A stretch of 64,000 bases of DNA from Nostocales cyanobacterium LEGE 12452. GTDB taxonomy: Bacteria > Cyanobacteriota > Cyanobacteriia > Cyanobacteriales > Nostocaceae. How positions within the stretch are numbered: the first letter of the stretch is position 1; the number at the start of each line of letters is the position of its first letter. The DNA is taken from assembly GCA_015206945.1 (NCBI GenBank), contig JADEXV010000004.1:1-64000 (forward strand), written 5' to 3'. Positions 1 to 64,000 of this stretch are shown in pieces. Under the pieces are notes generated by a model, which worked only from the letters and a program-made list of their open reading frames with translations, was not told where the DNA came from and did no database searches. The position numbers and the translations under genes were made by a program.

Positions 1-37
1 AGGGAGCAGAGGGAGTTAAAACTTAAAAATTGAGCTT

Positions 38-225
38 TTGAAGGTCAACATTGAGCTTCTGAAGGTCAACTTCCACCTTCTGAGGGTCAACTTCCACCTT
101 CTGAGGGTCAACATTGAGCTTCTGAGGGTCAACTTCCACCTTCTGAGGGTCAACATTGAGCTTCTGAGGATCAACTTCCACCTTCCGAAGGTCAACTTTC
201 ACCTTCTGAAGGTCAAATTTTGAGA
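38..225. repeat. 21-bp in-phase tandem repeat
   Basis: About nine copies of a 21-bp unit alternate between two forms, roughly CTTCTGAGGGTCAACTTCCAC and a form with ATTGAG in place of CTTCCAC. Because 21 is a multiple of three, one frame stays open and would read as a heptad peptide (VNFHLLR / VNIELLR). No ribosome binding site is visible and composition is purely repetitive, so I treat it as a noncoding short tandem repeat of the kind common in Nostoc spacers. Confidence 0.8.
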
Positions 226-309
226 TTTCTGCTCCCTCATTGAGAAGCTATCTTTAAATGCAGCTTTGTTTGGGACAGATTATATTTAAAAAAAATACAT
301 ATCATAAAT

Positions 310-1326
310 TTGACTAGACCATTTCAGAAAATTTTTACTGAACACCGCGTATTTTGGGCTGTTTTACTTTTTGGTACAGCACTGGTGGTAACGCTAGCGC
401 TGTCGCTTTCTCAAGGAGCAGTACCTTTAAGTATGTCGGAATTTTGGCAAGCCATACTCCACAAAGGCGATCCGGTTAAACAAACAATTCTCTGGGATTT
501 ACGTCTCCCGCGCATTACTGCTGCGATTATTGTCGGCGCAGCTTTGGGAATGTCAGGAGCGTTGCTGCAAGGAATGTTACGTAATAGTCTCGCCGATCCA
601 TTTATTTTGGGCATTTCAGCGGGTGCGGGACTACTTGTAATTCTGATGATTGTGTGCCAAATATTCCCGATCGCAATTCCTTTAGCAGCATGGATAGGAG
701 CAATTTTAACTGCCGCGATCGTTATTTTACTCGGTCGTTCGGGGTCGGGAATTTCTGTTGAGCGGTTGATTTTAGGCGGAGTAGCGGTGAGTTCTTTATT
801 TGGTGCTGTACAAAGTACATTGCTGCTTTTAGCTGAAGATGGGCAAATTCAAGTTGCGCTCAGTTTTCTGGTTGGTAGTCTTAATGGACGGGGTTGGCAA
901 GAAATTGCTACAACTGGCCCTTATATCATCGTTGCATTGATTGGGGGATGCTTGCTAGCGCGATCGCTAAACATACTGGCTTTGGGAGATGATTTAGCTA
1001 TGAGTTTAGGGCTTTCGTTGACGCGATCGCGCCTATTAATTGGTGGTGTCGCCACTCTATTAGCCGCAGGTGCAGTCAGCATCAGTGGCTTGGTTGGATT
1101 TGTCGGTCTTGTTGTCCCTCACGGTGTCCGCCTGATTGTTGGTACAGATCATCGCTTTGTTTTACCACTTTCCGCTCTTGCAGGTGCATGGTTACTCACT
1201 TTTGCAGATTTACTCTCTAGATTAGGAGCAGTAGAACTACCAGTAGGTTCCGTCACAGCCTTGCTGGGTTCACCCCTGTTTATCTGGTTACTTTATCGTC
1301 GTTCTGCTGGTTTTAATAAATCTTGA
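310..1326 (+). CDS. FecCD-family iron-siderophore/heme ABC permease
   Basis: A 338-residue polytopic membrane protein of the FecCD (BtuC-like) family, the inner-membrane channel of an ABC importer for ferric siderophores, heme or cobalamin. Family marks are the segment DLRLPRITAAIIVGAALGMS followed by GALLQGMLRNSLADP near residues 65-100, the coupling region GDDLAMSLGL near 225, GLVGFVGLVVPH near 262 and a C-terminal ELPVGSVTALLG-type block. Length is normal for the family. The start is a TTG at 310: the frame is open upstream only to a stop at 241 and holds no ATG. No binding protein or ATPase lies beside it here; partners may be left of the window. The substrate cannot be read from sequence. 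It is distinct from the two permeases at 23-25 kb. Confidence 0.88.
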   Translation: MTRPFQKIFTEHRVFWAVLLFGTALVVTLALSLSQGAVPLSMSEFWQAILHKGDPVKQTILWDLRLPRITAAIIVGAALGMSGALLQGMLRNSLADPFILGISAGAGLLVILMIVCQIFPIAIPLAAWIGAILTAAIVILLGRSGSGISVERLILGGVAVSSLFGAVQSTLLLLAEDGQIQVALSFLVGSLNGRGWQEIATTGPYIIVALIGGCLLARSLNILALGDDLAMSLGLSLTRSRLLIGGVATLLAAGAVSISGLVGFVGLVVPHGVRLIVGTDHRFVLPLSALAGAWLLTFADLLSRLGAVELPVGSVTALLGSPLFIWLLYRRSAGFNKS

Positions 1327-1333
1327 GCGATCA

Positions 1334-1376
1334 AACCGCTATCCATCCCTACCGCATATACGGATCGGGTTTTTTG
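1334..1376 (+). terminator. Candidate terminator after the FecCD permease
   Basis: Arms AACC..ATCC (about 1335-1344) and GGAT..GGTT (about 1362-1371) can pair with a small internal loop, followed by a run of T (to 1376). It lies directly after the permease stop. Stem stability was not computed. Confidence 0.4.
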
Positions 1377-1500
1377 CGCATTCTGATAAACTTAGACAAG
1401 CCTTCTTCAACTATTTAAGCCAAAATTCTCTCTAGAGAAACATACCTCTATAACCCTACTTTCTTATCCCTGCCCCTCTGCTCCCCTGCCCCCTGCTCCT

Positions 1501-1542
1501 CGGTCACTGAGCGTAGCCGTTCGCGCAGCGTCTCGTAGAGAA
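1501..1542. repeat. Nostoc-type dispersed repeat in a polypyrimidine spacer
   Basis: The stretch around GCGTAGCCGTTCGCGCAGCG and TCTCGTAGAGAAG has the self-complementary, HIP-rich look of small dispersed repeats of Nostoc. It sits within a spacer (1378-1560) made largely of CCCCTGCCCCCTGCTCC-like pyrimidine runs. No gene is seen between 1327 and 1577. Confidence 0.55.
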
Positions 1543-1577
1543 GTGCTGCTCCCCTGCCCCCTCAAGGAGGTTAATCA

Positions 1578-2975
1578 ATGTTATGTGTTGAGGAATTAAT
1601 CAACTTAGACCCATTTCAACAGCTACCCAAAGAGCGATTGCAGTGGGTTTGCGATCGCGCTCAAACAGTTGAACTTTCTGCCGGAGAAGTGTTGTCCCAT
1701 GAGGGAGATCCTGTATGTCGCTTATTTATCTTAGTCAAAGGTAAAATCAACATCACCCGCCGCAGTGAAGGTGTGGAAATTCCCATCGGGCAGCACGAAG
1801 CCCCATCCTTTTTTGGTGAAATTCCAGTACTCACAGATGAACCTGCACCTGTGACAATGCGGGCATTTTCAAATTGCCACATCTATGAAATGAAAGGAGA
1901 AGACTTCCGCAAACTGCTGCATGAATGTCGTGATTTTGAGCGGATGGTCTTCCGAATTATGCAAAGTCGTGTTCGGGGGCTAGAGTCTTTCATTCGTGGG
2001 CGAGAAAAGATGGCAGCTTTAGGGACACTTGCTGCCGGTCTAGCTCATGAACTCAACAACCCAGCCGCAGCCCTGGTTCGGACTTTAAAAGAAATGCCAG
2101 CCGCCATCTTAGAGTTACAACGAATGAACTTAGTTTATGGGCAACGCAATGTTGACGAAGCCCATACTCAACACTGGTTGAGAGTACGCGATCTAGGCTA
2201 TGATGCGATTTTGAATAATCGCCTAGATCCAGTAACACTAAGCGATCGCGAAGACATATTGCTGGAATGGTTAGAAGACTATGGTGTAAACCAAGCATGG
2301 AAATTAGCAGAACCTTTAGCGGAAGGTGGTGTTGAGGTTGAAACCCTAGAACAACTCATGGAACGTTGGCGCAACGACGGCACAGAATTGCGAGAAATGG
2401 GATTGCACTGGCTAGCGCTTTCCTTTGAAGTCATGTCGATGATTAAACATGGTTTGCGAGGATCTGAGAGGATTTCCGAACTTGTGCAAGCAATGAAGTC
2501 TTATTCTTACCTCGATCAAGGTACTCAACAAGAAGTAGATATACATCAAGGCTTGGAAGATACCTTGCGATTGTTTGCTCATAAACTCAAGTGCGGTGTC
2601 CAAGTGCAACGCAATTACGATCGAAGTCTTCCAAAAATCTTTGCCTATGGCAGCGAACTGAATCAGGTGTGGACGAACTTAATTGACAACGCCATTGATG
2701 CAATGGATAGTAAAGGACTGCTAGAAATTACAACACATCATTGCGATCGCTATGCCCATATTGACCTCATCGATTCTGGCAGTGGAATTCCACCTGAAAT
2801 TAAAACCCGCATTTTTGAACCTTTCTTTACCACTAAATCAGTGGGGCATGGTTCAGGACTTGGTTTAGAAACCGTTCGCCGAATTGTAGAAAATCGCCAT
2901 CACGGTACGCTTTCATTTGAGTCGCAGTCAGGTAGAACTTGTTTCACCATTTGCCTACCCTTATCAAATCAATGA
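1578..2975 (+). CDS. cNMP-binding-domain sensor histidine kinase
   Basis: A soluble 465-residue kinase. Residues about 10-125 form a cyclic-nucleotide/CRP-like sensor domain (EGDPVCRLFILVKGKINI, then FFGEIPVLTDEP). The dimerisation/phosphoacceptor region has ALGTLAAGLAHELNNP near 145-162, the His being the likely phosphorylation site. The ATPase domain shows the N box NLIDNAIDAMD near 367, DSGSGIP near 400, FEPFFTTK near 413 and GHGSGLGL near 424. It would autophosphorylate and pass phosphate to a response regulator; none is adjacent. Start choice is firm: AAGGAGG at 1564-1570 lies seven bases before the ATG. No membrane segment is seen, so the signal should be cytoplasmic. Pairing with the upstream transporter is possible but unsupported. 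Confidence 0.9.
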   Translation: MLCVEELINLDPFQQLPKERLQWVCDRAQTVELSAGEVLSHEGDPVCRLFILVKGKINITRRSEGVEIPIGQHEAPSFFGEIPVLTDEPAPVTMRAFSNCHIYEMKGEDFRKLLHECRDFERMVFRIMQSRVRGLESFIRGREKMAALGTLAAGLAHELNNPAAALVRTLKEMPAAILELQRMNLVYGQRNVDEAHTQHWLRVRDLGYDAILNNRLDPVTLSDREDILLEWLEDYGVNQAWKLAEPLAEGGVEVETLEQLMERWRNDGTELREMGLHWLALSFEVMSMIKHGLRGSERISELVQAMKSYSYLDQGTQQEVDIHQGLEDTLRLFAHKLKCGVQVQRNYDRSLPKIFAYGSELNQVWTNLIDNAIDAMDSKGLLEITTHHCDRYAHIDLIDSGSGIPPEIKTRIFEPFFTTKSVGHGSGLGLETVRRIVENRHHGTLSFESQSGRTCFTICLPLSNQ

Positions 2976-3099
2976 ATCAATAAGTAATGGGATTAAAAAT
3001 GAAATGGGAACCAATGGTTCCCAAAATCTAGCAGCAAATGAATATTTTCGTCAGACTTCTAGTTTCTTATTGTTTCCCACACTAGAATTTGTATTTTAG

Positions 3100-3213
3100 T
3101 TATAAATCAATACAGTTTAGTTAAGGATAATCGTAGGTTGGATTGAACGAAGTTAAACCCAACAAACCACCGAAAATATTGGGTTTAGTTCCTAAAAATG
3201 TATTGATTTATAA
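3100..3213. mobile_element. 114-bp MITE-like inverted-repeat element
   Basis: Perfect 14-bp terminal inverted repeats, TTATAAATCAATAC at 3100-3113 and its complement at 3200-3213, enclose the cyanobacterial repeat core GTAGGTTGGATTGAACGAAG. A second nested 9-bp hairpin pairs TAAACCCAA (3154-3162) with TTGGGTTTA (3179-3187). It has no coding capacity. It may be a miniature transposable element, or may act as a terminator for the kinase gene. Confidence 0.6.
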
Positions 3214-3251
3214 ATAAAATGTTGTGGTAAAAGTAATTATTTCTCTGATAA

Positions 3252-3377
3252 TTATGGTTTTGTGGGCTGTTGTTTGGAGTTAATCAATTCAGTCTTATGT
3301 GGTCTTCCTATTGTATTAGGAGGTTGCGGTTCTTGCGGTTTATCTGTTTTGGGTTGTGGGTTATTATTCTCGCTCAT
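3252..3377 (-). CDS. Pro/Asn/Lys-rich 41-residue small protein
   Basis: A short frame not resembling any family I recognise. It encodes MSENNNPQPKTDKPQEPQPP then NTIGRPHKTELINSKQQPTK and a final P. Support for translation: the start ATG (3375-3377, minus strand) is preceded at nine bases by AAGGAGA (3387-3393), an unusually good ribosome binding site for this window. Composition is highly polar and Pro-rich with no Cys, no hydrophobic segment and no signal peptide, suggesting a disordered cytosolic peptide. It could be a small regulatory protein, a peptide precursor or a decayed gene. It lies on the same strand as, and downstream of, the amylase. Confidence 0.5.
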   Translation of the reverse strand: MSENNNPQPKTDKPQEPQPPNTIGRPHKTELINSKQQPTKP

Positions 3378-3630
3378 CTTAATTTATCTCCTTAATAGCT
3401 TTAATTATTTGGCTGTTTTCAGATTTCTTGCTTGGAGTTAGTCAAGCAAAAAATTTAGCGATCGCAGTCAGTTTGTGTTCTGATGATTATGACTTCAAGC
3501 GATGTCATCTCAATTCCGTAATCCTGTTGAAAATTTTGCTCCCTTCTACGTTGAATACTATTGTCAAAGAGGTAGACAGGGGAAAAAACTCCTTACTATC
3601 TACCTCTTTAACCTTAGTTTTCTATTCAAA
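3378..3630. other. Spacer between small ORF and amylase
   Basis: Apart from the ribosome binding site of the small ORF and the hairpin at 3566-3609, nothing convincing is seen. A plus-strand open frame across it runs into the amylase gene antisense and lacks coding features. Confidence 0.6.
3566..3609 (-). terminator. Strong hairpin downstream of the amylase
   Basis: AAAGAGGTAGACAG (3566-3579) pairs with CTATCTACCTCTTT (3596-3609): 14 pairs with one G-U, loop of 16. It lies 20 bases past the amylase stop on the minus strand. The T run on the minus strand is short (CTCTTTG), so it may be a terminator or an mRNA 3' stabiliser. Confidence 0.6.
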
Positions 3631-5088
3631 CTATTTTTGCAGCCAGACCGATATTGAACCACCAGGACATGGGAAATTTCCCCATCCGTCGTTATTGGTG
3701 TAAATGATATCGTTTATATGTCCCGTGGCATCGTAGAATGCCTGATTGGGTCTGAACACATTCATCCACTTGTTCCCTGGTGAGCTATTGGTCAGCACTA
3801 CAGCCATTGCACCCGGATGTTCTTTATTACCCAAGCGCGTCCAACCGATAGTATTGGGATGGTCAAAGTAATCATGCTGGTCGCCAAAACCGTATTCTCT
3901 ACGCGCCTTCAAGTACTTGTCAATCAAAAAACGGTGAGAGTAAAGGGTAGTATCACGTCCTTTATCTTGATATTGTGCCCCGTAATAATCTGCATAGAAA
4001 ACGCAAGGATAGCCTTCACGACGCAGTAAGATTAGTGCATAGGCTAAGGGCTTAAACCAAGGTTCAACAGGCGACTCTAAAGATTGACAAGGTTGAGTAT
4101 CATGGTTTTCGACAAAGGTAACAGCTAGGGCAGGTTGTTCTTTAACTAGGGTTCTATCAAAAATCGATCGCAAATCGAAACTACTACCCTGGCGACTAGC
4201 TTGGTGAAATTTGAAATGTAGAGGCACATCAAATAACGACAAACGCCCATCACTAGAGGCAATATAACCGTGTAAGGCATTGATATCTTGAGACCAGTAC
4301 TCGCCAACGCTAAACAGTTCCCGCCCGCCAAAATGCACTCGCAGGTGATTTAACCAATCACGGAAAAAAGTAGAGCGGATATGTTTAACAGCGTCAATGC
4401 GAAAGCCATCTACACCTGTGGTGTCAACAAACCAACGCCCCCAATACATTAACTCACCCCGCACGAGGTCATTACCTGTATCCAGGTCGTTGGCCATTAA
4501 ATAATCGTAGTTACCATGTTCGTGGCTAACTTCCGTCTCAAAATGTTTATCTTTAAGGCGGTAGAGCTTGTCTGCATTTTTGGTATCTGCGTTATATGAT
4601 AATGAATCAAAGCACCACCAATACCATTTCATATTGGAGTATTTATCTCCACGACCAGAAAAATTGAACTTTGTATAAGCTCCAATTTCGTACCAATCGC
4701 TGACTGGACGGTTGCGGTCATTCCAATTCATTTCTTGGGCCGAGATGCGTTCTATTTCATCCCCACCATCTTTGTGGTTGAAAACTACATCGGCATAGAT
4801 TTGAATACCTGCATCCTGTGCCGTTTTAATAGCCTTTAAGTATTGCTCGCGTGTTCCATATTTTGTCCGAACAGTATTTTTTTGATTGAACTCACCCAAA
4901 TCAAATAAATCGTAGACTGCGTATCCAACATCCCATGTTCCACCACTGCCCTTATAAGCTGGCGGCAACCATAAGGCAGTGAAGCCTGCATCAGCTAGCT
5001 CATTGGCTGTTTTATCCAGCTTGTCCCATAACGTACCATCATTGGAGATGTACCAATGGTAATACTGCATTATTACGCCATTAGTCAT
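3631..5088 (-). CDS. Cytoplasmic alpha-amylase, GH13 (AmyS type)
   Basis: A 485-residue glycoside hydrolase family 13 enzyme that cleaves internal alpha-1,4 bonds of starch, glycogen or maltodextrins. The (beta/alpha)8 barrel landmarks are all present: ADVVFNHKDGGDE near residue 100, GVDGFRIDAVKH near 225-235 (catalytic Asp), FSVGEYW near 260 (catalytic Glu) and VTFVENHDTQ near 325 (transition-state Asp). The start MTNGVIMQYYHWY and the C-terminal domain ending GNFPCPGGSISVWLQ match the bacillus/cyanobacterial intracellular-type amylases, and no signal peptide is visible. A likely role is turnover of storage glycogen. It seems to stand alone; a 19-bp palindrome sits just upstream and a hairpin just downstream. 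Confidence 0.95.
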   Translation of the reverse strand: MTNGVIMQYYHWYISNDGTLWDKLDKTANELADAGFTALWLPPAYKGSGGTWDVGYAVYDLFDLGEFNQKNTVRTKYGTREQYLKAIKTAQDAGIQIYADVVFNHKDGGDEIERISAQEMNWNDRNRPVSDWYEIGAYTKFNFSGRGDKYSNMKWYWWCFDSLSYNADTKNADKLYRLKDKHFETEVSHEHGNYDYLMANDLDTGNDLVRGELMYWGRWFVDTTGVDGFRIDAVKHIRSTFFRDWLNHLRVHFGGRELFSVGEYWSQDINALHGYIASSDGRLSLFDVPLHFKFHQASRQGSSFDLRSIFDRTLVKEQPALAVTFVENHDTQPCQSLESPVEPWFKPLAYALILLRREGYPCVFYADYYGAQYQDKGRDTTLYSHRFLIDKYLKARREYGFGDQHDYFDHPNTIGWTRLGNKEHPGAMAVVLTNSSPGNKWMNVFRPNQAFYDATGHINDIIYTNNDGWGNFPCPGGSISVWLQK

Positions 5089-5116
5089 GCGATCGCCTTT
5101 GTAGATTTGATTTTAC

Positions 5117-5135
5117 AGATTTCTGTCAGAAATCT
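5117..5135. promoter_or_regulatory. 19-bp palindrome upstream of the amylase
   Basis: AGATTTCTGTCAGAAATCT is a perfect inverted repeat of 9-bp arms around a central T, about 28 bases upstream of the amylase start. Position and symmetry suggest an operator for a dimeric repressor or activator; the binding protein is unknown. The rest of 5089-5369 shows nothing definite. Confidence 0.4.
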
Positions 5136-5369
5136 CTGATGCTAGGATATGTTACTTTTGTCACACATCCTAACTTCATCCGAATTTATTTAGGTTTCAA
5201 TGACGACTTCACAAAGGACAAATGGCAAAAGTGTTAAACCTAAACCGCCAGGATTCACTATCTGAGCAAATTTTTATAAAAGCCGATTTGACATCCTCCT
5301 TTGCTAGTTGGTGATATCGGAGGTTATCGGGTGTAGTACTACTGTTCGCGCAGAGGTAGCTTTGAGCAA

Positions 5370-6218
5370 TTACGAATTACTGGGACGGGATAATTGCTGA
5401 TTTGCCCTGACAAGGTTAGTGAACTCCTGCAAAGTTTGACGATACTTTTCTTCAGCTATCGAGAATAAATCGTTATGGTTTGCCTCTTCAACCCACAAAG
5501 AAAGTTTTGGGGATCTTGCAGCCTTAAACAACTTTTCTCCATGAGCAAAAGGAATTATGTTATCTGCTTTTCCATGAATCACCAATATCGGACATTTGAC
5601 TTTTTTGATATTCTTCAGATTAGGAAATTTATCAAAAGGTAAAATCCGAAAAGGTACTATTACTTGAAAAGCCGAAATAAACGAGCTTTCAATAATTAAA
5701 CCAGCTACTGGTTTCTGCATTGCTAAATTTACGGCAGAACCACCGCCAACCGAACGCCCCAAAACTATAATTCTTTCAGGCGGGATTTTTAAATTTTGGG
5801 TCAAATAATTGTAAGCGCTATTGATATCTTCGTATGCATGACTTTCTGTCGGCTTTCCTTGACTCGTACCATAACCGCGATAATCAAAAGCAAAGACACT
5901 AAAACCCCATGCGTGTAATTTTTCTAAAATCTGTTTGATATCTCCTAAATCTTCAGAATTACCATGAGAATAAAGAATAGTATATTTAGCTTGAGTGTTC
6001 AATAAATATGTAGCTGAGATATTTGTATTTTCCCCACTCCTTAACTTCAGAATTTTTGGATCGTCCCGATAGCTAGAAGGTTGAGATAGAAAAATCATGC
6101 TATCTGCCCGAAAATATACAAATGCGGCAAAAAATAGATAGATAAATATTAAAGATTTAACCAGCCGTTGCCAAGTCAAATCACCAATTAGCAGTTTTAT
6201 AACTTGCTGTTTATCCAT
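5370..6218 (-). CDS. Membrane-anchored alpha/beta hydrolase (BEM46/ABHD13-like)
   Basis: A 282-residue serine hydrolase. Residues about 17-37 are a single hydrophobic segment (LIFIYLFFAAFVYF), a signal anchor or uncleaved signal. The fold follows with YSHGNSEDLGD near 80, FDYRGYGTSQGKPTE near 110, the nucleophile elbow GRSVGGGSAVNLA (Ser near 156), the acid in VIHGKADNIIPF (near 216) and the His in EANHNDLFS (near 248). This is the full triad of the BEM46/ABHD13-like family, whose bacterial substrates are mostly unknown (esters, lipids or peptides). The ATG at 6218 is the first in frame. Nothing links it to neighbours. Confidence 0.85.
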   Translation of the reverse strand: MDKQQVIKLLIGDLTWQRLVKSLIFIYLFFAAFVYFRADSMIFLSQPSSYRDDPKILKLRSGENTNISATYLLNTQAKYTILYSHGNSEDLGDIKQILEKLHAWGFSVFAFDYRGYGTSQGKPTESHAYEDINSAYNYLTQNLKIPPERIIVLGRSVGGGSAVNLAMQKPVAGLIIESSFISAFQVIVPFRILPFDKFPNLKNIKKVKCPILVIHGKADNIIPFAHGEKLFKAARSPKLSLWVEEANHNDLFSIAEEKYRQTLQEFTNLVRANQQLSRPSNS

Positions 6219-6292
6219 TAGCTTTTATTTATCGGGTAAAACTTTATTTCTAGGTTTCCCGATTTTTGATGTTTCCTAACTCTAATACAACT

Positions 6293-6738
6293 CTTGAGGG
6301 GAGACAAAATGGTCTATAATGCTTGTAATACAAAGATTACAGCAATTTGTGCTAAAAGAGTATTCATTCTCAATAAGCTCTATTTGATGTTTAGAGATTT
6401 TAAGAGCGGTGGTTATAACTTAGAAGATACTAATGCATCAGAAAAACGGCTAATTTCTATCATATTATTAATCTCACTTGCTTATACAAGCGCAACAATA
6501 TCCGGTCAAAAAATTAAACGCATGGGTGTCCAAAAATATGTTGGACGAATTAAAGAATCCTTAAGGACTGTTCGACGACATAGTAGTTTTTATATTGGTC
6601 TTTATGGCCACAATTGGGTCAATTTCATGGAAAACTCCTATGAATTAGTCGCCGAATTATTGATACTAAAATCCTAATAAGCGTAAGTACTATCAGCAAG
6701 CAGAGAGGGCTATGAGGCTTATTCTATCTGCATCCTAG
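6293..6738 (+). pseudogene. Internally deleted IS4-like element
   Basis: The left part (6293-6386) repeats almost exactly at 10705-10804. The start ATG (6387) is then joined directly to the C-terminal end of a cyanobacterial IS4-type transposase: FRDFKSGGYNLEDTNASEKR, then SLAYTSATISGQKIKRMGVQ, KYVGRIKES and RRHSSFYIGLYGHNWVNFME. Most of the N-terminal and catalytic region is missing. A further one-base frameshift near 6674 creates the TAA at 6675-6677; the family C-terminus resumes in the next frame as NKRKYYQQAERAMRLILSAS up to a TAG at 6736-6738. It cannot be an active transposase. Exact ends of the element were not resolved. Confidence 0.85.
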
Positions 6739-6760
6739 CCCTTTTTGTAGCCCCGCAAGC

Positions 6761-9700
6761 TTAAATAGTGACACGCACAATGAGATCGTTGAAGTCTTTA
6801 TCTCCACCACCCCGTAAATCTTCAAAGCCAAATGTATTGTTACCGAGGAGGCGAATATGATCGGCTTGATCGGAATTTCCTCCAAGGTAGGCGAAATATA
6901 CCTGATCCAACTTTTGACCATTGACAACCTCGTTCACTGAAGCATTTGCAATTAAGAAAGGAGCAAAAATAGAGCCACCTGCAAACTGTCCTGACAGGGT
7001 TGCTGTTTGTTGGTTTTTTACACTTAAGTCAATTCCTGTTATGCGATTATTTACCGCTGCTTGAGCGTAACCTGTTCCGCCCGGCAGAATGTCTGCCGTA
7101 CCATCACCATTGGTATCAATTCCACCATTCTGGTCTACTACGCGGTAAAATCCAACAAAATTGTCGAAAGCTGCTTCACGGTTGACGGTAAATGAAGTAC
7201 TAACTTGTCCTGTCAGAGAGCGCAAATCTAGCACCTCACTCTGCCCTTGCAAAGCTGATCCTGCTGAGGCACTCTGGCTAACTGTCTTAACCTCCAGCAC
7301 TATATCATTAAAGTCATTGTTACCACTGTTGGGACTATCTTCAAAGCTAAAGGTGAAATTACTGGCAGTAGCACTAGAAATACGTACCGAAGTCTGGCTA
7401 CTCAAAAAGACGCTGTTAGCAGAAATCTTTCCGGCTCGTAATTCATCAAGGCTACCGTTTTGAATCAATAAAGTGGAGAAGCGTGCATTTGACCCAAAAT
7501 CTAAAATACTTGATAGTTCACCGCCAAAGCCATTAGGATTGTTACTGAGTGTGGAGAAGATGGTACGAGAACGAGCGATCGCAGCTTCAAGATAGCCTGT
7601 GGCATTAGGGGCAACGCCATTGATATTACCTAAATCGTCATCAACGGTGAAAGCAACGATCTCGTTGACAACGGTATTCTTTCGACTGGATAACGAGAAC
7701 TGCACAAGGCTTTGAAAGTTGCTAGCAATAGAGATAATGGCACTACCGTTAGCAGCAAAGTTAGGGGCGATCGTGCCAACAGTATCATTGTCAGTAATGT
7801 TAAAGCTAGCAGTATCCTGTGCTGCTAAAACAGCTCCGTTTGTGGCATTTTTTAAGGACAGTGTAACTGTCTCATTACCTTCAAGCAGGCTGTCATCAGT
7901 AATATTTAAGGTGGCAGTGGCAGTAGTCTGACCATCAGCAAAAGTTACAGTTACAGGTGCGCCATTATAATCAGAACCAGCAGTTGCTGTTCCACCTGTA
8001 GCAGCCAAATCTACTGTGAAAGAACCACTCGAACCACCTGTACGAACTAAATCGAGGGCGATCGCTGTGCCATTCTCAGCAACAGTATAGGTAGGGTTGC
8101 CAAATGCCACTGTGCCAGTAGGAGATTCTGCAACTGTCAAACCAGCTAAACTTGTACCTAAACCAATGGGACCAAGCAGTGTAGCAGCCCCTGTGCTTAG
8201 TTCAATCGTATATAGATTGGTCAAACCTCCAACGTTCAATGCTGCTACCCCCCGTCCTGAAGCTGCTGCATTTGATGCAGTAACTCGTACATTTGACGGA
8301 ATATCGAAACCGCCAGCTTCAGTAAAGTCTAGTGCAGCACCGTTAAGCGTAACTGACAATTGAACCGTTTGGGTGCCATTGTTAGGCGGGTTCTGAATAA
8401 ACAGGCTGTTGCTAGTTGGATCTAGCGTGTATTGAGTTGTAAAAGTGGTTCCAGTGGTTCCATTGAAGCTGTTTGTATAGGCAGTGGCAGAAATCCCTGT
8501 AGAACCGACAGGAAGTCCATTAATTGCACCATCTGAGTTAATACCTGTTGCTCCAGTATTTCCATCAACAGCGAGACCTGTAATTGGATTGAGGCGGAAG
8601 TTCAACCCAGTATTTGTGACGACACGGATACGATCAACCGTTGGATTAAAGTCAAAACCAAAACCAGTGTTAGCAGGGGGTAGATCAACAGGATTACCCA
8701 TAACATCAACAAGGGCAATTTGCCCTGCTGAACCACCGACAATTGTTGCTGTTGCAGTTTGAGGGTCAATCAGGTACAGAGTGCCTGTGTTATTTGTATC
8801 GTTAATTCCCAGTGCATATAACTGCCCAGTAGCTGGACGTAGGTCAATGCCTACTAGGATCTCACCTGGCGTTACACCAGTAATTGTGGCGGTTGCTACT
8901 GTTGCAGAACTGGCACTATTGAACCGAAGGAGTTGAGTCCCATCGGCAGTCAATCCAATCAGAGGTACGCCACCAGGAGCCACTTCGTTTTGGAGTGCAA
9001 ACCCTTGAACTGCATCTGTGCCTGTACCCACTGTTTGGATCAGTGTGGCAACACCTGTAGAAAGTTCAATTCCATAAAGTCCGGTGATACTACCGACCGT
9101 GAGAACCGCAAATGCCTGTCCAGTGGCTGGAGTATTTGATGCTGAAACATTGACACCAGATGGGATATCAAAGCCATTGACACTAGTAAAGTCTAGAGGA
9201 GTGCCATTAAGGGTGACTACCAATGGCGATGTCTGGGTGCCATTATTGGGTGGATTCTGAATGAATAGTGTATTACTGACTGAATCCAGTGTGTATTGTG
9301 TGGTCGTTGTAACGTTGGGAGCGTTGTTTGTATAGGCAGTGGCATTGACTGTAGTGGTACCACCATTGATTGAACCATCAGGATTCACACCTGTTATGGG
9401 TAAGCTACTATCAATCGCCGCCCCAGTATTGGGATTAACGCGAAAGTTGAGTCCATTGGAGGTAACAATGCGGAGGCGATCGACTGTTGGATTGAAATCT
9501 ATTCCAAAGTCGGAACCTGTAATTGCAACAGGGTTGCCGACACCATCAACAAATTGCCCTAATGTCCCAATAGCAACAGCTAACCCAGTTTGGATACTAA
9601 TGGCATAAAGCTGGGCATTGCCCATACCATCGCTAGCGATTCCGTAGAGTTTGCCGTTTTGGGGACGGAAGTCAATACCTACTAAATTCTGCCCTGTCGC

Positions 9701-9796
9701 CAGTCCAGTAATAGGGATATTAGCGTTAAGGCTATCGGGGTTAGAAGTATCAAACGAGATCAGAGTGTTATTACTGAGAACGTATGCTGTTGTCAT
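6761..9796 (-). CDS. DUF4394 tandem / Calx-beta / DUF4114-like surface protein
   Basis: A 1011-residue acidic, Gly/Thr/Asn-rich protein. Two DUF4394 repeats (about 3-275 and 278-560) share LVGIDxRP, LYGIA/LYALG, DFGxDFNPTVDR(L/I)RxVT, GLNFRxNP and NPPNNGTQ blocks and probably form beta-propeller-like units. Residues about 565-672 are a Calx-beta domain (YTVAENGTAIALDLVR ... FADGQTTATATLNITDD ... LEGNETVTLSL ... FNITDND) expected to bind Ca2+. The rest carries two DUF4114-like motifs, FSFEDSPNSGNNDFNDIVLE near 820 and FGFEDLRGGGDKDFND near 990, at the extreme C-terminus. No N-terminal signal peptide is visible, so a C-terminal type I secretion signal is likely, as for related cyanobacterial proteins. 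An extracellular or cell-surface role is inferred. No type I secretion genes are nearby. Confidence 0.85.
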   Translation of the reverse strand: MTTAYVLSNNTLISFDTSNPDSLNANIPITGLATGQNLVGIDFRPQNGKLYGIASDGMGNAQLYAISIQTGLAVAIGTLGQFVDGVGNPVAITGSDFGIDFNPTVDRLRIVTSNGLNFRVNPNTGAAIDSSLPITGVNPDGSINGGTTTVNATAYTNNAPNVTTTTQYTLDSVSNTLFIQNPPNNGTQTSPLVVTLNGTPLDFTSVNGFDIPSGVNVSASNTPATGQAFAVLTVGSITGLYGIELSTGVATLIQTVGTGTDAVQGFALQNEVAPGGVPLIGLTADGTQLLRFNSASSATVATATITGVTPGEILVGIDLRPATGQLYALGINDTNNTGTLYLIDPQTATATIVGGSAGQIALVDVMGNPVDLPPANTGFGFDFNPTVDRIRVVTNTGLNFRLNPITGLAVDGNTGATGINSDGAINGLPVGSTGISATAYTNSFNGTTGTTFTTQYTLDPTSNSLFIQNPPNNGTQTVQLSVTLNGAALDFTEAGGFDIPSNVRVTASNAAASGRGVAALNVGGLTNLYTIELSTGAATLLGPIGLGTSLAGLTVAESPTGTVAFGNPTYTVAENGTAIALDLVRTGGSSGSFTVDLAATGGTATAGSDYNGAPVTVTFADGQTTATATLNITDDSLLEGNETVTLSLKNATNGAVLAAQDTASFNITDNDTVGTIAPNFAANGSAIISIASNFQSLVQFSLSSRKNTVVNEIVAFTVDDDLGNINGVAPNATGYLEAAIARSRTIFSTLSNNPNGFGGELSSILDFGSNARFSTLLIQNGSLDELRAGKISANSVFLSSQTSVRISSATASNFTFSFEDSPNSGNNDFNDIVLEVKTVSQSASAGSALQGQSEVLDLRSLTGQVSTSFTVNREAAFDNFVGFYRVVDQNGGIDTNGDGTADILPGGTGYAQAAVNNRITGIDLSVKNQQTATLSGQFAGGSIFAPFLIANASVNEVVNGQKLDQVYFAYLGGNSDQADHIRLLGNNTFGFEDLRGGGDKDFNDLIVRVTI

Positions 9797-10110
9797 GTTT
9801 TAATTTCTTTACTTAATAATTTTTTGAATAAACTTGGACTGTAGCTGTGTGGGCTGAGGATTTGATAAAAATCCATCTCGATTGCCGTTGGCATTCCTTG
9901 AATAGAAGTCCAAGTGTTTTTAGATTTAGGTATGGTTATCCAGAGCTAAACAGCTTGGTGAACTATTTTTATAAATACTTACTTAAGAGTAAGAATTACA
10001 AGTGCCAATGTACACAGTAAAACTACGATAACAAACGAAAATACAATTTATTTTTTCAGTAAAATTACTGAAAAATTAGTAGGAGTGCTTATTTTTGGTC
10101 ATTGGGGTGC
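9797..10110. other. Upstream region of the DUF4394 gene
   Basis: A 314-bp AT-rich spacer. It should hold the promoter of the minus-strand DUF4394 gene, but I see no clear -35/-10 pair or operator. The one structured element is the palindrome at 10052-10075. Confidence 0.5.
10052..10075. terminator. Bidirectional-looking hairpin
   Basis: TTTTTCAGTAA (10052-10062) and TTACTGAAAAA (10065-10075) form a perfect 11-bp stem with a 2-base apex, flanked by T on one side and A on the other. It lies downstream of the replication-protein fragment on the minus strand and fits a factor-independent terminator. Confidence 0.5.
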
Positions 10111-10476
10111 TTAGGCAATACTTCTAGTTAAAGACAAAAGCAGGGTAAAGTGATAATTCTTCAACAGCGCAATGTTAGCCTGTGTAGCGACGTGTTGACT
10201 TCTCAGCAATCCTGCGATGGATGGGGAACCATTGCCCACAACCGACATCCCCCACTCTCTCACCCAAATGTGACGGTCAACTGTCTCCCTAACCCTTGCT
10301 AACATCTGACGCACGGAGTTAATCGGCTGCACTCCCTGAAAAATCCCCCAAACAGCGCTGAAATGTCCTCGAATATCGATGCTGACTCCAGTTTCTAAAC
10401 TTGGAGAGGCGATTACCAAATCATATTGGGTAAGAATTTCGTTCAGGTGAGCGATACAACCAAAAGCTGCATGATA
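10111..10476 (-). pseudogene. CyRepA1-like plasmid replication protein fragment
   Basis: The open stretch reads AFGCIAHLNEILTQYDLVIA, then SPSLETGVSIDIRGHF, AVWGIFQGVQPINSVRQMLA and RVRETVDRHIWV. This matches the helicase-like part of large cyanobacterial plasmid replication proteins (CyRepA1 type), where SPSxETGVSID and the arginine-rich SVRQxxARxRxxVxRHIW block recur. Families of this kind are many times longer. Here the reading frame is cut by a TGA at 10477-10479 exactly where a different sequence begins, so only an internal piece remains. The last 30 or so residues (to 10111) are of uncertain homology. It points to past plasmid integration. Confidence 0.6.
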
Positions 10477-10534
10477 TCAAATCCGGTTGATTGCACATAT
10501 TATAATCGTCTAAGTGGATTAGGTAACGAAGTAT

Positions 10535-10620
10535 ATGCCAAGATGTATTTGTATAGAACCTCACCTAAGTATTGAGGAACTAGAAAATCGTTATCGCCAA
10601 TCAAAAGACGCGATCGCAGA
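10535..10620 (+). pseudogene. IS630-type transposase N-terminal fragment
   Basis: The ATG at 10535 starts MPRCICIEPHLSIEELENRY then RQSKD, the usual N-terminus of cyanobacterial IS630-family transposases. Homology stops at about 10612-10620, at a HIP1 site (GCGATCGC), where another fragment begins. The terminal repeat may be the ATATCAAATCCGGTTGATTG stretch at about 10474-10493. Confidence 0.6.
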
Positions 10621-10704
10621 CTGTACCGTTCGACACACAAAACATTTGAGGAATATTGCCGCGATCGCTTTGGTCATAGTCGTCGCCAGTCTTATCTTTT
10701 AATG
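10618..10704 (+). pseudogene. Fragment of a RSTH..FEEYC plasmid/accessory protein
   Basis: Reading the frame beginning AGA CTG TAC gives RLYRSTHKTFEEYCRDRFGH then SRRQSYLLM. This resembles the N-terminal piece of small cyanobacterial accessory or plasmid proteins whose function I cannot name with confidence. It is fused to the IS630 fragment on the left and to the IS4-like end at 10705 on the right, so it is a scrap. Confidence 0.4.
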
Positions 10705-10890
10705 CTTGAGGGGAGACAAAATGGTCTAGAATGCTTGTAATACAAAGATTACAGCAATTTGTGCTAAAAGAAAAAGAGCATTCATTCTCAATAAGCTCTA
10801 TTTAATGATAATGTTACCAGAATTCTACGAAACAAACCTCAAGCGAGAATTGGGACGTGCAGAATGTTTATTACTAAAAATGATGCTCCC
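10705..10890 (+). pseudogene. IS4-like left end with transposase N-terminus
   Basis: 10705-10804 matches 6293-6386 (same leader up to the start codon, with a few extra A/G bases after GCTAAAAGA). The ATG at 10805-10807 opens MIMLPEFYETNLKRELGRAE then CLLLKMM, the N-terminus of the IS4-like family whose C-terminus is at 6387-6738. After about 10885 the similarity ends and the frame closes at 10929. The 6.3-kb and 10.7-kb copies thus keep opposite ends of the same element. Confidence 0.7.
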
Positions 10891-11132
10891 CTTCACGCCA
10901 ACTTTGTCACAAATGAGTATCTGGAGTTAAGCGACTGAGTAATTTACTTAACCCAGATTTTGAGATGATACCAACAAATACTGTGATATTCCCTAATCCT
11001 AGATGGGAATGGTTAGTGTTGTATAAGTTACAGTTACCAAAACTGAAACGGTCATCAAATCTCAAGCTGCTCAGGACTATTCTAGGTAAATAGTCAAATG
11101 TGACAGAAAAAATTTAGTGTGAGGATTTAGCT
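10891..11132. other. Spacer upstream of the VWA gene
   Basis: No gene seen. It should carry the promoter of the VWA gene; the ribosome binding site GAGGA is at 11121-11125, seven bases before the ATG. Confidence 0.5.
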
Positions 11133-13202
11133 ATGTCTTACCCGATTCCGTCCAAAATGTGGCAGCGAGTCAGTATTGTAATATTGTTTTTATTGATACC
11201 GTCAGTAGGAATTGCGATTTTACGCCAGTCTGCTACGGTTGCAGTTCCAGCCAATCAGACTCCTGCCAGTTCTACCCCAAAAACTTCCATTCTACCCAAT
11301 CACCCTGACTACCAAGCACTCCAGGCATTGGTACAACAGTATAGTTGTGTCGTTCCCGTCCAAAATTTTGGCACTCTTCCTGTAACCCGGACTGAATTTG
11401 CCACAGTCTTGAATGCCTGTGTGAATCGGAGCAATGAGTTAATAGCGACCGATCCCAAGATAGTTACCCCAGCAGATATGAAAATTCTGCAACGCTTGCA
11501 GTCAGAATTTGCACCGGAGTTAGCAACCCTAAAAAGTCCGATAGAGGAATTGGAAGCTCGTAGTCCCATCACTCCGAATCAGCCTACTAGAGAACGTATT
11601 CAAACTGAGTCTACCCGAAAGACTCAAGCCGTACCCACAGCCCCACTCCTTAGTCTTCCGTCTGGCTCATCTGTGCAGGATCAAGTTTCTAACCGTGCGA
11701 ATATGCCTAAACTCCAAACTCGTGGCAGTATTGGAAGGGTTGCCCCGGAACCTCAAATAGGTAGCAGATTCAATACAGAAAACTATAACCGGATTGAGGA
11801 TAATCCCTTTCATCGCGTCGGTAACGATCCCCTTTCCACCTTTTCCATTGATGTAGATACAGCATCTTACAGCAACGTGCGACGGTTTATTACTCAAGGG
11901 GAATTACCACCCAAGGATGCAGTGCGAATTGAGGAATTAATCAATTATTTTACCTACAATTATCCCCAACCAAAAGGTGAACGACCTTTTTCCGTCACCA
12001 CTGAAGTTGCTGCTGCTCCCTGGAATTCTCAACACAAGCTGGTACAGGTGGGTTTGCAAGGTAAACGCCTAGAAAGCAAAACCTTACCACCCAGCAACTT
12101 AGTATTTCTAATAGATGTCTCCGGTTCTATGAATGACCCGAATAAATTACCTTTGGTGCAACAGTCGCTCAAATTGTTGGTGAATCAACTGCGTCCTGAA
12201 GATCGGGTAAGTTTGGTAGTTTATGCTGGGAATGCTGGATTGGTGTTACCTGCTACGGCTGGTAGTCAAAAATCAACAATTCTGGCGGCGATTGACCGCT
12301 TAGAGGCTGGAGGCTCGACTGCTGGCGGACAGGGCATTGAACTAGCTTACAAAATAGCCAAAGAAAGCTTCCTCAAGTCTGGTAATAACAGAGTCATTTT
12401 AGCTACCGATGGAGATTTTAACGTCGGGGTTTCCAGTGATGGCGACCTGACGCGATTAATTGAACAAAAGCGAGAACAAGGAATTTTCCTGACGGTGTTG
12501 GGATTTGGTACTGGCAATTATAAGGATGGAAAAATGGAACAACTGGCTGATAAGGGTAACGGTAACTACGCTTACATCGATACCCTATTGGAAGCCAAAA
12601 AGGTTTTAGTTAACGATCTCAGGGGAACTCTGTTTACCATTGCCAAGGATGTAAAAATTCAGGTGGAATTTAATCCGGCAAAAGTTCAGGCATATCGCTT
12701 AATTGGTTACGAAAACCGCCTGCTGCAAAACCAGGATTTCAATGATGACAAGAAAGATGCAGGGGATATTGGGGCTGGTCATTCTGTGACAGCGCTTTAT
12801 GAAATAATTCCCACTGGTACAAAAAGCGATGTGAAACTCCCAGAGATAGACCCTTTGCGGTATCAGCGTTCTGGTGAAACTGTCTCGGATGCTGCTGGTA
12901 ATGAGTTGATGCAGGTGAAACTGCGCTATAAGTCGCCCCAAGACAGCACCAGTCAACTAATTACCCAAACCATCCAAGATAATGATTTGAGAGCCGACCA
13001 GATACCCTCCACAAACCTGAGGTTTGCTGCTGCGGTAGCTACCTTTGGGATGGTGTTGCGTGACTCTGAGTATAAGGGAGATGCTAGTTATGATTTGGCG
13101 ATGAAATTGGCAACCCAAGGGAAGGGGGAAGACCAGGAGGGCTATCGGGGTGAGTTTATTCGCCTAGTGGAGCAATCTAGAGGGTTGATTACAAGAAAAT
13201 GA
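11133..13202 (+). CDS. SLH-like / von Willebrand factor A (YfbK-type) protein
   Basis: A 689-residue exported protein. Residues 10-30 are a signal peptide or anchor (VSIVILFLLIPSVGIAIL). Residues about 58-125 look like the SLH plus coiled segment of cyanobacterial outer-membrane porins: LQALVQQYSCVV, TRTEFATVLNACVNRSNELI, LQRLQSEFAPELATLKSPIE. A low-complexity linker follows. The YfbK-type core starts near 223 (NPFHRVGNDPLSTFSIDVDT, ASYSNVRRFI). The VWA domain spans about 300-490 with the metal-binding MIDAS motif DVSGSMN near 330 and ATDGDFNVG near 428. The C-terminal DUF3520-like region spans about 500-689. VWA domains bind proteins through the metal. The SLH-like part suggests attachment to peptidoglycan or envelope. 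No operon partner is visible. Confidence 0.88.
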   Translation: MSYPIPSKMWQRVSIVILFLLIPSVGIAILRQSATVAVPANQTPASSTPKTSILPNHPDYQALQALVQQYSCVVPVQNFGTLPVTRTEFATVLNACVNRSNELIATDPKIVTPADMKILQRLQSEFAPELATLKSPIEELEARSPITPNQPTRERIQTESTRKTQAVPTAPLLSLPSGSSVQDQVSNRANMPKLQTRGSIGRVAPEPQIGSRFNTENYNRIEDNPFHRVGNDPLSTFSIDVDTASYSNVRRFITQGELPPKDAVRIEELINYFTYNYPQPKGERPFSVTTEVAAAPWNSQHKLVQVGLQGKRLESKTLPPSNLVFLIDVSGSMNDPNKLPLVQQSLKLLVNQLRPEDRVSLVVYAGNAGLVLPATAGSQKSTILAAIDRLEAGGSTAGGQGIELAYKIAKESFLKSGNNRVILATDGDFNVGVSSDGDLTRLIEQKREQGIFLTVLGFGTGNYKDGKMEQLADKGNGNYAYIDTLLEAKKVLVNDLRGTLFTIAKDVKIQVEFNPAKVQAYRLIGYENRLLQNQDFNDDKKDAGDIGAGHSVTALYEIIPTGTKSDVKLPEIDPLRYQRSGETVSDAAGNELMQVKLRYKSPQDSTSQLITQTIQDNDLRADQIPSTNLRFAAAVATFGMVLRDSEYKGDASYDLAMKLATQGKGEDQEGYRGEFIRLVEQSRGLITRK

Positions 13203-13457
13203 TTTTAGACCATAACTGAGACGGGGAGTAGGGAGTGGTGTAGTCAATTACTTGAAAACTGCTGTAATATCTTGGATATATTCACAATCTACAAAAGAGC
13301 GATCGCTCTCCACTGTATTAGATATCTGCAATAAATATAGCAATTTAATTTCAGAAGAGAGCATTGCATATTTGCAGGATGTTTTTTCATCACTGCTAGT
13401 AAAAAAACTTATTCCCTACTCTGCAAGACCAGAAGGAAGAAATGTTTTTATTTATTT
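13203..13457. other. Spacer between VWA gene and fecE copy 1
   Basis: A plus-strand open frame from a TTG at 13252 could give MKTAVISWIYSQSTKERSLS and about 45 further residues, but it then runs antisense through the fecE 3' end. It has no recognisable family and no clear ribosome binding site, so I do not call a gene. It might be a decayed small gene. Confidence 0.4.
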
Positions 13458-14279
13458 CTATTTTCTCCCCTTTCTTCCCACTGGTATACACATCGGTGTA
13501 CCTGAAACTGGGTCTGGGATAATCCGACATTCCAATCCAAACACCTCCCTTACCATCTTCTCAGTAATCACCAAATTAGGTTCGCCAACAGCAAAAATTT
13601 GACCTTCTTTCACCGCTACCAAATAATCAGCATAACGACAGGCGTGATTCAAATCATGTAAGACCATCACAATCGTTCGTCGCTGGTTTTGGTTCAAATC
13701 ATACAATAAATCTAAAACTTCTATTTGGTGCGCCAAATCTAAAAAAGTAGTTGGTTCATCTAACAATAAAATATCCGTATCTTGAGCTAATGCCATTGCA
13801 ATCCAAGCACGTTGTCGCTGTCCACCAGAAAGAGTATCTAACTCACGTTCTGCCAAGTATTTAATCCCAGTAATTTCTAACGCTAGTTCTACTAATCTTT
13901 CATCTTCTTTTGTCCACTGCTGCAACCAGCTTTGATAAGGAAACCTTCCACAAGCTACCAAATCTCGAACGGTTAATCCTTCTGGTGCAACGGGGCCTTG
14001 GGTAAGAATTCCTAATTTTTTAGCAACATCTTTTGTTGATAGTTTAAATACATCTGTTGTATCTAAATAAATTGTGCCAACACGAGGTTTTAATAATCTA
14101 GCTAAACCCCGTAGTAAAGTTGATTTCCCACAACCATTTGCACCAACTAAAGCAGTTATTTTTCCTGGTGGTATATCTAAATGTAAATGCTTAATAATAG
14201 TTGTATTATCATAACCCAAAGTCAAATTTTTTGCTGACATTTGGTAATGTATATTATCGCTCAATAATGATATTGACAT
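13458..14279 (-). CDS. fecE: Ferric-siderophore ABC importer ATPase, copy 1
   Basis: A 273-residue FecE-type ATP-binding subunit. Motifs: Walker [10 protein letters not shown] near 43-51, Q-loop region [20 protein letters not shown] near 90, signature [10 protein letters not shown] near 150, Walker [16 protein letters not shown] near 170, and the switch [14 protein letters not shown] near 207. It hydrolyses ATP to drive uptake through a FecCD-type permease pair. It is closely similar throughout to the ATPase at 22435-23256, and the two appear to be paralogues from a regional duplication. Its own permease gene upstream (14600-14775) is reduced to a relic, so this subunit is orphaned and may work with the intact permeases at 23-25 kb, or be a step further in decay. 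The ATG at 14279 is used. Confidence 0.9.
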
Positions 14280-14599
14280 AATTCAACTTAAGATTATCTT
14301 TGATAGTTGTGTAAGTATGTAATATCATATCCGCTTAATGACTTAATTAAACCCAAAGAACCCCACCCCGCTAAATCAGCACTTTGTTTCCCCTTCCCGC
14401 AGGTAGATAAAGGATTAAGGGGAGCCAGCGGGGTCATGGCATGAGCAACTGGTGCATAGGGTGCAAGTACTATGGGAATCATCACTAATTCCCCGGACAT
14501 GATACATCACACTATTTGCTTTTATTAATGCTACACCTAAACTAAATTTTTTCTCTACCTACTTAATATTAAGTATACTGAATTAGGTCTTAGTGTTTC
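14280..14599. other. Spacer with Nostoc-type repeat
   Basis: The part around 14350-14450 (CACCCCGCTAAATCAGCAC, CCCCTTCCCGCAGG) is GC-rich relative to its surroundings and looks like a dispersed spacer element. A minus-strand open frame across it (14294-14500) has low-complexity composition and no family. A small palindrome ACTTAATATTAAGT is at about 14559-14572. Confidence 0.4.
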
Positions 14600-14775
14600 G
14601 ATTTTTAATTAATAAATAAAATATGGAGCAGCAATCACAGCAGTAAAAATTCCGCAAGTAATTTAGATAGGAGCAAAAATAATTCTGCCGATAAAATTAG
14701 ATTAAACCACAATTATTGCTCCTGTCATTAAAGCTACTGGAATCAAACCTTGATGATTTCCACCTACTAATCCAA
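14600..14775 (-). pseudogene. fecD relic (permease C-terminus with stop codons)
   Basis: Minus-strand translation in one frame reads LVGGNHQGLIPVALMTGAII, then VV-stop-SNFIGRIIFAPI-stop-ITCGIFTAVIAAPYFIY-stop. This lines up residue for residue with the C-terminus of the intact permease at 23275-24315 ([20 protein letters not shown], then [35 protein letters not shown]). At least three nonsense changes are visible, and everything N-terminal is lost. Its place just upstream of fecE copy 1 mirrors the intact fecD-fecE order. Confidence 0.85.
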
Positions 14776-14902
14776 GTGCGGAATGTGGTTTTAAAAATTG
14801 CTAATACTTTCTTAAATACTGCTTGCTATTCTACAAAATTGCTTGACCTTGACTTACCTAATGGTTCAAAATATATAGGACGCTCCCCAAGAATAAAATG
14901 AT
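14776..14902. other. Unassigned stretch between fecD and fecB relics
   Basis: By position it may derive from the lost permease or binding-protein genes, but I could not match it to either. No gene is supported. Confidence 0.4.
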
Positions 14903-15085
14903 TTAAGGAGTGTTAACTAGGTATTCAAATAATTCATCAATTATTGTATTGATTACTAAGATATCAATTTCATGCCAGCGCAACCTGTCTAAGAAATAAA
15001 CTTGATTTTGTTGAACTGCTTTAAGTTGTCGCCACAAAGGTTTTTGTTGGAGCTTTTCTAAAGTCTCTTTACCCGGATTTCTCAC
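14903..15085 (-). pseudogene. fecB relic (siderophore-binding protein C-terminus)
   Basis: A 60-codon frame. After a few residues that come from an unrelated dispersed repeat (MRNPGKE), it reads LQQKPLWRQLKAVQQNQVYF then LDRLRWHEIDILVINTIIDE and LFEYLVNTP. The intact binding proteins end with the same pattern: QRDPLWRSLKAVRENNVYYV ... VVIDDLFKYLVKTP at 20.0 kb and QKSPLWKRLNAVQKNHVYLV ... AVLDDLYKYLVNAP at 29.0 kb. Only the final lobe of the roughly 320-residue protein is left. It is a third fecB copy, on the opposite strand and next to the fecD relic and fecE copy 1, as expected for a decayed fecB-fecD-fecE operon. Confidence 0.85.
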
Positions 15086-15094
15086 AAGTAAGAA
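15071..15094. repeat. Dispersed repeat, copy 1 (CCCGGATTTCTCACAAG)
   Basis: The core CCCGGATTTCTCACAAG recurs in reverse complement at about 16091-16107 and 27851-27867 (CTTGTGAGAAATCCGGG). In the last two copies it forms one arm of a hairpin with AACCGGAT. Here it marks the broken end of the fecB relic. Confidence 0.65.
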
Positions 15095-15271
15095 AAAATC
15101 ATTAATTTGAGCAAAATTTTGGAGTATTTAATTGATACATTCAACCCTGCATTGTCCCAGAGCCTTAAAACCTGTAGTGCTGATCGTGCATAGCTTAGAG
15201 CTTTTATTAATCTCTTAGGTTAGTCTTGGTAGCCACTTATTTTGACTACCCCGACTTATTGAGCCGATACG

Positions 15272-15499
15272 TTATGATTTACCTCCAGCAGCTTCTTCCA
15301 TTTTCTTGCGAAGACTAAGTGGTCTCATATCAGTCCAAACTTCTTTGATGTAATCTAGACATTCTTGTTTCAAACCACTTTTGCCAGCATCTTTCCAGCC
15401 GAGTGCGTTTTCTCGGTCAGCAGGCCAAATGGAATACTGTTCTTCATGATTGACTACAACTTTGTAAATTGCTGTGTCTTCTTTGTTGTCTTGGTACAT
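15272..15499 (-). CDS. MbtH-like protein, copy 1
   Basis: A 75-residue MbtH-family protein that binds adenylation domains of NRPSs and supports their folding and activity. Visible motifs: [19 protein letters not shown] near 17-36 and EVWTDMRP near 53-60, including the conserved Trp residues. The usual Pro of the P-x-G-W motif is Ala here (NALGW). It differs from copy 2 at 26195-26422 by a single residue (Ala10, Thr in copy 2). The ATG at 15499 has an upstream GGAGATAAATT ribosome binding site. It is transcribed away from the TonB receptor across a shared spacer with a Fur-like site. Several A domains of the NRPS operon are plausible partners. Confidence 0.95.
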
Positions 15500-15546
15500 A
15501 ATTTATCTCCTGCTATTTAATTAACTATGCTTTGGTGTTGCGCCAC

Positions 15547-16150
15547 TAATTAGGAATATTACTTAAGTCAAAGTATGCATAACTTTGGTATTAGAAACTA
15601 AAAAAGAATTCGGGTTTGTGCCGATGTTTGGGAAACTGGCAATCATCAGTGGTTGCGATGGCGCAAGACACCTGTAATATGCGATCGCTCTTGAGTCAAT
15701 CCATAACAAGGTTAATCCAAAAGGTAGACTATAAGCTGCTTTTAGAGAATTGTATTACCCATCTCAAGTAAAGGACTGGTAAGACCTTTGGAAAACTTTT
15801 TGAACTACTGAATTTACTTAACAATAAAGATTATCATTAATTTGCTAACAGTTCAAGCAACTCACTTTACATTTTTCCTTATCCATCCTTCTATGTCAGA
15901 ACTTACACATTGACAAATTGAACAATAAATGTAGTGCTGGAGACAGGAAAGTAATAAGCGATCGCTATAATCAGGGGGCGATCACAGACGAAAACACAAT
16001 GCTTCTCAAGGTGTGAAGCAGTTGGAGGGATAAATCTCAGAGATTCCAGCAGATTGAATAAAGGTAAATAACCGGATCTTTTTTTCGGCTTGTGAGAAAT
16101 CCGGGTTCAAGTGTCAAGTTGTTGACTGTCCCCAAAGACATGAAAATTAT
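15547..16150. repeat. Segmental duplication, copy 1 (mbtH-receptor spacer)
   Basis: About 600 bp that recurs with small changes at 27252-27910. Shared blocks include GGGTTTGTGCCGATGTTTGG, CTGGTAAGACCTTTGGAAAA, GATTATCATTAATTTG, GACAAATTGAACAA and CGGATNTTTTTTTCGGCTTG. It holds a Fur-box-like site and a hairpin made of AACCGGAT (about 16071-16078) and ATCCGGGTT (about 16099-16107). It is probably the regulatory leader of the receptor gene. No open frame in it is conserved between the two copies. Confidence 0.85.
15823..15841. promoter_or_regulatory. Fur-box-like site (copy 1)
   Basis: AATAAAGATTATCATTAAT agrees with the classical 19-bp Fur consensus GATAATGATAATCATTATC at 14 of 19 positions. 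It lies between the divergent mbtH copy 1 and the TonB receptor, about 440 bases from the receptor ATG. Iron repression of both directions is inferred. Confidence 0.5.
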
Positions 16151-16281
16151 TTATTATCTTGTGTAGTGGTTCACTTCATAATATGATTCAACTAATTTCA
16201 AATTAAATGACAAATTTTTTCAAAGATCGTCATTGTTTCTTCAGGTACGACCAAGTAGTGTGATTGAGTGTAAACGGATAA

Positions 16282-19128
16282 ATGAAGTTAGATAAATTGT
16301 TTCAAAGCTTTCTGCTGTCAGGTGCGGTTGTTCTTTTTATAAGCAATCCTGCGATATCTGAAGAAGTACAAGAAGATGTTGAAGGCGAATCTTTTACCCA
16401 GGCTACAGGGAAATCTGCATTAAATGAGAAAGTTGCAGTTAAAGATAAAGAATTTGCGATGCCTGTGGTGGACATAGCCATTGCCCAATCCCCAGTTGAT
16501 CCCCTTCGTTCCAGAAAACCCCAACTTAAAGAGTCTCAAATCGCAAGTTCACCGCAAAGAGCAAAGTCGGGTGAGGCAAGTAAAAATATTCCCCAACTAA
16601 GCGAAATCGAACTTCCCGCTACTAGCGCAATCATGCTGGTACAGACACCAATACCAACTACTCCCCCTAATCCAGAACAACGAAGTGGGGATCAAGTTGT
16701 ACCAATTACAGGAGTTAAGGCAAATCCCACAGACAAAGGGGTGGAGGTGATTTTAGAGACCCCTCTTGGGACTCAACTGCAAGTCACAAATCGCAGTGCT
16801 GAGAATAACTTTATCGCTGATATTCCTAATGCTCAATTGCGTTTACCCAATGGTGATGGTTTCACATTTCGTTCCCAAAAACCAGTTACAGGAATTGCTG
16901 AGATAACAGTCACAAATCTGGATGCCAATACTATCCGAGTGACAGTAGCGGGTGAGGTGGCATTGCCCGTTGTGGAGTTATTTGATGATAATGCAGGGCT
17001 GGTTTTTGGGATAAATTCTGCTGCAACAGCGACGCAGCCATCACAGCAGCCCCAAACACCACAAGCACAGCAGCCAGCAAGTGAGACACCACAAGAGGAA
17101 TCAGCCGCGCAGCCGGATGAGCCGATTGAGTTGGTGGTGACAGGTGAGCAAGATGGGTATCGCGTAACAAATACTACAACTGGGACAAAGACCGATACAC
17201 CTTTGCGTGACATTCCCCAATCGATTCAGGTAGTGCCTCAAGAAGTGTTGCGTGACCAACAGGTGACTCGCATAGAAGATGCGGTTAGAAACGTCCCTGG
17301 TGTTAATCAGAACTTTAACTTTGGGCCACTTACCACTTATACCATTCGCGGATTCGAGGCAACAGCAACAAATTTCCTCAGAGATGGGCTACTTGACCCT
17401 GTAGCTGGAGAAGTGAGTGAACTTTCCAGTATTGAGCGAGTCGAAGTTCTCAAAGGCCCTGCATCAGTGCTATTTGGTTTAGGTAATCCAGGGGGAAGTA
17501 TCAACCTAATATCTAAACGTCCCTTAAACGAACCTTTTTATGCTATTGACGCAACTGTTGGAACTTATAGTTATTATCGAGGTGCGATTGATTTATCAGG
17601 GCCGTTAGATGACTCGAAGACGGCTTTATATCGTCTCAACGTAGCCTATAGAAATTCAGATAGTTTTGTTGATTTCTTTAATGGTGAAAGCTTAAACATA
17701 TCGCCTGTTATCAGTGTGGACATTGGCGAGAGAACTAACCTCATATTAGAGGGAGAATACATCAAGACAAGAGATTCCTACGCATCTGGCGTACCTGTCA
17801 TTGGTAGTATATTATCTAACCCCAACGGTGAAGTGTCTCGTAACCGCAACTTTGGTGAACCTTCTGACGAAATTGAACAGACAATTACAAGGCTTGGATA
17901 CCAACTAGAACACAAGTTTAATGATAACTGGTCGTTACGTAATGCATTTCGGTTTGTGTCTCGTGATTACACTGACAAATTCACGCTTCCCCAAAGTTTG
18001 GATGAAGACAAGCGAACTTTTAATCGTGTAGATCGAGAATACGAGCTTGAAAATACAAATTATGCTCTGACCGCAAATTTGGTTGGCAAGTTCTCCACTG
18101 GTTCAATTCAGCATCAACTACTATTTGGAGTTGATTTTAATAGTTTAGAAAACTTGTCACCAATATATGCTTTAAGGGAAGCGAACCCGATTGATATCTT
18201 TGATCCTGTTTATGGTCAAGCAAAAATACCGGGAGCAGCCGTCGTTTTTGAAAGTAGCGATCGCTCGCTTACCAACTCATGGGGAATTTATCTTCAAGAC
18301 CAAGTTACACTCTCAGAAGGCTTAAAGTTGTTGTTAGGTGTGCGGTTTGATACTTTTGATCGTAAATATACAGATTTCATCACTAACACAGAAAGCAGTG
18401 GCTCGGATAGTGCATTCAGTCCTCGTTTTGGGATTGTCTATCAACCCATACCTGCCATCTCACTCTATGCAAGTTACACAAGTTCATTTACTCCACCAGA
18501 CGGCACATTCTTTTTTGGTGTTAACTCTTCCTTGCAGCCAGAACGTGGTAATCAGTATGAGATTGGGGTAAAGGCAGATTTGAGCGATCGCCTTTCGGCA
18601 ACACTCGCATTCTTTGATTTGACCCGTACTAATGTCTCTGTAGCAGACCCCAATCGTGACAACAATTCTTTTCAAGTAGGTGAACAGAATAGTCAAGGTA
18701 TTGAACTGAATATTGCAGGTAAAATTTTGCCGGGATGGAATGTATATGCAGGCTATGCTTATATCGATGCACAGATTACGGAAGATGCTAATCCTGAACT
18801 TGTTGGAAATCGCTTACCAAATACCGCAGACCATTCTTTCAACTTATGGACAAGCTACGAAATTCAGCAAGGTAATTTACAAGGTTTAGGGGCTGGATTC
18901 GGCTTGTTTTTTGTAGGCGATCGCGCTGGAGATTTGACCAATACTTATGATGTGCCTAGTTATGTTCGCACTGATGCAGCGATTTTCTATAACCGAGATA
19001 AATTCCGAGTTGCACTCAACTTCAAAAATTTATTTGACGTAAACTATTTTGAAAGTGCGCTTAATTCTAATCGTGTTTACTACGGACAGCCTTTTACACT
19101 TCAAGGAACAGTTTCCTGGCAATTTTAA
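16282..19128 (+). CDS. AMIN-domain TonB-dependent siderophore receptor
   Basis: A 948-residue outer-membrane receptor. Order: signal peptide 1-26 (FQSFLLSGAVVLFISNPAIS), low-complexity linker, AMIN domain about 140-255 (ITGVKANPTDKGVEVILETP, FVFGINS-type end), Pro/Gln-rich linker, TonB-box-like ELVVTGE near 282, plug about 300-415 (DTPLRDIPQSIQVVPQEVLR, IRGFEATATNFLRDGL, IERVEVLKGPASVLFGLGNP, GGSINLISKRP), then the beta barrel to a terminal Phe (GTVSWQF). The FhuA/FoxA-like plug is typical for hydroxamate or other ferric siderophores. AMIN domains bind peptidoglycan or envelope components and are usual in cyanobacterial siderophore receptors. It heads a run with fecB (11-bp gap) and DUF1636. 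It is the likely importer of the siderophore made by the 30-64 kb operon. Confidence 0.95.
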   Translation: MKLDKLFQSFLLSGAVVLFISNPAISEEVQEDVEGESFTQATGKSALNEKVAVKDKEFAMPVVDIAIAQSPVDPLRSRKPQLKESQIASSPQRAKSGEASKNIPQLSEIELPATSAIMLVQTPIPTTPPNPEQRSGDQVVPITGVKANPTDKGVEVILETPLGTQLQVTNRSAENNFIADIPNAQLRLPNGDGFTFRSQKPVTGIAEITVTNLDANTIRVTVAGEVALPVVELFDDNAGLVFGINSAATATQPSQQPQTPQAQQPASETPQEESAAQPDEPIELVVTGEQDGYRVTNTTTGTKTDTPLRDIPQSIQVVPQEVLRDQQVTRIEDAVRNVPGVNQNFNFGPLTTYTIRGFEATATNFLRDGLLDPVAGEVSELSSIERVEVLKGPASVLFGLGNPGGSINLISKRPLNEPFYAIDATVGTYSYYRGAIDLSGPLDDSKTALYRLNVAYRNSDSFVDFFNGESLNISPVISVDIGERTNLILEGEYIKTRDSYASGVPVIGSILSNPNGEVSRNRNFGEPSDEIEQTITRLGYQLEHKFNDNWSLRNAFRFVSRDYTDKFTLPQSLDEDKRTFNRVDREYELENTNYALTANLVGKFSTGSIQHQLLFGVDFNSLENLSPIYALREANPIDIFDPVYGQAKIPGAAVVFESSDRSLTNSWGIYLQDQVTLSEGLKLLLGVRFDTFDRKYTDFITNTESSGSDSAFSPRFGIVYQPIPAISLYASYTSSFTPPDGTFFFGVNSSLQPERGNQYEIGVKADLSDRLSATLAFFDLTRTNVSVADPNRDNNSFQVGEQNSQGIELNIAGKILPGWNVYAGYAYIDAQITEDANPELVGNRLPNTADHSFNLWTSYEIQQGNLQGLGAGFGLFFVGDRAGDLTNTYDVPSYVRTDAAIFYNRDKFRVALNFKNLFDVNYFESALNSNRVYYGQPFTLQGTVSWQF

Positions 19129-19139
19129 TAATTGAGACA

Positions 19140-20093
19140 ATGCGAAATTTTTTCTGTTGGCTAATATTGGGCATCTTAGGATTTACTCTATTTACAGCTT
19201 GCTATCATCAGGCATCTCAAAATATATCCTATTCACCTAAACTAGCAACCGCAGAATGTCGCATAATTAAACACACAATGGGGGAAACCTGTGTTCCCGT
19301 TAACCCCCAGCGTGTTGTTACCTTATCTTTATCTACTTTAGGGAATGTGCTTGCACTTGGTGTTAGACCTATCGGAACAACCAACGAAATGTACCGGGAG
19401 GAAAGCTCTCTAACATCTTTTAAAGTTAAAACAGAGGGGATAAAACTAGTCGGGCTTTCTCAACCAAATTTAGAAGCAACCTTAGTACTTAAGCCAGATT
19501 TGATTATAGGTGTAGATTGGTACAAGCCCATTTATCCTCTATTATCTAAAATTGCTCCTACAGTATTAGGTAAAATCGATTATATTACTTGGGAAAATCA
19601 TTTTAGTTTTGTGGCTGACGCATTAGGAAAGCAAGAAACTGAAAAAGCTCTTTGGGAGCGCTATTATCAGCGAATAGAACAGCTAAAACTAGCATTGGGA
19701 ACTCGCTATCAAGATAAAAAAATATCATTCATATATGTTGGCAGCGATAAAATATCAATTGACACTAAAAACTCATTCGCTGGCTCTATTATTAACGATG
19801 CTCTTTTACAGCGTCCACTTTCACAAAATGTCGATGCACCCTATGGATCAGTAGATATTTCTCTAGAAGAATTAGAAAAAGTAGATGGCGATATTTTATT
19901 TGTGACAACTTATTCAAGTAGTGGCAATCAATTTCTTGCAGAAAAACAACGAGATCCACTTTGGAGAAGCCTTAAAGCTGTTCGAGAAAATAATGTTTAT
20001 TATGTTAATTTTATGTCATGGGCTGGAACAAGTATGCTTGGAACTGATGTAGTAATTGATGATCTTTTTAAATACCTCGTAAAAACTCCCTAA
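19140..20093 (+). CDS. fecB: Iron-siderophore-binding lipoprotein, copy 1
   Basis: A 317-residue periplasmic binding protein (FecB/FepB family). The signal peptide ends in the lipobox LFTAC (Cys21), so it should be a membrane-anchored lipoprotein. The N lobe begins HTMGETCVPVNPQRVVTLS near 43, and the segment LVGLSQPNLEATLVLKPDLI follows near 110. The C lobe contains KNSFAGSIINDALLQRP near 210, SVDISLEELEKVDGDILFVT near 238 and the final DPLWRSLKAVRENNVYYV. It would hand the ferric siderophore to FecCD/FecE. It starts 11 bases after the receptor stop and ends four bases before DUF1636, so co-transcription is likely. It is paralogous to the gene at 27958-29034 and to the relic at 14903. Confidence 0.93.
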   Translation: MRNFFCWLILGILGFTLFTACYHQASQNISYSPKLATAECRIIKHTMGETCVPVNPQRVVTLSLSTLGNVLALGVRPIGTTNEMYREESSLTSFKVKTEGIKLVGLSQPNLEATLVLKPDLIIGVDWYKPIYPLLSKIAPTVLGKIDYITWENHFSFVADALGKQETEKALWERYYQRIEQLKLALGTRYQDKKISFIYVGSDKISIDTKNSFAGSIINDALLQRPLSQNVDAPYGSVDISLEELEKVDGDILFVTTYSSSGNQFLAEKQRDPLWRSLKAVRENNVYYVNFMSWAGTSMLGTDVVIDDLFKYLVKTP

Positions 20094-20097
20094 GTCC

Positions 20098-20475
20098 ATG
20101 CCCAAACACACGCTATTCGTCTGCAAATCCTGCCACCGTTCATCTGAAGAACGACTAGAAACTTTGCCTCTCGATGGCAGTATTTTACTTGACAAACTAA
20201 ATAGTTTATGCGTGGAAGAATTCCCTGCTGACAAATTTGAAATTCAGCCAGTTAAATGTTTATGGGCTTGCAGTCAAGGCTGTGTTGTAGCTGTATCCAG
20301 CCAAGACAAACCCACCTATCTGTTTGTGAATCTTCTCCCAGAAGAAAGCCCAACAGCATTACTAGAATTTATGCAACTGTATATTAAAAAGCGTAAAGGG
20401 GCTATTGCTTGGGAACAGCTTCCGAAAGTTTTGCAGTCTGCGATTTTCGCCCAAATTCCGCCTGCAATATCTTAG
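20098..20475 (+). CDS. DUF1636 putative metal-binding protein
   Basis: A 125-residue soluble protein of the DUF1636 family, predicted to bind metal, with a thioredoxin-like ferredoxin appearance. Cysteines fall in an N-terminal pair FVCKSCHRS (residues 9 and 12) and a second group VKCLWACSQGCVVAV (about 53-62), a 2Fe-2S-like spacing. C-terminal LYIKKRKGAIAWEQLPKVLQ is typical of the family. It starts four bases after fecB, so it belongs to the receptor-fecB unit. A role in iron release, reduction or sensing after uptake is inferred from context only; no activity has been assigned to the family that I can state. Confidence 0.85.
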   Translation: MPKHTLFVCKSCHRSSEERLETLPLDGSILLDKLNSLCVEEFPADKFEIQPVKCLWACSQGCVVAVSSQDKPTYLFVNLLPEESPTALLEFMQLYIKKRKGAIAWEQLPKVLQSAIFAQIPPAIS

Positions 20476-20561
20476 CTTTATGACTCGATTATTGGAGCAA
20501 CCGCGATCGCCACTAATCTAATTTATTTCGCTACTAGCCAAGCTGGTAAAATCTAAACTTT

Positions 20562-22373
20562 TTATTTCACCCCTGATTGCACGTTCCATAAGCTAGCATA
20601 AATCCCATTCTTCTCCAACAATGCTTCATGTGTTCCCGACTCAACTAATTCCCCATATTCCATCACATAAATACAATCAGCATTGCGGATAGTGGAAAGA
20701 CGATGAGCTATGGCTATGGTCGTTCGATTAACTGTAATCCGTTCTAAAGAACGCTGAATAGCAGCCTCAGTTTCATTATCTACTGCTGAGGTGGCTTCAT
20801 CTAAAATCAAAATAGGTGGATTCTTCAAAACAGCCCTAGCGATCGCAATTCTTTGGCGTTGTCCACCAGATAATTTTTGACCCCGTTCTCCAACTATTGT
20901 CTCATAACCTTGGGGTAGCCGCATAATAAAATCATCAGCTTCGGCAATTTTCGCAGCTTCAATGATTTGTTTATTGGTAGCATTAAAAGTACCATAGGCG
21001 ATATTTTCAGCAATAGTACCATGAAATAAGAATACATCTTGGCTGACCAAGCCAATACTACGACGCAAATCACCTAGATTTAATTTTTGGATATTAATAT
21101 TATCAATAGTGATTGTGCCAGAAGAAATATCATATAATCGCAATAATAATTTAACTAAAGTGCTTTTACCAGAACCTGTAGAACCAACAATAGCGATAGT
21201 TTTACCGGCGGGTATATGTAAGGATAATTTTTTAATTACTGGCTCTCTATCGTGATAAGCAAAAGTAACTTGCTTGAAGCCAATTTCACCACGTACTTGA
21301 GCAATAGGTAAACCTTTGTCTCCCGTAATAATATTTATGGGAGTATCTAATAAATCCATGACCCGTTTTGTAGAAGCCATTGACCTTTGATACTTGTCAA
21401 ATATCTCTCCCAATGTTACTAAAGGCCATAATAATCTTTGTAGTAAAACAAGTAAAACACTATAGCTACCAATAGATATTTGACCACCATACGCTGCCAT
21501 ACCTCCCCAAAATAATAAAGCTGTGAACCCTACTAAAACTAACATTCTAATTAAAGGCACAAATGCAGCCGAAAGTTTAATGGCTTTGGTGTTACTTTTT
21601 CTATATGCTTCGCTATCTCCTGCCAATCTAGCGCTTTCATAAGCTTCAGCAGTGAAACTTTTAATTGTGGTAATACCACTAATATTATTTGCTAGCCGCG
21701 AATTCAGAAAGCTTACCCTTTCTCGCACCTCAGCGTAACGAGCTTCTAAACGTTTTTGATAACTAAATGAACCCCAAACAATAAATGGCATTGGTAACAT
21801 TGCTGCAAAGGTGATGTATGGAGGTAAAATGAATAATGCACCACCAACTAAAATGATCAGTGAGGTGACAATATTAATAATTTCATTGGCTCCAAAATTT
21901 AAAAAATCTTCTAACTCGTTGATGTCATCGTTCAAAATTGACATCAAACCGCCAGTGCTGCTTTCTTCAAAGTAAGCTGAATCTAATTCTTGTACATGAT
22001 TGTAAGCATCCAAACGTAAATTATGCTGGATATTTTGGGCTAAATTACGCCAAATTCTATTATATGCGTACTCAGAACTTGATTCTAGTATCCAGACAAT
22101 CATAGTGAGCAATGAAAGTAATAAAAATTGCCAAACTATATCTTTTACACCCAACTTGCCAAATACAGAATTTTGCTGTTCTACAAGAATATCTACCGCA
22201 ATACCAATTAACCACGGTGGTGCTAAATCTAAAATCGTATTGATGATAGAACATAATGTTGCCTGCCAAATTTGTTGGCGATATTGGCTGCCATAGTTGA
22301 GCAAGCGTTGTAAAGGGTGGGCTGAATTTCTAACCTTATTGGATACTTTAGAAGATTTTGATATGATTGTCAC
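20562..22373 (-). CDS. ABC exporter (fused TMD-NBD), probable siderophore export
   Basis: A 603-residue half-transporter of the MsbA/lipid-and-peptide exporter type. The membrane part (about 30-330, six helices) includes QLTILDLAPPWLIGIAVDIL-like helix 1 and AMLPMPFIVWGSFSYQKRLE. The nucleotide-binding domain starts near 365. It has Walker A GSTGSGKST near 395, Q-loop SIGLVSQDVFLFHGTIAENI near 440, signature [14 protein letters not shown] near 505, Walker B ILILDEATSAVD near 525 and the switch IAIAHRLSTIRNAD. It starts with GTG at 22373. It is upstream-linked to fecC-fecD-fecE on the same strand with a 61-bp gap. Export of the lipopeptide siderophore, or a YbtP/Q-like import role, are both compatible; export is favoured because a complete importer is adjacent. 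Confidence 0.88.
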   Translation of the reverse strand: MTIISKSSKVSNKVRNSAHPLQRLLNYGSQYRQQIWQATLCSIINTILDLAPPWLIGIAVDILVEQQNSVFGKLGVKDIVWQFLLLSLLTMIVWILESSSEYAYNRIWRNLAQNIQHNLRLDAYNHVQELDSAYFEESSTGGLMSILNDDINELEDFLNFGANEIINIVTSLIILVGGALFILPPYITFAAMLPMPFIVWGSFSYQKRLEARYAEVRERVSFLNSRLANNISGITTIKSFTAEAYESARLAGDSEAYRKSNTKAIKLSAAFVPLIRMLVLVGFTALLFWGGMAAYGGQISIGSYSVLLVLLQRLLWPLVTLGEIFDKYQRSMASTKRVMDLLDTPINIITGDKGLPIAQVRGEIGFKQVTFAYHDREPVIKKLSLHIPAGKTIAIVGSTGSGKSTLVKLLLRLYDISSGTITIDNINIQKLNLGDLRRSIGLVSQDVFLFHGTIAENIAYGTFNATNKQIIEAAKIAEADDFIMRLPQGYETIVGERGQKLSGGQRQRIAIARAVLKNPPILILDEATSAVDNETEAAIQRSLERITVNRTTIAIAHRLSTIRNADCIYVMEYGELVESGTHEALLEKNGIYASLWNVQSGVK

Positions 22374-22434
22374 GACTGTTTCTTATTTGTAGTTAGATGA
22401 TTCATGAGAGTCGATATTTATAATAAAAATAGAA

Positions 22435-23256
22435 TCAGGAATTTAAGTAAATTTGTTGATTATTTACTAATTTTCCCTTACGTCCTATTGGTACACACAT
22501 CGGTGTCCCCATTACTGGGTCAGAAATAATCCGAGACTCTAACCCAAAAACCTCTTGAACCATTTCTTGAGTCATTACTAGTTTTGGTTCCCCAGCAGCA
22601 AAAATTCGACCTTCTTTGACTGCAACTAAGTAATCAGCATAACGACATGCCTGATTTAAATCATGCAGCACCATTACAATTGTCCGTCCCTGATTTTGAT
22701 TCAACTCATACAACAAATCTAAAATCTCTATTTGGTGCGCCAAATCTAAAAAAGTAGTGGGTTCATCTAAAAGTAAAATATCTGTGTCTTGTGCCAACGC
22801 CATTGCAATCCAAGCTCTTTGTCGTTGTCCACCAGATAAAGTATCTAATGCTCTCTCTGCCAATTCCAACAAGTCTGTAATTAAGAGTGCCTGTTGCACG
22901 ATTTTTTCATCTTTTGCCGACCACTGCTGCGACCAATTTTGATAAGGGTAACGTCCTTGTGCTACCAAATCTTGTACTGTTAACCCTTCTGGTGCTACTG
23001 GTCCTTGAGGCAAAATGCCTAACTGCTGTGCTACTTCTTTGGTGGAAAGATTAAAAATAGATGTTCCATCAAGATAGACTGTACCGCTACGGGGTTTAAG
23101 TAATCTTGCCAAACCTCTTAACAAAGTTGATTTACCACAACCATTAGCACCAACTAAAACACTAATTTGTCCGGTGGGGATTGCCAAATTTAGGTCACGG
23201 ATAATTAGCGCACCATCGTAAGCTAAAGACAGACTTTTGGTTGAGAGTCCTTTCAT
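22435..23256 (-). CDS. fecE: Ferric-siderophore ABC importer ATPase, copy 2
   Basis: A 273-residue ATPase, third gene of an intact fecC-fecD-fecE operon. Motifs: Walker [10 protein letters not shown] near 36, [20 protein letters not shown] near 85, signature [10 protein letters not shown] near 143, Walker [16 protein letters not shown] near 163, switch [14 protein letters not shown] near 200. It is very similar to copy 1 at 13458-14279, differing mainly at both termini. The 18-bp gap to fecD indicates one transcript. It acts on the cytoplasmic face to power uptake of the siderophore delivered by FecB. Confidence 0.93.
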
Positions 23257-23274
23257 AAGTGATATTTCCCAGCT

Positions 23275-24315
23275 TTATTTTTTGCGGTTACGAATTAATA
23301 AATAAAGAAAATAAGGAGCGCCAATTACAGCAGTTACCACCCCACAAGGAAGTTCGATAGGTGCAAACAATGTTCTTCCTACCAAGTCTGCCATCACAAC
23401 AATCACTCCCCCCAAGAGTGCGGAAGTAGGAATCAAGCCTTCATGGGTTGCACCTACCAACTGTCGTCCTAAATGAGGTGCGATTAAACCCACAAAACCA
23501 ATATTTCCGGCGGTGGCGACTCCTGCACCTGCTAAGGCTACACCCACCAGCACGAGTAAACCACGTTGCCATTCCACCCGACTACCTAAACTTTTGGCAA
23601 CATCATCTCCCAAATTTAAAGCGTTCAAATGCCTGGCCAATGTCAAAGCCATTGGCACAAAAACAATTAACCAAGGTAATAGAGAAAAGACTTGCTCCCA
23701 AGTCCGGCCATAGACACTTCCAGCTAACCAAACTAAAGCATTACTTACATCATAAATGTCCCCAAAGGTAATCATCAAGCTGGTTATGGCACTAGCGATC
23801 GCAGATAAGCCAACACCCATTAAAATTAATAAAATCGGGGAACTACCGTTATTCCAAGCCAGTGAGTAAATTAAAATCGCCATCAGCGAAGCACCAGCAA
23901 AGGCTGATAGAGGTAAAGTATAAATCGGTGCTGATGGAAGCAATACTATTACTACAACTGCCGCCAGATTTGCCCCAGCGTTGATCCCGATAATACCAGG
24001 ATCAGCTAATGGATTGCGTGTCAGTCCTTGAAATATAGTACCTGAAATTGCCAGCGCCATTCCCACCATAAAAGCCACAAGGGTGCGGGGTAAACGCAGA
24101 CTTTGAATCACGAATTGATGGTCTGGGTTTCCTGTATCTAAACCCAATATAGTTTTCACAATATCCAAAGGCGGGATTGGATATTCACCTTTGGCCACAT
24201 TCATCACCATCGCCAGTGCGATCGCTACTCCCAAACATAACAATACGACTGGTACACGTCGGTCGATTCGGAAAGATATCGCCTGCGAACGAATGACTAG
24301 CCAATCAAAACTCAT
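23275..24315 (-). CDS. fecD: Ferric-siderophore ABC permease FecD-type
   Basis: A 346-residue FecCD-family membrane protein. Marks: [20 protein letters not shown] near 70, [20 protein letters not shown] near 92, [20 protein letters not shown] near 228, [20 protein letters not shown] near 268, and the C-terminal [20 protein letters not shown]. It overlaps the end of fecC by four bases (24312-24315), the usual sign of coupled translation, and forms the heterodimeric channel with it. A decayed copy of its 3' end is found at 14600-14775. Confidence 0.93.
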
Positions 24316-25343
24316 TTTTTCACCTTTGATTTAACCAGGTAGACAAAAAAAGGAGCGCCAACTATTGCTGTCATTACACCTACAGGTAACTCCTGTGGTT
24401 TGAGCAATACACGGGCGGCAATATCTGCAACTAAGAGTAAAATTGCCCCCAAAACTGCACAATAAGGTAATATCCAACGATAATCGGCTTTAATATAAAA
24501 TCTCACTATATGGGGAACGACTAAACCAATGAAACCGATTGGCCCTGCAAGGGCAACAGAACTTCCTGCTAGTAAGACTACGCTGATCGCGCTAAATATT
24601 TTGATCCAAGCTGTCTGTTGCCCCAAACCTTTAGCGATATCTTCACCTAAACTCATAGTGGTAATTTGTCTGCCGAGGGCAAAAGCTATAACTAATCCCA
24701 TGCCGACAAAAGGCAGTAGTTGCAAAAATAAATTAAAATCTCGACCAGATAATGAACCAGCTAACCAAAATCTCACTTGTTCGAGTGTTTGTTGACTAAC
24801 AATCAGGATACCGGTGGTGAAGGAAGAAATTAGAGCAGTTAAGGCGGCTCCCGCTACCGTCAAATTCAGTGGGGTGGCTCCTCCTCGTCCCAGAGAACCA
24901 AGGATGTAAACTAACACTGCTGTTACTCCCGCACCCAAAAAGGCCACAAGAGCGTAAATACTTAGGGATGAACTGCCAAAAACAAAAGTTGCCAAAACTA
25001 CAAAGAGAGCGGCTCCTGACTCAATACCCAAAATACCTGGATCTGCTAAGGGGTTGCGCGTCAAACCCTGCATCAATGCTCCCGATACAGCAAGGGCTGA
25101 ACCTACAAAAATAGCAATTAGCGATCGCGGTAATCTCACTGTCTGAATGACTAAGTGATCGTAGGAACCATCAAAGGCGATGAAAGATGTAAAAATCTTA
25201 TCTAAAGGTATTTCTGCTGCACCTAGCGTCACACTGTACACCAAGCAAATAAGCAGCATACACACTGCCAAAGCCAGACCAAAGAAGGCCGATATTTGTG
25301 GCTTTTTCATTCGTTTCGGTGACACTATCGCCGCTTTGATCAT
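24312..25343 (-). CDS. fecC: Ferric-siderophore ABC permease FecC-type
   Basis: A 343-residue FecCD-family membrane protein, first gene of the fecCDE operon. Marks: [20 protein letters not shown] near 63, [20 protein letters not shown] near 87, [20 protein letters not shown] near 228, [20 protein letters not shown] near 265 and [20 protein letters not shown] near 310. It pairs with FecD. The cytoplasmic loops (GDD/GED regions of both subunits) contact FecE. The start is the ATG at 25343; upstream lies an AT-rich region with GATAAT and ATCATT hexamers, fragments of a Fur-type pattern, but no good 19-bp match. Confidence 0.93.
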
Positions 25344-25782
25344 TTGTGCTATCCTACCCAGAATTGTGGTTCAAATAAAATAAATGAAAAAACTCTACAT
25401 TGCTACTCATAATATTTAACAGCTTTGTAATCATTAAAGTTGATAATCTTTCTTGATAAATATATAGATTACATCATCGTGTAGCCGTTTACCCATTTTT
25501 TACACGGAATAAAGACTACTCTTTAGAGCTTGATAAATTTTATCAATAGAGTGATATTGTCAGATTAACTTAAATCTGCTTTGTCATTTGCGTACAGCTT
25601 TGCCTTGTTACCGAAAAGGTTACTGGACACTAGAGACTAGGGACTGGGAAGGAGAGGGGCAAAGGAGAATAATCAATGCCCAATGCCCAGCAGTTTCAGT
25701 CACCAGACGTTACATGTGTAAATGGTGTGTTAATGAGGATTGATATTTTACTCAAGATTTACAAAAGAAAATCAATAGGCCT
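25344..25782. other. Promoter region of fecCDE and degraded spacer
   Basis: 25344-25520 should hold the fecC promoter. It contains AATCATT (about 25430) and GATAATC (about 25443), which could be half-sites of a degenerate Fur box. 25620-25680 is a purine-rich Nostoc-type spacer (GACTGGGAAGGAGAGGGG). A plus-strand frame from 25676 has no family match and leads into the acylase relic. Confidence 0.4.
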
Positions 25783-26087
25783 TTTAGCCTTCATATTGAT
25801 ACTGTGCAAGCAGGATCTAATGGTTGAGCGATCGCACCAAGTCATTCTGCCAATGGGAATGCCATGTTGTTAGCAAACCCACACCTACCTTGGTCAGATT
25901 TACTTTTATCATATAAGGCTCAAATTACCGTACCAGGGATCGATGCTTATGGAGCAACCCTTGTAGGGATTTAGGGCAAAAAGCAGCTAATTTCCTAAAA
26001 GCGTGGGATCGGCAAGCCAATGCAGATAGTCGCAAAGCCGTACTATTTGCCTTTTGGGTACAACAGATGGATGCAAGATTCCCGTAA
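25783..26087 (+). pseudogene. PvdQ-like N-terminal-nucleophile acylase relic
   Basis: Plus-strand translation gives HIDTVQAGSNG-stop-AIAPSHSANGNAM then LLANPHLPWSDLLLSYKAQI and TVPGIDAYGATLVGI-stop. After a frame change it gives AANFLKAWDRQANADSRKAV then LFAFWVQQMDARFP-stop. SNG followed by the ANPHLPW block is the start of the beta chain of penicillin-amidase/AHL-acylase (PvdQ) enzymes, the Ser being the catalytic N-terminal nucleophile. The normal Trp after SNG is a TGA here. Stops, a shift and large deletions show that the gene is dead. PvdQ-type acylases deacylate lipopeptide siderophore precursors in Pseudomonas pyoverdine maturation, so a relic beside a lipopeptide-siderophore locus is meaningful. 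Confidence 0.8.
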
Positions 26088-26194
26088 GATTTATCCTGCT
26101 TTGCAGGAGAAGTTTCCGTTACTCTGGTCAAGAGTCCAGAGTTTTTTGATCTTTGACTCTTGACTTGGATAACTTTTATGAAAAATCAAATTCC

Positions 26195-26422
26195 TTATGA
26201 TTTACCCCCAGCAGCTTCTTCCATTTTCTTGCGAAGACTAAGTGGTCTCATATCAGTCCAAACTTCTTTAATGTAATCTAGACATTCTTGTTTCAAACCA
26301 CTTTTGCCAGCATCCTTCCAGCCGAGTGCGTTTTCTCGGTCAGCAGGCCAAATGGAATACTGTTCTTCATGATTGACTACAACTTTGTAAATTGTTGTAT
26401 CTTCTTTGTTGTCTTGGTACAT
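26195..26422 (-). CDS. MbtH-like protein, copy 2
   Basis: A 75-residue MbtH-family NRPS accessory protein, one residue different from copy 1 at 15272-15499 (Thr10 instead of Ala). DNA of the two copies is also nearly identical, including the GGAGACAAATTA / GGAGATAAATTA ribosome binding sites, so the duplication is recent or kept alike by gene conversion. It has the same [10 protein letters not shown] and WTDMRP motifs and the same Ala in place of the usual Pro before GW. It lies 183 bp downstream of the 94-residue gene on the same strand, but a cruciform-forming repeat separates them. Confidence 0.95.
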
Positions 26423-26491
26423 AATTTGTCTCCTGCTACTTAATTGGCTATGCTTTTTAAAATTTGATAATTCAGTACTTCACTACAATAA

Positions 26492-26546
26492 GTTAGTAGT
26501 CGGTGGCTCTAGCCGTCATTTAAGCACTTTAGTGCTTACTACTAAC
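26492..26546. repeat. Cruciform palindromic repeat
   Basis: Outer arms GTTAGTAGT (26492-26500) and ACTACTAAC (26538-26546) enclose two adjacent hairpins: CGG(TGGCTCTAG)CCG at 26501-26515, and AAGCAC-TTTA-GTGCTT at 26522-26537. The whole folds as a three-way junction. AAGCACTNNAGTGCTT palindromes are typical dispersed elements of Nostoc genomes. It may also terminate the 94-residue gene to its right. Confidence 0.65.
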
Positions 26547-26604
26547 TTGTTAAACCTGTAATAATCACACTTTGATTTGTTAATGTTTGTACAAGTACAG
26601 GCTC

Positions 26605-26889
26605 TTAGACTGGAATCTCAAATGCTAAGGTCTTGTGGCAAAACTCCTTCCATTCGGGAGTTATATTGTCAAAAATGATCTTCTCATCCTTGAAAATCCC
26701 ATCAGTCACTAGGTAATTTTCTTGTAGGTAAAGAAAGTCATCATCAGCTAACTCTCTATTACTTTCGACTTCCTTACCCTCAACTGATTTATTTTCTCTC
26801 CTTGTATTTTCAGTACACTCAGTCCACTGACTGAACTCACGTAATTTTTTCAAAGAGTAAGCTTTGCAATACTTTCCCATTGTTGTCAT
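26605..26889 (-). CDS. Conserved-looking 94-residue small protein of the siderophore locus
   Basis: I do not recognise a named family, although the sequence resembles a small cyanobacterial protein I associate with NRPS loci (from memory, unverified). Features: N-terminus MTTMGKYCKAYSLKKLREFS with Trp at WTECTENTRRENKSVEGKEV, then a well-formed second half DDDFLYLQENYLVTDGIF, IIFDNITPEWKEFCHKTLAF and final EIPV. It is acidic, soluble and has no signal peptide. Pattern and ordinary codon use argue for a real gene. The start could be either ATG (26889 or 26880, three codons apart). It lies between mbtH copy 2 and the duplicated leader, so it is an insertion relative to copy 1 of the duplicated block, or was lost there. 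Confidence 0.65.
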   Translation of the reverse strand: MTTMGKYCKAYSLKKLREFSQWTECTENTRRENKSVEGKEVESNRELADDDFLYLQENYLVTDGIFKDEKIIFDNITPEWKEFCHKTLAFEIPV

Positions 26890-27251
26890 AGTAATACCTC
26901 AGTTCACATTCTTTTCGCCAGTGATGTTATCAGGCTATGTTTTAACAAAATAGCAATATTGGCATCAGTCGCCAGAAAAAGAAATTGAATTCTGTCTGAC
27001 TGGCGAATAAAGGGGTTTAAGTCCCCCACTAAACATGCTTTCTTTAATGGTCAACAATTGTTGTGGCGGGTCTGAATCCCCCACTGTAAAGATTGCTAAA
27101 TTCTGAATTCTGCATTCTTCTTCAAGATTTCAACAAAATTGGCAGAATTGGTCGTGCATCGAGATTTTTTCTCTCAATCCCCTCGTCAAAGGTCAACTCT
27201 AGTAAAACAACTGGAGTTGTTAGAAGTGTAATAGATTAGTTATCCCAAAAG
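26890..27251. other. Spacer between 94-residue gene and duplicated leader
   Basis: Contains a 7-bp stem TCGCCAG (26969-26975) / CTGGCGA (27000-27006) and paired phrases GGGGTTTAAGTCCCCCACT and GGGTCTGAATCCCCCACT (about 27012-27086) typical of Nostoc spacer repeats. No gene is seen. This stretch has no counterpart beside mbtH copy 1. Confidence 0.5.
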
Positions 27252-27910
27252 GTGTTATACCACTAGTTAGAAATATTACTGAAGTCGAACTATGCATAAT
27301 TTTGGTATTAGAGGCTAGTTTTATTTTTTGTCATTGTCAATAAAGGAAGTTCACTAGATCCAAAAGTTTTGCAAACTAAAAAAAGAATCAGGGTTTGTGC
27401 CGATGTTTGGGAAACTAGCAATCATCAGTGGTTGCGATCGCACAAAGTACCCGCAATATGCGAGCAAGGTTAAGCCAAAAGGTAGATTATAAGCTGCTTT
27501 TAGAGAATTGTATTCCCCATCTCTAATAAAGGGCTGGTAAGACCTTTGGAAAACTTTTTGAGCTACTGAATTTACTTAACAACAAAGATTATCATTAATT
27601 TGGTAACAGTTCAAGCTACTCACTTAACATTTTTCCTCATCTTCCTATGTCAGAACTTACACACTGACAAATTGAACAACGAGTGGCGTGCTGGAGACCG
27701 GAAAGTAATAAGCGATTGCTATAATCGACTACGGGGCGATCGCAGACGAAAATACAATGCTTCTCAATGTGTGAAGCAGAAGCAGTTGCAGGGATAAATC
27801 CCAGAGGTTGCAACAGATTGAATAAAGGTAAATAACCGGATATTTTTTTCGGCTTGTGAGAAATCCGGGTTCAAGTCTCAGGTTGTTAACTGTACCCAAA
27901 GACATGGAAA
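27252..27910. repeat. Segmental duplication, copy 2
   Basis: The counterpart of 15547-16150 with point differences and a roughly 60-bp extra piece (about 27317-27380). It includes the Fur-like site and the AACCGGAT/ATCCGGGTT hairpin. Similarity ends at the words AAAGACATG-AAATT at about 27899-27911, after which copy 1 continues to the receptor start and copy 2 jumps to the receptor 3' end. Confidence 0.85.
27581..27599. promoter_or_regulatory. Fur-box-like site (copy 2)
   Basis: AACAAAGATTATCATTAAT matches the 19-bp Fur consensus at 13 positions and equals copy 1 except at the third base. It now lies upstream of fecB copy 2 because the receptor gene between them is deleted. Confidence 0.45.
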
Positions 27911-27915
27911 TTGGA

Positions 27916-28037
27916 GAGCATTGCTCAATGTCAGGAATCTATTTGGGGTAGACTATTTTGAAAGTTCTTTCAATCGAAATCGGCTTTTTGCTGGAGAAGA
28001 CCTTACAATTCAAGGTACGATTTCTTGGCAATTCTAA
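27916..28037 (+). pseudogene. TonB receptor relic (last ~38 codons)
   Basis: The frame GCA TTG CTC AAT reads ALLNVRNLFGVDYFESSFNR then NRLFAGEDLTIQGTISWQF and TAA at 28035-28037. The intact receptor at 16282 ends VALNFKNLFDVNYFESALNS, NRVYYGQPFTLQGTVSWQF. About 900 codons are missing: the leader is fused directly to the barrel end, a clean internal deletion of a second receptor. Confidence 0.9.
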
Positions 28038-29034
28038 CAGCCAAGGAAAGAGACGAAGATACATAAGCCGCTTCGTCACTTGGCTGTCTTTGGGCGTGAT
28101 GGGACTTTTGCTTGTCACAGCCTGTACTCCTAAAGATCGCCACAACATTCAAATACCTATTGAATCGGGCATTGCAAAGTGCCATTTGTTTCAGCACGTT
28201 ATGGGTGAAACTTGTATTCCTACTGCTCCAAAACGTATCATTACATTATCTGCCTTAACTCTCAATAATGCCCTTCTTCTGGGAGTAAAGCCCCTTGGCA
28301 GCACTCATTTTCTAGACGATCATAAGCTACTTATCAGCAATGGAATAGAATATCTGGGGCCTTCTCAACCTAATCTAGAGAAAATATCCTTGCTTAAGCC
28401 AGATTTGATTTTGGGCTGGGAAAACATTGACAAGAGTGTTTACCCCTTACTTTCAAAAATTGCTCCTACGGTGTTGGGAAAATGGGAAGAACCTCTGGAT
28501 TGGTCAAAGCACTTTGATTTTGTCGCTCAGGTTTTAGGTAAGGAAAAAGAAGCTAAAGAAGCGTGGCAGAATTACTACAAAAAAATTGAAACCTTGAAAA
28601 TAGCTTTGGGCATTGACGCGCCTTCTCTAAAGGAGAATGGCTACCAGGGACAAAAAATTTCATTTATCCACATACATTCTGGTAATCGTGGTGTTGAGAG
28701 TGATGTGAAAAATTCGTTTGCTGGTTCTATTCTAGATACTGTTGGTTTACAGCGTCCAACAGCACAGAATATTAATGCTTACTATGGAAGCATCAGTATT
28801 TCTGAAGAGGAACTAGAGAAGGCTGATGGAGACGTGCTATTTGTTTCTATAATTAGAAATAACGCCAAAGAACCTTTTGCAAAAATTCAGAAAAGCCCCC
28901 TTTGGAAACGCCTTAATGCAGTTCAGAAAAATCATGTTTATTTGGTTGATACCTCAACCTGGACTGGTTCAAGTTTACCTGCGGCAAATGCTGTCCTTGA
29001 TGATCTCTACAAATACCTCGTCAACGCACCTTAA
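27958..29034 (+). CDS. fecB: Iron-siderophore-binding lipoprotein, copy 2 (start uncertain)
   Basis: A second FecB-type binding protein. The open frame begins at a TTG (27958), but its first 35 codons overlap the receptor relic in another frame and are not protein-like for this family. By alignment to copy 1 the mature start is at 28063, where copy 1 has ATG and this copy has ATA (ATA AGC CGC TTC). The lipobox LVTAC follows 21 residues later. Then come HVMGETCIPTAPKRIITLSA, LGPSQPNLEKISLLKPDLIL, KNSFAGSILDTVGLQRP and SPLWKRLNAVQKNHVYLV. The body is intact, about 323 residues from 28063. If neither ATA nor the upstream TTG initiates well, expression may be low or lost. Role as for copy 1. Confidence 0.8.
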   Translation: MKVLSIEIGFLLEKTLQFKVRFLGNSNSQGKRRRYISRFVTWLSLGVMGLLLVTACTPKDRHNIQIPIESGIAKCHLFQHVMGETCIPTAPKRIITLSALTLNNALLLGVKPLGSTHFLDDHKLLISNGIEYLGPSQPNLEKISLLKPDLILGWENIDKSVYPLLSKIAPTVLGKWEEPLDWSKHFDFVAQVLGKEKEAKEAWQNYYKKIETLKIALGIDAPSLKENGYQGQKISFIHIHSGNRGVESDVKNSFAGSILDTVGLQRPTAQNINAYYGSISISEEELEKADGDVLFVSIIRNNAKEPFAKIQKSPLWKRLNAVQKNHVYLVDTSTWTGSSLPAANAVLDDLYKYLVNAP

Positions 29035-29112
29035 ACTAACGTGAGTTCGACGGTTGTAAAAAGGCAAGAAGCTTGCTAGATAGGAATTTGATAAACTGGG
29101 CAGGAATATAAC

Positions 29113-29134
29113 GATGCCTGGGGCGGGCTACGCC
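29113..29134. repeat. Nostoc small repeat (GCGGGCTACGCCT)
   Basis: ATGCCTGGGGCGGGCTACGC is part of the widespread Nostoc spacer repeat containing GCGGGCTACGCC. The remaining part of 29035-29270 shows no gene. Confidence 0.45.
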
Positions 29135-29314
29135 TAAGCTAAGATTGATTGAGAATCGAGGAAAAAGTCATAAAAAACGCCGAGACTAAAAATATCTCAC
29201 AAAAATCAGGGTCAGGGCTTAGTCTACCATTGTATCTTGCCTCGATATCGTACAAATCTTCTGTGGCGTAGATGATTTTTGCAACCGTTGGGAGAACTTG
29301 TGGCAATACGTACC

Positions 29315-29490
29315 ACGTCCCATCAATACGCCAATTACGGAAATAGGTATATACTGTCTGCCATGTTGGGAAATTCTCAGGCAAGTCTCGCCATTTACAT
29401 CCTTGGACTAGAACATAAAAAATGGCATTCAGCACTGCCGACATATCCACTGTTCGCGGACGGCCACCAGGTTTAGTCGCAGGAATCAAG
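29315..29490 (-). pseudogene. IS5-family transposase fragment
   Basis: Minus-strand translation [20 protein letters not shown] then [20 protein letters not shown] and [20 protein letters not shown] is the N-terminal DUF4096-type region of IS5-family transposases. Both the first residues (an in-frame stop lies near 29513) and everything after DGTW, including the DDE catalytic part, are missing. The frame continues to 29139 with unrelated sequence. Confidence 0.85.
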
Positions 29491-30112
29491 GGTTTTGGGT
29501 CAGGTAAAGAGAGTATGCTTTACTCATCGCTCTCAATGGTGCTGTATGTACGTATCTACAGCTTATGCCCTGAGAGCTTTTTTACTCAACTATGAACTTT
29601 TCAAACATCCTCTTAGACTATCCTCATACTACAAAATTTCATCTTCCGCCAAAATCAGGTCGTTGAAACCATTCGACTTTTCAGCCGTTGATATCTATCA
29701 AAAGTCATAGAAGATTTTGGTAATAGGCTAAAATGGCACATATTCAATTATTGATAATTATTCCTTATTAATTACAGTATTGCTAAACGCCACAATCACT
29801 AGTAATGTAAGAAAGTCTAAATGAAAATTACTAGCAATACAGAAGCTTAAATGACTTACTAATTTCGCCCTGTCTTCCCTAGAGCAACATTGAGGTCTGT
29901 TCTTTGGGTTTTACCAATTTAATTAAATAATCTTCTAAAGGCAGCACTTTCAGCCAGAAAGAGCTATGTCAGTTTAAGGTTAGCTGTATTTAAGTGGATT
30001 TTTAAATTAAGATACCCACAAAAACGGCTCAAACCCTTGTTCATCCAGGAGTGAGTGTGAGATTAATTTTGCCACTATTGTTTGTGTGCATCTGATTACC
30101 TGAAGCATAATA
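29491..30112. other. Upstream region of the NRPS/PKS operon
   Basis: A 622-bp AT-rich spacer with no supported gene. It must contain the promoter of the operon unless transcription comes from fecB copy 2. I see no good Fur-box match here. The ribosome binding site of the first gene is weak (GAAGC, seven bases before the ATG). Confidence 0.5.
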
Positions 30113-33100
30113 ATGACTCAATTTAGCAATAACTTTCAAGAAATTCCCCCTCACTGTGCGACTATGGTTGATATTCTGCGCGATCGCAGTTTCCAGATGC
30201 CGCACACACAAGCTTTTACTTTCCTTGAAGATGGAGAGACTCAGGAATTAACGCTGACTTACCATGAATTGGATCGGCGCAGTCGGGCTGTAGCAGCTCA
30301 ACTCCAAGCTCTTGGTTTGAGTGGCGAACGTGCCATATTGCTCTATCCTCCTGGACTGGATTACCTAACAGCATTTTTCGGTTGTTTATATGCTGGGGTA
30401 GTAGCGATTCCAGCTTATCCGCCTTCCAATCAACGTAAAACGCCCAGAATACAAGCTATTAGCATAGATGCACAGGCAAGTATTGCTCTCACCACAACAG
30501 CAATGCTCCCTACATTACAATCAATACTCACACTCCTAACAAAACAGGGAAATTTTCACTGGCTGACAACTGACAACATAGCACAGGGTATAGAAGATTC
30601 TTGGCAACAACCTGCAATCAATGAGGATACCCTAGCTTTTCTGCAATACACATCAGGTTCTACAGGTACACCAAAAGGAGTCATGCTCAGTCATGGCAAT
30701 CTGCTGCACAACGCCGCCGTAACCTACCAAATGATGGAACATTCGCCTAGCAGTAAGTTTGTATCCTGGCTGCCTATTTACCATGATATGGGATTGATTG
30801 GTGGGAGTTTGCAACCTTTGTATGGTGGTTTTCCTTGCGTCTTAATGTCCCCAGCATCTTTTCTACAAAGACCTTATCGCTGGTTGCAAGCAATTTCTCG
30901 CTACAAAGGTACAACGAGTGGTGGTCCCAACTTTGCCTATGAACAATGTGTTCAAAGGATTACTCAAGAACAAAAAGAAACTCTCGACTTAAGTAGTTGG
31001 AGTGTTGCGTTTAACGGTGCTGAACCAGTCCGACAAGATACTCTTGAGCTATTTGCAACTACCTTTGCTGAGTGTGGCTTTCGTCAGGAAGCATTCTACC
31101 CCTGTTACGGCATGGCGGAAGCAACTTTGATAGTTTCTGGTGGGATCAAAACAGCTTTAGCTCAAGTAAAAACTGTAGAGAAATCTGCACTCTCACAGAA
31201 CCAGATAGTCGAAGCAACTACCGAGAATCAAGATATCCAAAGCTTTGTCAGTTGTGGTGAAACTATTCCTCAACAGCAGATTGTCATTGTTAATCCTGAA
31301 ACATTAACTTGCTGTTCATCAGATGAAGTTGGGGAAATCTGGGTATCTGGACTGAGTGTAGGTCAGGGTTACTGGAATCGAACAGAAGAAACAGAGCAAA
31401 CATTCCACGCCTATCTGAAAGACACAAAAGAGGGGCCGTTTTTACGGACTGGGGACTTAGGCTTTTTGGATAATGGTGAGCTTTTCATTACAGGTAGAGC
31501 AAAAGATTTAATTATTATTCGCGGTCGCAATCTTTACCCGCAAGATATCGAATTAACCGCAGAACGCAGCCATCCATCCTTACGTTCCGGTGCTAATGCA
31601 GCATTTACAGTAGAGGTTAACAACGAAGAAAGGCTGGTAGTTGTACAAGAATTAGAGTTTCGCGCCAAGCCAAATTTAGCAGAAGTAGCTAGTGCAATTC
31701 GACAATCAATTACTGAAGAACATGAAGTACAAGTTTATGCTGTGGTTTTAATTAAACCAGGTAGTATACCTAAAACTTCTAGCGGTAAAATTCAACGTCG
31801 TGCAACTCGCGCTCAGTTTGAGAATGGTGAACTGAATGTAGTTGAAAGTGACATTCTCAAGATTAGTGATATTGCCAGAAAAGAAACTCAATTACAACGT
31901 TCTGAACTTTTGGCGCTTTCCCCAAGGGAGTGTCAACCGATTCTAGAGTCATATCTGATTGAACTTTTAGCGGGAGTACTTTCCATCGCACCGGATGATA
32001 TTAATCCACAAGAACCATTAAGCACGCTGGGACTTGATTCTTTAAAAGTATTTGAGTTGAAAAACCGGATTGAGGTTGAATTAGAGGTAGAAGTATCCGT
32101 AGCAGACTTTTTTGAAGGGATGAGTACGCGATCGCTTGTCACGAAGATTTTAGCTCAAATAGCAACAGATGCAATACCGTCAATATCCTTTACCCAACTA
32201 GAAAAAACTACATCTACTCAGCCTCTATCTTATGCCCAGCAAGGATTGTGGTTCATCAACCAGCTAAATCCTGATACTTCTACATATAATATTCCTATAG
32301 TTATTAGCTTCCAAGGTTGTATTAATTTAGTAGCTTTACAAGATAGTCTGAACGAAATTATTCAACGACACGAAGTATTACGCACAAGCTTTACAATAAT
32401 TGATGGACAACCAGCCCAAGTGGTAAATCAAGCTGTACCCTTAACTTTGGCGGTTGAAGATTTGCATTCCCTTTCTGATAGTGAATGCACTCAAGAAGCA
32501 CAACGTTTAACTATAGAATTCGCACAGGAGCCGTTTGACTTATCCTGTCAATCGCTTTTGCGTGCTAAAATTTTATTTTTAAATGATAAAAATTATCAAT
32601 TGTTGGTGACTTTGCATCATATAATTGCAGATGGTTGGTCTATTGGTATTCTGATTAAAGAACTAGCTGCACTATACGAAGCATTTTCTACAGGCAAACT
32701 CTTACCACTTCCTAAACTACCCATTCAGTATAGAGATTTTGTCAATTGGCAACGACAATGGCTTGATACCAAACGCATTCAATCTTTATTGACCTATTGG
32801 AAACAAAAATTGAGTGGCGAGCTAACTATATTAAATTTACCAACTGACCGGGCGCGTAGAAGCTTTGCTTCTTGTCGTCAGACATCGCCAGTTCAAACCT
32901 TCAATGGTGGTCAAACAAAATTAGTTCTTTCTCAACCTCTGACAAAAGAGCTAAAGAATTTGAGCCGTCAAGAGGGAGTAACTCTGTTTATGACCTTGCT
33001 TACAGCTTTCAAATCTTTGCTGTATCGTTACACAGGTCAAACTGATATTGTAGTAGGTTCACCAATTGCTAGCCGTAACAGAGCAGAAACTGAATTATTA

Positions 33101-36100
33101 ATCGGATTTTTTGTCAATGTTTTAGTACTACGTACAAACCTTTCTGGCGACCTGAGTTTTCAGGAGTTATTAGAGCGGGTGAAGTCAACAGCTTTAGAAG
33201 CATACATTCATCAAGACTTACCCTTTGAGAAGTTAGTAGAGGAGTTACAGCCAACTAGAGACTTGAGTTATAACCCACTGTTTCAGGTGATGTTCGTTCT
33301 TCAGAATATGCCAAAACCCGATTTAAGCCTATCGGATGTATCGATTACTTATGAAGAAGGTTACAACGGGACATCAAAGTTTGATTTGACATTGTTTATG
33401 GAGGATTCCGAGCAAGGGTTGGTTACAACTTGCGAGTACAACACAGATTTATTCAATGCAGACACTATCACCCGGATGCTTGGACACTTCCAGACTTTGC
33501 TAGAAAGCATAGTTAGCGATCCCCAACAAAGCATTGCAGATTTGCAATTACTCACGCCATCGGAAGTACAGCAGTTATTAGTTGAGTGGAATGATACCAA
33601 GACAGACTATCCACAAGACAAGTGCATCCATGAGTTATTTGAGGCACAGGTAGAAAAAACACCCAATGCGATCGCAGTAGTTTTTGAAGACCAACAGTTG
33701 ACCTACGAGGAACTGAATACCAAAGCGAATCAATTGGCACATCATTTGCGTTCAGCAAAGCTGTCGCGTAGCGATTCGCTGGGAGTAAAACCAGAGGTAT
33801 TGGTAGGGATTTGTGTAGAGCGATCGCTCTTTATGCTCATCGGACTGTTGGGCATCCTGAAAGCAGGTGGTGCATACATCCCACTAGACCCTAGTTATCC
33901 TCAAGAGCGATTGGCATTTATCTTAGAAAATGCCCAAGCGTCAGTCTTGCTAACTCAAGCTTCGCTTGTGGAAGCAATGCCACAACACAAAGCCCAAGTC
34001 GTTTGTTTAGATACACATTGGCATTATATTGCCCAACAAAGTCAAGAAAATTTATTCTCTGAAGTAACTCCTGACAACCTAGCTTATGTGATTTACACCT
34101 CTGGTTCCACAGGCAGACCAAAAGGTGTAATGATTAAACACGCTAGCACAGTTGCAATGTTGGATTGGGCAAACAAAACCTTTGAGATGGAAGCGAAAAA
34201 AGGAGTTTTAGCATCAACTTCAATTTGCTTCGACCTTTCGGTGTTCGAGATATTTGTTCCCCTATGTTGTGGTGGCAAGGTTCTGTTAATCGAGAATGCA
34301 CTATATTTACCAGCTTTGGCGACATCTGAGAATGTAACCTTAATTAATACTGTTCCAAGTGTGATTTCACAGTTACTAAGAACTGATGGCATTCCACCTT
34401 CAGTGCAAACTGTTAATATTGCGGGTGAACCGCTTCATAATCAACTCGTACAAGAACTTTATCGACGGGAGAATATACAACAAGTCTTTAACTTGTATGG
34501 CCCTTCTGAAGATACAACTTATTCAACCTCTGCCTGGATACAAAAAGATACTAACAATACGCCACCTATTGGTCGTCCGATTCACAATACCCAGATTTAT
34601 TTATTAGATAAAAATTACCAACCTGTTCCTGTAGGCATACCTGGTATGTTGTATATTAGCGGTGCAGGTTTAGCCCGTGGTTATTTAAATCAACCTGAAT
34701 TGACTGCGGATAAATTTATTCCCAATCCCTACGCAAAGCAGCCAGGGGAAAGGTTGTACAAAACAGGAGACTTAGCACGCTATTTACTCGATGGAGAGAT
34801 CGAGTACATTGGCCGCATTGACCATCAAGTAAAAGTCCGTGGTTTTCGGATTGAATTGGGAGAAATTGAAGCGTTAATCAACCAACACTCAGCAGTCCAA
34901 GAAACTGTAGTTGTTGTAGGTGATTCAGAAGATTCTAAGCGTTTAGTTGCTTATGTAGTTCTTCAAAAAGAACAAGCACTGACAATTTCTGAACTACGCG
35001 GCTTTTTAGAGTCAAATTTGCCAAGCTACATGATACCAGAAGGTTTTGTCATATTAGAGGCACTCCCACTTACACCTAATGGTAAGGTTGACCGGAAAGC
35101 GCTACCTATTCCTGATAGAGTGCGTCCAGAAATTGAAAAAAGCTTTGTTGCACCACAAACCACCGTTGAAAAACAATTAGCTGTTATCTGGGCAGAGGTA
35201 TTAGGCTTAGAAAAAATAGGTACAAACGACAACTTTTTTAGATTAGGTGGCGATTCTATCCTTAGCCTGCAAGTAATATTTAAAGCCAACCAAATAGGGC
35301 TAACTCTTAATCCTAAACAATTTTTTCAACATCAAACCATCGCTCAACTAGCGCTTGTCGCTGGAACAACTAAAAAAATTCAAGCCGAGCAAATGGCGGT
35401 GACTGGCGCTTTAGAGCTAACACCCATTCAGCAGTGGTTTTTTGAGCAAAAGCAACCAGAACCACACCACTGGAATCAGTCGGTATTGTTAGAAAGCAAG
35501 CAAAAAATTGACCCTGTAATCTTAAAGAAAATCATAGAGTCTCTACAAAATCATCATGATGTCCTACGTTTACGATTTATAGAGGATGAATTTAGTAATC
35601 AAGCACTGTTTGCTAGTTCTGATGATGCGATCTCACTAGCATACTTCGATTTTTCAGCGCTGCCAAAAGATAAACAAGGGGTAGCAATCGAAGCAGCAGA
35701 CACTAAACTGCAAGCTAGCTTAAATCTTTCACAAGGCCCATTACTCCAAGTTGCTCTTTTTAACTTGGGTGAAAATCAAGCCAACCGCTTGCTTTGGATT
35801 ATTCATCATTTAGTTGTTGATGGTGTCTCGTGGCGAATTTTAATTGAAGATTTTCAAACAGCTTACCAGCAAATTAGTCAGGGCAAAACTATAAAGTTGC
35901 CACCCAAAACTACTTCTTATAAAGAATGGTCTAGCTGTTTACAAAAACATGCTCAATCTTCAGCACTGCTTTCAGAACTAGAATTCTGGCTGACAAGACA
36001 GCCTCAAGCTGTCTCGTCGATACCAATAGATTTTCCGGGTGGAAGTAATGTAGAAGAAACGGCTTCTATTGTATCAGTATCATTATCCACAGAAGAAACT

Positions 36101-36826
36101 CAAAGTTTGCTGCAACAAGTGCCAGCAGCTTATCGAACACAAATTAATGATGTATTGTTAACAGCACTTATCCAAACATTTCACCAGTGGACGGGAGAAA
36201 CTTCGCTACTAATTGACTTAGAAGGACATGGGCGAGAAGAAATATTCGAGGATGTGGATTTATCGAGGACTGTAGGTTGGTTTACAAGTATTTTTCCCGT
36301 ACACCTAAATTTGGAAAATACTAACGATCTAGGAAAAGCCTTGAAGTCGATTAAAGAGCAGATCCGAGCAATTCCAAATCAAGGTATTGGCTATGGATTA
36401 CTGCGTTATATTAATGAAAATAAGGAAATAAATGAACAATTTTCTTTATCAAAGCCTGAAGTAATTTTTAACTATTTAGGACAGTTTGATCAAGTTTTAC
36501 CAGAATCATCTTTATTTAGCTTAGTACAGGGTTTAAGTGGTTCAAGTCACAGTTTGCGAAATAAACGAACTCACTTATTAGAAATTAACGGTGGTATTTA
36601 TCAGGGACATCTGCAAATGAGTTGGACTTACAGCAAGGAGTTGCATCGGCAAAGCACAATTGAGGGACTTGCTCAAAGGTTTATTGAGGCATTGCGATCG
36701 CTGATTGCTCATTGTCAGTCTTATGATGCAGGTGGTGTTACCCCTTCCGATTTCGCTGATTTTAAGCAAAGCCAATGGGATCAAGCCGATCTCGACGCCA
36801 TTACAGCAGCTATGGGAGATATCTAA
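30113..36826 (+). CDS. NRPS loading and first module: FAAL-ACP-C-A(Ala)-PCP-E
   Basis: A 2237-residue initiating synthetase. Domains: fatty-acyl-AMP ligase about 15-590 (YTSGSTGTPKG near 180, YPCYGMAEATLIVSGG, SSGKIQRRATR); ACP about 610-685 (LGLDSLK, Ser near 642); condensation about 700-1130 (HHIIADG near 836); adenylation about 1165-1680 (YTSGSTGRPKG near 1328); PCP near 1685-1755 (LGGDS); epimerase about 1765-2210 (HHLVVDGVSW near 1897, EGHGRE, NYLGQFD). The ten specificity residues read DLFNNALTYK, a known Ala code. The FAAL activates a free fatty acid and loads the ACP, and the first C domain acylates Ala, which is then epimerised. Two short in-frame insertions of dispersed repeats are present (32854-32881 and 33751-33775). 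It is followed after one base by the next gene. Confidence 0.93.
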   Translation: MTQFSNNFQEIPPHCATMVDILRDRSFQMPHTQAFTFLEDGETQELTLTYHELDRRSRAVAAQLQALGLSGERAILLYPPGLDYLTAFFGCLYAGVVAIPAYPPSNQRKTPRIQAISIDAQASIALTTTAMLPTLQSILTLLTKQGNFHWLTTDNIAQGIEDSWQQPAINEDTLAFLQYTSGSTGTPKGVMLSHGNLLHNAAVTYQMMEHSPSSKFVSWLPIYHDMGLIGGSLQPLYGGFPCVLMSPASFLQRPYRWLQAISRYKGTTSGGPNFAYEQCVQRITQEQKETLDLSSWSVAFNGAEPVRQDTLELFATTFAECGFRQEAFYPCYGMAEATLIVSGGIKTALAQVKTVEKSALSQNQIVEATTENQDIQSFVSCGETIPQQQIVIVNPETLTCCSSDEVGEIWVSGLSVGQGYWNRTEETEQTFHAYLKDTKEGPFLRTGDLGFLDNGELFITGRAKDLIIIRGRNLYPQDIELTAERSHPSLRSGANAAFTVEVNNEERLVVVQELEFRAKPNLAEVASAIRQSITEEHEVQVYAVVLIKPGSIPKTSSGKIQRRATRAQFENGELNVVESDILKISDIARKETQLQRSELLALSPRECQPILESYLIELLAGVLSIAPDDINPQEPLSTLGLDSLKVFELKNRIEVELEVEVSVADFFEGMSTRSLVTKILAQIATDAIPSISFTQLEKTTSTQPLSYAQQGLWFINQLNPDTSTYNIPIVISFQGCINLVALQDSLNEIIQRHEVLRTSFTIIDGQPAQVVNQAVPLTLAVEDLHSLSDSECTQEAQRLTIEFAQEPFDLSCQSLLRAKILFLNDKNYQLLVTLHHIIADGWSIGILIKELAALYEAFSTGKLLPLPKLPIQYRDFVNWQRQWLDTKRIQSLLTYWKQKLSGELTILNLPTDRARRSFASCRQTSPVQTFNGGQTKLVLSQPLTKELKNLSRQEGVTLFMTLLTAFKSLLYRYTGQTDIVVGSPIASRNRAETELLIGFFVNVLVLRTNLSGDLSFQELLERVKSTALEAYIHQDLPFEKLVEELQPTRDLSYNPLFQVMFVLQNMPKPDLSLSDVSITYEEGYNGTSKFDLTLFMEDSEQGLVTTCEYNTDLFNADTITRMLGHFQTLLESIVSDPQQSIADLQLLTPSEVQQLLVEWNDTKTDYPQDKCIHELFEAQVEKTPNAIAVVFEDQQLTYEELNTKANQLAHHLRSAKLSRSDSLGVKPEVLVGICVERSLFMLIGLLGILKAGGAYIPLDPSYPQERLAFILENAQASVLLTQASLVEAMPQHKAQVVCLDTHWHYIAQQSQENLFSEVTPDNLAYVIYTSGSTGRPKGVMIKHASTVAMLDWANKTFEMEAKKGVLASTSICFDLSVFEIFVPLCCGGKVLLIENALYLPALATSENVTLINTVPSVISQLLRTDGIPPSVQTVNIAGEPLHNQLVQELYRRENIQQVFNLYGPSEDTTYSTSAWIQKDTNNTPPIGRPIHNTQIYLLDKNYQPVPVGIPGMLYISGAGLARGYLNQPELTADKFIPNPYAKQPGERLYKTGDLARYLLDGEIEYIGRIDHQVKVRGFRIELGEIEALINQHSAVQETVVVVGDSEDSKRLVAYVVLQKEQALTISELRGFLESNLPSYMIPEGFVILEALPLTPNGKVDRKALPIPDRVRPEIEKSFVAPQTTVEKQLAVIWAEVLGLEKIGTNDNFFRLGGDSILSLQVIFKANQIGLTLNPKQFFQHQTIAQLALVAGTTKKIQAEQMAVTGALELTPIQQWFFEQKQPEPHHWNQSVLLESKQKIDPVILKKIIESLQNHHDVLRLRFIEDEFSNQALFASSDDAISLAYFDFSALPKDKQGVAIEAADTKLQASLNLSQGPLLQVALFNLGENQANRLLWIIHHLVVDGVSWRILIEDFQTAYQQISQGKTIKLPPKTTSYKEWSSCLQKHAQSSALLSELEFWLTRQPQAVSSIPIDFPGGSNVEETASIVSVSLSTEETQSLLQQVPAAYRTQINDVLLTALIQTFHQWTGETSLLIDLEGHGREEIFEDVDLSRTVGWFTSIFPVHLNLENTNDLGKALKSIKEQIRAIPNQGIGYGLLRYINENKEINEQFSLSKPEVIFNYLGQFDQVLPESSLFSLVQGLSGSSHSLRNKRTHLLEINGGIYQGHLQMSWTYSKELHRQSTIEGLAQRFIEALRSLIAHCQSYDAGGVTPSDFADFKQSQWDQADLDAITAAMGDI
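32854..32881. repeat. Small dispersed repeat inserted in the C domain
   Basis: CGCGTAGAAGCTTTGCTTCT, containing the palindrome AGAAGC-TTT-GCTTCT, interrupts the usual LPTDRxRxPVQTF passage of the C domain. It adds about nine residues (RSFASCRQT) without breaking the frame. Confidence 0.6.
33751..33775. repeat. Small dispersed repeat inserted in the A domain
   Basis: Sister A domains read HHLRSLGVKPEVL (38.3 kb). Here the passage is HHLRSAKLSRSDSLGVKPEV, eight extra residues encoded by about 24 bp containing AAGCTGTCGCGTAGCGATTC, a typical Nostoc small repeat. The frame is kept. Confidence 0.75.
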
Positions 36827-36827
36827 G

Positions 36828-39800
36828 ATGAGTGTGAAAAACAAAAACATTGAAGACTTTTATCCTCTCTCGCCAATGCAGCAGGGCATTCTCTTCCATA
36901 GTCTTGCAGCCCCTAAATCTGGCGTCTATTTTGAACAATTTAGTTTGACCCTCCAAGGAAAGCTCAACATTTCAGAATTCCATCGCGCATGGGAGTACGT
37001 TGTAGAACGACATTCAATTCTACGAACCTGCTTTGTTTGGGAAGGTTTAAAAGAACCGGTACAAATTGTGCATCGACAGGTGACATTACCTTGGCAGGAA
37101 TATGATTGGCAGGATCTCTCCTCAGAAGAACAACAACAAAAGTTAGAACTTTTGTGGCAAAGCGATCGCTCCAAAGGCTTTGAACTGACGCAGCCACCAT
37201 TGATGCGCCTAACACTAGTTAAACTTTCGGACATCTCCTATAACTTTACCTGGAGTCATCATCATCTATTGCTAGATGGGTGGTCTGTTTATTTGATTTT
37301 TAAAGAAGTCTTTGCTTGTTATAAAGCTTTTTGCAATGCTCAAGATGTTTACCTAGAATCGATTCGCCCATATCGGGATTACATTGTCTGGCTACAGCAA
37401 CAAAACCTATCTGAGGCTGAGGCTTTCTGGCAACAGACGCTTAAAGGTTTTACTACTCCAACACAGCTATCGGTAAATAAAGCAGCTATAAAATTACCAG
37501 CTCAAACAGATGGCTCTAACGAGCGAGAAGTTAAGCTTTCTCTAGTCACAACAGCAGGATTGCAATCTGTAGCAAAGCAACACCAGTTAACGTTAAACAC
37601 TCTACTACAGGGAGCTTGGGCTTTATTATTGAGCCGCTACAGTGGTCAGGAGGATGTAGTTTTTGGGGCAGTAACTTCTGGTCGTCCCCCTACTTTAGCT
37701 AAAGTTGAGTCTATGGTAGGGCTGTTGATTAACACACTGCCGATTAGAGTACAAGTATCACCTGAAGAATTTCTTTTGCCTTGGCTTCAGAAAATCAAAG
37801 AGCAACTAGTTGAAGCACGCGAGTATGAGTATACTCCGTTAGTGAAAATCCAAGGATGGAGCGAAGTTCCCAAAGATTTATCTTTGTTCGAGAGTATTGT
37901 AGTTTTTGAGAATTATCCTATAGATGCTTCCTTACGGCAGAGCGATCTAAATTTCGAGATCAAGGATTTTCATAGCTTTGAAAAAACTAACTATCCGATA
38001 ACTCTAACTGTGATTCCAGGTGAAGAGTTGTTGCTCAAGATTACTTGTGATGATAGCGATCGCTTCGACACTGATACTATCACCCGGATGCTAGGACATT
38101 TGCAGACTTTGTTAGAGGATATGGTAACAAACACAGAGCAACGTCTTTGTGAGTTGTCGCTTTTAACGGAAACTGAGCGACACCAGTTGCTTGTGGAGTG
38201 GAATAATACAGAAGTTGAATATCCTCAACAGCAATGCATTCATGAGTTATTTGAAGCGCAAGTAGAAAAAACACCCGATGCTGTGGCGGTGGTGTTTGAA
38301 GGACAACAGTTGACCTACGGGGAACTGAACGCCAAAGCGAATCAATTGGCACATCATTTGCGCTCGCTGGGAGTAAAACCAGAAGTATTGGTGGGGATTT
38401 GTGTAGAGCGATCGCTCTCTATGGTCATTGGGCTATTAGCCATCCTGAAAGCAGGTGGTGCATACATCCCATTAGATCCAGCATATCCTCAAGAGCGATT
38501 AGCATTTATATTAGAAGACGCCCAAGTGTCAGTGCTGCTGACTCAAACCTCCCTTGTAGAGGTAATGCCGCAACACAAAGCTCAAGTTGTTTGTTTAGAT
38601 GCACATTGGCACAACATTGCCCAACAGAGCAAAGAAAATTTATTATCTGAGCTAACTACTGACAATCTGGCTTATATCATCTATACCTCTGGTTCAACGG
38701 GCAAACCAAAAGGCGTACAAATTACCCACGGTGCTTTGAGTAACTTTTTGTACTCCATGAGGCAAACACCAGGGTTAACTCACGAAGATACTTTACTAGC
38801 GGTAACAACATATTCCTTTGATATTGCGGCGTTGGAACTTTTTCTACCAATCATAGTTGGTGGTTGTTTAGTAATCGCTAGTCGAGAAGTAGCTTCAGAC
38901 GGAACGCAGTTGTCAGCAAAACTGACAGACTCAAAAGCTACAGTTATGCAAGCCACACCAGCTACTTGGCAACTACTTCTAGCAGCAGGTTGGAGTGGCA
39001 ATGAGCAATTAAAAATTCTCTGTGGTGGAGAAGCTTTACCTGGACAATTAGCGAATAAATTATTGCATCGATGCGCCTCTTTATGGAATATGTACGGCCC
39101 GACAGAAACCACGATTTGGTCAGCAGCATCTCAAGTAGAAAATGGTAGTACTATTGTACCGATTAGTGGTGCGATCGCAAATACGCAACTTTATATTCTA
39201 GACCAATACAGCCAGTTAGTTCCTATAGGTGTAGCAGGAGAATTGCATATAGGTGGGGAGGGACTTGCACGAGGCTATTTTAACCGTCCTGACCTGACAG
39301 CAGAAAAATTTATCCCCAATCCTTTCAGTAAAAAAGCTGCACGTCTTTATAAAACAGGGGATTTAGCTCGCTATTTACCAAATGGAGAAATAGAGTACAT
39401 TGGTCGCATTGACCATCAAGTAAAAGTCCGTGGTTTTCGCATTGAACTAGGAGAAATTGAAGCAGTAATCAGCCAATACCCCGCAGTGCTAGAAAGCGTG
39501 GTTATGGCTAGAAAAGACTCCTCTGAAGAGAAGCGCTTGGTAGCTTATCTAGTCCAGAACCCAAAACATCAGGGTTCGGACGAGGAGATGACGAAATTAC
39601 AAACTGAGCAAATTTCCCAGTGGCAGATGGTCTTTGACTCTGAAAAAGATATCTTTAAGCCAATTAATTTTGCTCATGATCCGACTTTCAATATCAGCCT
39701 TTGGAAAAGCAGTTATGGTGGGTTGCCTATTTCAGAAGAAGAGATGCACGAATGGGTAGATCACACAGTTGAGAAAATTTTATCCCTAAAACCAGACCGG

Positions 39801-42800
39801 GTGTTAGAAATAGGCTGTGGCAATGGTTTGCTGTTGTTTAGGATTGCTCCCTCCTGTACCCAATACTTTGGTACAGATTTTTCAAAAGCCGCTCTGCATT
39901 ATACCCAGAAAGTACTAGAAATGCCAGAGCATAATCTATCACAGGTTACTCTTTTGGAAAGAATGGCTGATAACTTCGAGGGTCTTTTGCCAGAAGGTTT
40001 TGACACGATAATTATTAATTCAGTAGTTCAGTACTTTCCTAGTATTGATTATCTATTGCAAGTATTGGAAGATGCCGTGAATATAGTAGAACCTGGGGGT
40101 TCGATCTTTGTGGGAGATATCCGCAGTCTGGGTCTGTTGAAAGCTTTTCACACCTCTGTTCAGCTGCATAATGCCCCTTCTTCTTTATCTACAGTTGAGC
40201 TACAGCAGCGCATACAACAAGCTATTACCCAAGAGGAAGAACTGCTCATTGACCCGGCTTTCTTTATCGCTTTGAAACATCATCTTCCGCAGATTAACCA
40301 TGTGCAAATTCAGCCTAAGCGTGGTCATTACCAAAATGAACTCACGAAGTTTCGCTACGATGTAGTTCTTTATATAGGAACTGAAGTTGATTCTGCTCAA
40401 GAGGGTCATTGGCTGGATTGGCAAAAGCAAAAGTTAACACTGACTTCTGTTCGACAGCTACTAGAGTTAACACAGCCAGATATACTCGGACTGAGTAATG
40501 TGCCAAATGCGCGTCTGTTAAGAGAAATCAAAGCAATAGAACTGCTAGCTAATGATTCAGCAGATGATACAGTAAGCGATATACGTCAAGCTTTAGACTC
40601 AATCAATACTGAGCTTGGGTTAAATCCTGAATCTCTGTGGGATTTGAAACAAGAATTACCATATAACATTGACATCAGTTGGATAAACTCCGGTGCGGAT
40701 GGCAGCTACGATGTTGTCTTTCAAAGATATAAGGCGGAGCTGTTAGAAAACTCCAAACATGTTCCTTATTTTTGTGGAGAAAACGCTTGCCTCAAACCTT
40801 GGAACTTATATGCGAATAATCCTCTACAATCTAAATTTGCTCGTCAAATATTACCGTGGCTACGCCGCTTTTTAGAGTCAAAATTGCCAAGCTATATGCT
40901 GCCAACAAGTTTTGTAATTTTGGAGGCACTGCCATTAACACCCAATGGTAAGGTTGACCGAAAAGCGTTACCAATTTCCGAATTAACACAGATATCATTA
41001 TCGAATATTATTCTTCCTTCCACACCAATTGAGAATTTATTAGCAGGGATTTGGGCTGAAGTACTTGGTGTTGAAAAAGTAAGTATTGATAATAATTTCT
41101 TTGAATTAGGTGGTCATTCATTAATCGCCACTCGTGTAATTTACCGAATCCGGCAAGTGTTTCAAGTAGAGCTTCCTTTACATTATTTATTTGAAAAACC
41201 TACAATAGCTGGGTTAGCAAAAGAAATTGAAAAAGCGATTAAGGTAGACTCAGGAGTTGAGGTAAGAAACATTGAGCGGATTGTGCGATCGCAAGAGTTA
41301 CCACTATCATTTGCTCAACAACGATTATGGTTCCTGGCCCAATTAGAGCCAAATAGTCCCTTCTACAATATGGCTGCTGCTGTTCGCCTAGAGGGACAAT
41401 TGAATGTAGAGGCACTACAACAAAGTTTTAACGAAATTATCAGCCGCCATGAAGCCCTACGAACCAATTTTCACACAATAGAAGGGCAAGCGATCGCTGT
41501 CATCTCGGAAGCGACATCATTAATATTACCAGTATTGGATATTAGCGATTTACCTTTAAATCAACAAGAAGCCGAAGTCAAAAAACAGGCTTCTCAAGAA
41601 GCAGAGAAACCTTTTGATCTCAACGGCGACTTGCTGCTGAGAGTGAAACTATTACGTCTTGGTCAACAAGAACACATACTATTATTAACAATGCACCACA
41701 TCGTCTGTGATGGTTGGTCAATAGATGTACTTGTGAGGGAGTTAGCGACACTTTATCAAGCTTTCTGTGATGGACAACCGTCACCGTTACCTGAACTACC
41801 AATACAGTATGTAGACTTTGCGGCTTGGCAACGACAATGGTTGCAAGGAGAAGTACTCAAAACTCAAACATCTTACTGGCTCAAGCAGTTAAAGAACGCG
41901 CCAAAAGTATTAGAGTTACCCACTGATTATCCCAGACCAGCAATTCAGACCTTCCGGGGTTCGACCTACTCATTCAAGCTATCTAATAAACTCTCTGTTG
42001 CCTTAAATAAATTCAGCCAGCAACAGGGAAGTACTTTATTTATGACCCTGTTGGCAGCTTTCCAAACATTGCTATGGCGTTACACAGGCAGCGAAGATAT
42101 TGTAATCGGTTCGCCGATCGCTAACCGTAACCGAGCAGAAATAGAAGGGCTAATTGGATTTTTTGTCAATACTTTAGTACTGCGGACTAACTTCGCAGAA
42201 AATCCTAGCTTTGAAGAGTTACTAAAACGGGTGCGAGAAGTAGCTTTAGGAGCTTATGCACATCAAGATTTACCCTTTGAGTTGTTAGTTGATCAACTGC
42301 AACCAGAGCGAGACTTAAGCCATACACCACTATTTCAAGTGATGTTTGTGCTTCAGAATGCGCCGATGTCTGCCTTAGAGTTGTCTGGTTTGACTTTAAG
42401 TTTCTTAGAAAGCAATAGTGATAATGCCAAGTTCGATTTAAGCCTACATATAACTGAAACTCTCGATGGTTTAATTGGTTCTTTAGAATACAATACTGAT
42501 TTATTCGAGGGAAGTTCCATACAAAGAATGGTGGCGCATTTGCAAACGTTGCTTGAAGGAATTGTTGCTAATCCACAGCAGCGTTTGTCAGAGTTACCAC
42601 TGTTAACAGAATCTGAGCGACACCAATTAATGGTTGAGTGGAATAATACAGAAGTTGAGTATCCTCAACAGCTATGCATTCATCAGTTATTTGAAGCGCA
42701 GGTAGAACAAACGCCAGATGCAGTAGCAGTCATCTTTAAAGACCAGCAGCTAACCTACCGAGAACTAAATACCAAAGCTAACAAATTAGCACACTATTTA

Positions 42801-45800
42801 CAAACACTGGGCGTAAAACCAGAAATACTGGTTGGCATCTGCGTAGAGCGTTCCCTTGAGATGATAATAGGGCTGTTAGGCATTCTTAAAGCCGGTGGTG
42901 CTTACGTTCCGCTCGACCCAACCTATCCTGAAGAGCGGTTAGCCTTTATGCTAGAAGACTCTTCCATGCCGGTGCTGCTCACTAAGTCACAACTAGTTGA
43001 GAAACTTCCTCAACACTCTGCGCGTGTTCTCTGCTTAGACTCAGACTGGGAAGAAATTGCTTTTCACAGTTTAGAGAACCCAACAAGCAAAGTGAAGCCA
43101 GAAAACTTGGCTTACATTATCTATACATCAGGGTCTACAGGCTTTCCCAAAGGAGTTTTAATCCAACAGCGATCGCTAGTCAATTATACAACTGCTGCGA
43201 TTAATGAATATGAGATAGAGAAGTGCGATCGCGTTTTCCAGTTTGCCTCTATTAGTTTCGATGCTAGTGCCGAAGAAATTTACCCGTGCCTGACTTCAGG
43301 TGCAACGCTTGTATTGCGAACCGATTCTATGTTGGACTCGATTGATATATTTCTGCAAAAGTGCAGGGATTGGAACTTAAGCGTCCTGAGTCTACCAACA
43401 GCCTACTGGCACGAACTGACAGCCAGATTAAGCGAAGAAACCTTGGTACTCCCCCCGTCATTACGCTTGGTAATCATTGGCGGAGAAAAAGCACTGACTG
43501 AACGATGGAAAACTTGGGTTGAGTATGTAGGACAGCGAGTGCGTCTGGTGAATACTTACGGCCCTACAGAAGCCACTGTGGTGGCAACGATATGCGATTT
43601 ATCCGCAACCAATCCAGCATTAACAGAGTTAGCCATCGGTCGTCCGATTTCTAACGTGCAAACATATATTTTAGATTCGTATCAACAACTCGTACCGATT
43701 GGCGTTCCGGGAGAATTGCACATTGGTGGTGATGGACTAGCAAGAGGCTACCTGAATCGTCCCAATTTAACTGATGAGAAATTTATCTTTAATCCCTTTA
43801 GCGACAAATTAGGAGTACGCCTTTACAAAACTGGTGATTTAGCTCGTTATTTACCAAATGGAGATATTGAGTACATAGGTAGAATTGATAACCAAGTAAA
43901 AGTGCGTGGTTTCCGTATTGAACTGGGAGAAATTGAAGCAGTAATCAACCAACACTCCGCAGTCCGAGAAGCTGTAGTGGTAGTACGCAATGATTCAGGA
44001 GATTCTCAACGTTTAGTTGCATATTTAATTCCTCAAAAAGAACAAACCCTGACAATCACTGAACTACGTGGCTTTCTAGAGTCAAAATTGCCAAGCTACA
44101 TGATGCCAACAAGTTTTGTGATGTTAGAGGTTTTACCACTAACACCTAATGGTAAGGTTGACCGCAGAGCATTACCTGTACCTGATACACTACGTCCAGA
44201 ACTTCAAGAAACTTTTATTGCACCACAAACGACCGTTGAAAAACAGCTTGTTAAGATTTGGGCAAAAGTATTGGGCTTGGAGAAGATAGGTATAAACGAC
44301 AACTTTTTTGAATTAGGAGGAGATTCTATCCTCAGCATTCAAGTTATATCCAAAGCCAACCAAGCAGGGCTACACCTAACTCCTAAACAGATATTTCAGC
44401 ACCAGACTATTGCCCAATTGGCAACAGTGGTTGGTACGACTCAGAAAATTATAGCTCCACAAGGTGTGTTAACTGGATCGTTAGAGCTAACCCCTATTCA
44501 ACACTGGTTTTTTGAACAAAAGCAACCAGAACCACATCACTGGAATCAAGCGGTGCTGCTAGAAGTCAAACAGACAATTGACCCTGTAGCTTTAAAGCAA
44601 GTAGTGCAGTATTTACAAGAGCATCATGATGTTCTACGTTTGCGATTTAAACAAGAATTTAGCTTTGAGGCCATTATTGTCAGCCCTGATAATGTAATAC
44701 CGCTAACACATTTAGATTTATCAGCACTGTCAACAAACGAACAAGCCATTGCAATGGAAGCAACAGCAGCTAAACTCCAAGCTAGATTGAATCTGTCAGA
44801 AGGGCCGTTATTCCAAGTTGCTATTTTTGACTTAGGTTGTAATCAATCAAGTCGTTTACTTTGGTTGATTCATCACTTAGCGGTTGATGGGGTTTCTTGG
44901 CGAGTCCTAATAGAGGATTTGCAAACAGCTTACCAGCAAATTAGTCAGGGCAAAGTCATACAATTGCCACCCAAAACAACTTCTTTCAAAGACTGGTCTA
45001 AGCGCCTGCAACAATATGCGCGGTCAGAAAAACTATACTCAGAACTAGATTACTGGCTCACTACCCTGAGTCAACCCGTTGATCCTATACCTAGAGATTA
45101 TCCAGGCAAAAACAACACAGAAGCCCTAGCTTGCACGGTGTCAGTATCCCTTGGAGTAGAAGAAACTAAAATTTTATTGCATCAGGTTTTAGCGGCTTAC
45201 CGGGCGGAAATTAATGATGTCTTGTTAACTGCACTGTTACAATCATTTGCCCAATGGACAGGAGAAAATTCTTTACTATTTGATTTAGAAGGGCATGGGC
45301 GAGAAGAACTATTTGAAGATATAGATTTATCGAGAACTGTTGGTTGGTTTACATCTGTCTTTCCGGTATATCTAAGTTTTGAAAATGCTCCTGAGCCAGA
45401 AAAAGCTTTAAATTTAATTAAAGAGCAACTACGGGCTATTCCAAATCGTGGTGTTGGTTACGGAATGTTACGCTATCTCAGCACAGAGGAGGAAATTATT
45501 CAACAACTGAGTTCTTTACCAAAAGCTGAAGTAGGTTTTAACTATTTGGGACAGTTAGACAATTTTCTCCAAGAGTCGCACTTATTTAGATCAATTAAAG
45601 GGTCAATTGGGCCAATCCATAGCCCCAAAGGAAACAGGTCTTATTTAATAGAAGTAGAGACAATGGTTGTGAATGGACAGTTGCAACTAGATTGGATCTA
45701 CAGCAAAGATATACATCACCAAAACACGATCACAGATTTAGCCCAAAGTATGTTGTCGGCGCTACGTTTGCTGATTGCTCGTTGTCAATCTGCACAAGAG

Positions 45801-45887
45801 TTTAGCTACATTCCTTCAGACTTTCCTGAAGCTGAACTTAGCCAAGCAGAGCTAGATCAAGTTTTTGAAGAATTGCAGTTGAATTAA
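36828..45887 (+). CDS. Bimodular NRPS: C-A(Gly)-nMT-PCP-C-A(Lys-like)-PCP-E
   Basis: A 3019-residue synthetase. The ATG at 36828, one base after the previous stop and preceded by GGGAGA, is preferred to the in-frame ATG at 36705 inside the upstream gene. Domains: C about 8-440 with YPLSPMQQGILFHSL and HHLLLDG, the form expected after an epimerase; A about 470-890; N-methyltransferase inserted at about 905-1330 (VLEIGCGNGLLLF near 992); PCP LGGHS near 1427; C about 1490-1920 (HHIVCDG); A about 1950-2470; PCP LGGDS near 2497; E about 2550-2985 (HHLAVDG, EGHGRE). Specificity residues read DILQCGMIWK (close to Gly codes) and DAESIGTVVK (close to the bacitracin Lys code). Predicted output: N-methyl-Gly then a D-configured Lys-like residue. 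Confidence 0.92.
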   Translation: MSVKNKNIEDFYPLSPMQQGILFHSLAAPKSGVYFEQFSLTLQGKLNISEFHRAWEYVVERHSILRTCFVWEGLKEPVQIVHRQVTLPWQEYDWQDLSSEEQQQKLELLWQSDRSKGFELTQPPLMRLTLVKLSDISYNFTWSHHHLLLDGWSVYLIFKEVFACYKAFCNAQDVYLESIRPYRDYIVWLQQQNLSEAEAFWQQTLKGFTTPTQLSVNKAAIKLPAQTDGSNEREVKLSLVTTAGLQSVAKQHQLTLNTLLQGAWALLLSRYSGQEDVVFGAVTSGRPPTLAKVESMVGLLINTLPIRVQVSPEEFLLPWLQKIKEQLVEAREYEYTPLVKIQGWSEVPKDLSLFESIVVFENYPIDASLRQSDLNFEIKDFHSFEKTNYPITLTVIPGEELLLKITCDDSDRFDTDTITRMLGHLQTLLEDMVTNTEQRLCELSLLTETERHQLLVEWNNTEVEYPQQQCIHELFEAQVEKTPDAVAVVFEGQQLTYGELNAKANQLAHHLRSLGVKPEVLVGICVERSLSMVIGLLAILKAGGAYIPLDPAYPQERLAFILEDAQVSVLLTQTSLVEVMPQHKAQVVCLDAHWHNIAQQSKENLLSELTTDNLAYIIYTSGSTGKPKGVQITHGALSNFLYSMRQTPGLTHEDTLLAVTTYSFDIAALELFLPIIVGGCLVIASREVASDGTQLSAKLTDSKATVMQATPATWQLLLAAGWSGNEQLKILCGGEALPGQLANKLLHRCASLWNMYGPTETTIWSAASQVENGSTIVPISGAIANTQLYILDQYSQLVPIGVAGELHIGGEGLARGYFNRPDLTAEKFIPNPFSKKAARLYKTGDLARYLPNGEIEYIGRIDHQVKVRGFRIELGEIEAVISQYPAVLESVVMARKDSSEEKRLVAYLVQNPKHQGSDEEMTKLQTEQISQWQMVFDSEKDIFKPINFAHDPTFNISLWKSSYGGLPISEEEMHEWVDHTVEKILSLKPDRVLEIGCGNGLLLFRIAPSCTQYFGTDFSKAALHYTQKVLEMPEHNLSQVTLLERMADNFEGLLPEGFDTIIINSVVQYFPSIDYLLQVLEDAVNIVEPGGSIFVGDIRSLGLLKAFHTSVQLHNAPSSLSTVELQQRIQQAITQEEELLIDPAFFIALKHHLPQINHVQIQPKRGHYQNELTKFRYDVVLYIGTEVDSAQEGHWLDWQKQKLTLTSVRQLLELTQPDILGLSNVPNARLLREIKAIELLANDSADDTVSDIRQALDSINTELGLNPESLWDLKQELPYNIDISWINSGADGSYDVVFQRYKAELLENSKHVPYFCGENACLKPWNLYANNPLQSKFARQILPWLRRFLESKLPSYMLPTSFVILEALPLTPNGKVDRKALPISELTQISLSNIILPSTPIENLLAGIWAEVLGVEKVSIDNNFFELGGHSLIATRVIYRIRQVFQVELPLHYLFEKPTIAGLAKEIEKAIKVDSGVEVRNIERIVRSQELPLSFAQQRLWFLAQLEPNSPFYNMAAAVRLEGQLNVEALQQSFNEIISRHEALRTNFHTIEGQAIAVISEATSLILPVLDISDLPLNQQEAEVKKQASQEAEKPFDLNGDLLLRVKLLRLGQQEHILLLTMHHIVCDGWSIDVLVRELATLYQAFCDGQPSPLPELPIQYVDFAAWQRQWLQGEVLKTQTSYWLKQLKNAPKVLELPTDYPRPAIQTFRGSTYSFKLSNKLSVALNKFSQQQGSTLFMTLLAAFQTLLWRYTGSEDIVIGSPIANRNRAEIEGLIGFFVNTLVLRTNFAENPSFEELLKRVREVALGAYAHQDLPFELLVDQLQPERDLSHTPLFQVMFVLQNAPMSALELSGLTLSFLESNSDNAKFDLSLHITETLDGLIGSLEYNTDLFEGSSIQRMVAHLQTLLEGIVANPQQRLSELPLLTESERHQLMVEWNNTEVEYPQQLCIHQLFEAQVEQTPDAVAVIFKDQQLTYRELNTKANKLAHYLQTLGVKPEILVGICVERSLEMIIGLLGILKAGGAYVPLDPTYPEERLAFMLEDSSMPVLLTKSQLVEKLPQHSARVLCLDSDWEEIAFHSLENPTSKVKPENLAYIIYTSGSTGFPKGVLIQQRSLVNYTTAAINEYEIEKCDRVFQFASISFDASAEEIYPCLTSGATLVLRTDSMLDSIDIFLQKCRDWNLSVLSLPTAYWHELTARLSEETLVLPPSLRLVIIGGEKALTERWKTWVEYVGQRVRLVNTYGPTEATVVATICDLSATNPALTELAIGRPISNVQTYILDSYQQLVPIGVPGELHIGGDGLARGYLNRPNLTDEKFIFNPFSDKLGVRLYKTGDLARYLPNGDIEYIGRIDNQVKVRGFRIELGEIEAVINQHSAVREAVVVVRNDSGDSQRLVAYLIPQKEQTLTITELRGFLESKLPSYMMPTSFVMLEVLPLTPNGKVDRRALPVPDTLRPELQETFIAPQTTVEKQLVKIWAKVLGLEKIGINDNFFELGGDSILSIQVISKANQAGLHLTPKQIFQHQTIAQLATVVGTTQKIIAPQGVLTGSLELTPIQHWFFEQKQPEPHHWNQAVLLEVKQTIDPVALKQVVQYLQEHHDVLRLRFKQEFSFEAIIVSPDNVIPLTHLDLSALSTNEQAIAMEATAAKLQARLNLSEGPLFQVAIFDLGCNQSSRLLWLIHHLAVDGVSWRVLIEDLQTAYQQISQGKVIQLPPKTTSFKDWSKRLQQYARSEKLYSELDYWLTTLSQPVDPIPRDYPGKNNTEALACTVSVSLGVEETKILLHQVLAAYRAEINDVLLTALLQSFAQWTGENSLLFDLEGHGREELFEDIDLSRTVGWFTSVFPVYLSFENAPEPEKALNLIKEQLRAIPNRGVGYGMLRYLSTEEEIIQQLSSLPKAEVGFNYLGQLDNFLQESHLFRSIKGSIGPIHSPKGNRSYLIEVETMVVNGQLQLDWIYSKDIHHQNTITDLAQSMLSALRLLIARCQSAQEFSYIPSDFPEAELSQAELDQVFEELQLN

Positions 45888-45926
45888 TCCAATTTTTTGG
45901 TAAAACTCATAAAAGCTTACTATGCT

Positions 45927-48900
45927 ATGAATAAAAAAGATGTAGAAGCAATTTATCCACTTTCTCCAGCACAACAAGGTATGCTGTTTGGGACTTTATC
46001 TGCTCCCAATTCAGGTATACATATTGAGCAGACTAGTTGTATTTTGCAGGGAACTTTAAATGTGCAAGCTTTTGAGCAAGCTTGGCAGTCGGTAGTAAAT
46101 CGCCACTCAATATTGAGAACTGCTTTTGTTTGGAAGAACCAAGATGAGCCAAGACAAGTAGTATTCCGGCAAGTAGTAGTGACTATAAACTCACAAGATT
46201 GGCGAAAATTAGAGCAATCAGAACAGCAAAAGCAACTGGAAGACTATTTAAAGGCTGACCGTCAGCAAGGGTTTGACTTCTCCAAACCCCCACTCATGCG
46301 CTTCGCGCTGTTTCGAGTTAACGATGATAGCTATCAATTTGTGTGGAGTCATCACCACATTTCGATGGATGGCTGGTGTTTGTTCATTATTTTGAAAGAA
46401 GTGCTGGCTTATTATCAAGCGAGCATTAAAAATGAAGATATACACTTAAAACCAACTCGTCCTTATAAAGACTATATTAGTTGGCTAAGACAGCAAGATT
46501 TGGTAGCAGCAGAGAAATTTTGGCAGCATACACTACAAGGTTTCACTCAACCCACAGTTTTAGGACAAATAGCACAGGCAGATAAATTATCTGATTCTTC
46601 AGAAGAAGGCTACGGTCAAGAAGAAATCTCATTATCAGCATCAATTACGACTCTCCTAAAGTCTTTAGCCCAAGAACATAAAATTACCTTAAATACATTA
46701 ATACAAGGAGTTTGGGCGTTACTCTTAAGCCGTTATGCTACTAGTGGAGATGTCTTATTTGGCATCACGGTCTCTGGTCGTTCAGCAGATGTGGTTGGGA
46801 TCGATTCGATGATTGGTCTATTTATCAACACCTTACCTCTGCGAATAAAAGTGGCTCCTGAAGTATCTTTCTGGGCTTGGTTACAAAACATCCATGCTCA
46901 TAACGAAGAAATCCGCCAATATGAATATAGTTCTGCGGGACAAGTCCATCAATGGAGCGAAGTACCAGGATCGCTACCTCTATATGAAAGTCTGCTGGTT
47001 TTTCAGAACTATCCTACTGACTATTCCATTTTGCGATCGACTAACTTAGATATTTCTGTAGGTCAAGTTAGTTCCCAAGGAGCGCAAACCCAATATCCTC
47101 TCACCTTGATGGTTACAGTTGATTTAGAATGCAAGTTTTGCTTGGTTTACGATAAAAGCTGTTTAAATAGTGTTAATATTAATCTAATTAATAAGCATTT
47201 ATTGGATTTAATACAAAGCATTGCTAATGATACAAACCTAAATTTGGCAACGCTCTTAAATCAAATCCCTGCTGAAGAAATACCTCATATTAGACCACGT
47301 AAATTAAGAAATGCGATTTCAAGTCCGCGTACTCCAGTTGAAGAAATCCTAGTCAATATTTGGACTGAAGTACTAAAACTGGATCAAGTGGATATTTATG
47401 AGAATTTTTTTGAATTAGGTGGGCACTCCCTGCTAGCTACTCAGGTAATATCCAAAGTAAGCCAGAGCTTTAATTTGCAACTTCCTTTACGTCACCTTTT
47501 TGAGTCGCCAACTATAGTAGAACTAGCCAAAAGCATTGAAGCAGTTAAGCAAGTTACATCTAGTTTTTTATTTCCATCTATAAAACGGGTTTCACGGGAC
47601 ATAGAGTTACCCTTATCTTTTGCTCAAAAAAGATTATGGTTTCTAGATCAATTGGAAAAACAAAGTTCTACTTATAACGAGCCAGCTGCTGTTTACCTGA
47701 ATGGACGCCTGGACATAAATGCTTTAGAACAAAGTTTTACAGAGCTTTTACAGCGTCAAGAAGCATTACGTACTACCTTTAAAAAAGTAAATGGAGAGCC
47801 TGTGCAGGTAATTGCTCCATCTCTCTCAATCTCCCTGCCAATAACAGATTTAAGTGAAATTTTACAAGAAGAACAGTTTGTTAAAATGCAGCATTTAATT
47901 CAGAAAGAAGCTCAACGACCTTTTGACTTAGCTAAGGGTCCATTGCTGCGAGCTAGTTTATTGCGCTTGGGTGAAGAATCTTATGTATTGCTGTTAGTAA
48001 TACACCATATTATTTCTGATGGCTGGTCAATTGGTATATTTATTCGTGAATTTTCCGCCCTTTATAGAGCTTTTGTTAAAGGAGAATCTTCACCCTTACC
48101 AGAATTGCCAATTCAATATGCAGACTTCGCTTACTGGCAAAATCACTGGTTGCAAGGAGAAGTGATGGAGAAACACTTATCTTATTGGAAACAGCAACTT
48201 GCTAACTTACCTGTGCTGGAATTGCCTACCGACTATCCCCGTCCTGAAATCCAAACTTTTCGCGGTAGTAGGCAACATCTAGAATTGCCAAAAGAACTTT
48301 GTGAAGAAATTAAAGCATTAAGTCGTAGGGAAGGAGTCACTCTATTTATGACTCTAGTGGCAGCATTTAAAACTTTGATGCATTACTGCACAAATCAGGA
48401 TGATATTGTTGTAGGTACTGATGTCGCTAACCGTAATTTTACAGAAACGGAGAATATTATTGGTTTTTTTGTTAACCAGCTAGTATTACGTATCTATCTT
48501 GGAGGCAATCCAACCTTTCAAGAATTATTGAAACGTGTTCGTGAGGTGACATTGGCTGCTTACGAACATCAGGATATGCCATTTGACCAGTTAGTATTAG
48601 CTCTAAAACCAGAGCGAGATTTGAGCCGTACACTTCTGTTCCAATCCAAGTTTGTCCTGCAAAATACCCCAACATACTCATTGGGGCTAGAGGGCTTAAA
48701 ATTGAAAATTGAAAATATTGATAATGGTACAGCTAAATTTGATTTACTACTTAATATGTGGGAAAGTGAACAAGGTTTGAGTGGCAGTTTTGAATACAGC
48801 ACAGACTTATTTAATGTTTCCACTATCGCTAAATTAATTACAGATTATGAAATTATTTTGCGTGCCGTTGTTGCTCAACCTAATATTAAATCTACAGCTA

Positions 48901-50000
48901 TAAAAGAAATACTGCTAACAGCAGATAAACAAAGGCAAGATGCGAAGCAGCAGGAATTTCAACAAGTCCGCCGCCAAAAATTTAAAGCATTTAAGTCTCA
49001 GCCAAAACCTACAGTAATTAACTTATCTCAACAAGAATTAATTACAGAATCTTTTCTACAATCTGAAGGTAATCTACCTTTAGTAATTACGCCTAAATTC
49101 AGCGATTTGAATTTACCAATTTGGGCTGAGGATAATCAACAATTCATTATTAATAATTTGTTTAAATATGGAGGAATTTTATTTAGGGGCTTTGCTGTTA
49201 ATCAAAAAGAAGATTTTGAGCAATTCGTTAGTGCTGTATGCCCTCAATTAATGCCTTACATAGAATCTTCCACACCTCGTACTAAGTTAAGTGATAAAGT
49301 TTATACATCTACTGAATTTCCAGCCGATCAAACCATTGCTTTACATAATGAATCATCATATTCCAGTACCTATCCAATGAAAATATGGTTTTGCTGTATT
49401 GAACCTGCAAACCAAGGAGGAGAAACTCCGATTGCTAATGTGAGAAAAGTATTTCAACGTATTCATCCTCAGATTAGAGAACGCTTTCAAGAAAAAGGCT
49501 GGATGTTAGTTCGCAACTATGGTAATGGATTTGGTTTACCTTGGGAAAAAGCTTTTCACACAACAGATAAAGCTGTGATGGAAGATTATTGTCGTAATGC
49601 TTGCATTCAGGTTGAGTGGAAAGATAGTAACCGTTTAAGAACTCGTCAAGTTCGTCCAGCCATAGCACAACATCCAATGACTGGTGAAATGGTTTGGTTT
49701 AATCATGTTGTTTTTTGGCATGTGTCGAGTTTACAAACACAATTTCGAGAAAAATTTCTCAGCGAGTTTACAGAAGAAGATTTACCCTACAACACTTTTT
49801 ATGGTGATGGTTCTTCTATTGAAGACTCAGTTATTGCGGAAATTCGTGAAGCTTATCAACAAGAAATGATTATTTATCCTTGGAAAAAAGGGGATATATT
49901 AATGCTAGATAATATGTTGACTGCTCACGGACGAAATTCTTACTCTGGTTCCAGAAAAATCTTAACTGCGATGGGTGAGCCTTTTCAACATCATTTTTAA
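45927..50000 (+). CDS. A-less NRPS with fused TauD hydroxylase: C-PCP-C-TauD
   Basis: About 1357 residues from ATG 45927; the frame could also open at TTG 45897. Domains: C about 5-430 (YPLSPAQQGMLF, HHHISMDG near 142), the type found after epimerases; PCP about 460-540 (LGGHSLL, Ser near 498); a second C-family domain about 555-990 (HHIISDG near 692); a linker; and an Fe(II)/2-oxoglutarate TauD/SyrP-like hydroxylase about 1045-1357. The last has HNESSYSSTYP near 1139 giving the HxE metal pair, and TAHGRNSYSG near 1333 giving the distal His and 2OG-binding Arg. There is no adenylation domain. The likely reaction is beta-hydroxylation of a carrier-bound Asp, the second C-like domain acting like the interface domains known in beta-hydroxyaspartate siderophore synthetases. 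The amino acid must be loaded in trans, perhaps by the next gene. Confidence 0.9.
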   Translation: MNKKDVEAIYPLSPAQQGMLFGTLSAPNSGIHIEQTSCILQGTLNVQAFEQAWQSVVNRHSILRTAFVWKNQDEPRQVVFRQVVVTINSQDWRKLEQSEQQKQLEDYLKADRQQGFDFSKPPLMRFALFRVNDDSYQFVWSHHHISMDGWCLFIILKEVLAYYQASIKNEDIHLKPTRPYKDYISWLRQQDLVAAEKFWQHTLQGFTQPTVLGQIAQADKLSDSSEEGYGQEEISLSASITTLLKSLAQEHKITLNTLIQGVWALLLSRYATSGDVLFGITVSGRSADVVGIDSMIGLFINTLPLRIKVAPEVSFWAWLQNIHAHNEEIRQYEYSSAGQVHQWSEVPGSLPLYESLLVFQNYPTDYSILRSTNLDISVGQVSSQGAQTQYPLTLMVTVDLECKFCLVYDKSCLNSVNINLINKHLLDLIQSIANDTNLNLATLLNQIPAEEIPHIRPRKLRNAISSPRTPVEEILVNIWTEVLKLDQVDIYENFFELGGHSLLATQVISKVSQSFNLQLPLRHLFESPTIVELAKSIEAVKQVTSSFLFPSIKRVSRDIELPLSFAQKRLWFLDQLEKQSSTYNEPAAVYLNGRLDINALEQSFTELLQRQEALRTTFKKVNGEPVQVIAPSLSISLPITDLSEILQEEQFVKMQHLIQKEAQRPFDLAKGPLLRASLLRLGEESYVLLLVIHHIISDGWSIGIFIREFSALYRAFVKGESSPLPELPIQYADFAYWQNHWLQGEVMEKHLSYWKQQLANLPVLELPTDYPRPEIQTFRGSRQHLELPKELCEEIKALSRREGVTLFMTLVAAFKTLMHYCTNQDDIVVGTDVANRNFTETENIIGFFVNQLVLRIYLGGNPTFQELLKRVREVTLAAYEHQDMPFDQLVLALKPERDLSRTLLFQSKFVLQNTPTYSLGLEGLKLKIENIDNGTAKFDLLLNMWESEQGLSGSFEYSTDLFNVSTIAKLITDYEIILRAVVAQPNIKSTAIKEILLTADKQRQDAKQQEFQQVRRQKFKAFKSQPKPTVINLSQQELITESFLQSEGNLPLVITPKFSDLNLPIWAEDNQQFIINNLFKYGGILFRGFAVNQKEDFEQFVSAVCPQLMPYIESSTPRTKLSDKVYTSTEFPADQTIALHNESSYSSTYPMKIWFCCIEPANQGGETPIANVRKVFQRIHPQIRERFQEKGWMLVRNYGNGFGLPWEKAFHTTDKAVMEDYCRNACIQVEWKDSNRLRTRQVRPAIAQHPMTGEMVWFNHVVFWHVSSLQTQFREKFLSEFTEEDLPYNTFYGDGSSIEDSVIAEIREAYQQEMIIYPWKKGDILMLDNMLTAHGRNSYSGSRKILTAMGEPFQHHF

Positions 50001-50077
50001 ATAATTGTTCAGTTATCAAAGGCGTACACTAGACATCATGACTAATTAGCCACTACAACTTTTTCAATCCAGATATT

Positions 50078-53000
50078 ATGAATAATAAATCAATTTACGG
50101 TTTTCAGCTTTCGCCACAACAAAAACATTCATGGCTATTACAACAAAATAACCATAGCTGTGCCTATCGTTCATTTTGTACGGTGGAAATTACAGGTGAT
50201 TTAAATATCGAAGCATTGAAAATTGCGTTAAAAAATGTTGTCAGGAAACATCAAATTCTTAGTACCAGTTTTCGTTGCTTACCAGGAATGAATATTCCAA
50301 TACAAGTAATTGAAAATGGTGGTAATTTATTAATAGAAGAACATGACTTCAGAACGATAGAATCTGAAGAAAAAAATAATGCTGTTGAATTACTTATTGA
50401 ATCTGCTAAACAGCAAAATTTTGAATTGGAAAAATCATCCTCACTACAGATATCTCTAGCTACTCTTTCAGCATCTAAAAATATATTGCTGTTAAACTTA
50501 CCTGTTCTATACGCAGATGCAATCTCACTTAATAATTTAGTGGCAGAAATAAGCCGTGCCTATACTGGGCATTTACATAATGATGAAGCAGTGCAATACG
50601 TAGTCTTTTCAGATTGGCAAAATGAATTACTAGAATCAGAAGAAGCAGAAATTGGTAGAAAATATTGGCAACAAAAAGATATCACCCATATTTTCGACTT
50701 GAAACTGCCAAATGAAAAGTTACTTTCTGGAGAAACGGAATTTAAACCTCTAATTTTCATTCAGACAATTTCATCTAAATTAACAGCACAAATAACCGCG
50801 TTCGTCAAAAATTTTAATACTACTGAATCAATACTATTCCTAACATGTTGGCAAATACTACTATGGCGTTTGACCAATGTATCCAATATGGTTATTGGCA
50901 CCAGTTGCGATGGGAGATCGGAAGAAGAACTTCAAGAAATGCTAGGACTACTTGCCAAATATGTACCAGTGAATTGCCGTCTCGAAAGTAGCTTAAAGTT
51001 GAACGAAGTTATAGAACAAATTACTTTTACTCAAACTCAAGCAAATGAATGGCAAGATTGTTTTAATTGGGAACTACTTTCAGGATTAAATAAAGTTACC
51101 AATTATGTACCTTTTTTCCCATTCTGTTTCGACTTTATAGACAAAACTTCTAACTCCTGGACTCCAAATGCAATTACATTTTCTCTATCAAAGCAATATG
51201 TTTGTTTCGATAAGTTCAAAGTAAAATTATCATTGATACGTACAGAAAACTCTCTTCATGCTGAATGGTACTACGATACAGAATTATTTTCACCAGAAGA
51301 TATCGAACGTTTAGCAGGACAATTTTTTACTCTCTTAGAAAGTGCAATTAATCATCCATACTCATTCGTAAGTGAATTAGACATACTCAGCAATATTGAA
51401 AGACAAGAACTGTTAATTGAATTTAATAATACACAATCTGTTTTTCCTATAAATAAATGTTTTCATCAACTTTTTGCAGAACAAGTAGATCGCACGCCAG
51501 AAAACATTGCTATTATTTATCAAAATCAGCAGTTTACCTACCAAGAATTAAACAGTCGTGCTAACCAGCTAGCTCATTACTTACAAAAATTAGGCGTTAA
51601 GCCAGATGTAATGGTAGGGCTTTGTGTTGAGCGATCGCCTTTAATGTTGATTGCACTTTTAGGCATCTTAAAAGCAGGTGGTGCTTATGTACCGATTGAC
51701 CCTAGCTATCCCTTAGAAAGAAAAGCTTTTATCTTAAACGATTCTCAAATGCCAGTGCTGCTGACTCAACAGCATATAATAGTAGATTTAGCTACAAATG
51801 GAATTAAAGTAATTTGTATAGATAGTGATTGGGAAACTATAAACCAACAAAAAAATGAAAATCCAATTGCTACAACAAGCGAATTAAATTTAGCATATAT
51901 TATTTACACCTCCGGTTCCACTGGTAAACCTAAAGGAACTCTAATCCCCCATCAAGGATTAGTTAACTACCTAAGTTGGGCTACTCAAAGATATGCAGTA
52001 GAACAAGGAGTAGGAACTTTAGTTCACTCACCTTTGGGTTTTGACTTAACAATCACTAGTCTTTTCTCACCTTTATTAGTTGGTGGCACAGTAGAATTAC
52101 TATCAGAACAACAAGGTATTGAAACCCTTTCTCAAGCTTTAAACAAAAGCTCAAATTTAAGTTTGGTGAAAATTACTCCCGCTCACTTAGATTTGCTGAA
52201 GCAACAGTTATCCAAAGAAGAGATAGCAAATAAAACGAGAGCGTTTATTATTGGTGGCGAAAACTTATTAGCTGAAAACATTACCTTCTGGCAAGATGTA
52301 GCTCCAGATACAATATTAGTAAACGAATATGGCCCCACAGAGACAGTAGTAGGCTGCTGTGTTTATCAGGTTCCAGTCGGGAAACATTCTACAGGTTCCA
52401 TACCCATTGGGAAGCCGATCGCTAATACCCAGCTGTACATTTTAGACCAATATTTGCAACCAGTACCAATGGGAGTACAGGGTGAATTGCATATTGGTGG
52501 ACTTGGATTAGCCAGAGGTTATCTAAATCAACCTGAATTAACAGCCCTGAAGTTTATCCCTAATCCCTTTAGTAAACAAGAAGGCGATCGCCTTTACAAA
52601 ACAGGTGATTTAGTTCGGTTTTTACCAAGTGGAGATATTGAGTATATCGGTCGCATCGATAACCAAGTTAAAATACGTGGTTTCCGTGTTGAACTAGGAG
52701 AAATTGAAGCGGTTATAAATCAACATCCATTAGTATCTGCAAGTGTAGTTATCCTTCGGGAGGATAAATCTGGAAATCAAACTTTAATAGCTTATACAAC
52801 TCTCCAGCCAGACAAAACATTAACAACTCCTGAACTGCGCCGCTTCTTACAGAATAAATTGCTTGACCACATGATACCCACTGCCTTTATGATATTAGAG
52901 GCATTACCATTAACATCTAATGGCAAAGTAGACCGTCAAGCATTACCAATACCCGATGTTCTACGCCCAGAATTAGAAATTGCTTATGTGATACCGCAAA

Positions 53001-53329
53001 CAGAGGTAGAAAAGACAATAGCCTCTGTTTGGCGAAAAGCTTTGAATCTTGAAAAAATAGGTATTCACGATAATTTTTTTGAAATTGGCGGTCATTCATT
53101 ACTTTTAATTACAGTTCACAGCCAATTGCAGGAAATTTTAAAAGTAGAACTATCAACCCTGGATTTATTTAGATATCCTACGATCAATTCTTTAGCCAAC
53201 TATTTAAATTCATCTCCTAATTCCACAGCAGTTTTACAGGGAAATGATACTCAAGCAGAGAAAATTTCATCTGGGAAGGCGCAACAAAGAAAACGTCTCC
53301 AAAAAATTAAATCAGTTGAAAATAATTAA
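50078..53329 (+). CDS. NRPS with degenerate C domain: C*-A(Asn/Asp)-PCP
   Basis: A 1083-residue protein. The first domain (about 5-430) has the C-domain framework (QLSPQQKHSWLL, FCFDFID), but the catalytic HHxxxDG is replaced by LPVLYADAIS near 140-149, so it lacks both histidines. The A domain spans about 460-960 (YTSGSTGKPKG near 609); specificity residues read DLTKIGEVGK, an Asn-type code also near Asp codes. PCP about 970-1045 has IGGHSLL. The Lys/Arg-rich tail (SGKAQQRKRLQKIKS) resembles tails of NRPSs that dock to a PKS, and a PKS gene does follow, 14 bp on. It may supply Asp/Asn to the A-less PCP upstream, or act as its own module. Confidence 0.88.
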   Translation: MNNKSIYGFQLSPQQKHSWLLQQNNHSCAYRSFCTVEITGDLNIEALKIALKNVVRKHQILSTSFRCLPGMNIPIQVIENGGNLLIEEHDFRTIESEEKNNAVELLIESAKQQNFELEKSSSLQISLATLSASKNILLLNLPVLYADAISLNNLVAEISRAYTGHLHNDEAVQYVVFSDWQNELLESEEAEIGRKYWQQKDITHIFDLKLPNEKLLSGETEFKPLIFIQTISSKLTAQITAFVKNFNTTESILFLTCWQILLWRLTNVSNMVIGTSCDGRSEEELQEMLGLLAKYVPVNCRLESSLKLNEVIEQITFTQTQANEWQDCFNWELLSGLNKVTNYVPFFPFCFDFIDKTSNSWTPNAITFSLSKQYVCFDKFKVKLSLIRTENSLHAEWYYDTELFSPEDIERLAGQFFTLLESAINHPYSFVSELDILSNIERQELLIEFNNTQSVFPINKCFHQLFAEQVDRTPENIAIIYQNQQFTYQELNSRANQLAHYLQKLGVKPDVMVGLCVERSPLMLIALLGILKAGGAYVPIDPSYPLERKAFILNDSQMPVLLTQQHIIVDLATNGIKVICIDSDWETINQQKNENPIATTSELNLAYIIYTSGSTGKPKGTLIPHQGLVNYLSWATQRYAVEQGVGTLVHSPLGFDLTITSLFSPLLVGGTVELLSEQQGIETLSQALNKSSNLSLVKITPAHLDLLKQQLSKEEIANKTRAFIIGGENLLAENITFWQDVAPDTILVNEYGPTETVVGCCVYQVPVGKHSTGSIPIGKPIANTQLYILDQYLQPVPMGVQGELHIGGLGLARGYLNQPELTALKFIPNPFSKQEGDRLYKTGDLVRFLPSGDIEYIGRIDNQVKIRGFRVELGEIEAVINQHPLVSASVVILREDKSGNQTLIAYTTLQPDKTLTTPELRRFLQNKLLDHMIPTAFMILEALPLTSNGKVDRQALPIPDVLRPELEIAYVIPQTEVEKTIASVWRKALNLEKIGIHDNFFEIGGHSLLLITVHSQLQEILKVELSTLDLFRYPTINSLANYLNSSPNSTAVLQGNDTQAEKISSGKAQQRKRLQKIKSVENN

Positions 53330-53343
53330 GGAATTAATAAATA

Positions 53344-56300
53344 ATGAATATTCCAACTGGTGCATATACTACTAACGGTTCAGAAATAGCAATTATTGGA
53401 TTATCAGGAAGATTCCCTGGAGCTAAAAATGTTGATGAATTTTGGCATAATCTCCAAAATGGTATAGAGTCAATTTCTGTTTTTAGTGATGAAGAACTAT
53501 TGGAAGCGGGCGTAGATGCAGCACTTCTTAATAATCCCAACTATGTTAAAAGAAATGCTGTCATAGAAGATGCAGAACTTTTTGATGCTGAATTTTTTGG
53601 TTTTAATCCCAGAGATGCAGAAATGACTGACCCCCAACACCGGATTTTTTTAGAGTGTGCTTGGGAAGCGCTGGAAACAGCCGGGTATAATTCCGAAACA
53701 TACAATGGTTCTATAGGTGTTTTTGCTGGTTCTAGCTTAAGCGGTTATTTACTAAACATTTATTTTAATCAAAATATTAGAAACTCAGTAGATGAACAAC
53801 AAATAGCGATCGCTGCCGATAAAGATTACCTTGCTACACGTACTTCTTATAAACTTAATTTGACAGGCCCTAGCTATACAGTTCAAACAGCTTGCTCAAC
53901 CTCATTAGTAGCTGTACATTTAGCTTGCCAAAGTTTACTAAACGGTGAATGTGATATCGCTTTGGTTGGTGGTGTTTCCATCAGTGCATCAAGAAAAGCT
54001 GGCTATATTTATCAAGAGGGAGGTATTAGTTCTCCTGATGGACACTGCCGCGCTTTTGATGCTAAAGCACGGGGAACAGTAGGTGGAGAAGGCGCAGGAA
54101 TCGTTGTTTTGAAAAGATTAGAAGATACTTTAAATGATGGAGATTTTATCCATGCTGTAATTAAAGGTTCGGCGATAAATAACGATGGCTCAAACAAAGT
54201 TAGCTACACGTCACCCCGCATAGAAGGTCAAGCTAAAGTTATCAAAACAGCTCAACTGGTTGCAGAGGTAGAAGCAGAAACAATAACTTATATTGAAGCT
54301 CACGGGACGGGAACATCTTTAGGAGATCCAATTGAAATTGCAGCACTGACGCAAGCATTCCAAAACAGTACAAAAAAGAAAAACTTCTGTGCAATTGGTT
54401 CATTAAAAACAAATATTGGGCATTTAGATGCAGCTGCTGGTGTTGCAGGTTTGATTAAAACAGTCTTAGCTCTTCAACACAAACAAATTCCTCCTAGTCT
54501 GCATTTTGAAGAACCAAATCCTCAAATTGATTTCGCCAATAGTCCCTTTTATGTCAACAACAAACTTTCCGAATGGAAAGTAGACAAACATCCTAGACGT
54601 GCAGGAGTTAGTTCTTTTGGAATTGGCGGTAGTAATGCCCATGTAATTTTAGAAGAAGCTCCAGTTTTTACAACTGAAAAGAGTGTTTCTCGCCCCTGGC
54701 AATTATTGGTTATCTCTGCCAAAAGTCAAACAGCTTTAGAATCAGCTACATCTAACCTTGCTAATTATTTAGCACAGTATCCTGATAGCAATCTTGCTGA
54801 TGTAGCTCATACTTTGCAAGTCGGTCGCCGAAATTTTAATCATCGTCGAGTATTCCTATGTCAGGATATTCCTGATGCTATAAAAATACTAACTGCGCCA
54901 AATCAAGAAAGAGTTTTAAGCAATTTTTCAGAAACTCGTAACCATTCAATTGTGTTTATGTTTCCCGGACAGGGAGCGCAGTATGTAAACATGGGACGGG
55001 ATTTATATGAAACAGAACCAGCTTTTCGGCAAGAAGTTGATGATTGCTGTAAATTGCTCAAATCACATTTAAAGTTAGACCTCAAAGATATACTTTATCC
55101 CTCAACGATAGAAACTACAGAAGAACAACTGAAACAAACTTCCTTAACGCAAGTTGCGCTATTTGTAATTGAATATGCCCTTGCTAAACTTTGGATGGCG
55201 TGGGGTGTCCATCCGCAAGCGATGATTGGTCATAGCATCGGTGAGTATGTAGCCGCTTGTATTTCAGGTGTCTTTTCTTTAGAAGAAGCCTTGACTTTAG
55301 TTGTAACTCGCGGACGACTGATGCAACAAGTCGAACCAGGGTCGATGCTTTCCGTTTCTCTATCTGCCAAAGAAATACAACCTATGTTGGGTTCAGAACT
55401 TTCTTTAGCAGCTAGCAATGCACCATTCCTTTGTGTGGTTTCTGGTGCTACTGGTGCGATCGCACTATTACAAAATCGTTTGACGGAGCAGGGTGTTGAC
55501 TGTCGCCGCCTGCATACATCTCATGCTTTTCATTCCGAGATGATGGAGCCGATTTTAGAGCCATTTCTACGGCATCTTAGGGAAGTCAACCTGAAACCAC
55601 CTCAAATTCCTTTTGTTTCTAACGTTACTGGAACTTGGATTACGGCAGATCAGGCGATCGATCCTGACTACTGGGCTAGACATCTACGACAACCTGTATT
55701 GTTTAATGAGGGAATTGCCGAATTGCTGCAACAACCAGAGCGAATACTCTTGGAAATTGGCCCAGGACGAACATTAACTAACCTAGTCAAACGACAGTTG
55801 GTTTCACAGGCTATAGCCCTAACTTCAGTGCGACATCCCCAAGAGCAAATTTCTGATGTAGCATTTTTGCTTAATACTCTCTCTCGGCTTTGGCTATCAG
55901 GATTGCAAATAAACTGGGCAGGCTTTTATGCAAAAGAGCAACGCAGACATATTCCTTTGCCTACCTATCCTTTTGAGCGTCAGCGTTACTGGATTGAAGC
56001 TGACCCCGAAACTACATTATCAAAGGCGTGGCAACCATTAATAGGTAAAAAGCCAGATATTGCCGATTGGTTTTATATCCCAATCTGGAAGCAATCTACA
56101 CCACTTGAGTTTTTCCAAGGGAAGGAATTAGTAACTGAGCAAAACACCTGCTGGTTAGTTTTTATAGATGAATACGGAATTGGAGGGGAAGTTGTTAAAC
56201 GGCTCAAACAGCAAAGTTATGTTGTTACAGTTAGGGTTGCAGATAAGTTTACTAAGCTGAACGAATGCACATATACTATTAACCCACGGCAAAGCGATGA

Positions 56301-58089
56301 CTATGATGCCTTACTTCAAGAACTCCGAAAAGATAGTTTAATTCCAAATGGAGTAGCTCATTTTTGGAGCATTACACCAAATAATACTTTATCTAACAAT
56401 AAGTTCAAAAAGCAAACTTTTGAAGATTGCCATAATCTCGGTTTTTGGAGTTTACTGTATTTTACACAGGCATTAGGAAAGGAAAATATCAGTGATTCTC
56501 TCAAGTTGAGGGTTGTAACGAACAATTTATATAATGTCATTGGTGATGAAAAGTTATGTCCAGAGAAGGCAACTATATTGGGGCCGTGTAAAATAATTCC
56601 CAAAGAATATCCAAACATTAATTCTTGTCTTATTGATGTAGTAATTCCTGCTGATAACATCCCGCTAACACAAAAGTTTATTGACTATTTGATTACGGAA
56701 TTGACAACACAGCAAACCGATAATCTAGTTGCTTATCGAGGATCTCATCGCTGGATTCAAACCTTTGAAGCTGTCCATCTGCATGAAAGCACTCCAGGTA
56801 AAACTAAGTTAAAGGAAGGAGGAGTTTACTTAATTACTGGTGGACTTGGTGGCATAGGTTTAGTGTTAGCGGAATATTTAGCAAAAACAGTAAAAGCTAA
56901 GTTAATTTTAATTGGAAGAAAGGGATTACCGGAGCGATCGCAGTGGAAGCAATGGCTAGAAACTCATGATAGTGAAGATAGTGTTAGCCGCAAGATCAAA
57001 AAAATGCTCGTGCTGGAAGAGTTGGGGTCAGAGGTCGAGGTTAAAAGTGCCGATGTAGCCAACTACGAACAAATGCAGGTAGCCGTTGCTGAAGCCTTAG
57101 AGAAATTTGGTCAAATTAATGGTGTCATCCATGCAGCAGGTATTGCTGGTGGTGGCATAATTCAACTAAAAACAGAGAACATAGCAAACAGCGTATTAGC
57201 GCCAAAAGTTAAGGGCACATTAGTATTAGAGGATATTTTAAACTTACAAAATATTAAATTAGATTTCTTAGTGCTTTGTTCATCTCAAAGTTCTATATTA
57301 AATGAATTTGGGCAGGTCGATTATTGTGCAGCTAATGCATTTCTAGATGTTTATGCACATTATCGTACTTCTAAATCTGACCAATTTACGGTAGCAATCA
57401 ACTGGGGTACTTGGCAAGAAGTAGGCATGGCAGTAGAGACAGCACTACCAGAACAATTAAAACTCCAACGGGAAGAGAATCTCAAAAAAGGAATATTATC
57501 TCAAGAAGGTGCCGAAGCTTTTAATCGCATTTTGCTAAGTAGCTTATCTCATGTCGTTGTCTCCCCGCAAGATTTTAAAGCAGTAATCGAAGAGGATAAT
57601 TCTTTTAGGTATCTGGAAGAAGGATTAGCATTGTTAGAAGATAAATCAGCTTCAACAACCCTCTCTCAACTAAGGCATCCCCGTCCTAATCTACGTAATG
57701 ATTATGTTGCTCCCCGAAATGAAGTTGAAGCAACTATTGCTGAAGTCTGGCAAAATCTACTGGGAATTAAACAGATAGGTATTTATGATAACTTTTTTGA
57801 ATTGGGAGGAGATTCATTATTAGCTACTCAAGTTTTCTCTCGATTGCGTCAAGAGTTTCAAGTACAACTCTCTCTGCATGGTTTTTTTGAAGCACCCACT
57901 ATCATAGAACAAGCCTTAATAGTTGATGAAAAGAACCGGAATTTAGAAGAAAAGTTTAACTTCAAAATGATAGAAAGAATTGAGCGGAGTAATGAACAAC
58001 AGACATTAGCAAATATAGATGAACTTTCAGATCGAGAAGTTGAGCTATTACTTAATAATATGTTGCAATCAGAAGGTGCTTTTCAATGA
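53344..58089 (+). CDS. Type I PKS module: KS-AT-KR-ACP
   Basis: A 1581-residue polyketide synthase module. KS about 12-440 with TACSTSLVAVHLACQ (Cys near 184), EAHGTGTSLGDP near 318 and NIGHLDAAAG near 357. AT about 535-860 with FMFPGQGAQY, GHSIGEYVAA (Ser near 630) and SHAFHSEMM near 725; the HAFH motif predicts malonyl-CoA. 880-1150 shows no recognised domain. KR about 1155-1420 with TGGLGGIGLVLAEYL, CSSQSS and GQVDYCAANAFLD (Ser/Tyr/Asn present, so likely active). ACP about 1455-1530 with LGGDSLLATQVF. The tail DELSDREVELLLNNMLQSEG is a docking-type end. It extends the peptide by two carbons and leaves a beta-hydroxyl (statine-like unit). It overlaps the next gene by four bases. Confidence 0.93.
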   Translation: MNIPTGAYTTNGSEIAIIGLSGRFPGAKNVDEFWHNLQNGIESISVFSDEELLEAGVDAALLNNPNYVKRNAVIEDAELFDAEFFGFNPRDAEMTDPQHRIFLECAWEALETAGYNSETYNGSIGVFAGSSLSGYLLNIYFNQNIRNSVDEQQIAIAADKDYLATRTSYKLNLTGPSYTVQTACSTSLVAVHLACQSLLNGECDIALVGGVSISASRKAGYIYQEGGISSPDGHCRAFDAKARGTVGGEGAGIVVLKRLEDTLNDGDFIHAVIKGSAINNDGSNKVSYTSPRIEGQAKVIKTAQLVAEVEAETITYIEAHGTGTSLGDPIEIAALTQAFQNSTKKKNFCAIGSLKTNIGHLDAAAGVAGLIKTVLALQHKQIPPSLHFEEPNPQIDFANSPFYVNNKLSEWKVDKHPRRAGVSSFGIGGSNAHVILEEAPVFTTEKSVSRPWQLLVISAKSQTALESATSNLANYLAQYPDSNLADVAHTLQVGRRNFNHRRVFLCQDIPDAIKILTAPNQERVLSNFSETRNHSIVFMFPGQGAQYVNMGRDLYETEPAFRQEVDDCCKLLKSHLKLDLKDILYPSTIETTEEQLKQTSLTQVALFVIEYALAKLWMAWGVHPQAMIGHSIGEYVAACISGVFSLEEALTLVVTRGRLMQQVEPGSMLSVSLSAKEIQPMLGSELSLAASNAPFLCVVSGATGAIALLQNRLTEQGVDCRRLHTSHAFHSEMMEPILEPFLRHLREVNLKPPQIPFVSNVTGTWITADQAIDPDYWARHLRQPVLFNEGIAELLQQPERILLEIGPGRTLTNLVKRQLVSQAIALTSVRHPQEQISDVAFLLNTLSRLWLSGLQINWAGFYAKEQRRHIPLPTYPFERQRYWIEADPETTLSKAWQPLIGKKPDIADWFYIPIWKQSTPLEFFQGKELVTEQNTCWLVFIDEYGIGGEVVKRLKQQSYVVTVRVADKFTKLNECTYTINPRQSDDYDALLQELRKDSLIPNGVAHFWSITPNNTLSNNKFKKQTFEDCHNLGFWSLLYFTQALGKENISDSLKLRVVTNNLYNVIGDEKLCPEKATILGPCKIIPKEYPNINSCLIDVVIPADNIPLTQKFIDYLITELTTQQTDNLVAYRGSHRWIQTFEAVHLHESTPGKTKLKEGGVYLITGGLGGIGLVLAEYLAKTVKAKLILIGRKGLPERSQWKQWLETHDSEDSVSRKIKKMLVLEELGSEVEVKSADVANYEQMQVAVAEALEKFGQINGVIHAAGIAGGGIIQLKTENIANSVLAPKVKGTLVLEDILNLQNIKLDFLVLCSSQSSILNEFGQVDYCAANAFLDVYAHYRTSKSDQFTVAINWGTWQEVGMAVETALPEQLKLQREENLKKGILSQEGAEAFNRILLSSLSHVVVSPQDFKAVIEEDNSFRYLEEGLALLEDKSASTTLSQLRHPRPNLRNDYVAPRNEVEATIAEVWQNLLGIKQIGIYDNFFELGGDSLLATQVFSRLRQEFQVQLSLHGFFEAPTIIEQALIVDEKNRNLEEKFNFKMIERIERSNEQQTLANIDELSDREVELLLNNMLQSEGAFQ

Positions 58090-61000
58090 CCAATACTCAT
58101 GATGTTAATGAAAATTCGTCACAAACTAAACGTGATCTTTTAGCAAAACTACTTCAAGAGAAGGTCGGAAAGCCTCAGATTTTTCCAATATCTTTTGCTC
58201 AACAAAGACTTTGGTTTATAGATCAATTGCAGCCTGGTAATTTTGCTAATCATATATGGACAGCTTTGCGTCTTACTGGTTTCCTTCGTAAATCTGCACT
58301 ATTACAAACCATTGACACAATCGTGCGTCGCCACGAAGTTTTGCGAACTACTTTCGCAACTATGGAAGAAAAACCTGTTCAGATAATTATTCCATCTCTA
58401 AGTTTAAGTTTACCTACCATAAATTTAGAAGAGTTAACTGAGATTAAGCAAGAAGCTGAAATTAAAAAGTTAGTTATACAAGAAGTACAGCAACCCTTCA
58501 ATTTGAGCCAAGCTCCATTACTGCGAGCTACTTTGCTGCGACTAAAAGAAACAGAACACATTCTGGTGTTCACCATGCATCACATAATTTCCGACGGTTG
58601 GTCAATGGGAGTACTAATTGAAGAAGTTACGGCACTTTATGAAGCTTTTTCTAAAGGGCAACCGTCTCCACTTGCCGAACTACCAATACAGTATGTAGAC
58701 TTTGCAAGCTTCCAACGACAACAGCTACAAGGAGAAGTCTTAAAATCACAACTATCCTATTGGAAACAGCAGTTAGAGGGCGCACCAGAATTACTAGAGC
58801 TACCCACTGACAAACCACGACCTGCCATTGGCAGTTTCCAGGGTTCCACTTATTCATTTGAGTTATCTGATGAGTTACATATAGCTTTAAATAAATTGAG
58901 CCAGCAGCATGGAACTACCTTATTTATGACTCTGCTGGCAGCCTTTAAAATATTGCTATGTCGTTATACTGGTAGTGAAGATATTGTTGTTGGTTCACCG
59001 ATCGCTAATCGCGATCGCACAGAGTTAGAAGGATTAATTGGTCTTTTTGCCAATACAATTGCACTGCGAACTAATCTAGCGGGTAATCCTACCTTTGGGG
59101 AGTTACTAACTCGTGTGCGGAAAGTAGCATTAGGAGCTTATGCCCATCAGGATTTACCTTTTGAGCAACTAGTAGAAGAACTACAACCACAACGAAACTT
59201 GAGCTATACACCAGTATTTCAGGTGATGTTTGTACTTCAGAACACACCAATGCCTATTTTAGAATTGCCTGGTTTGACTGTAAGTCCCTTGGCAATTGAT
59301 AATGGTAGTGCCAAGTTTGATTTGACTTTAGAAATAATAGAAACACCAGGAAAGCTTTTTACTAATCTAGAGTTTAATACAGATTTATTCGAGGCAACTA
59401 CTATAAAACGGATGGCTGGACATTTCCAGACATTGCTTAAAAAGATTGTTGCAAAACCGGAGCTACGACTTTTAGAATTATCATTACTAACAGAACCTGA
59501 GCAGCATCAATTGCTGCGAGAGTGGAATGACACAAAAGTTGAGTATACTCAACAGCAATGTATCCATGAATTGTTTGAAGCACAGGTACAGAAAACACCT
59601 GATGCGATCGCAGTCGTCTTTGAAAACCAGCAACTAACCTACCGCGAGTTGAACAACCGAGCAAATCAACTGGCGCATCATTTGCAAAAGCTAGGAGTAA
59701 AACCAGAGGTATTGGTAGGGATTTGTGTAGAGCGATCGCTCGATATGATCGTCGGACTATTAGCCATCCTCAAAGCAGGTGGTGCATACGTACCGTTAGA
59801 TCCAGCATATCCACCAGAACGTTTAGCCTTCATATTGCAAGATGCTGCTGTATCAGTACTACTAACACAGCAGCAGCTGATAGAGAATTTGCCACAACAT
59901 CAGACTAGGGTTGTTTATCTAGATACAGATTGTGAAATTGTAGCTCAACAAAGCTCACAAAACCCAATTAGTGAATGTACGACTGATAACCTAGGTTACA
60001 TCATCTACACCTCTGGCTCAACAGGTCAACCTAAGGGCGTCTTAGTCAATCACAGCAACGTTGTTCGTTTGTTAGCAGCAACTGAAGACTGCTATAACTT
60101 TAACCAACATGATGTTTGGACACTATTCCACTCCATAGCCTTTGATTTTTCCGTTTGGGAAATCTGGGGAGCATTGCTGTATGGTGGAAAATTAGTGGTA
60201 GTACCGTATTGGTTGAGCCGTTCACCTCAAAAGTTTTATCAATTATTGTTAACAGAGCAAGTGACTGTACTTAATCAGACGCCTTCTGCTTTCCGACAAC
60301 TGATACAGGTAGAGGAATCCCTAGAAAATAGTAACAACCTAAGCCTACGAAAAGTGATTTTTGGTGGAGAAGCATTGCAAATTGAGAGTTTAAGACCTTG
60401 GTTTGAACGTCATGGCGACCAGTCACCACAGTTAATTAACATGTACGGGATTACGGAAACTACTGTGCATGTGACATATCGTCCATTAAAAATGGCAGAC
60501 TTAGAAGTAGCATCAGCAAGTTTAATAGGTCGTCCAATTGGTGACTTACAAGTTTATTTACTAGATATATATGGACAGCCAGTACCCATAGGAATACCAG
60601 GTGAAATGTATATTGGTGGTGCTGGTGTAGCCAGGGGTTATTTAAACCGACCAACACTAACTTCTGAAAGATTTATTCCTAATTGCTTTAGTAATAAACC
60701 CAATGCACTTCTTTATAAATCCGGCGATTTAGCTCGATATTTACCAAATGGAGACATTGAGTATTTAGGTCGCATTGATAACCAAGTAAAAGTACGTGGT
60801 TTCAGGATTGAATTGGGAGAAATTGAGGCAATCATTAGCCAACACCCAGCAGTACGAGAAACTGTAGTTGTAGTCAGCGAAGCTTCAACAAACTCTCAAC
60901 GAATAATCGCCTATGTAGTTGCTCAAAGAGAGCAAACACTAATAATTCCTGAACTACGTAACTTTTTAGAGTCAAAGTTACCAAACTACATGATGCCAAC

Positions 61001-61484
61001 AGCTTTTATCACACTGGAGGCACTACCACTAACACCAAATGGAAAGGTTGATCGCAAAGCGCTGCCTGCACCTGATACAGCACGCCCCGAATTGGAAACA
61101 GTTTACCAGCCACCTCAAACTGAAGTAGAAAAAACTATTGCCGATATTTGGCAAGAAGTACTTAATGTTGAGAACGTAGGAATCCATGATAACTTCTTTC
61201 AACTCGGTGGTCATTCGCTGCTTTTAGTTCAGGTTCATAGTAAATTGCAAAAAATATTTCAGAGAGATTTTCTGTTGGTAGAAATGTTTCAATATCCAAC
61301 CATCAGCCACCTAGCTAGATATTTTAGCCAGCAATCAAAAGAAGAAACATCTTTTATCAAACATTCTCATGTTTCTGAAGCTAGGACAGCTTCATTACAG
61401 CGTCGAAAACAAGCCAGAAAAGAACATCGAACAGCAATCAAGGAAGGCGGGGTTTCGTCTCAATCAGGTGAACAAAATTTTTAA
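58086..61484 (+). CDS. NRPS module C-A(Thr)-PCP
   Basis: A 1132-residue synthetase starting in the ATGA overlap with the PKS. C about 30-460 (FPISFAQQRLWFIDQL, HHIISDG near 166); A about 490-1000 (YTSGSTGQPKG near 642, FDFSVWEIW near 688, MYGITETTVHVTY); PCP about 1005-1075 (LGGHSLLLVQVH). Specificity residues read DFWNIGMVHK, a standard Thr code read in full (Lys from the A10 PNGKVDR motif). The basic C-terminal tail (ASLQRRKQARKEHRTAIKEG) again looks like a dock for a downstream PKS, which begins at 63319 after the decarboxylase gene. No thioesterase is present, so the chain is not released here. Confidence 0.94.
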   Translation: MTNTHDVNENSSQTKRDLLAKLLQEKVGKPQIFPISFAQQRLWFIDQLQPGNFANHIWTALRLTGFLRKSALLQTIDTIVRRHEVLRTTFATMEEKPVQIIIPSLSLSLPTINLEELTEIKQEAEIKKLVIQEVQQPFNLSQAPLLRATLLRLKETEHILVFTMHHIISDGWSMGVLIEEVTALYEAFSKGQPSPLAELPIQYVDFASFQRQQLQGEVLKSQLSYWKQQLEGAPELLELPTDKPRPAIGSFQGSTYSFELSDELHIALNKLSQQHGTTLFMTLLAAFKILLCRYTGSEDIVVGSPIANRDRTELEGLIGLFANTIALRTNLAGNPTFGELLTRVRKVALGAYAHQDLPFEQLVEELQPQRNLSYTPVFQVMFVLQNTPMPILELPGLTVSPLAIDNGSAKFDLTLEIIETPGKLFTNLEFNTDLFEATTIKRMAGHFQTLLKKIVAKPELRLLELSLLTEPEQHQLLREWNDTKVEYTQQQCIHELFEAQVQKTPDAIAVVFENQQLTYRELNNRANQLAHHLQKLGVKPEVLVGICVERSLDMIVGLLAILKAGGAYVPLDPAYPPERLAFILQDAAVSVLLTQQQLIENLPQHQTRVVYLDTDCEIVAQQSSQNPISECTTDNLGYIIYTSGSTGQPKGVLVNHSNVVRLLAATEDCYNFNQHDVWTLFHSIAFDFSVWEIWGALLYGGKLVVVPYWLSRSPQKFYQLLLTEQVTVLNQTPSAFRQLIQVEESLENSNNLSLRKVIFGGEALQIESLRPWFERHGDQSPQLINMYGITETTVHVTYRPLKMADLEVASASLIGRPIGDLQVYLLDIYGQPVPIGIPGEMYIGGAGVARGYLNRPTLTSERFIPNCFSNKPNALLYKSGDLARYLPNGDIEYLGRIDNQVKVRGFRIELGEIEAIISQHPAVRETVVVVSEASTNSQRIIAYVVAQREQTLIIPELRNFLESKLPNYMMPTAFITLEALPLTPNGKVDRKALPAPDTARPELETVYQPPQTEVEKTIADIWQEVLNVENVGIHDNFFQLGGHSLLLVQVHSKLQKIFQRDFLLVEMFQYPTISHLARYFSQQSKEETSFIKHSHVSEARTASLQRRKQARKEHRTAIKEGGVSSQSGEQNF

Positions 61485-61597
61485 AATTAAATAAATTAAC
61501 CGCAAACTACGGAGATAACACTGATGAGAGCTTTTTTGCTTAAGCCCTAAAGATGATCGGTCATGCAGCAAAAAATTTACCTATTATAGGAGACCAA
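61485..61597. other. Leader with mini-ORF before the decarboxylase
   Basis: A GGAG at 61511-61514 precedes an ATG at 61524-61526 that encodes only MRAFLLKP before TAA (61548-61550). A second in-frame ATG for the decarboxylase at 61553 has little ribosome binding site. The mini-ORF may be a relic or a translational leader. Confidence 0.4.
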
Positions 61598-63259
61598 ATG
61601 ACATTAAGTGAAAAAAGTTTATTATCCACAAATAATCTTTCTCAAACTGAGCGAATCTTACATTCTGAAATTGGTGAGTATATAAAACAAATGTTTGTAC
61701 CTACTCTGGGGAAATCCATCGAAACCCAGATAGATGAGATAGTTAATGATTATTCTGAGGAGTTTTTAATTACAAAAAATGCAAATACTAATATTGAGAT
61801 TGACTTGATAATTAAGAATTTTGGCGAGAGCAAAATACCTTTAGAACCTACTGATTTTGAAAGCTATTTTCAATACTTAGGTGATAACGTTATTTCCCAC
61901 TCTATACATACATCTTCGCCACAATTTATCGGTCACATGACCTCGGCGCTTCCTTCTTTTGTACGACCTCTAGCTAAACTAATGACAGCAATGAATCAAA
62001 ACGCTGTCAAAATAGAGACTGCTAAAGCTTTGAGCTTTTATGAACGTGAAGCTTTAGCAATGATGCATCGACAAATTTATAATTTATCCGATAATTTCTA
62101 CACCCAGCATATTCAAAATAATCAGAGTACATTAGGAATTTTAACTTCTGGTGGTACAACAGCCAATATCACAGCACTGTGGTGTGCCCGAAATAAATCT
62201 TTGGGAGCAAAAAATGAGTTTTTAGGCGTAGAAAAAGAAGGTTTAACAGCAGCTCTAAATTTTTATGGCTACAAAGGAGCAGTTGTGATTGGCTCCGAAT
62301 TGATGCATTTTTCTTTTGATAAAGCTGCGGATTTGATGGGCATTAGTACGCAAAATTTGATTAGAGTGGCCGTTGACTCTAACAATCGAGTTAACATACA
62401 AGCATTACGCCAAGCCGTTGCAGATTGTCGCCAGAAAAACTTACATATTATAGCTATTGTTGGTATTGCTGGAACTACAGATTCTGGTAGTGTCGATCCC
62501 CTAGAAGATATTGCGGAGATAGCCCAAGAAAATAATATACATTTTCATGTAGATGCTGCTTGGGGTGGCCCAGTTATCTTTTCTCGAAAACATCAACAAA
62601 AGCTTGCTGGTATTGAAAAAGCTGATTCAGTGACCATTGATGGACATAAACAATTGTATTTACCAATGGGTATTGGTATGGTATTTTTCCACGACCCTTA
62701 TCTAGCTTCTTCAATCGAAAAACATGCTAGCTATACTATGCGTAAGGGATCGTTTGATTTAGGTAAACGTGCTTTAGAAGGTTCTCGACCGGGCATGGCT
62801 TTATTTTTACACGCTGCTCTAAAGCTGATTGGGCTTAAAGGATATGAGTTTTTGATTGATGAAGGAATTCGGAAAACTCAATACATGGCTGCTCGGATTT
62901 CGGTGATGCCCGAATTTCAATTGTTGGCAGATCCTGATACTAATCTATTAATTTATCGCTATGTTCCAGAACAATTTAGAGGGGTAATTGCGAAAAATGA
63001 ATTAACAGAAACAGAAAACCAAATCATCAATAATTTTAATGAATATTTACAAAAGATGCAACGTCAGATTGGCCGCACTTTTATTTCACGAACAACAAAA
63101 ACAACTATAAGCTTGGATAAAGAACTTCCTGTAATTGCCATGCGTGCAGTTATTGCCAATCCATTAACTACTGAAGAAGATATTGACGCAGTTTTAAATG
63201 ACCAGATTCAGATTGCTTCTGAAATTTCAATTTTACATTTATCAAAAATGAATAATTAA
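61598..63259 (+). CDS. PLP-dependent decarboxylase, PanP/glutamate-decarboxylase-like
   Basis: A group II PLP decarboxylase of about 553 residues. I prefer the ATG at 61598 (MTLSEKSLL), which has TAGGAGA at 61587-61593; an in-frame ATG at 61553 would add 15 residues. Motifs: HTSSPQFIGHMTSALP and NQNAVKIETAKALSFYERE near 110-155, TSGGTTANITALWCARN near 185, HFHVDAAWGGPVIFSR near 318-333, and the PLP Lys in SVTIDGHKQLYLPMG near 350. The family includes Vibrio PanP (aspartate 1-decarboxylase) and glutamate/diaminobutyrate decarboxylases. It is embedded between NRPS and PKS genes, so it probably makes a decarboxylated building block or release partner (beta-alanine, a diamine or similar). The exact substrate cannot be read from sequence. 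Confidence 0.88.
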   Translation: MTLSEKSLLSTNNLSQTERILHSEIGEYIKQMFVPTLGKSIETQIDEIVNDYSEEFLITKNANTNIEIDLIIKNFGESKIPLEPTDFESYFQYLGDNVISHSIHTSSPQFIGHMTSALPSFVRPLAKLMTAMNQNAVKIETAKALSFYEREALAMMHRQIYNLSDNFYTQHIQNNQSTLGILTSGGTTANITALWCARNKSLGAKNEFLGVEKEGLTAALNFYGYKGAVVIGSELMHFSFDKAADLMGISTQNLIRVAVDSNNRVNIQALRQAVADCRQKNLHIIAIVGIAGTTDSGSVDPLEDIAEIAQENNIHFHVDAAWGGPVIFSRKHQQKLAGIEKADSVTIDGHKQLYLPMGIGMVFFHDPYLASSIEKHASYTMRKGSFDLGKRALEGSRPGMALFLHAALKLIGLKGYEFLIDEGIRKTQYMAARISVMPEFQLLADPDTNLLIYRYVPEQFRGVIAKNELTETENQIINNFNEYLQKMQRQIGRTFISRTTKTTISLDKELPVIAMRAVIANPLTTEEDIDAVLNDQIQIASEISILHLSKMNN

Positions 63260-63318
63260 CTAAGTCTGCTTGAGTGCTTTGAAGTTAGACAAAAATCTTG
63301 AATATTAGGGATTGACTT

Positions 63319-64000
63319 ATGGATATAGCAAATAACTTTATTAATAGTTTAAACGATAAAGACGAAATCGCTATTATTGGTATGGCAGGTCGTTTTCCTG
63401 GAGCAAATAAAGTTGATAGCTTTTGGCAAAACCTGCGGGATGGTGTAGAGTCAATTTCTTTTTTCACAGACGAGGAATTAATATCTGCTGGGATAGATTC
63501 AGCATCACTGAATGATCCCAATTATGTGAAAGCAAGCGGTGTATTAGAAGATATAGAGTTATTTGATGCTTCCTTTTTTGGTTTTTCTCCTAGAGAAGCT
63601 GAAATTACAGACCCACAACACCGCCTTTTTATGGAATGTGTTTGGTCAGCTATAGAAAATGCTGGTTACAACTCTGAAACTTATAGTGGTCAAATTGGTC
63701 TTTTCGCTGGTGTAGCAGCAAGTTACTATCTGCTTTCAAACTTATATTCCAACCGAGAGTTAATGGAATCAGTAGACAGCTTCCAAACTTTGATTGGAAA
63801 TGATAAAGATTTCCTGCCTACGCAAGTTTCTTACAAGTTAAATCTAAAAGGGCCAAGTATCAATGTACAGACTGCTTGCTCCACATCATTAGTGACTGTC
63901 CATTTAGCCTGCCAAAGTTTAATGAATGGCGAAAGCGACATTGCTTTAGCTGGTGGTGTTTCTATTGCAGTGCCACAAAAAACTGGCTATCACTATCAAC
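63319..64000 (+). CDS. Type I PKS, 5' part (KS), cut by the window edge
   Basis: The frame opens at ATG 63319 (MDIANNFINSLNDKDEIAII) and is still open at the right edge, giving 227 residues. It encodes the N-terminal half of a ketosynthase: GMAGRFPGANKVDSFWQNLR near 23, FDASFFGFSPREAEITDPQH near 85, and VQTACSTSLVTVHLACQSLM with the active Cys near 187. It is similar to the KS of the PKS at 53344 but clearly distinct (VAASYYLLSNLYSN versus SLSGYLLNIYFNQN). It lies 59 bp after the decarboxylase and should accept the Thr-bearing chain. Later domains are outside the window. Confidence 0.93.
   Translation, partial: MDIANNFINSLNDKDEIAIIGMAGRFPGANKVDSFWQNLRDGVESISFFTDEELISAGIDSASLNDPNYVKASGVLEDIELFDASFFGFSPREAEITDPQHRLFMECVWSAIENAGYNSETYSGQIGLFAGVAASYYLLSNLYSNRELMESVDSFQTLIGNDKDFLPTQVSYKLNLKGPSINVQTACSTSLVTVHLACQSLMNGESDIALAGGVSIAVPQKTGYHYQ

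What the first reader, a model, noticed from the sequence alone, without database searches (positions are those of the whole stretch)
45927..50000. C-PCP-C-TauD protein with a carrier but no adenylation domain
The module carries a PCP with an intact Ser and a fused Fe/2OG hydroxylase with an intact HxE...H set, yet has no A domain. An extra C-family domain sits directly before the hydroxylase, as interface domains do in beta-hydroxyaspartate siderophore synthetases. Trans-loading of this PCP is required if it carries an amino acid.
Basis: partly seen in the sequence, partly recalled or inferred. Interest (0 to 1): 0.78.

Follow-up and report, generated by a model that had tools for sequence, protein, structure and literature searches.

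The report
Peptide-assembly module that lacks its loader
A cyanobacterial iron-scavenger gene cluster contains a peptide-building module with no domain to pick its own amino acid, and it belongs to a conserved family of such modules that appears to have been spliced into different assembly lines.

Summary
The protein at 45927-50000 is C-PCP-C-TauD without an adenylation (A) domain, as reported. TauD most likely serves a split Asp module, C-TauD | C*-A-PCP, as published for cyanochelin B and potashchelin. The odd part is the upstream C-PCP. It is one of 33 A-less units compared, whose C domains form one clade (plus one extra tip) inside the DCL domains. In all 29 with upstream sequence in view, the unit follows an epimerase; it precedes C, TE or a KS protein. 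The window protein is a natural chimera, joined near residues 545-570, and its C-PCP half is under purifying selection. Best guess, inferred: its PCP is loaded in trans by the A domain of the preceding PCP-E module, giving D-X-L-X. Non-elongating D-selective transfer is not excluded. Verdict: new variant of a known kind.

The parts
45927..50000 (+). C-PCP-C-TauD protein (ATG start; the ORF extends to a TTG at 45897)
45945..47261 (+). C1: DCL-type condensation domain of the A-less clade, HHISMDG intact, C after DGW (DGWC) as in most of the clade
47262..47336 (+). short C-PCP linker (25 aa) where an A domain would sit; resembles the linkers of other A-less units (IPxxQIPxxRP-like)
47346..47531 (+). 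PCP with intact Ser (GGHSL, Ser511 at 47427-47429)
47529..47606 (+). crossover zone of the chimera: left side resembles A-less relatives, right side A-containing Nostoc clusters
47604..48938 (+). C2: LCL-like condensation domain, HHIISDG intact; not an interface domain
49104..49964 (+). TauD-type Fe(II)/2OG hydroxylase, H-x-E...H and Arg residues intact
50078..51418 (+). interface-like C-family domain of the next protein (HHxxxDG replaced, PVLYADA)
51473..53206 (+). A domain (code DLTKIGEVG, Asp/Asn-like by recall) and PCP that complete the split Asp module
41292..45779 (+). upstream C-A(code DAESIGTVV, Lys-like by recall)-PCP-E; its PCP-E part is related to the PCP-E upstream of A-less units in G455 and G442
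16282..19128 (+). TonB-dependent receptor with AMIN domain
19140..25343 (.). periplasmic binding protein (+), ABC transporter with fused TM and ATPase (-), ABC ATPase (-) and two FecCD permeases (-): siderophore transport

Best explanation
Two things sit side by side in this protein. (a) C2-TauD is the front half of an aspartate module split over two proteins: C2 makes the peptide bond, and TauD beta-hydroxylates Asp carried by the PCP of the 50078 protein, whose inactive first C-family domain is an interface domain (probability about 0.85). (b) The C1-PCP in front is a member of a conserved A-less unit that goes with an upstream PCP-E. In this lineage a block ending in [PCP-E | C1-PCP] was spliced between a Gly-type module and C2-TauD. 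C1 takes the epimerised D-peptide and condenses it with an amino acid on its own PCP, which is loaded in trans, most likely by the A domain of the preceding PCP-E module, so a D-X-L-X pair is built and an L-residue is handed to the L-type C2 (about 0.45 for this loading route; the rivals below are the alternatives to this step). Shown: architecture, motifs, clades, chimera, purifying selection. Inferred: the insertion history, the acceptor, the loading A domain and the hydroxylation target.
For: (a) HHxxxD is intact in 73 of 73 C domains whose next domain is TauD (within 2.5 kb) and lost in 73 of 74 C domains whose previous domain is TauD; the latter fall in one clade (73 of 74; support 1.0, 0.996). 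That clade includes the C domain of the protein after the fused hydroxylase on AP017310.1 (BAU16012, which I take to be cyanochelin B CcsI). In cyanochelin B the Asp module CcsI is preceded by the NRPS-fused hydroxylase, and the authors assign L-threo-beta-OH-Asp to it; potashchelin has C-TauD-C-A(Asp)-PCP. (b) The 31 A-less C domains before C2 or TE are monophyletic with support 1.0 in two trees; all 33, with two before KS, have support 0.988 and 0.979 with one extra tip. HHxxxDG is intact in 31 of 31; the PCP motif keeps its Ser in 33 of 33. dN/dS of window versus G455 is about 0.24 (C1) and 0.13 (PCP). The unit follows E in 16 of 16 TauD-context cases and in 13 of 13 others with upstream sequence in view, while the upstream A code varies (9 codes in 16 clusters), so no single amino acid fits; the TE context has no A domain downstream in the same protein. 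C1 similarity tracks upstream E (r 0.89) far better than upstream A (0.29) or downstream A (0.37). C2 behind the A-less PCP falls in the pre-TauD LCL-like clade in 16 of 16 (12 fused ones by absence from the list of exceptions, 4 printed), fitting an added L or achiral residue. Precedents: CmnI is loaded by another module's A domain, and SidD, Nps6 and SidC rely on upstream A domains; SyrE is complemented by SyrB1.
Against: No loading or product data exist. The A-less PCP is not more like its own upstream PCP (43.3%, 44.3% expected) or its own downstream PCP (49.2%, 50.9% expected) than like those of other clusters. One C-TauD that follows E directly (L066) also falls in the pre-TauD LCL-like clade, so the stereochemical argument is not strict. 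The upstream A domain changes freely, which also fits a unit needing no A domain. The A-less C domains carry clade-typical residues at positions near-invariant in other after-E domains (H351, Y363, C161), which could mean altered chemistry. In G398, G505 and G467 no TauD lies directly after the unit. Matrix correlations and clade tests share phylogenetic signal.
Confidence: 0.5

Rival explanations
1. Non-elongating transfer: the A-less DCL C domain moves only the D-epimer of the peptide onto its own empty PCP, acting as a stereochemical gate before domains that do not select D (LCL C, TE, KS). No residue is added.
For: Follows E in 29 of 29 cases in view, with variable upstream A and variable next domain; E and C1 are the best-correlated pair of domains; clade-typical changes near the active-site motifs.
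Against: HHxxxDG is kept in 31 of 31; C2 behind it is LCL-like although it would receive a D-residue (L066 shows this is not decisive). I recall no characterised C domain that does this; the review passages read name none.
Confidence: 0.25
2. The A domain of the 50078 protein (Asp-like) loads both PCPs, giving two adjacent Asp residues, one or both hydroxylated by TauD.
Against: The same unit before TE has no A domain after it in that protein; in G531 the next A code is DSALIAEVW; C1 tracks downstream A weakly (r 0.37).
Confidence: 0.12
3. A separate A or A-PCP protein coded elsewhere in the genome loads the A-less PCP.
For: Syringomycin precedent (SyrB1); the draft genome has 551 contigs, so a gene could be missed.
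Against: The A domains found on the 98-kb contig at E 1e-20 or better lie in multidomain proteins. Short ORFs elsewhere look like contig-edge pieces or acyl-CoA ligases (judged only from length, position and 27% identity in the listing, not examined further).
Confidence: 0.15
4. A defective module: a recent in-frame loss of the A domain leaving a dead assembly line.
For: The closest homologues of C2-TauD keep an A domain.
Against: The C1-PCP half is not the A-containing version with a deletion; it belongs to a separate conserved A-less clade with low dN/dS.
Confidence: 0.03

Closest known systems
Cyanochelin B synthetase (CcsFGH followed by CcsI; Leptolyngbya sp. NIES-3755, AP017310.1)
   Same: NRPS-fused TauD hydroxylase at the end of one protein, interface-like C-A(Asp-like)-PCP at the start of the next; siderophore
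   Different: The module before C-TauD has a Gly-type A domain (DILQLGLIW); no A-less unit there
Potashchelin PtcB (Halomonas)
   Same: C-TauD-C-A(Asp)-PCP, proposed to give beta-OH-Asp in the adjacent module
   Different: No A-less C-PCP in the published domain order
Capreomycin CmnI / viomycin VioI; fungal siderophore synthetases SidD, Nps6, SidC
   Same: Module without A domain, relying on another module's A domain (shown for CmnI)
   Different: Different lineages; not described as a unit attached to an epimerase in the part read (first of three)
Nostoc-type clusters with C-A-PCP-C-TauD (L107-L112; A code DILQLGMIW read in G487, G491, G562)
   Same: C2 82-84% and TauD 89-92% identical, downstream A-PCP 88%
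   Different: A domain present; their C1 is 25-60% identical to the window's C1 per 40-residue stretch (L107, G487)
Module mixing in Nostoc megasynthases (minutumamides, nostopeptolide KVJ3)
   Same: Recombination of NRPS blocks outside classical C-A-T borders
   Different: The sections and passages read do not mention an A-less C-PCP unit

Membership tests
Interface domain (C-family domain of beta-hydroxyaspartate synthetases), candidate C2 of the 45927 protein | degenerate HHxxxDG motif (feature recalled; Reitz 2019 not held) | tested here: not met
   HHIISDG intact
Interface domain, candidate C2 of the 45927 protein | groups with the C domain of a chemically characterised Asp-hydroxylating module | tested here: not met
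   falls in the pre-TauD LCL-like clade
Interface domain, candidate first domain of the 50078 protein | C-family domain | tested here: met
   PF00668, E 1.2e-56
Interface domain, candidate first domain of the 50078 protein | degenerate HHxxxDG and same clade as the cyanochelin B domain (BAU16012, taken to be CcsI) | tested here: met
   PVLYADA; clade support 1.0 / 0.996
Interface domain, candidate first domain of the 50078 protein | works with the partner hydroxylase | not testable with these tools
   needs protein assays
Cyanochelin-type beta-hydroxyaspartate lipopeptide siderophore cluster | FAAL start, NRPS-fused TauD before an Asp-type module | tested here: met
Cyanochelin-type beta-hydroxyaspartate lipopeptide siderophore cluster | siderophore uptake genes | tested here: met
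   TonB receptor, PBPs, FecCD permeases
Cyanochelin-type beta-hydroxyaspartate lipopeptide siderophore cluster | CyanoBH_Asp hydroxylase profile match | not tested
   profiles named are not held
Cyanochelin-type beta-hydroxyaspartate lipopeptide siderophore cluster | iron-binding product with beta-OH-Asp | not testable with these tools
   needs culture and MS
A-less module loaded in trans (CmnI, SidD type) | C and PCP intact, no A domain | tested here: met
A-less module loaded in trans (CmnI, SidD type) | another A domain aminoacylates its PCP | not testable with these tools
   needs loading assay

The most novel reading that the evidence does not exclude
The A-less E-linked C-PCP is a portable, non-elongating stereochemical adaptor: a DCL-derived condensation domain that has been re-tuned (clade-typical residues at otherwise near-invariant positions) to pass only D-configured chains to its own PCP, allowing an epimerase-ended module to be joined to an LCL C domain, a thioesterase or a ketosynthase.
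Probability: 0.22. Interest if true: 0.82.

Novelty: new variant of a known kind. Interest (0 to 1): 0.55.

Why it matters
Assembly-line rules predict one A domain per residue. Here a conserved clade of modules departs from that rule in 30 of 217 genomes of one cyanobacterial family (rows) and appears to move between pathways with its epimerase. If trans-loaded, product prediction for these clusters may be off by one residue; if non-elongating, it is a new kind of NRPS part. Either way it gives a naturally transplanted block, with a visible splice zone, for NRPS engineering. It also puts the interface-like domain of these beta-hydroxyaspartate modules in its proper place, at the start of the following protein.

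Tried and rejected
Interface identity of C2: rejected. Simple A-domain deletion from a Gly-type module: rejected, the C1-PCP half has another origin. Co-similarity of the A-less PCP with its own upstream or downstream PCP: none. AlphaFold model of C1-PCP from 13 sequences: mean pLDDT 66.4, below 50 over most of P0001 residues 342-374 where several clade-typical residues lie, so no structural conclusion was drawn and no fold search was run. NCBIfam scan of five window proteins: only generic NRPS, PKS or ligase families among the rows shown. Literature: ten searches, of which 60, 61, 72, 76 and 91 asked about modules without A domain; in the listings and passages seen I found no description of this unit. 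This covers open-licence PMC papers only, and listings were cut at 10 to 20 rows. Anachelin was considered as a characterised D-Ser-L-Ser product, but what I read describes no A-less module.

Papers, what I saw: PMC12628792 (abstract, outline, passages), PMC12971057, PMC12230676, PMC10212144, PMC12210259, PMC7100376, PMC10999976, PMC4247773, PMC8949500 (passages), PMC6562677 (passages, section 9), PMC12184294 (abstract, outline, passages, sections 6, 7, 10, 12), PMC12400406 (first of three parts of the text). Reitz 2019 and Galica 2021 could not be read; the degenerate motif of interface domains is recalled. Meanings of A codes (Asp/Asn, Lys, Gly, Thr, Ala, beta-Ala and others) are recalled.

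Rows dropped or limited: L013, L055 and L058 were left out of the C-domain set as near-copies of L052, L009 and L010; of the named loci L107-L118 only L107-L109 and L118 entered the trees (G487, G491 and G562 stand for L110, L112 and L117, by equal contig length); C or E hits under about 330 residues were dropped; the broken G247 copies (L076, L211, L212) and G094 (E; C-PCP-TE) are not among the 33; G548 (cut by its contig) and G499 (only E-C seen) were not counted. In multi-genome runs at most 2 to 10 candidates per genome were scored, so counts are lower bounds. All searches started from this A-less DCL protein, so A-less units with other C types would be missed.
Full report
What is there. 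ORF 45897-50000 (ATG at 45927) codes for C-PCP-C-TauD without an A domain. The PCP Ser, both HHxxxDG motifs and the TauD metal ligands are intact. The window is the start of a 98-kb contig of an 8.4-Mb genome. Its genus is Nostoc by inference: G375, listed as the same genus, has a contig of exactly the length of Nostoc sp. UHCC 0926 plasmid pn1 (1036473 bases), and most of the closest named relatives are Nostoc.

Setting. Upstream lie a TonB-dependent receptor, periplasmic binding proteins, two FecCD permeases and ABC exporter-like genes. The synthetase reads: FAAL-ACP-C-A-PCP-E (30113); C-A(with methyltransferase)-PCP-C-A-PCP-E (ATG about 36828); C-PCP-C-TauD (45927); C*-A-PCP (50078); KS-AT-KR-ACP (53344); C-A-PCP (58086); a PLP decarboxylase (61553); then, running past the window's end, two more PKS modules, a methyltransferase, C-A-PCP-TE and two P450s. 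A codes found, with meanings recalled: DLFNNALTY (Ala), DILQLGMIW (Gly), DAESIGTVV (Lys-like), DLTKIGEVG (Asp/Asn-like), DFWNIGMVH (Thr), VDWIISLAN (beta-Ala-like).

Where the interface domain is. I collected 394 C/E domains from the window's contig, A-less relatives and A-containing relatives and labelled them by position. Of 73 C domains whose next domain is TauD, 73 keep HHxxxD. Of 74 C domains whose previous domain is TauD, 73 have lost the two His; the exception is a Janthinobacterium domain after a stand-alone TauD. The lost-motif domains form one clade (81 tips: 73 of the 74 plus 8 labelled 'other', support 1.0; 73 of 74, support 0.996). It contains the window's 50078 domain, the cyanochelin B domain that I take to be CcsI (BAU16012, in L010) and a Methylocystis domain (L156). 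C2 of the finding lies in the pre-TauD clade (66 of 73 in it, with 7 other C domains, support 0.971). So the second C domain is the condensing domain of the Asp module, and the interface-like domain is in the next protein. Published precedent: cyanochelin B, where the fused hydroxylase precedes the Asp module, and potashchelin C-TauD-C-A(Asp)-PCP.

The A-less unit. Of 27 relative stretches L049-L075 taken from the class and family of the window, 21 have A-PCP(-E)-C-TauD in one protein, 5 have C-TauD without a PCP in that protein, and in one TauD is separate; the A code directly before C-TauD is Gly-type in 12 of the 21. A scan of 217 genomes of the family found A-less relatives: with the window, 12 C-PCP-C-TauD and 4 C-PCP-C proteins. 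A junction query is spanned in 30 of 217 family genomes (my count from the rows; 65 of 217 have any match at that threshold) and matched in 5 of 388 genomes across the class, two of them outside the family (G094 is E then C-PCP-TE, G247 is broken). Besides the C-TauD context, the unit occurs as E-C-PCP-TE, in clusters of which G409 and G567 resemble nostopeptolide by A-code order (my inference), and as a free C-PCP before KS-AT-KR-PCP. In a tree with the other C domains the 31 units of the first two contexts form one clade with support 1.0; adding the two KS-context ones gives 33 plus one Trichormus C-TauD tip (0.988); all nest in the DCL clade (support 0.713; 0.94; 1.0, which used another alignment, trimming and model). 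They share a short linker (25-40 residues) with an IPxxQIPxxRP-like motif in the first two contexts. Residues separate the 31 from the 46 other after-E domains: Y363 in 31 of 31 (F in 46 of 46), H351 in 28 of 31 (Q in 45 of 46), C161 in 28 of 31 (S in 40 of 46). C161 alone is not unique: the related PvdL C domain in the PDB also has C there.

A natural chimera. Per 40-residue stretch, residues 1-520 of the window protein are 68-88% identical to A-less G455 and 25-62% to A-containing L107; residues 521-560 are 51% and 47%; from 561 on, L107 is 68-95% and G455 22-70% up to residue 1360. The same split shows in the neighbours: the upstream PCP is closest to G442 (86%), L113 (83%) and G455 (82%), the upstream E to G455 (75%) and G442 (71%), while C2, TauD, the 50078 protein and the next PKS are closest to L107-type clusters (84%, 92%, 74% and 88% for its two parts, 87%). 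The first module of the 36828 protein is 67-69% identical over 904-944 residues to the A-containing C-A-PCP-C-TauD proteins of those clusters, whose A code is Gly-type where read (G487, G491, G562). The simplest account is that a block ending in PCP-E | C-PCP was inserted between that Gly-type module and C2-TauD. This is inference from similarity. C1 and PCP are under purifying selection relative to G455 (dN/dS about 0.24 and 0.13; PCP dS above 1, so rough).

How it may work. The unit follows an epimerase in 16 of 16 TauD-context cases and in 13 of 13 others whose upstream sequence was in view; four TE-context units were seen only in short stretches. Nine A codes occur in the module before it across 16 clusters. 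So its function cannot depend on one amino-acid-specific A domain, unless that is coded elsewhere; the own-genome A-domain scan showed none stand-alone on this contig. In the TE context there is no A domain after the unit, which speaks against loading by the next module as a general rule. Two models need no dedicated partner: loading by the preceding A domain (as SidD, Nps6, SidC; and CmnI by another module), or chain transfer without elongation. C2 behind the A-less PCP is in the LCL-like pre-TauD clade in 16 of 16, whereas a C domain between E and TauD in G392 is DCL; the counter-example is L066. PCP similarity supports neither loading partner. Domain-distance correlations with C1 were: upstream E 0.89, own PCP 0.77, C2 0.67, next C* 0.59, upstream PCP 0.55, upstream C 0.38, downstream A 0.37, downstream PCP 0.34, upstream A 0.29.

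Limits. I saw no product described for any A-less cluster. A-code meanings and the definition of interface domains are recalled. The order-wide scan failed. Counts from multi-genome scans are lower bounds.

Noticed in passing
61553-63259 and L044:12593-16714: A PLP-dependent decarboxylase gene lies in a cluster whose last module has A code VDWIISLAN, which I recall as beta-alanine-like; the decarboxylase could supply beta-alanine from aspartate.
   Followed up: no
36705-36827: The listed ORF 36705-45887 overlaps the previous gene by using a TTG start; the ATG at 36828, just after that gene's stop, is the likelier start.
   Followed up: partly
L140-L145 (G398, G505, G467): Three A-less C-PCP-C proteins have no TauD directly after them although the following C domain is of the interface-like clade; the hydroxylase may be lost or act from elsewhere.
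   Followed up: no
L076, L211, L212 (G247): Two A-less C-PCP copies in a genome of another family of the class are broken into several frames; described only.
   Followed up: no
G455, G442, G488, G392, G403, G225 clusters: A second, short TauD-like protein (280-302 aa) recurs just before a KS-AT-KR-PCP-E protein; its role is unknown.
   Followed up: no
L012 (Trichormus variabilis plasmid) 14914-17753: A stand-alone PCP is followed by a C-TauD protein whose C domain groups with the A-less clade.
   Followed up: partly
48001-52000: G+C falls to 0.347, the lowest 4-kb block of the window, across the C2-TauD / interface region.
   Followed up: no
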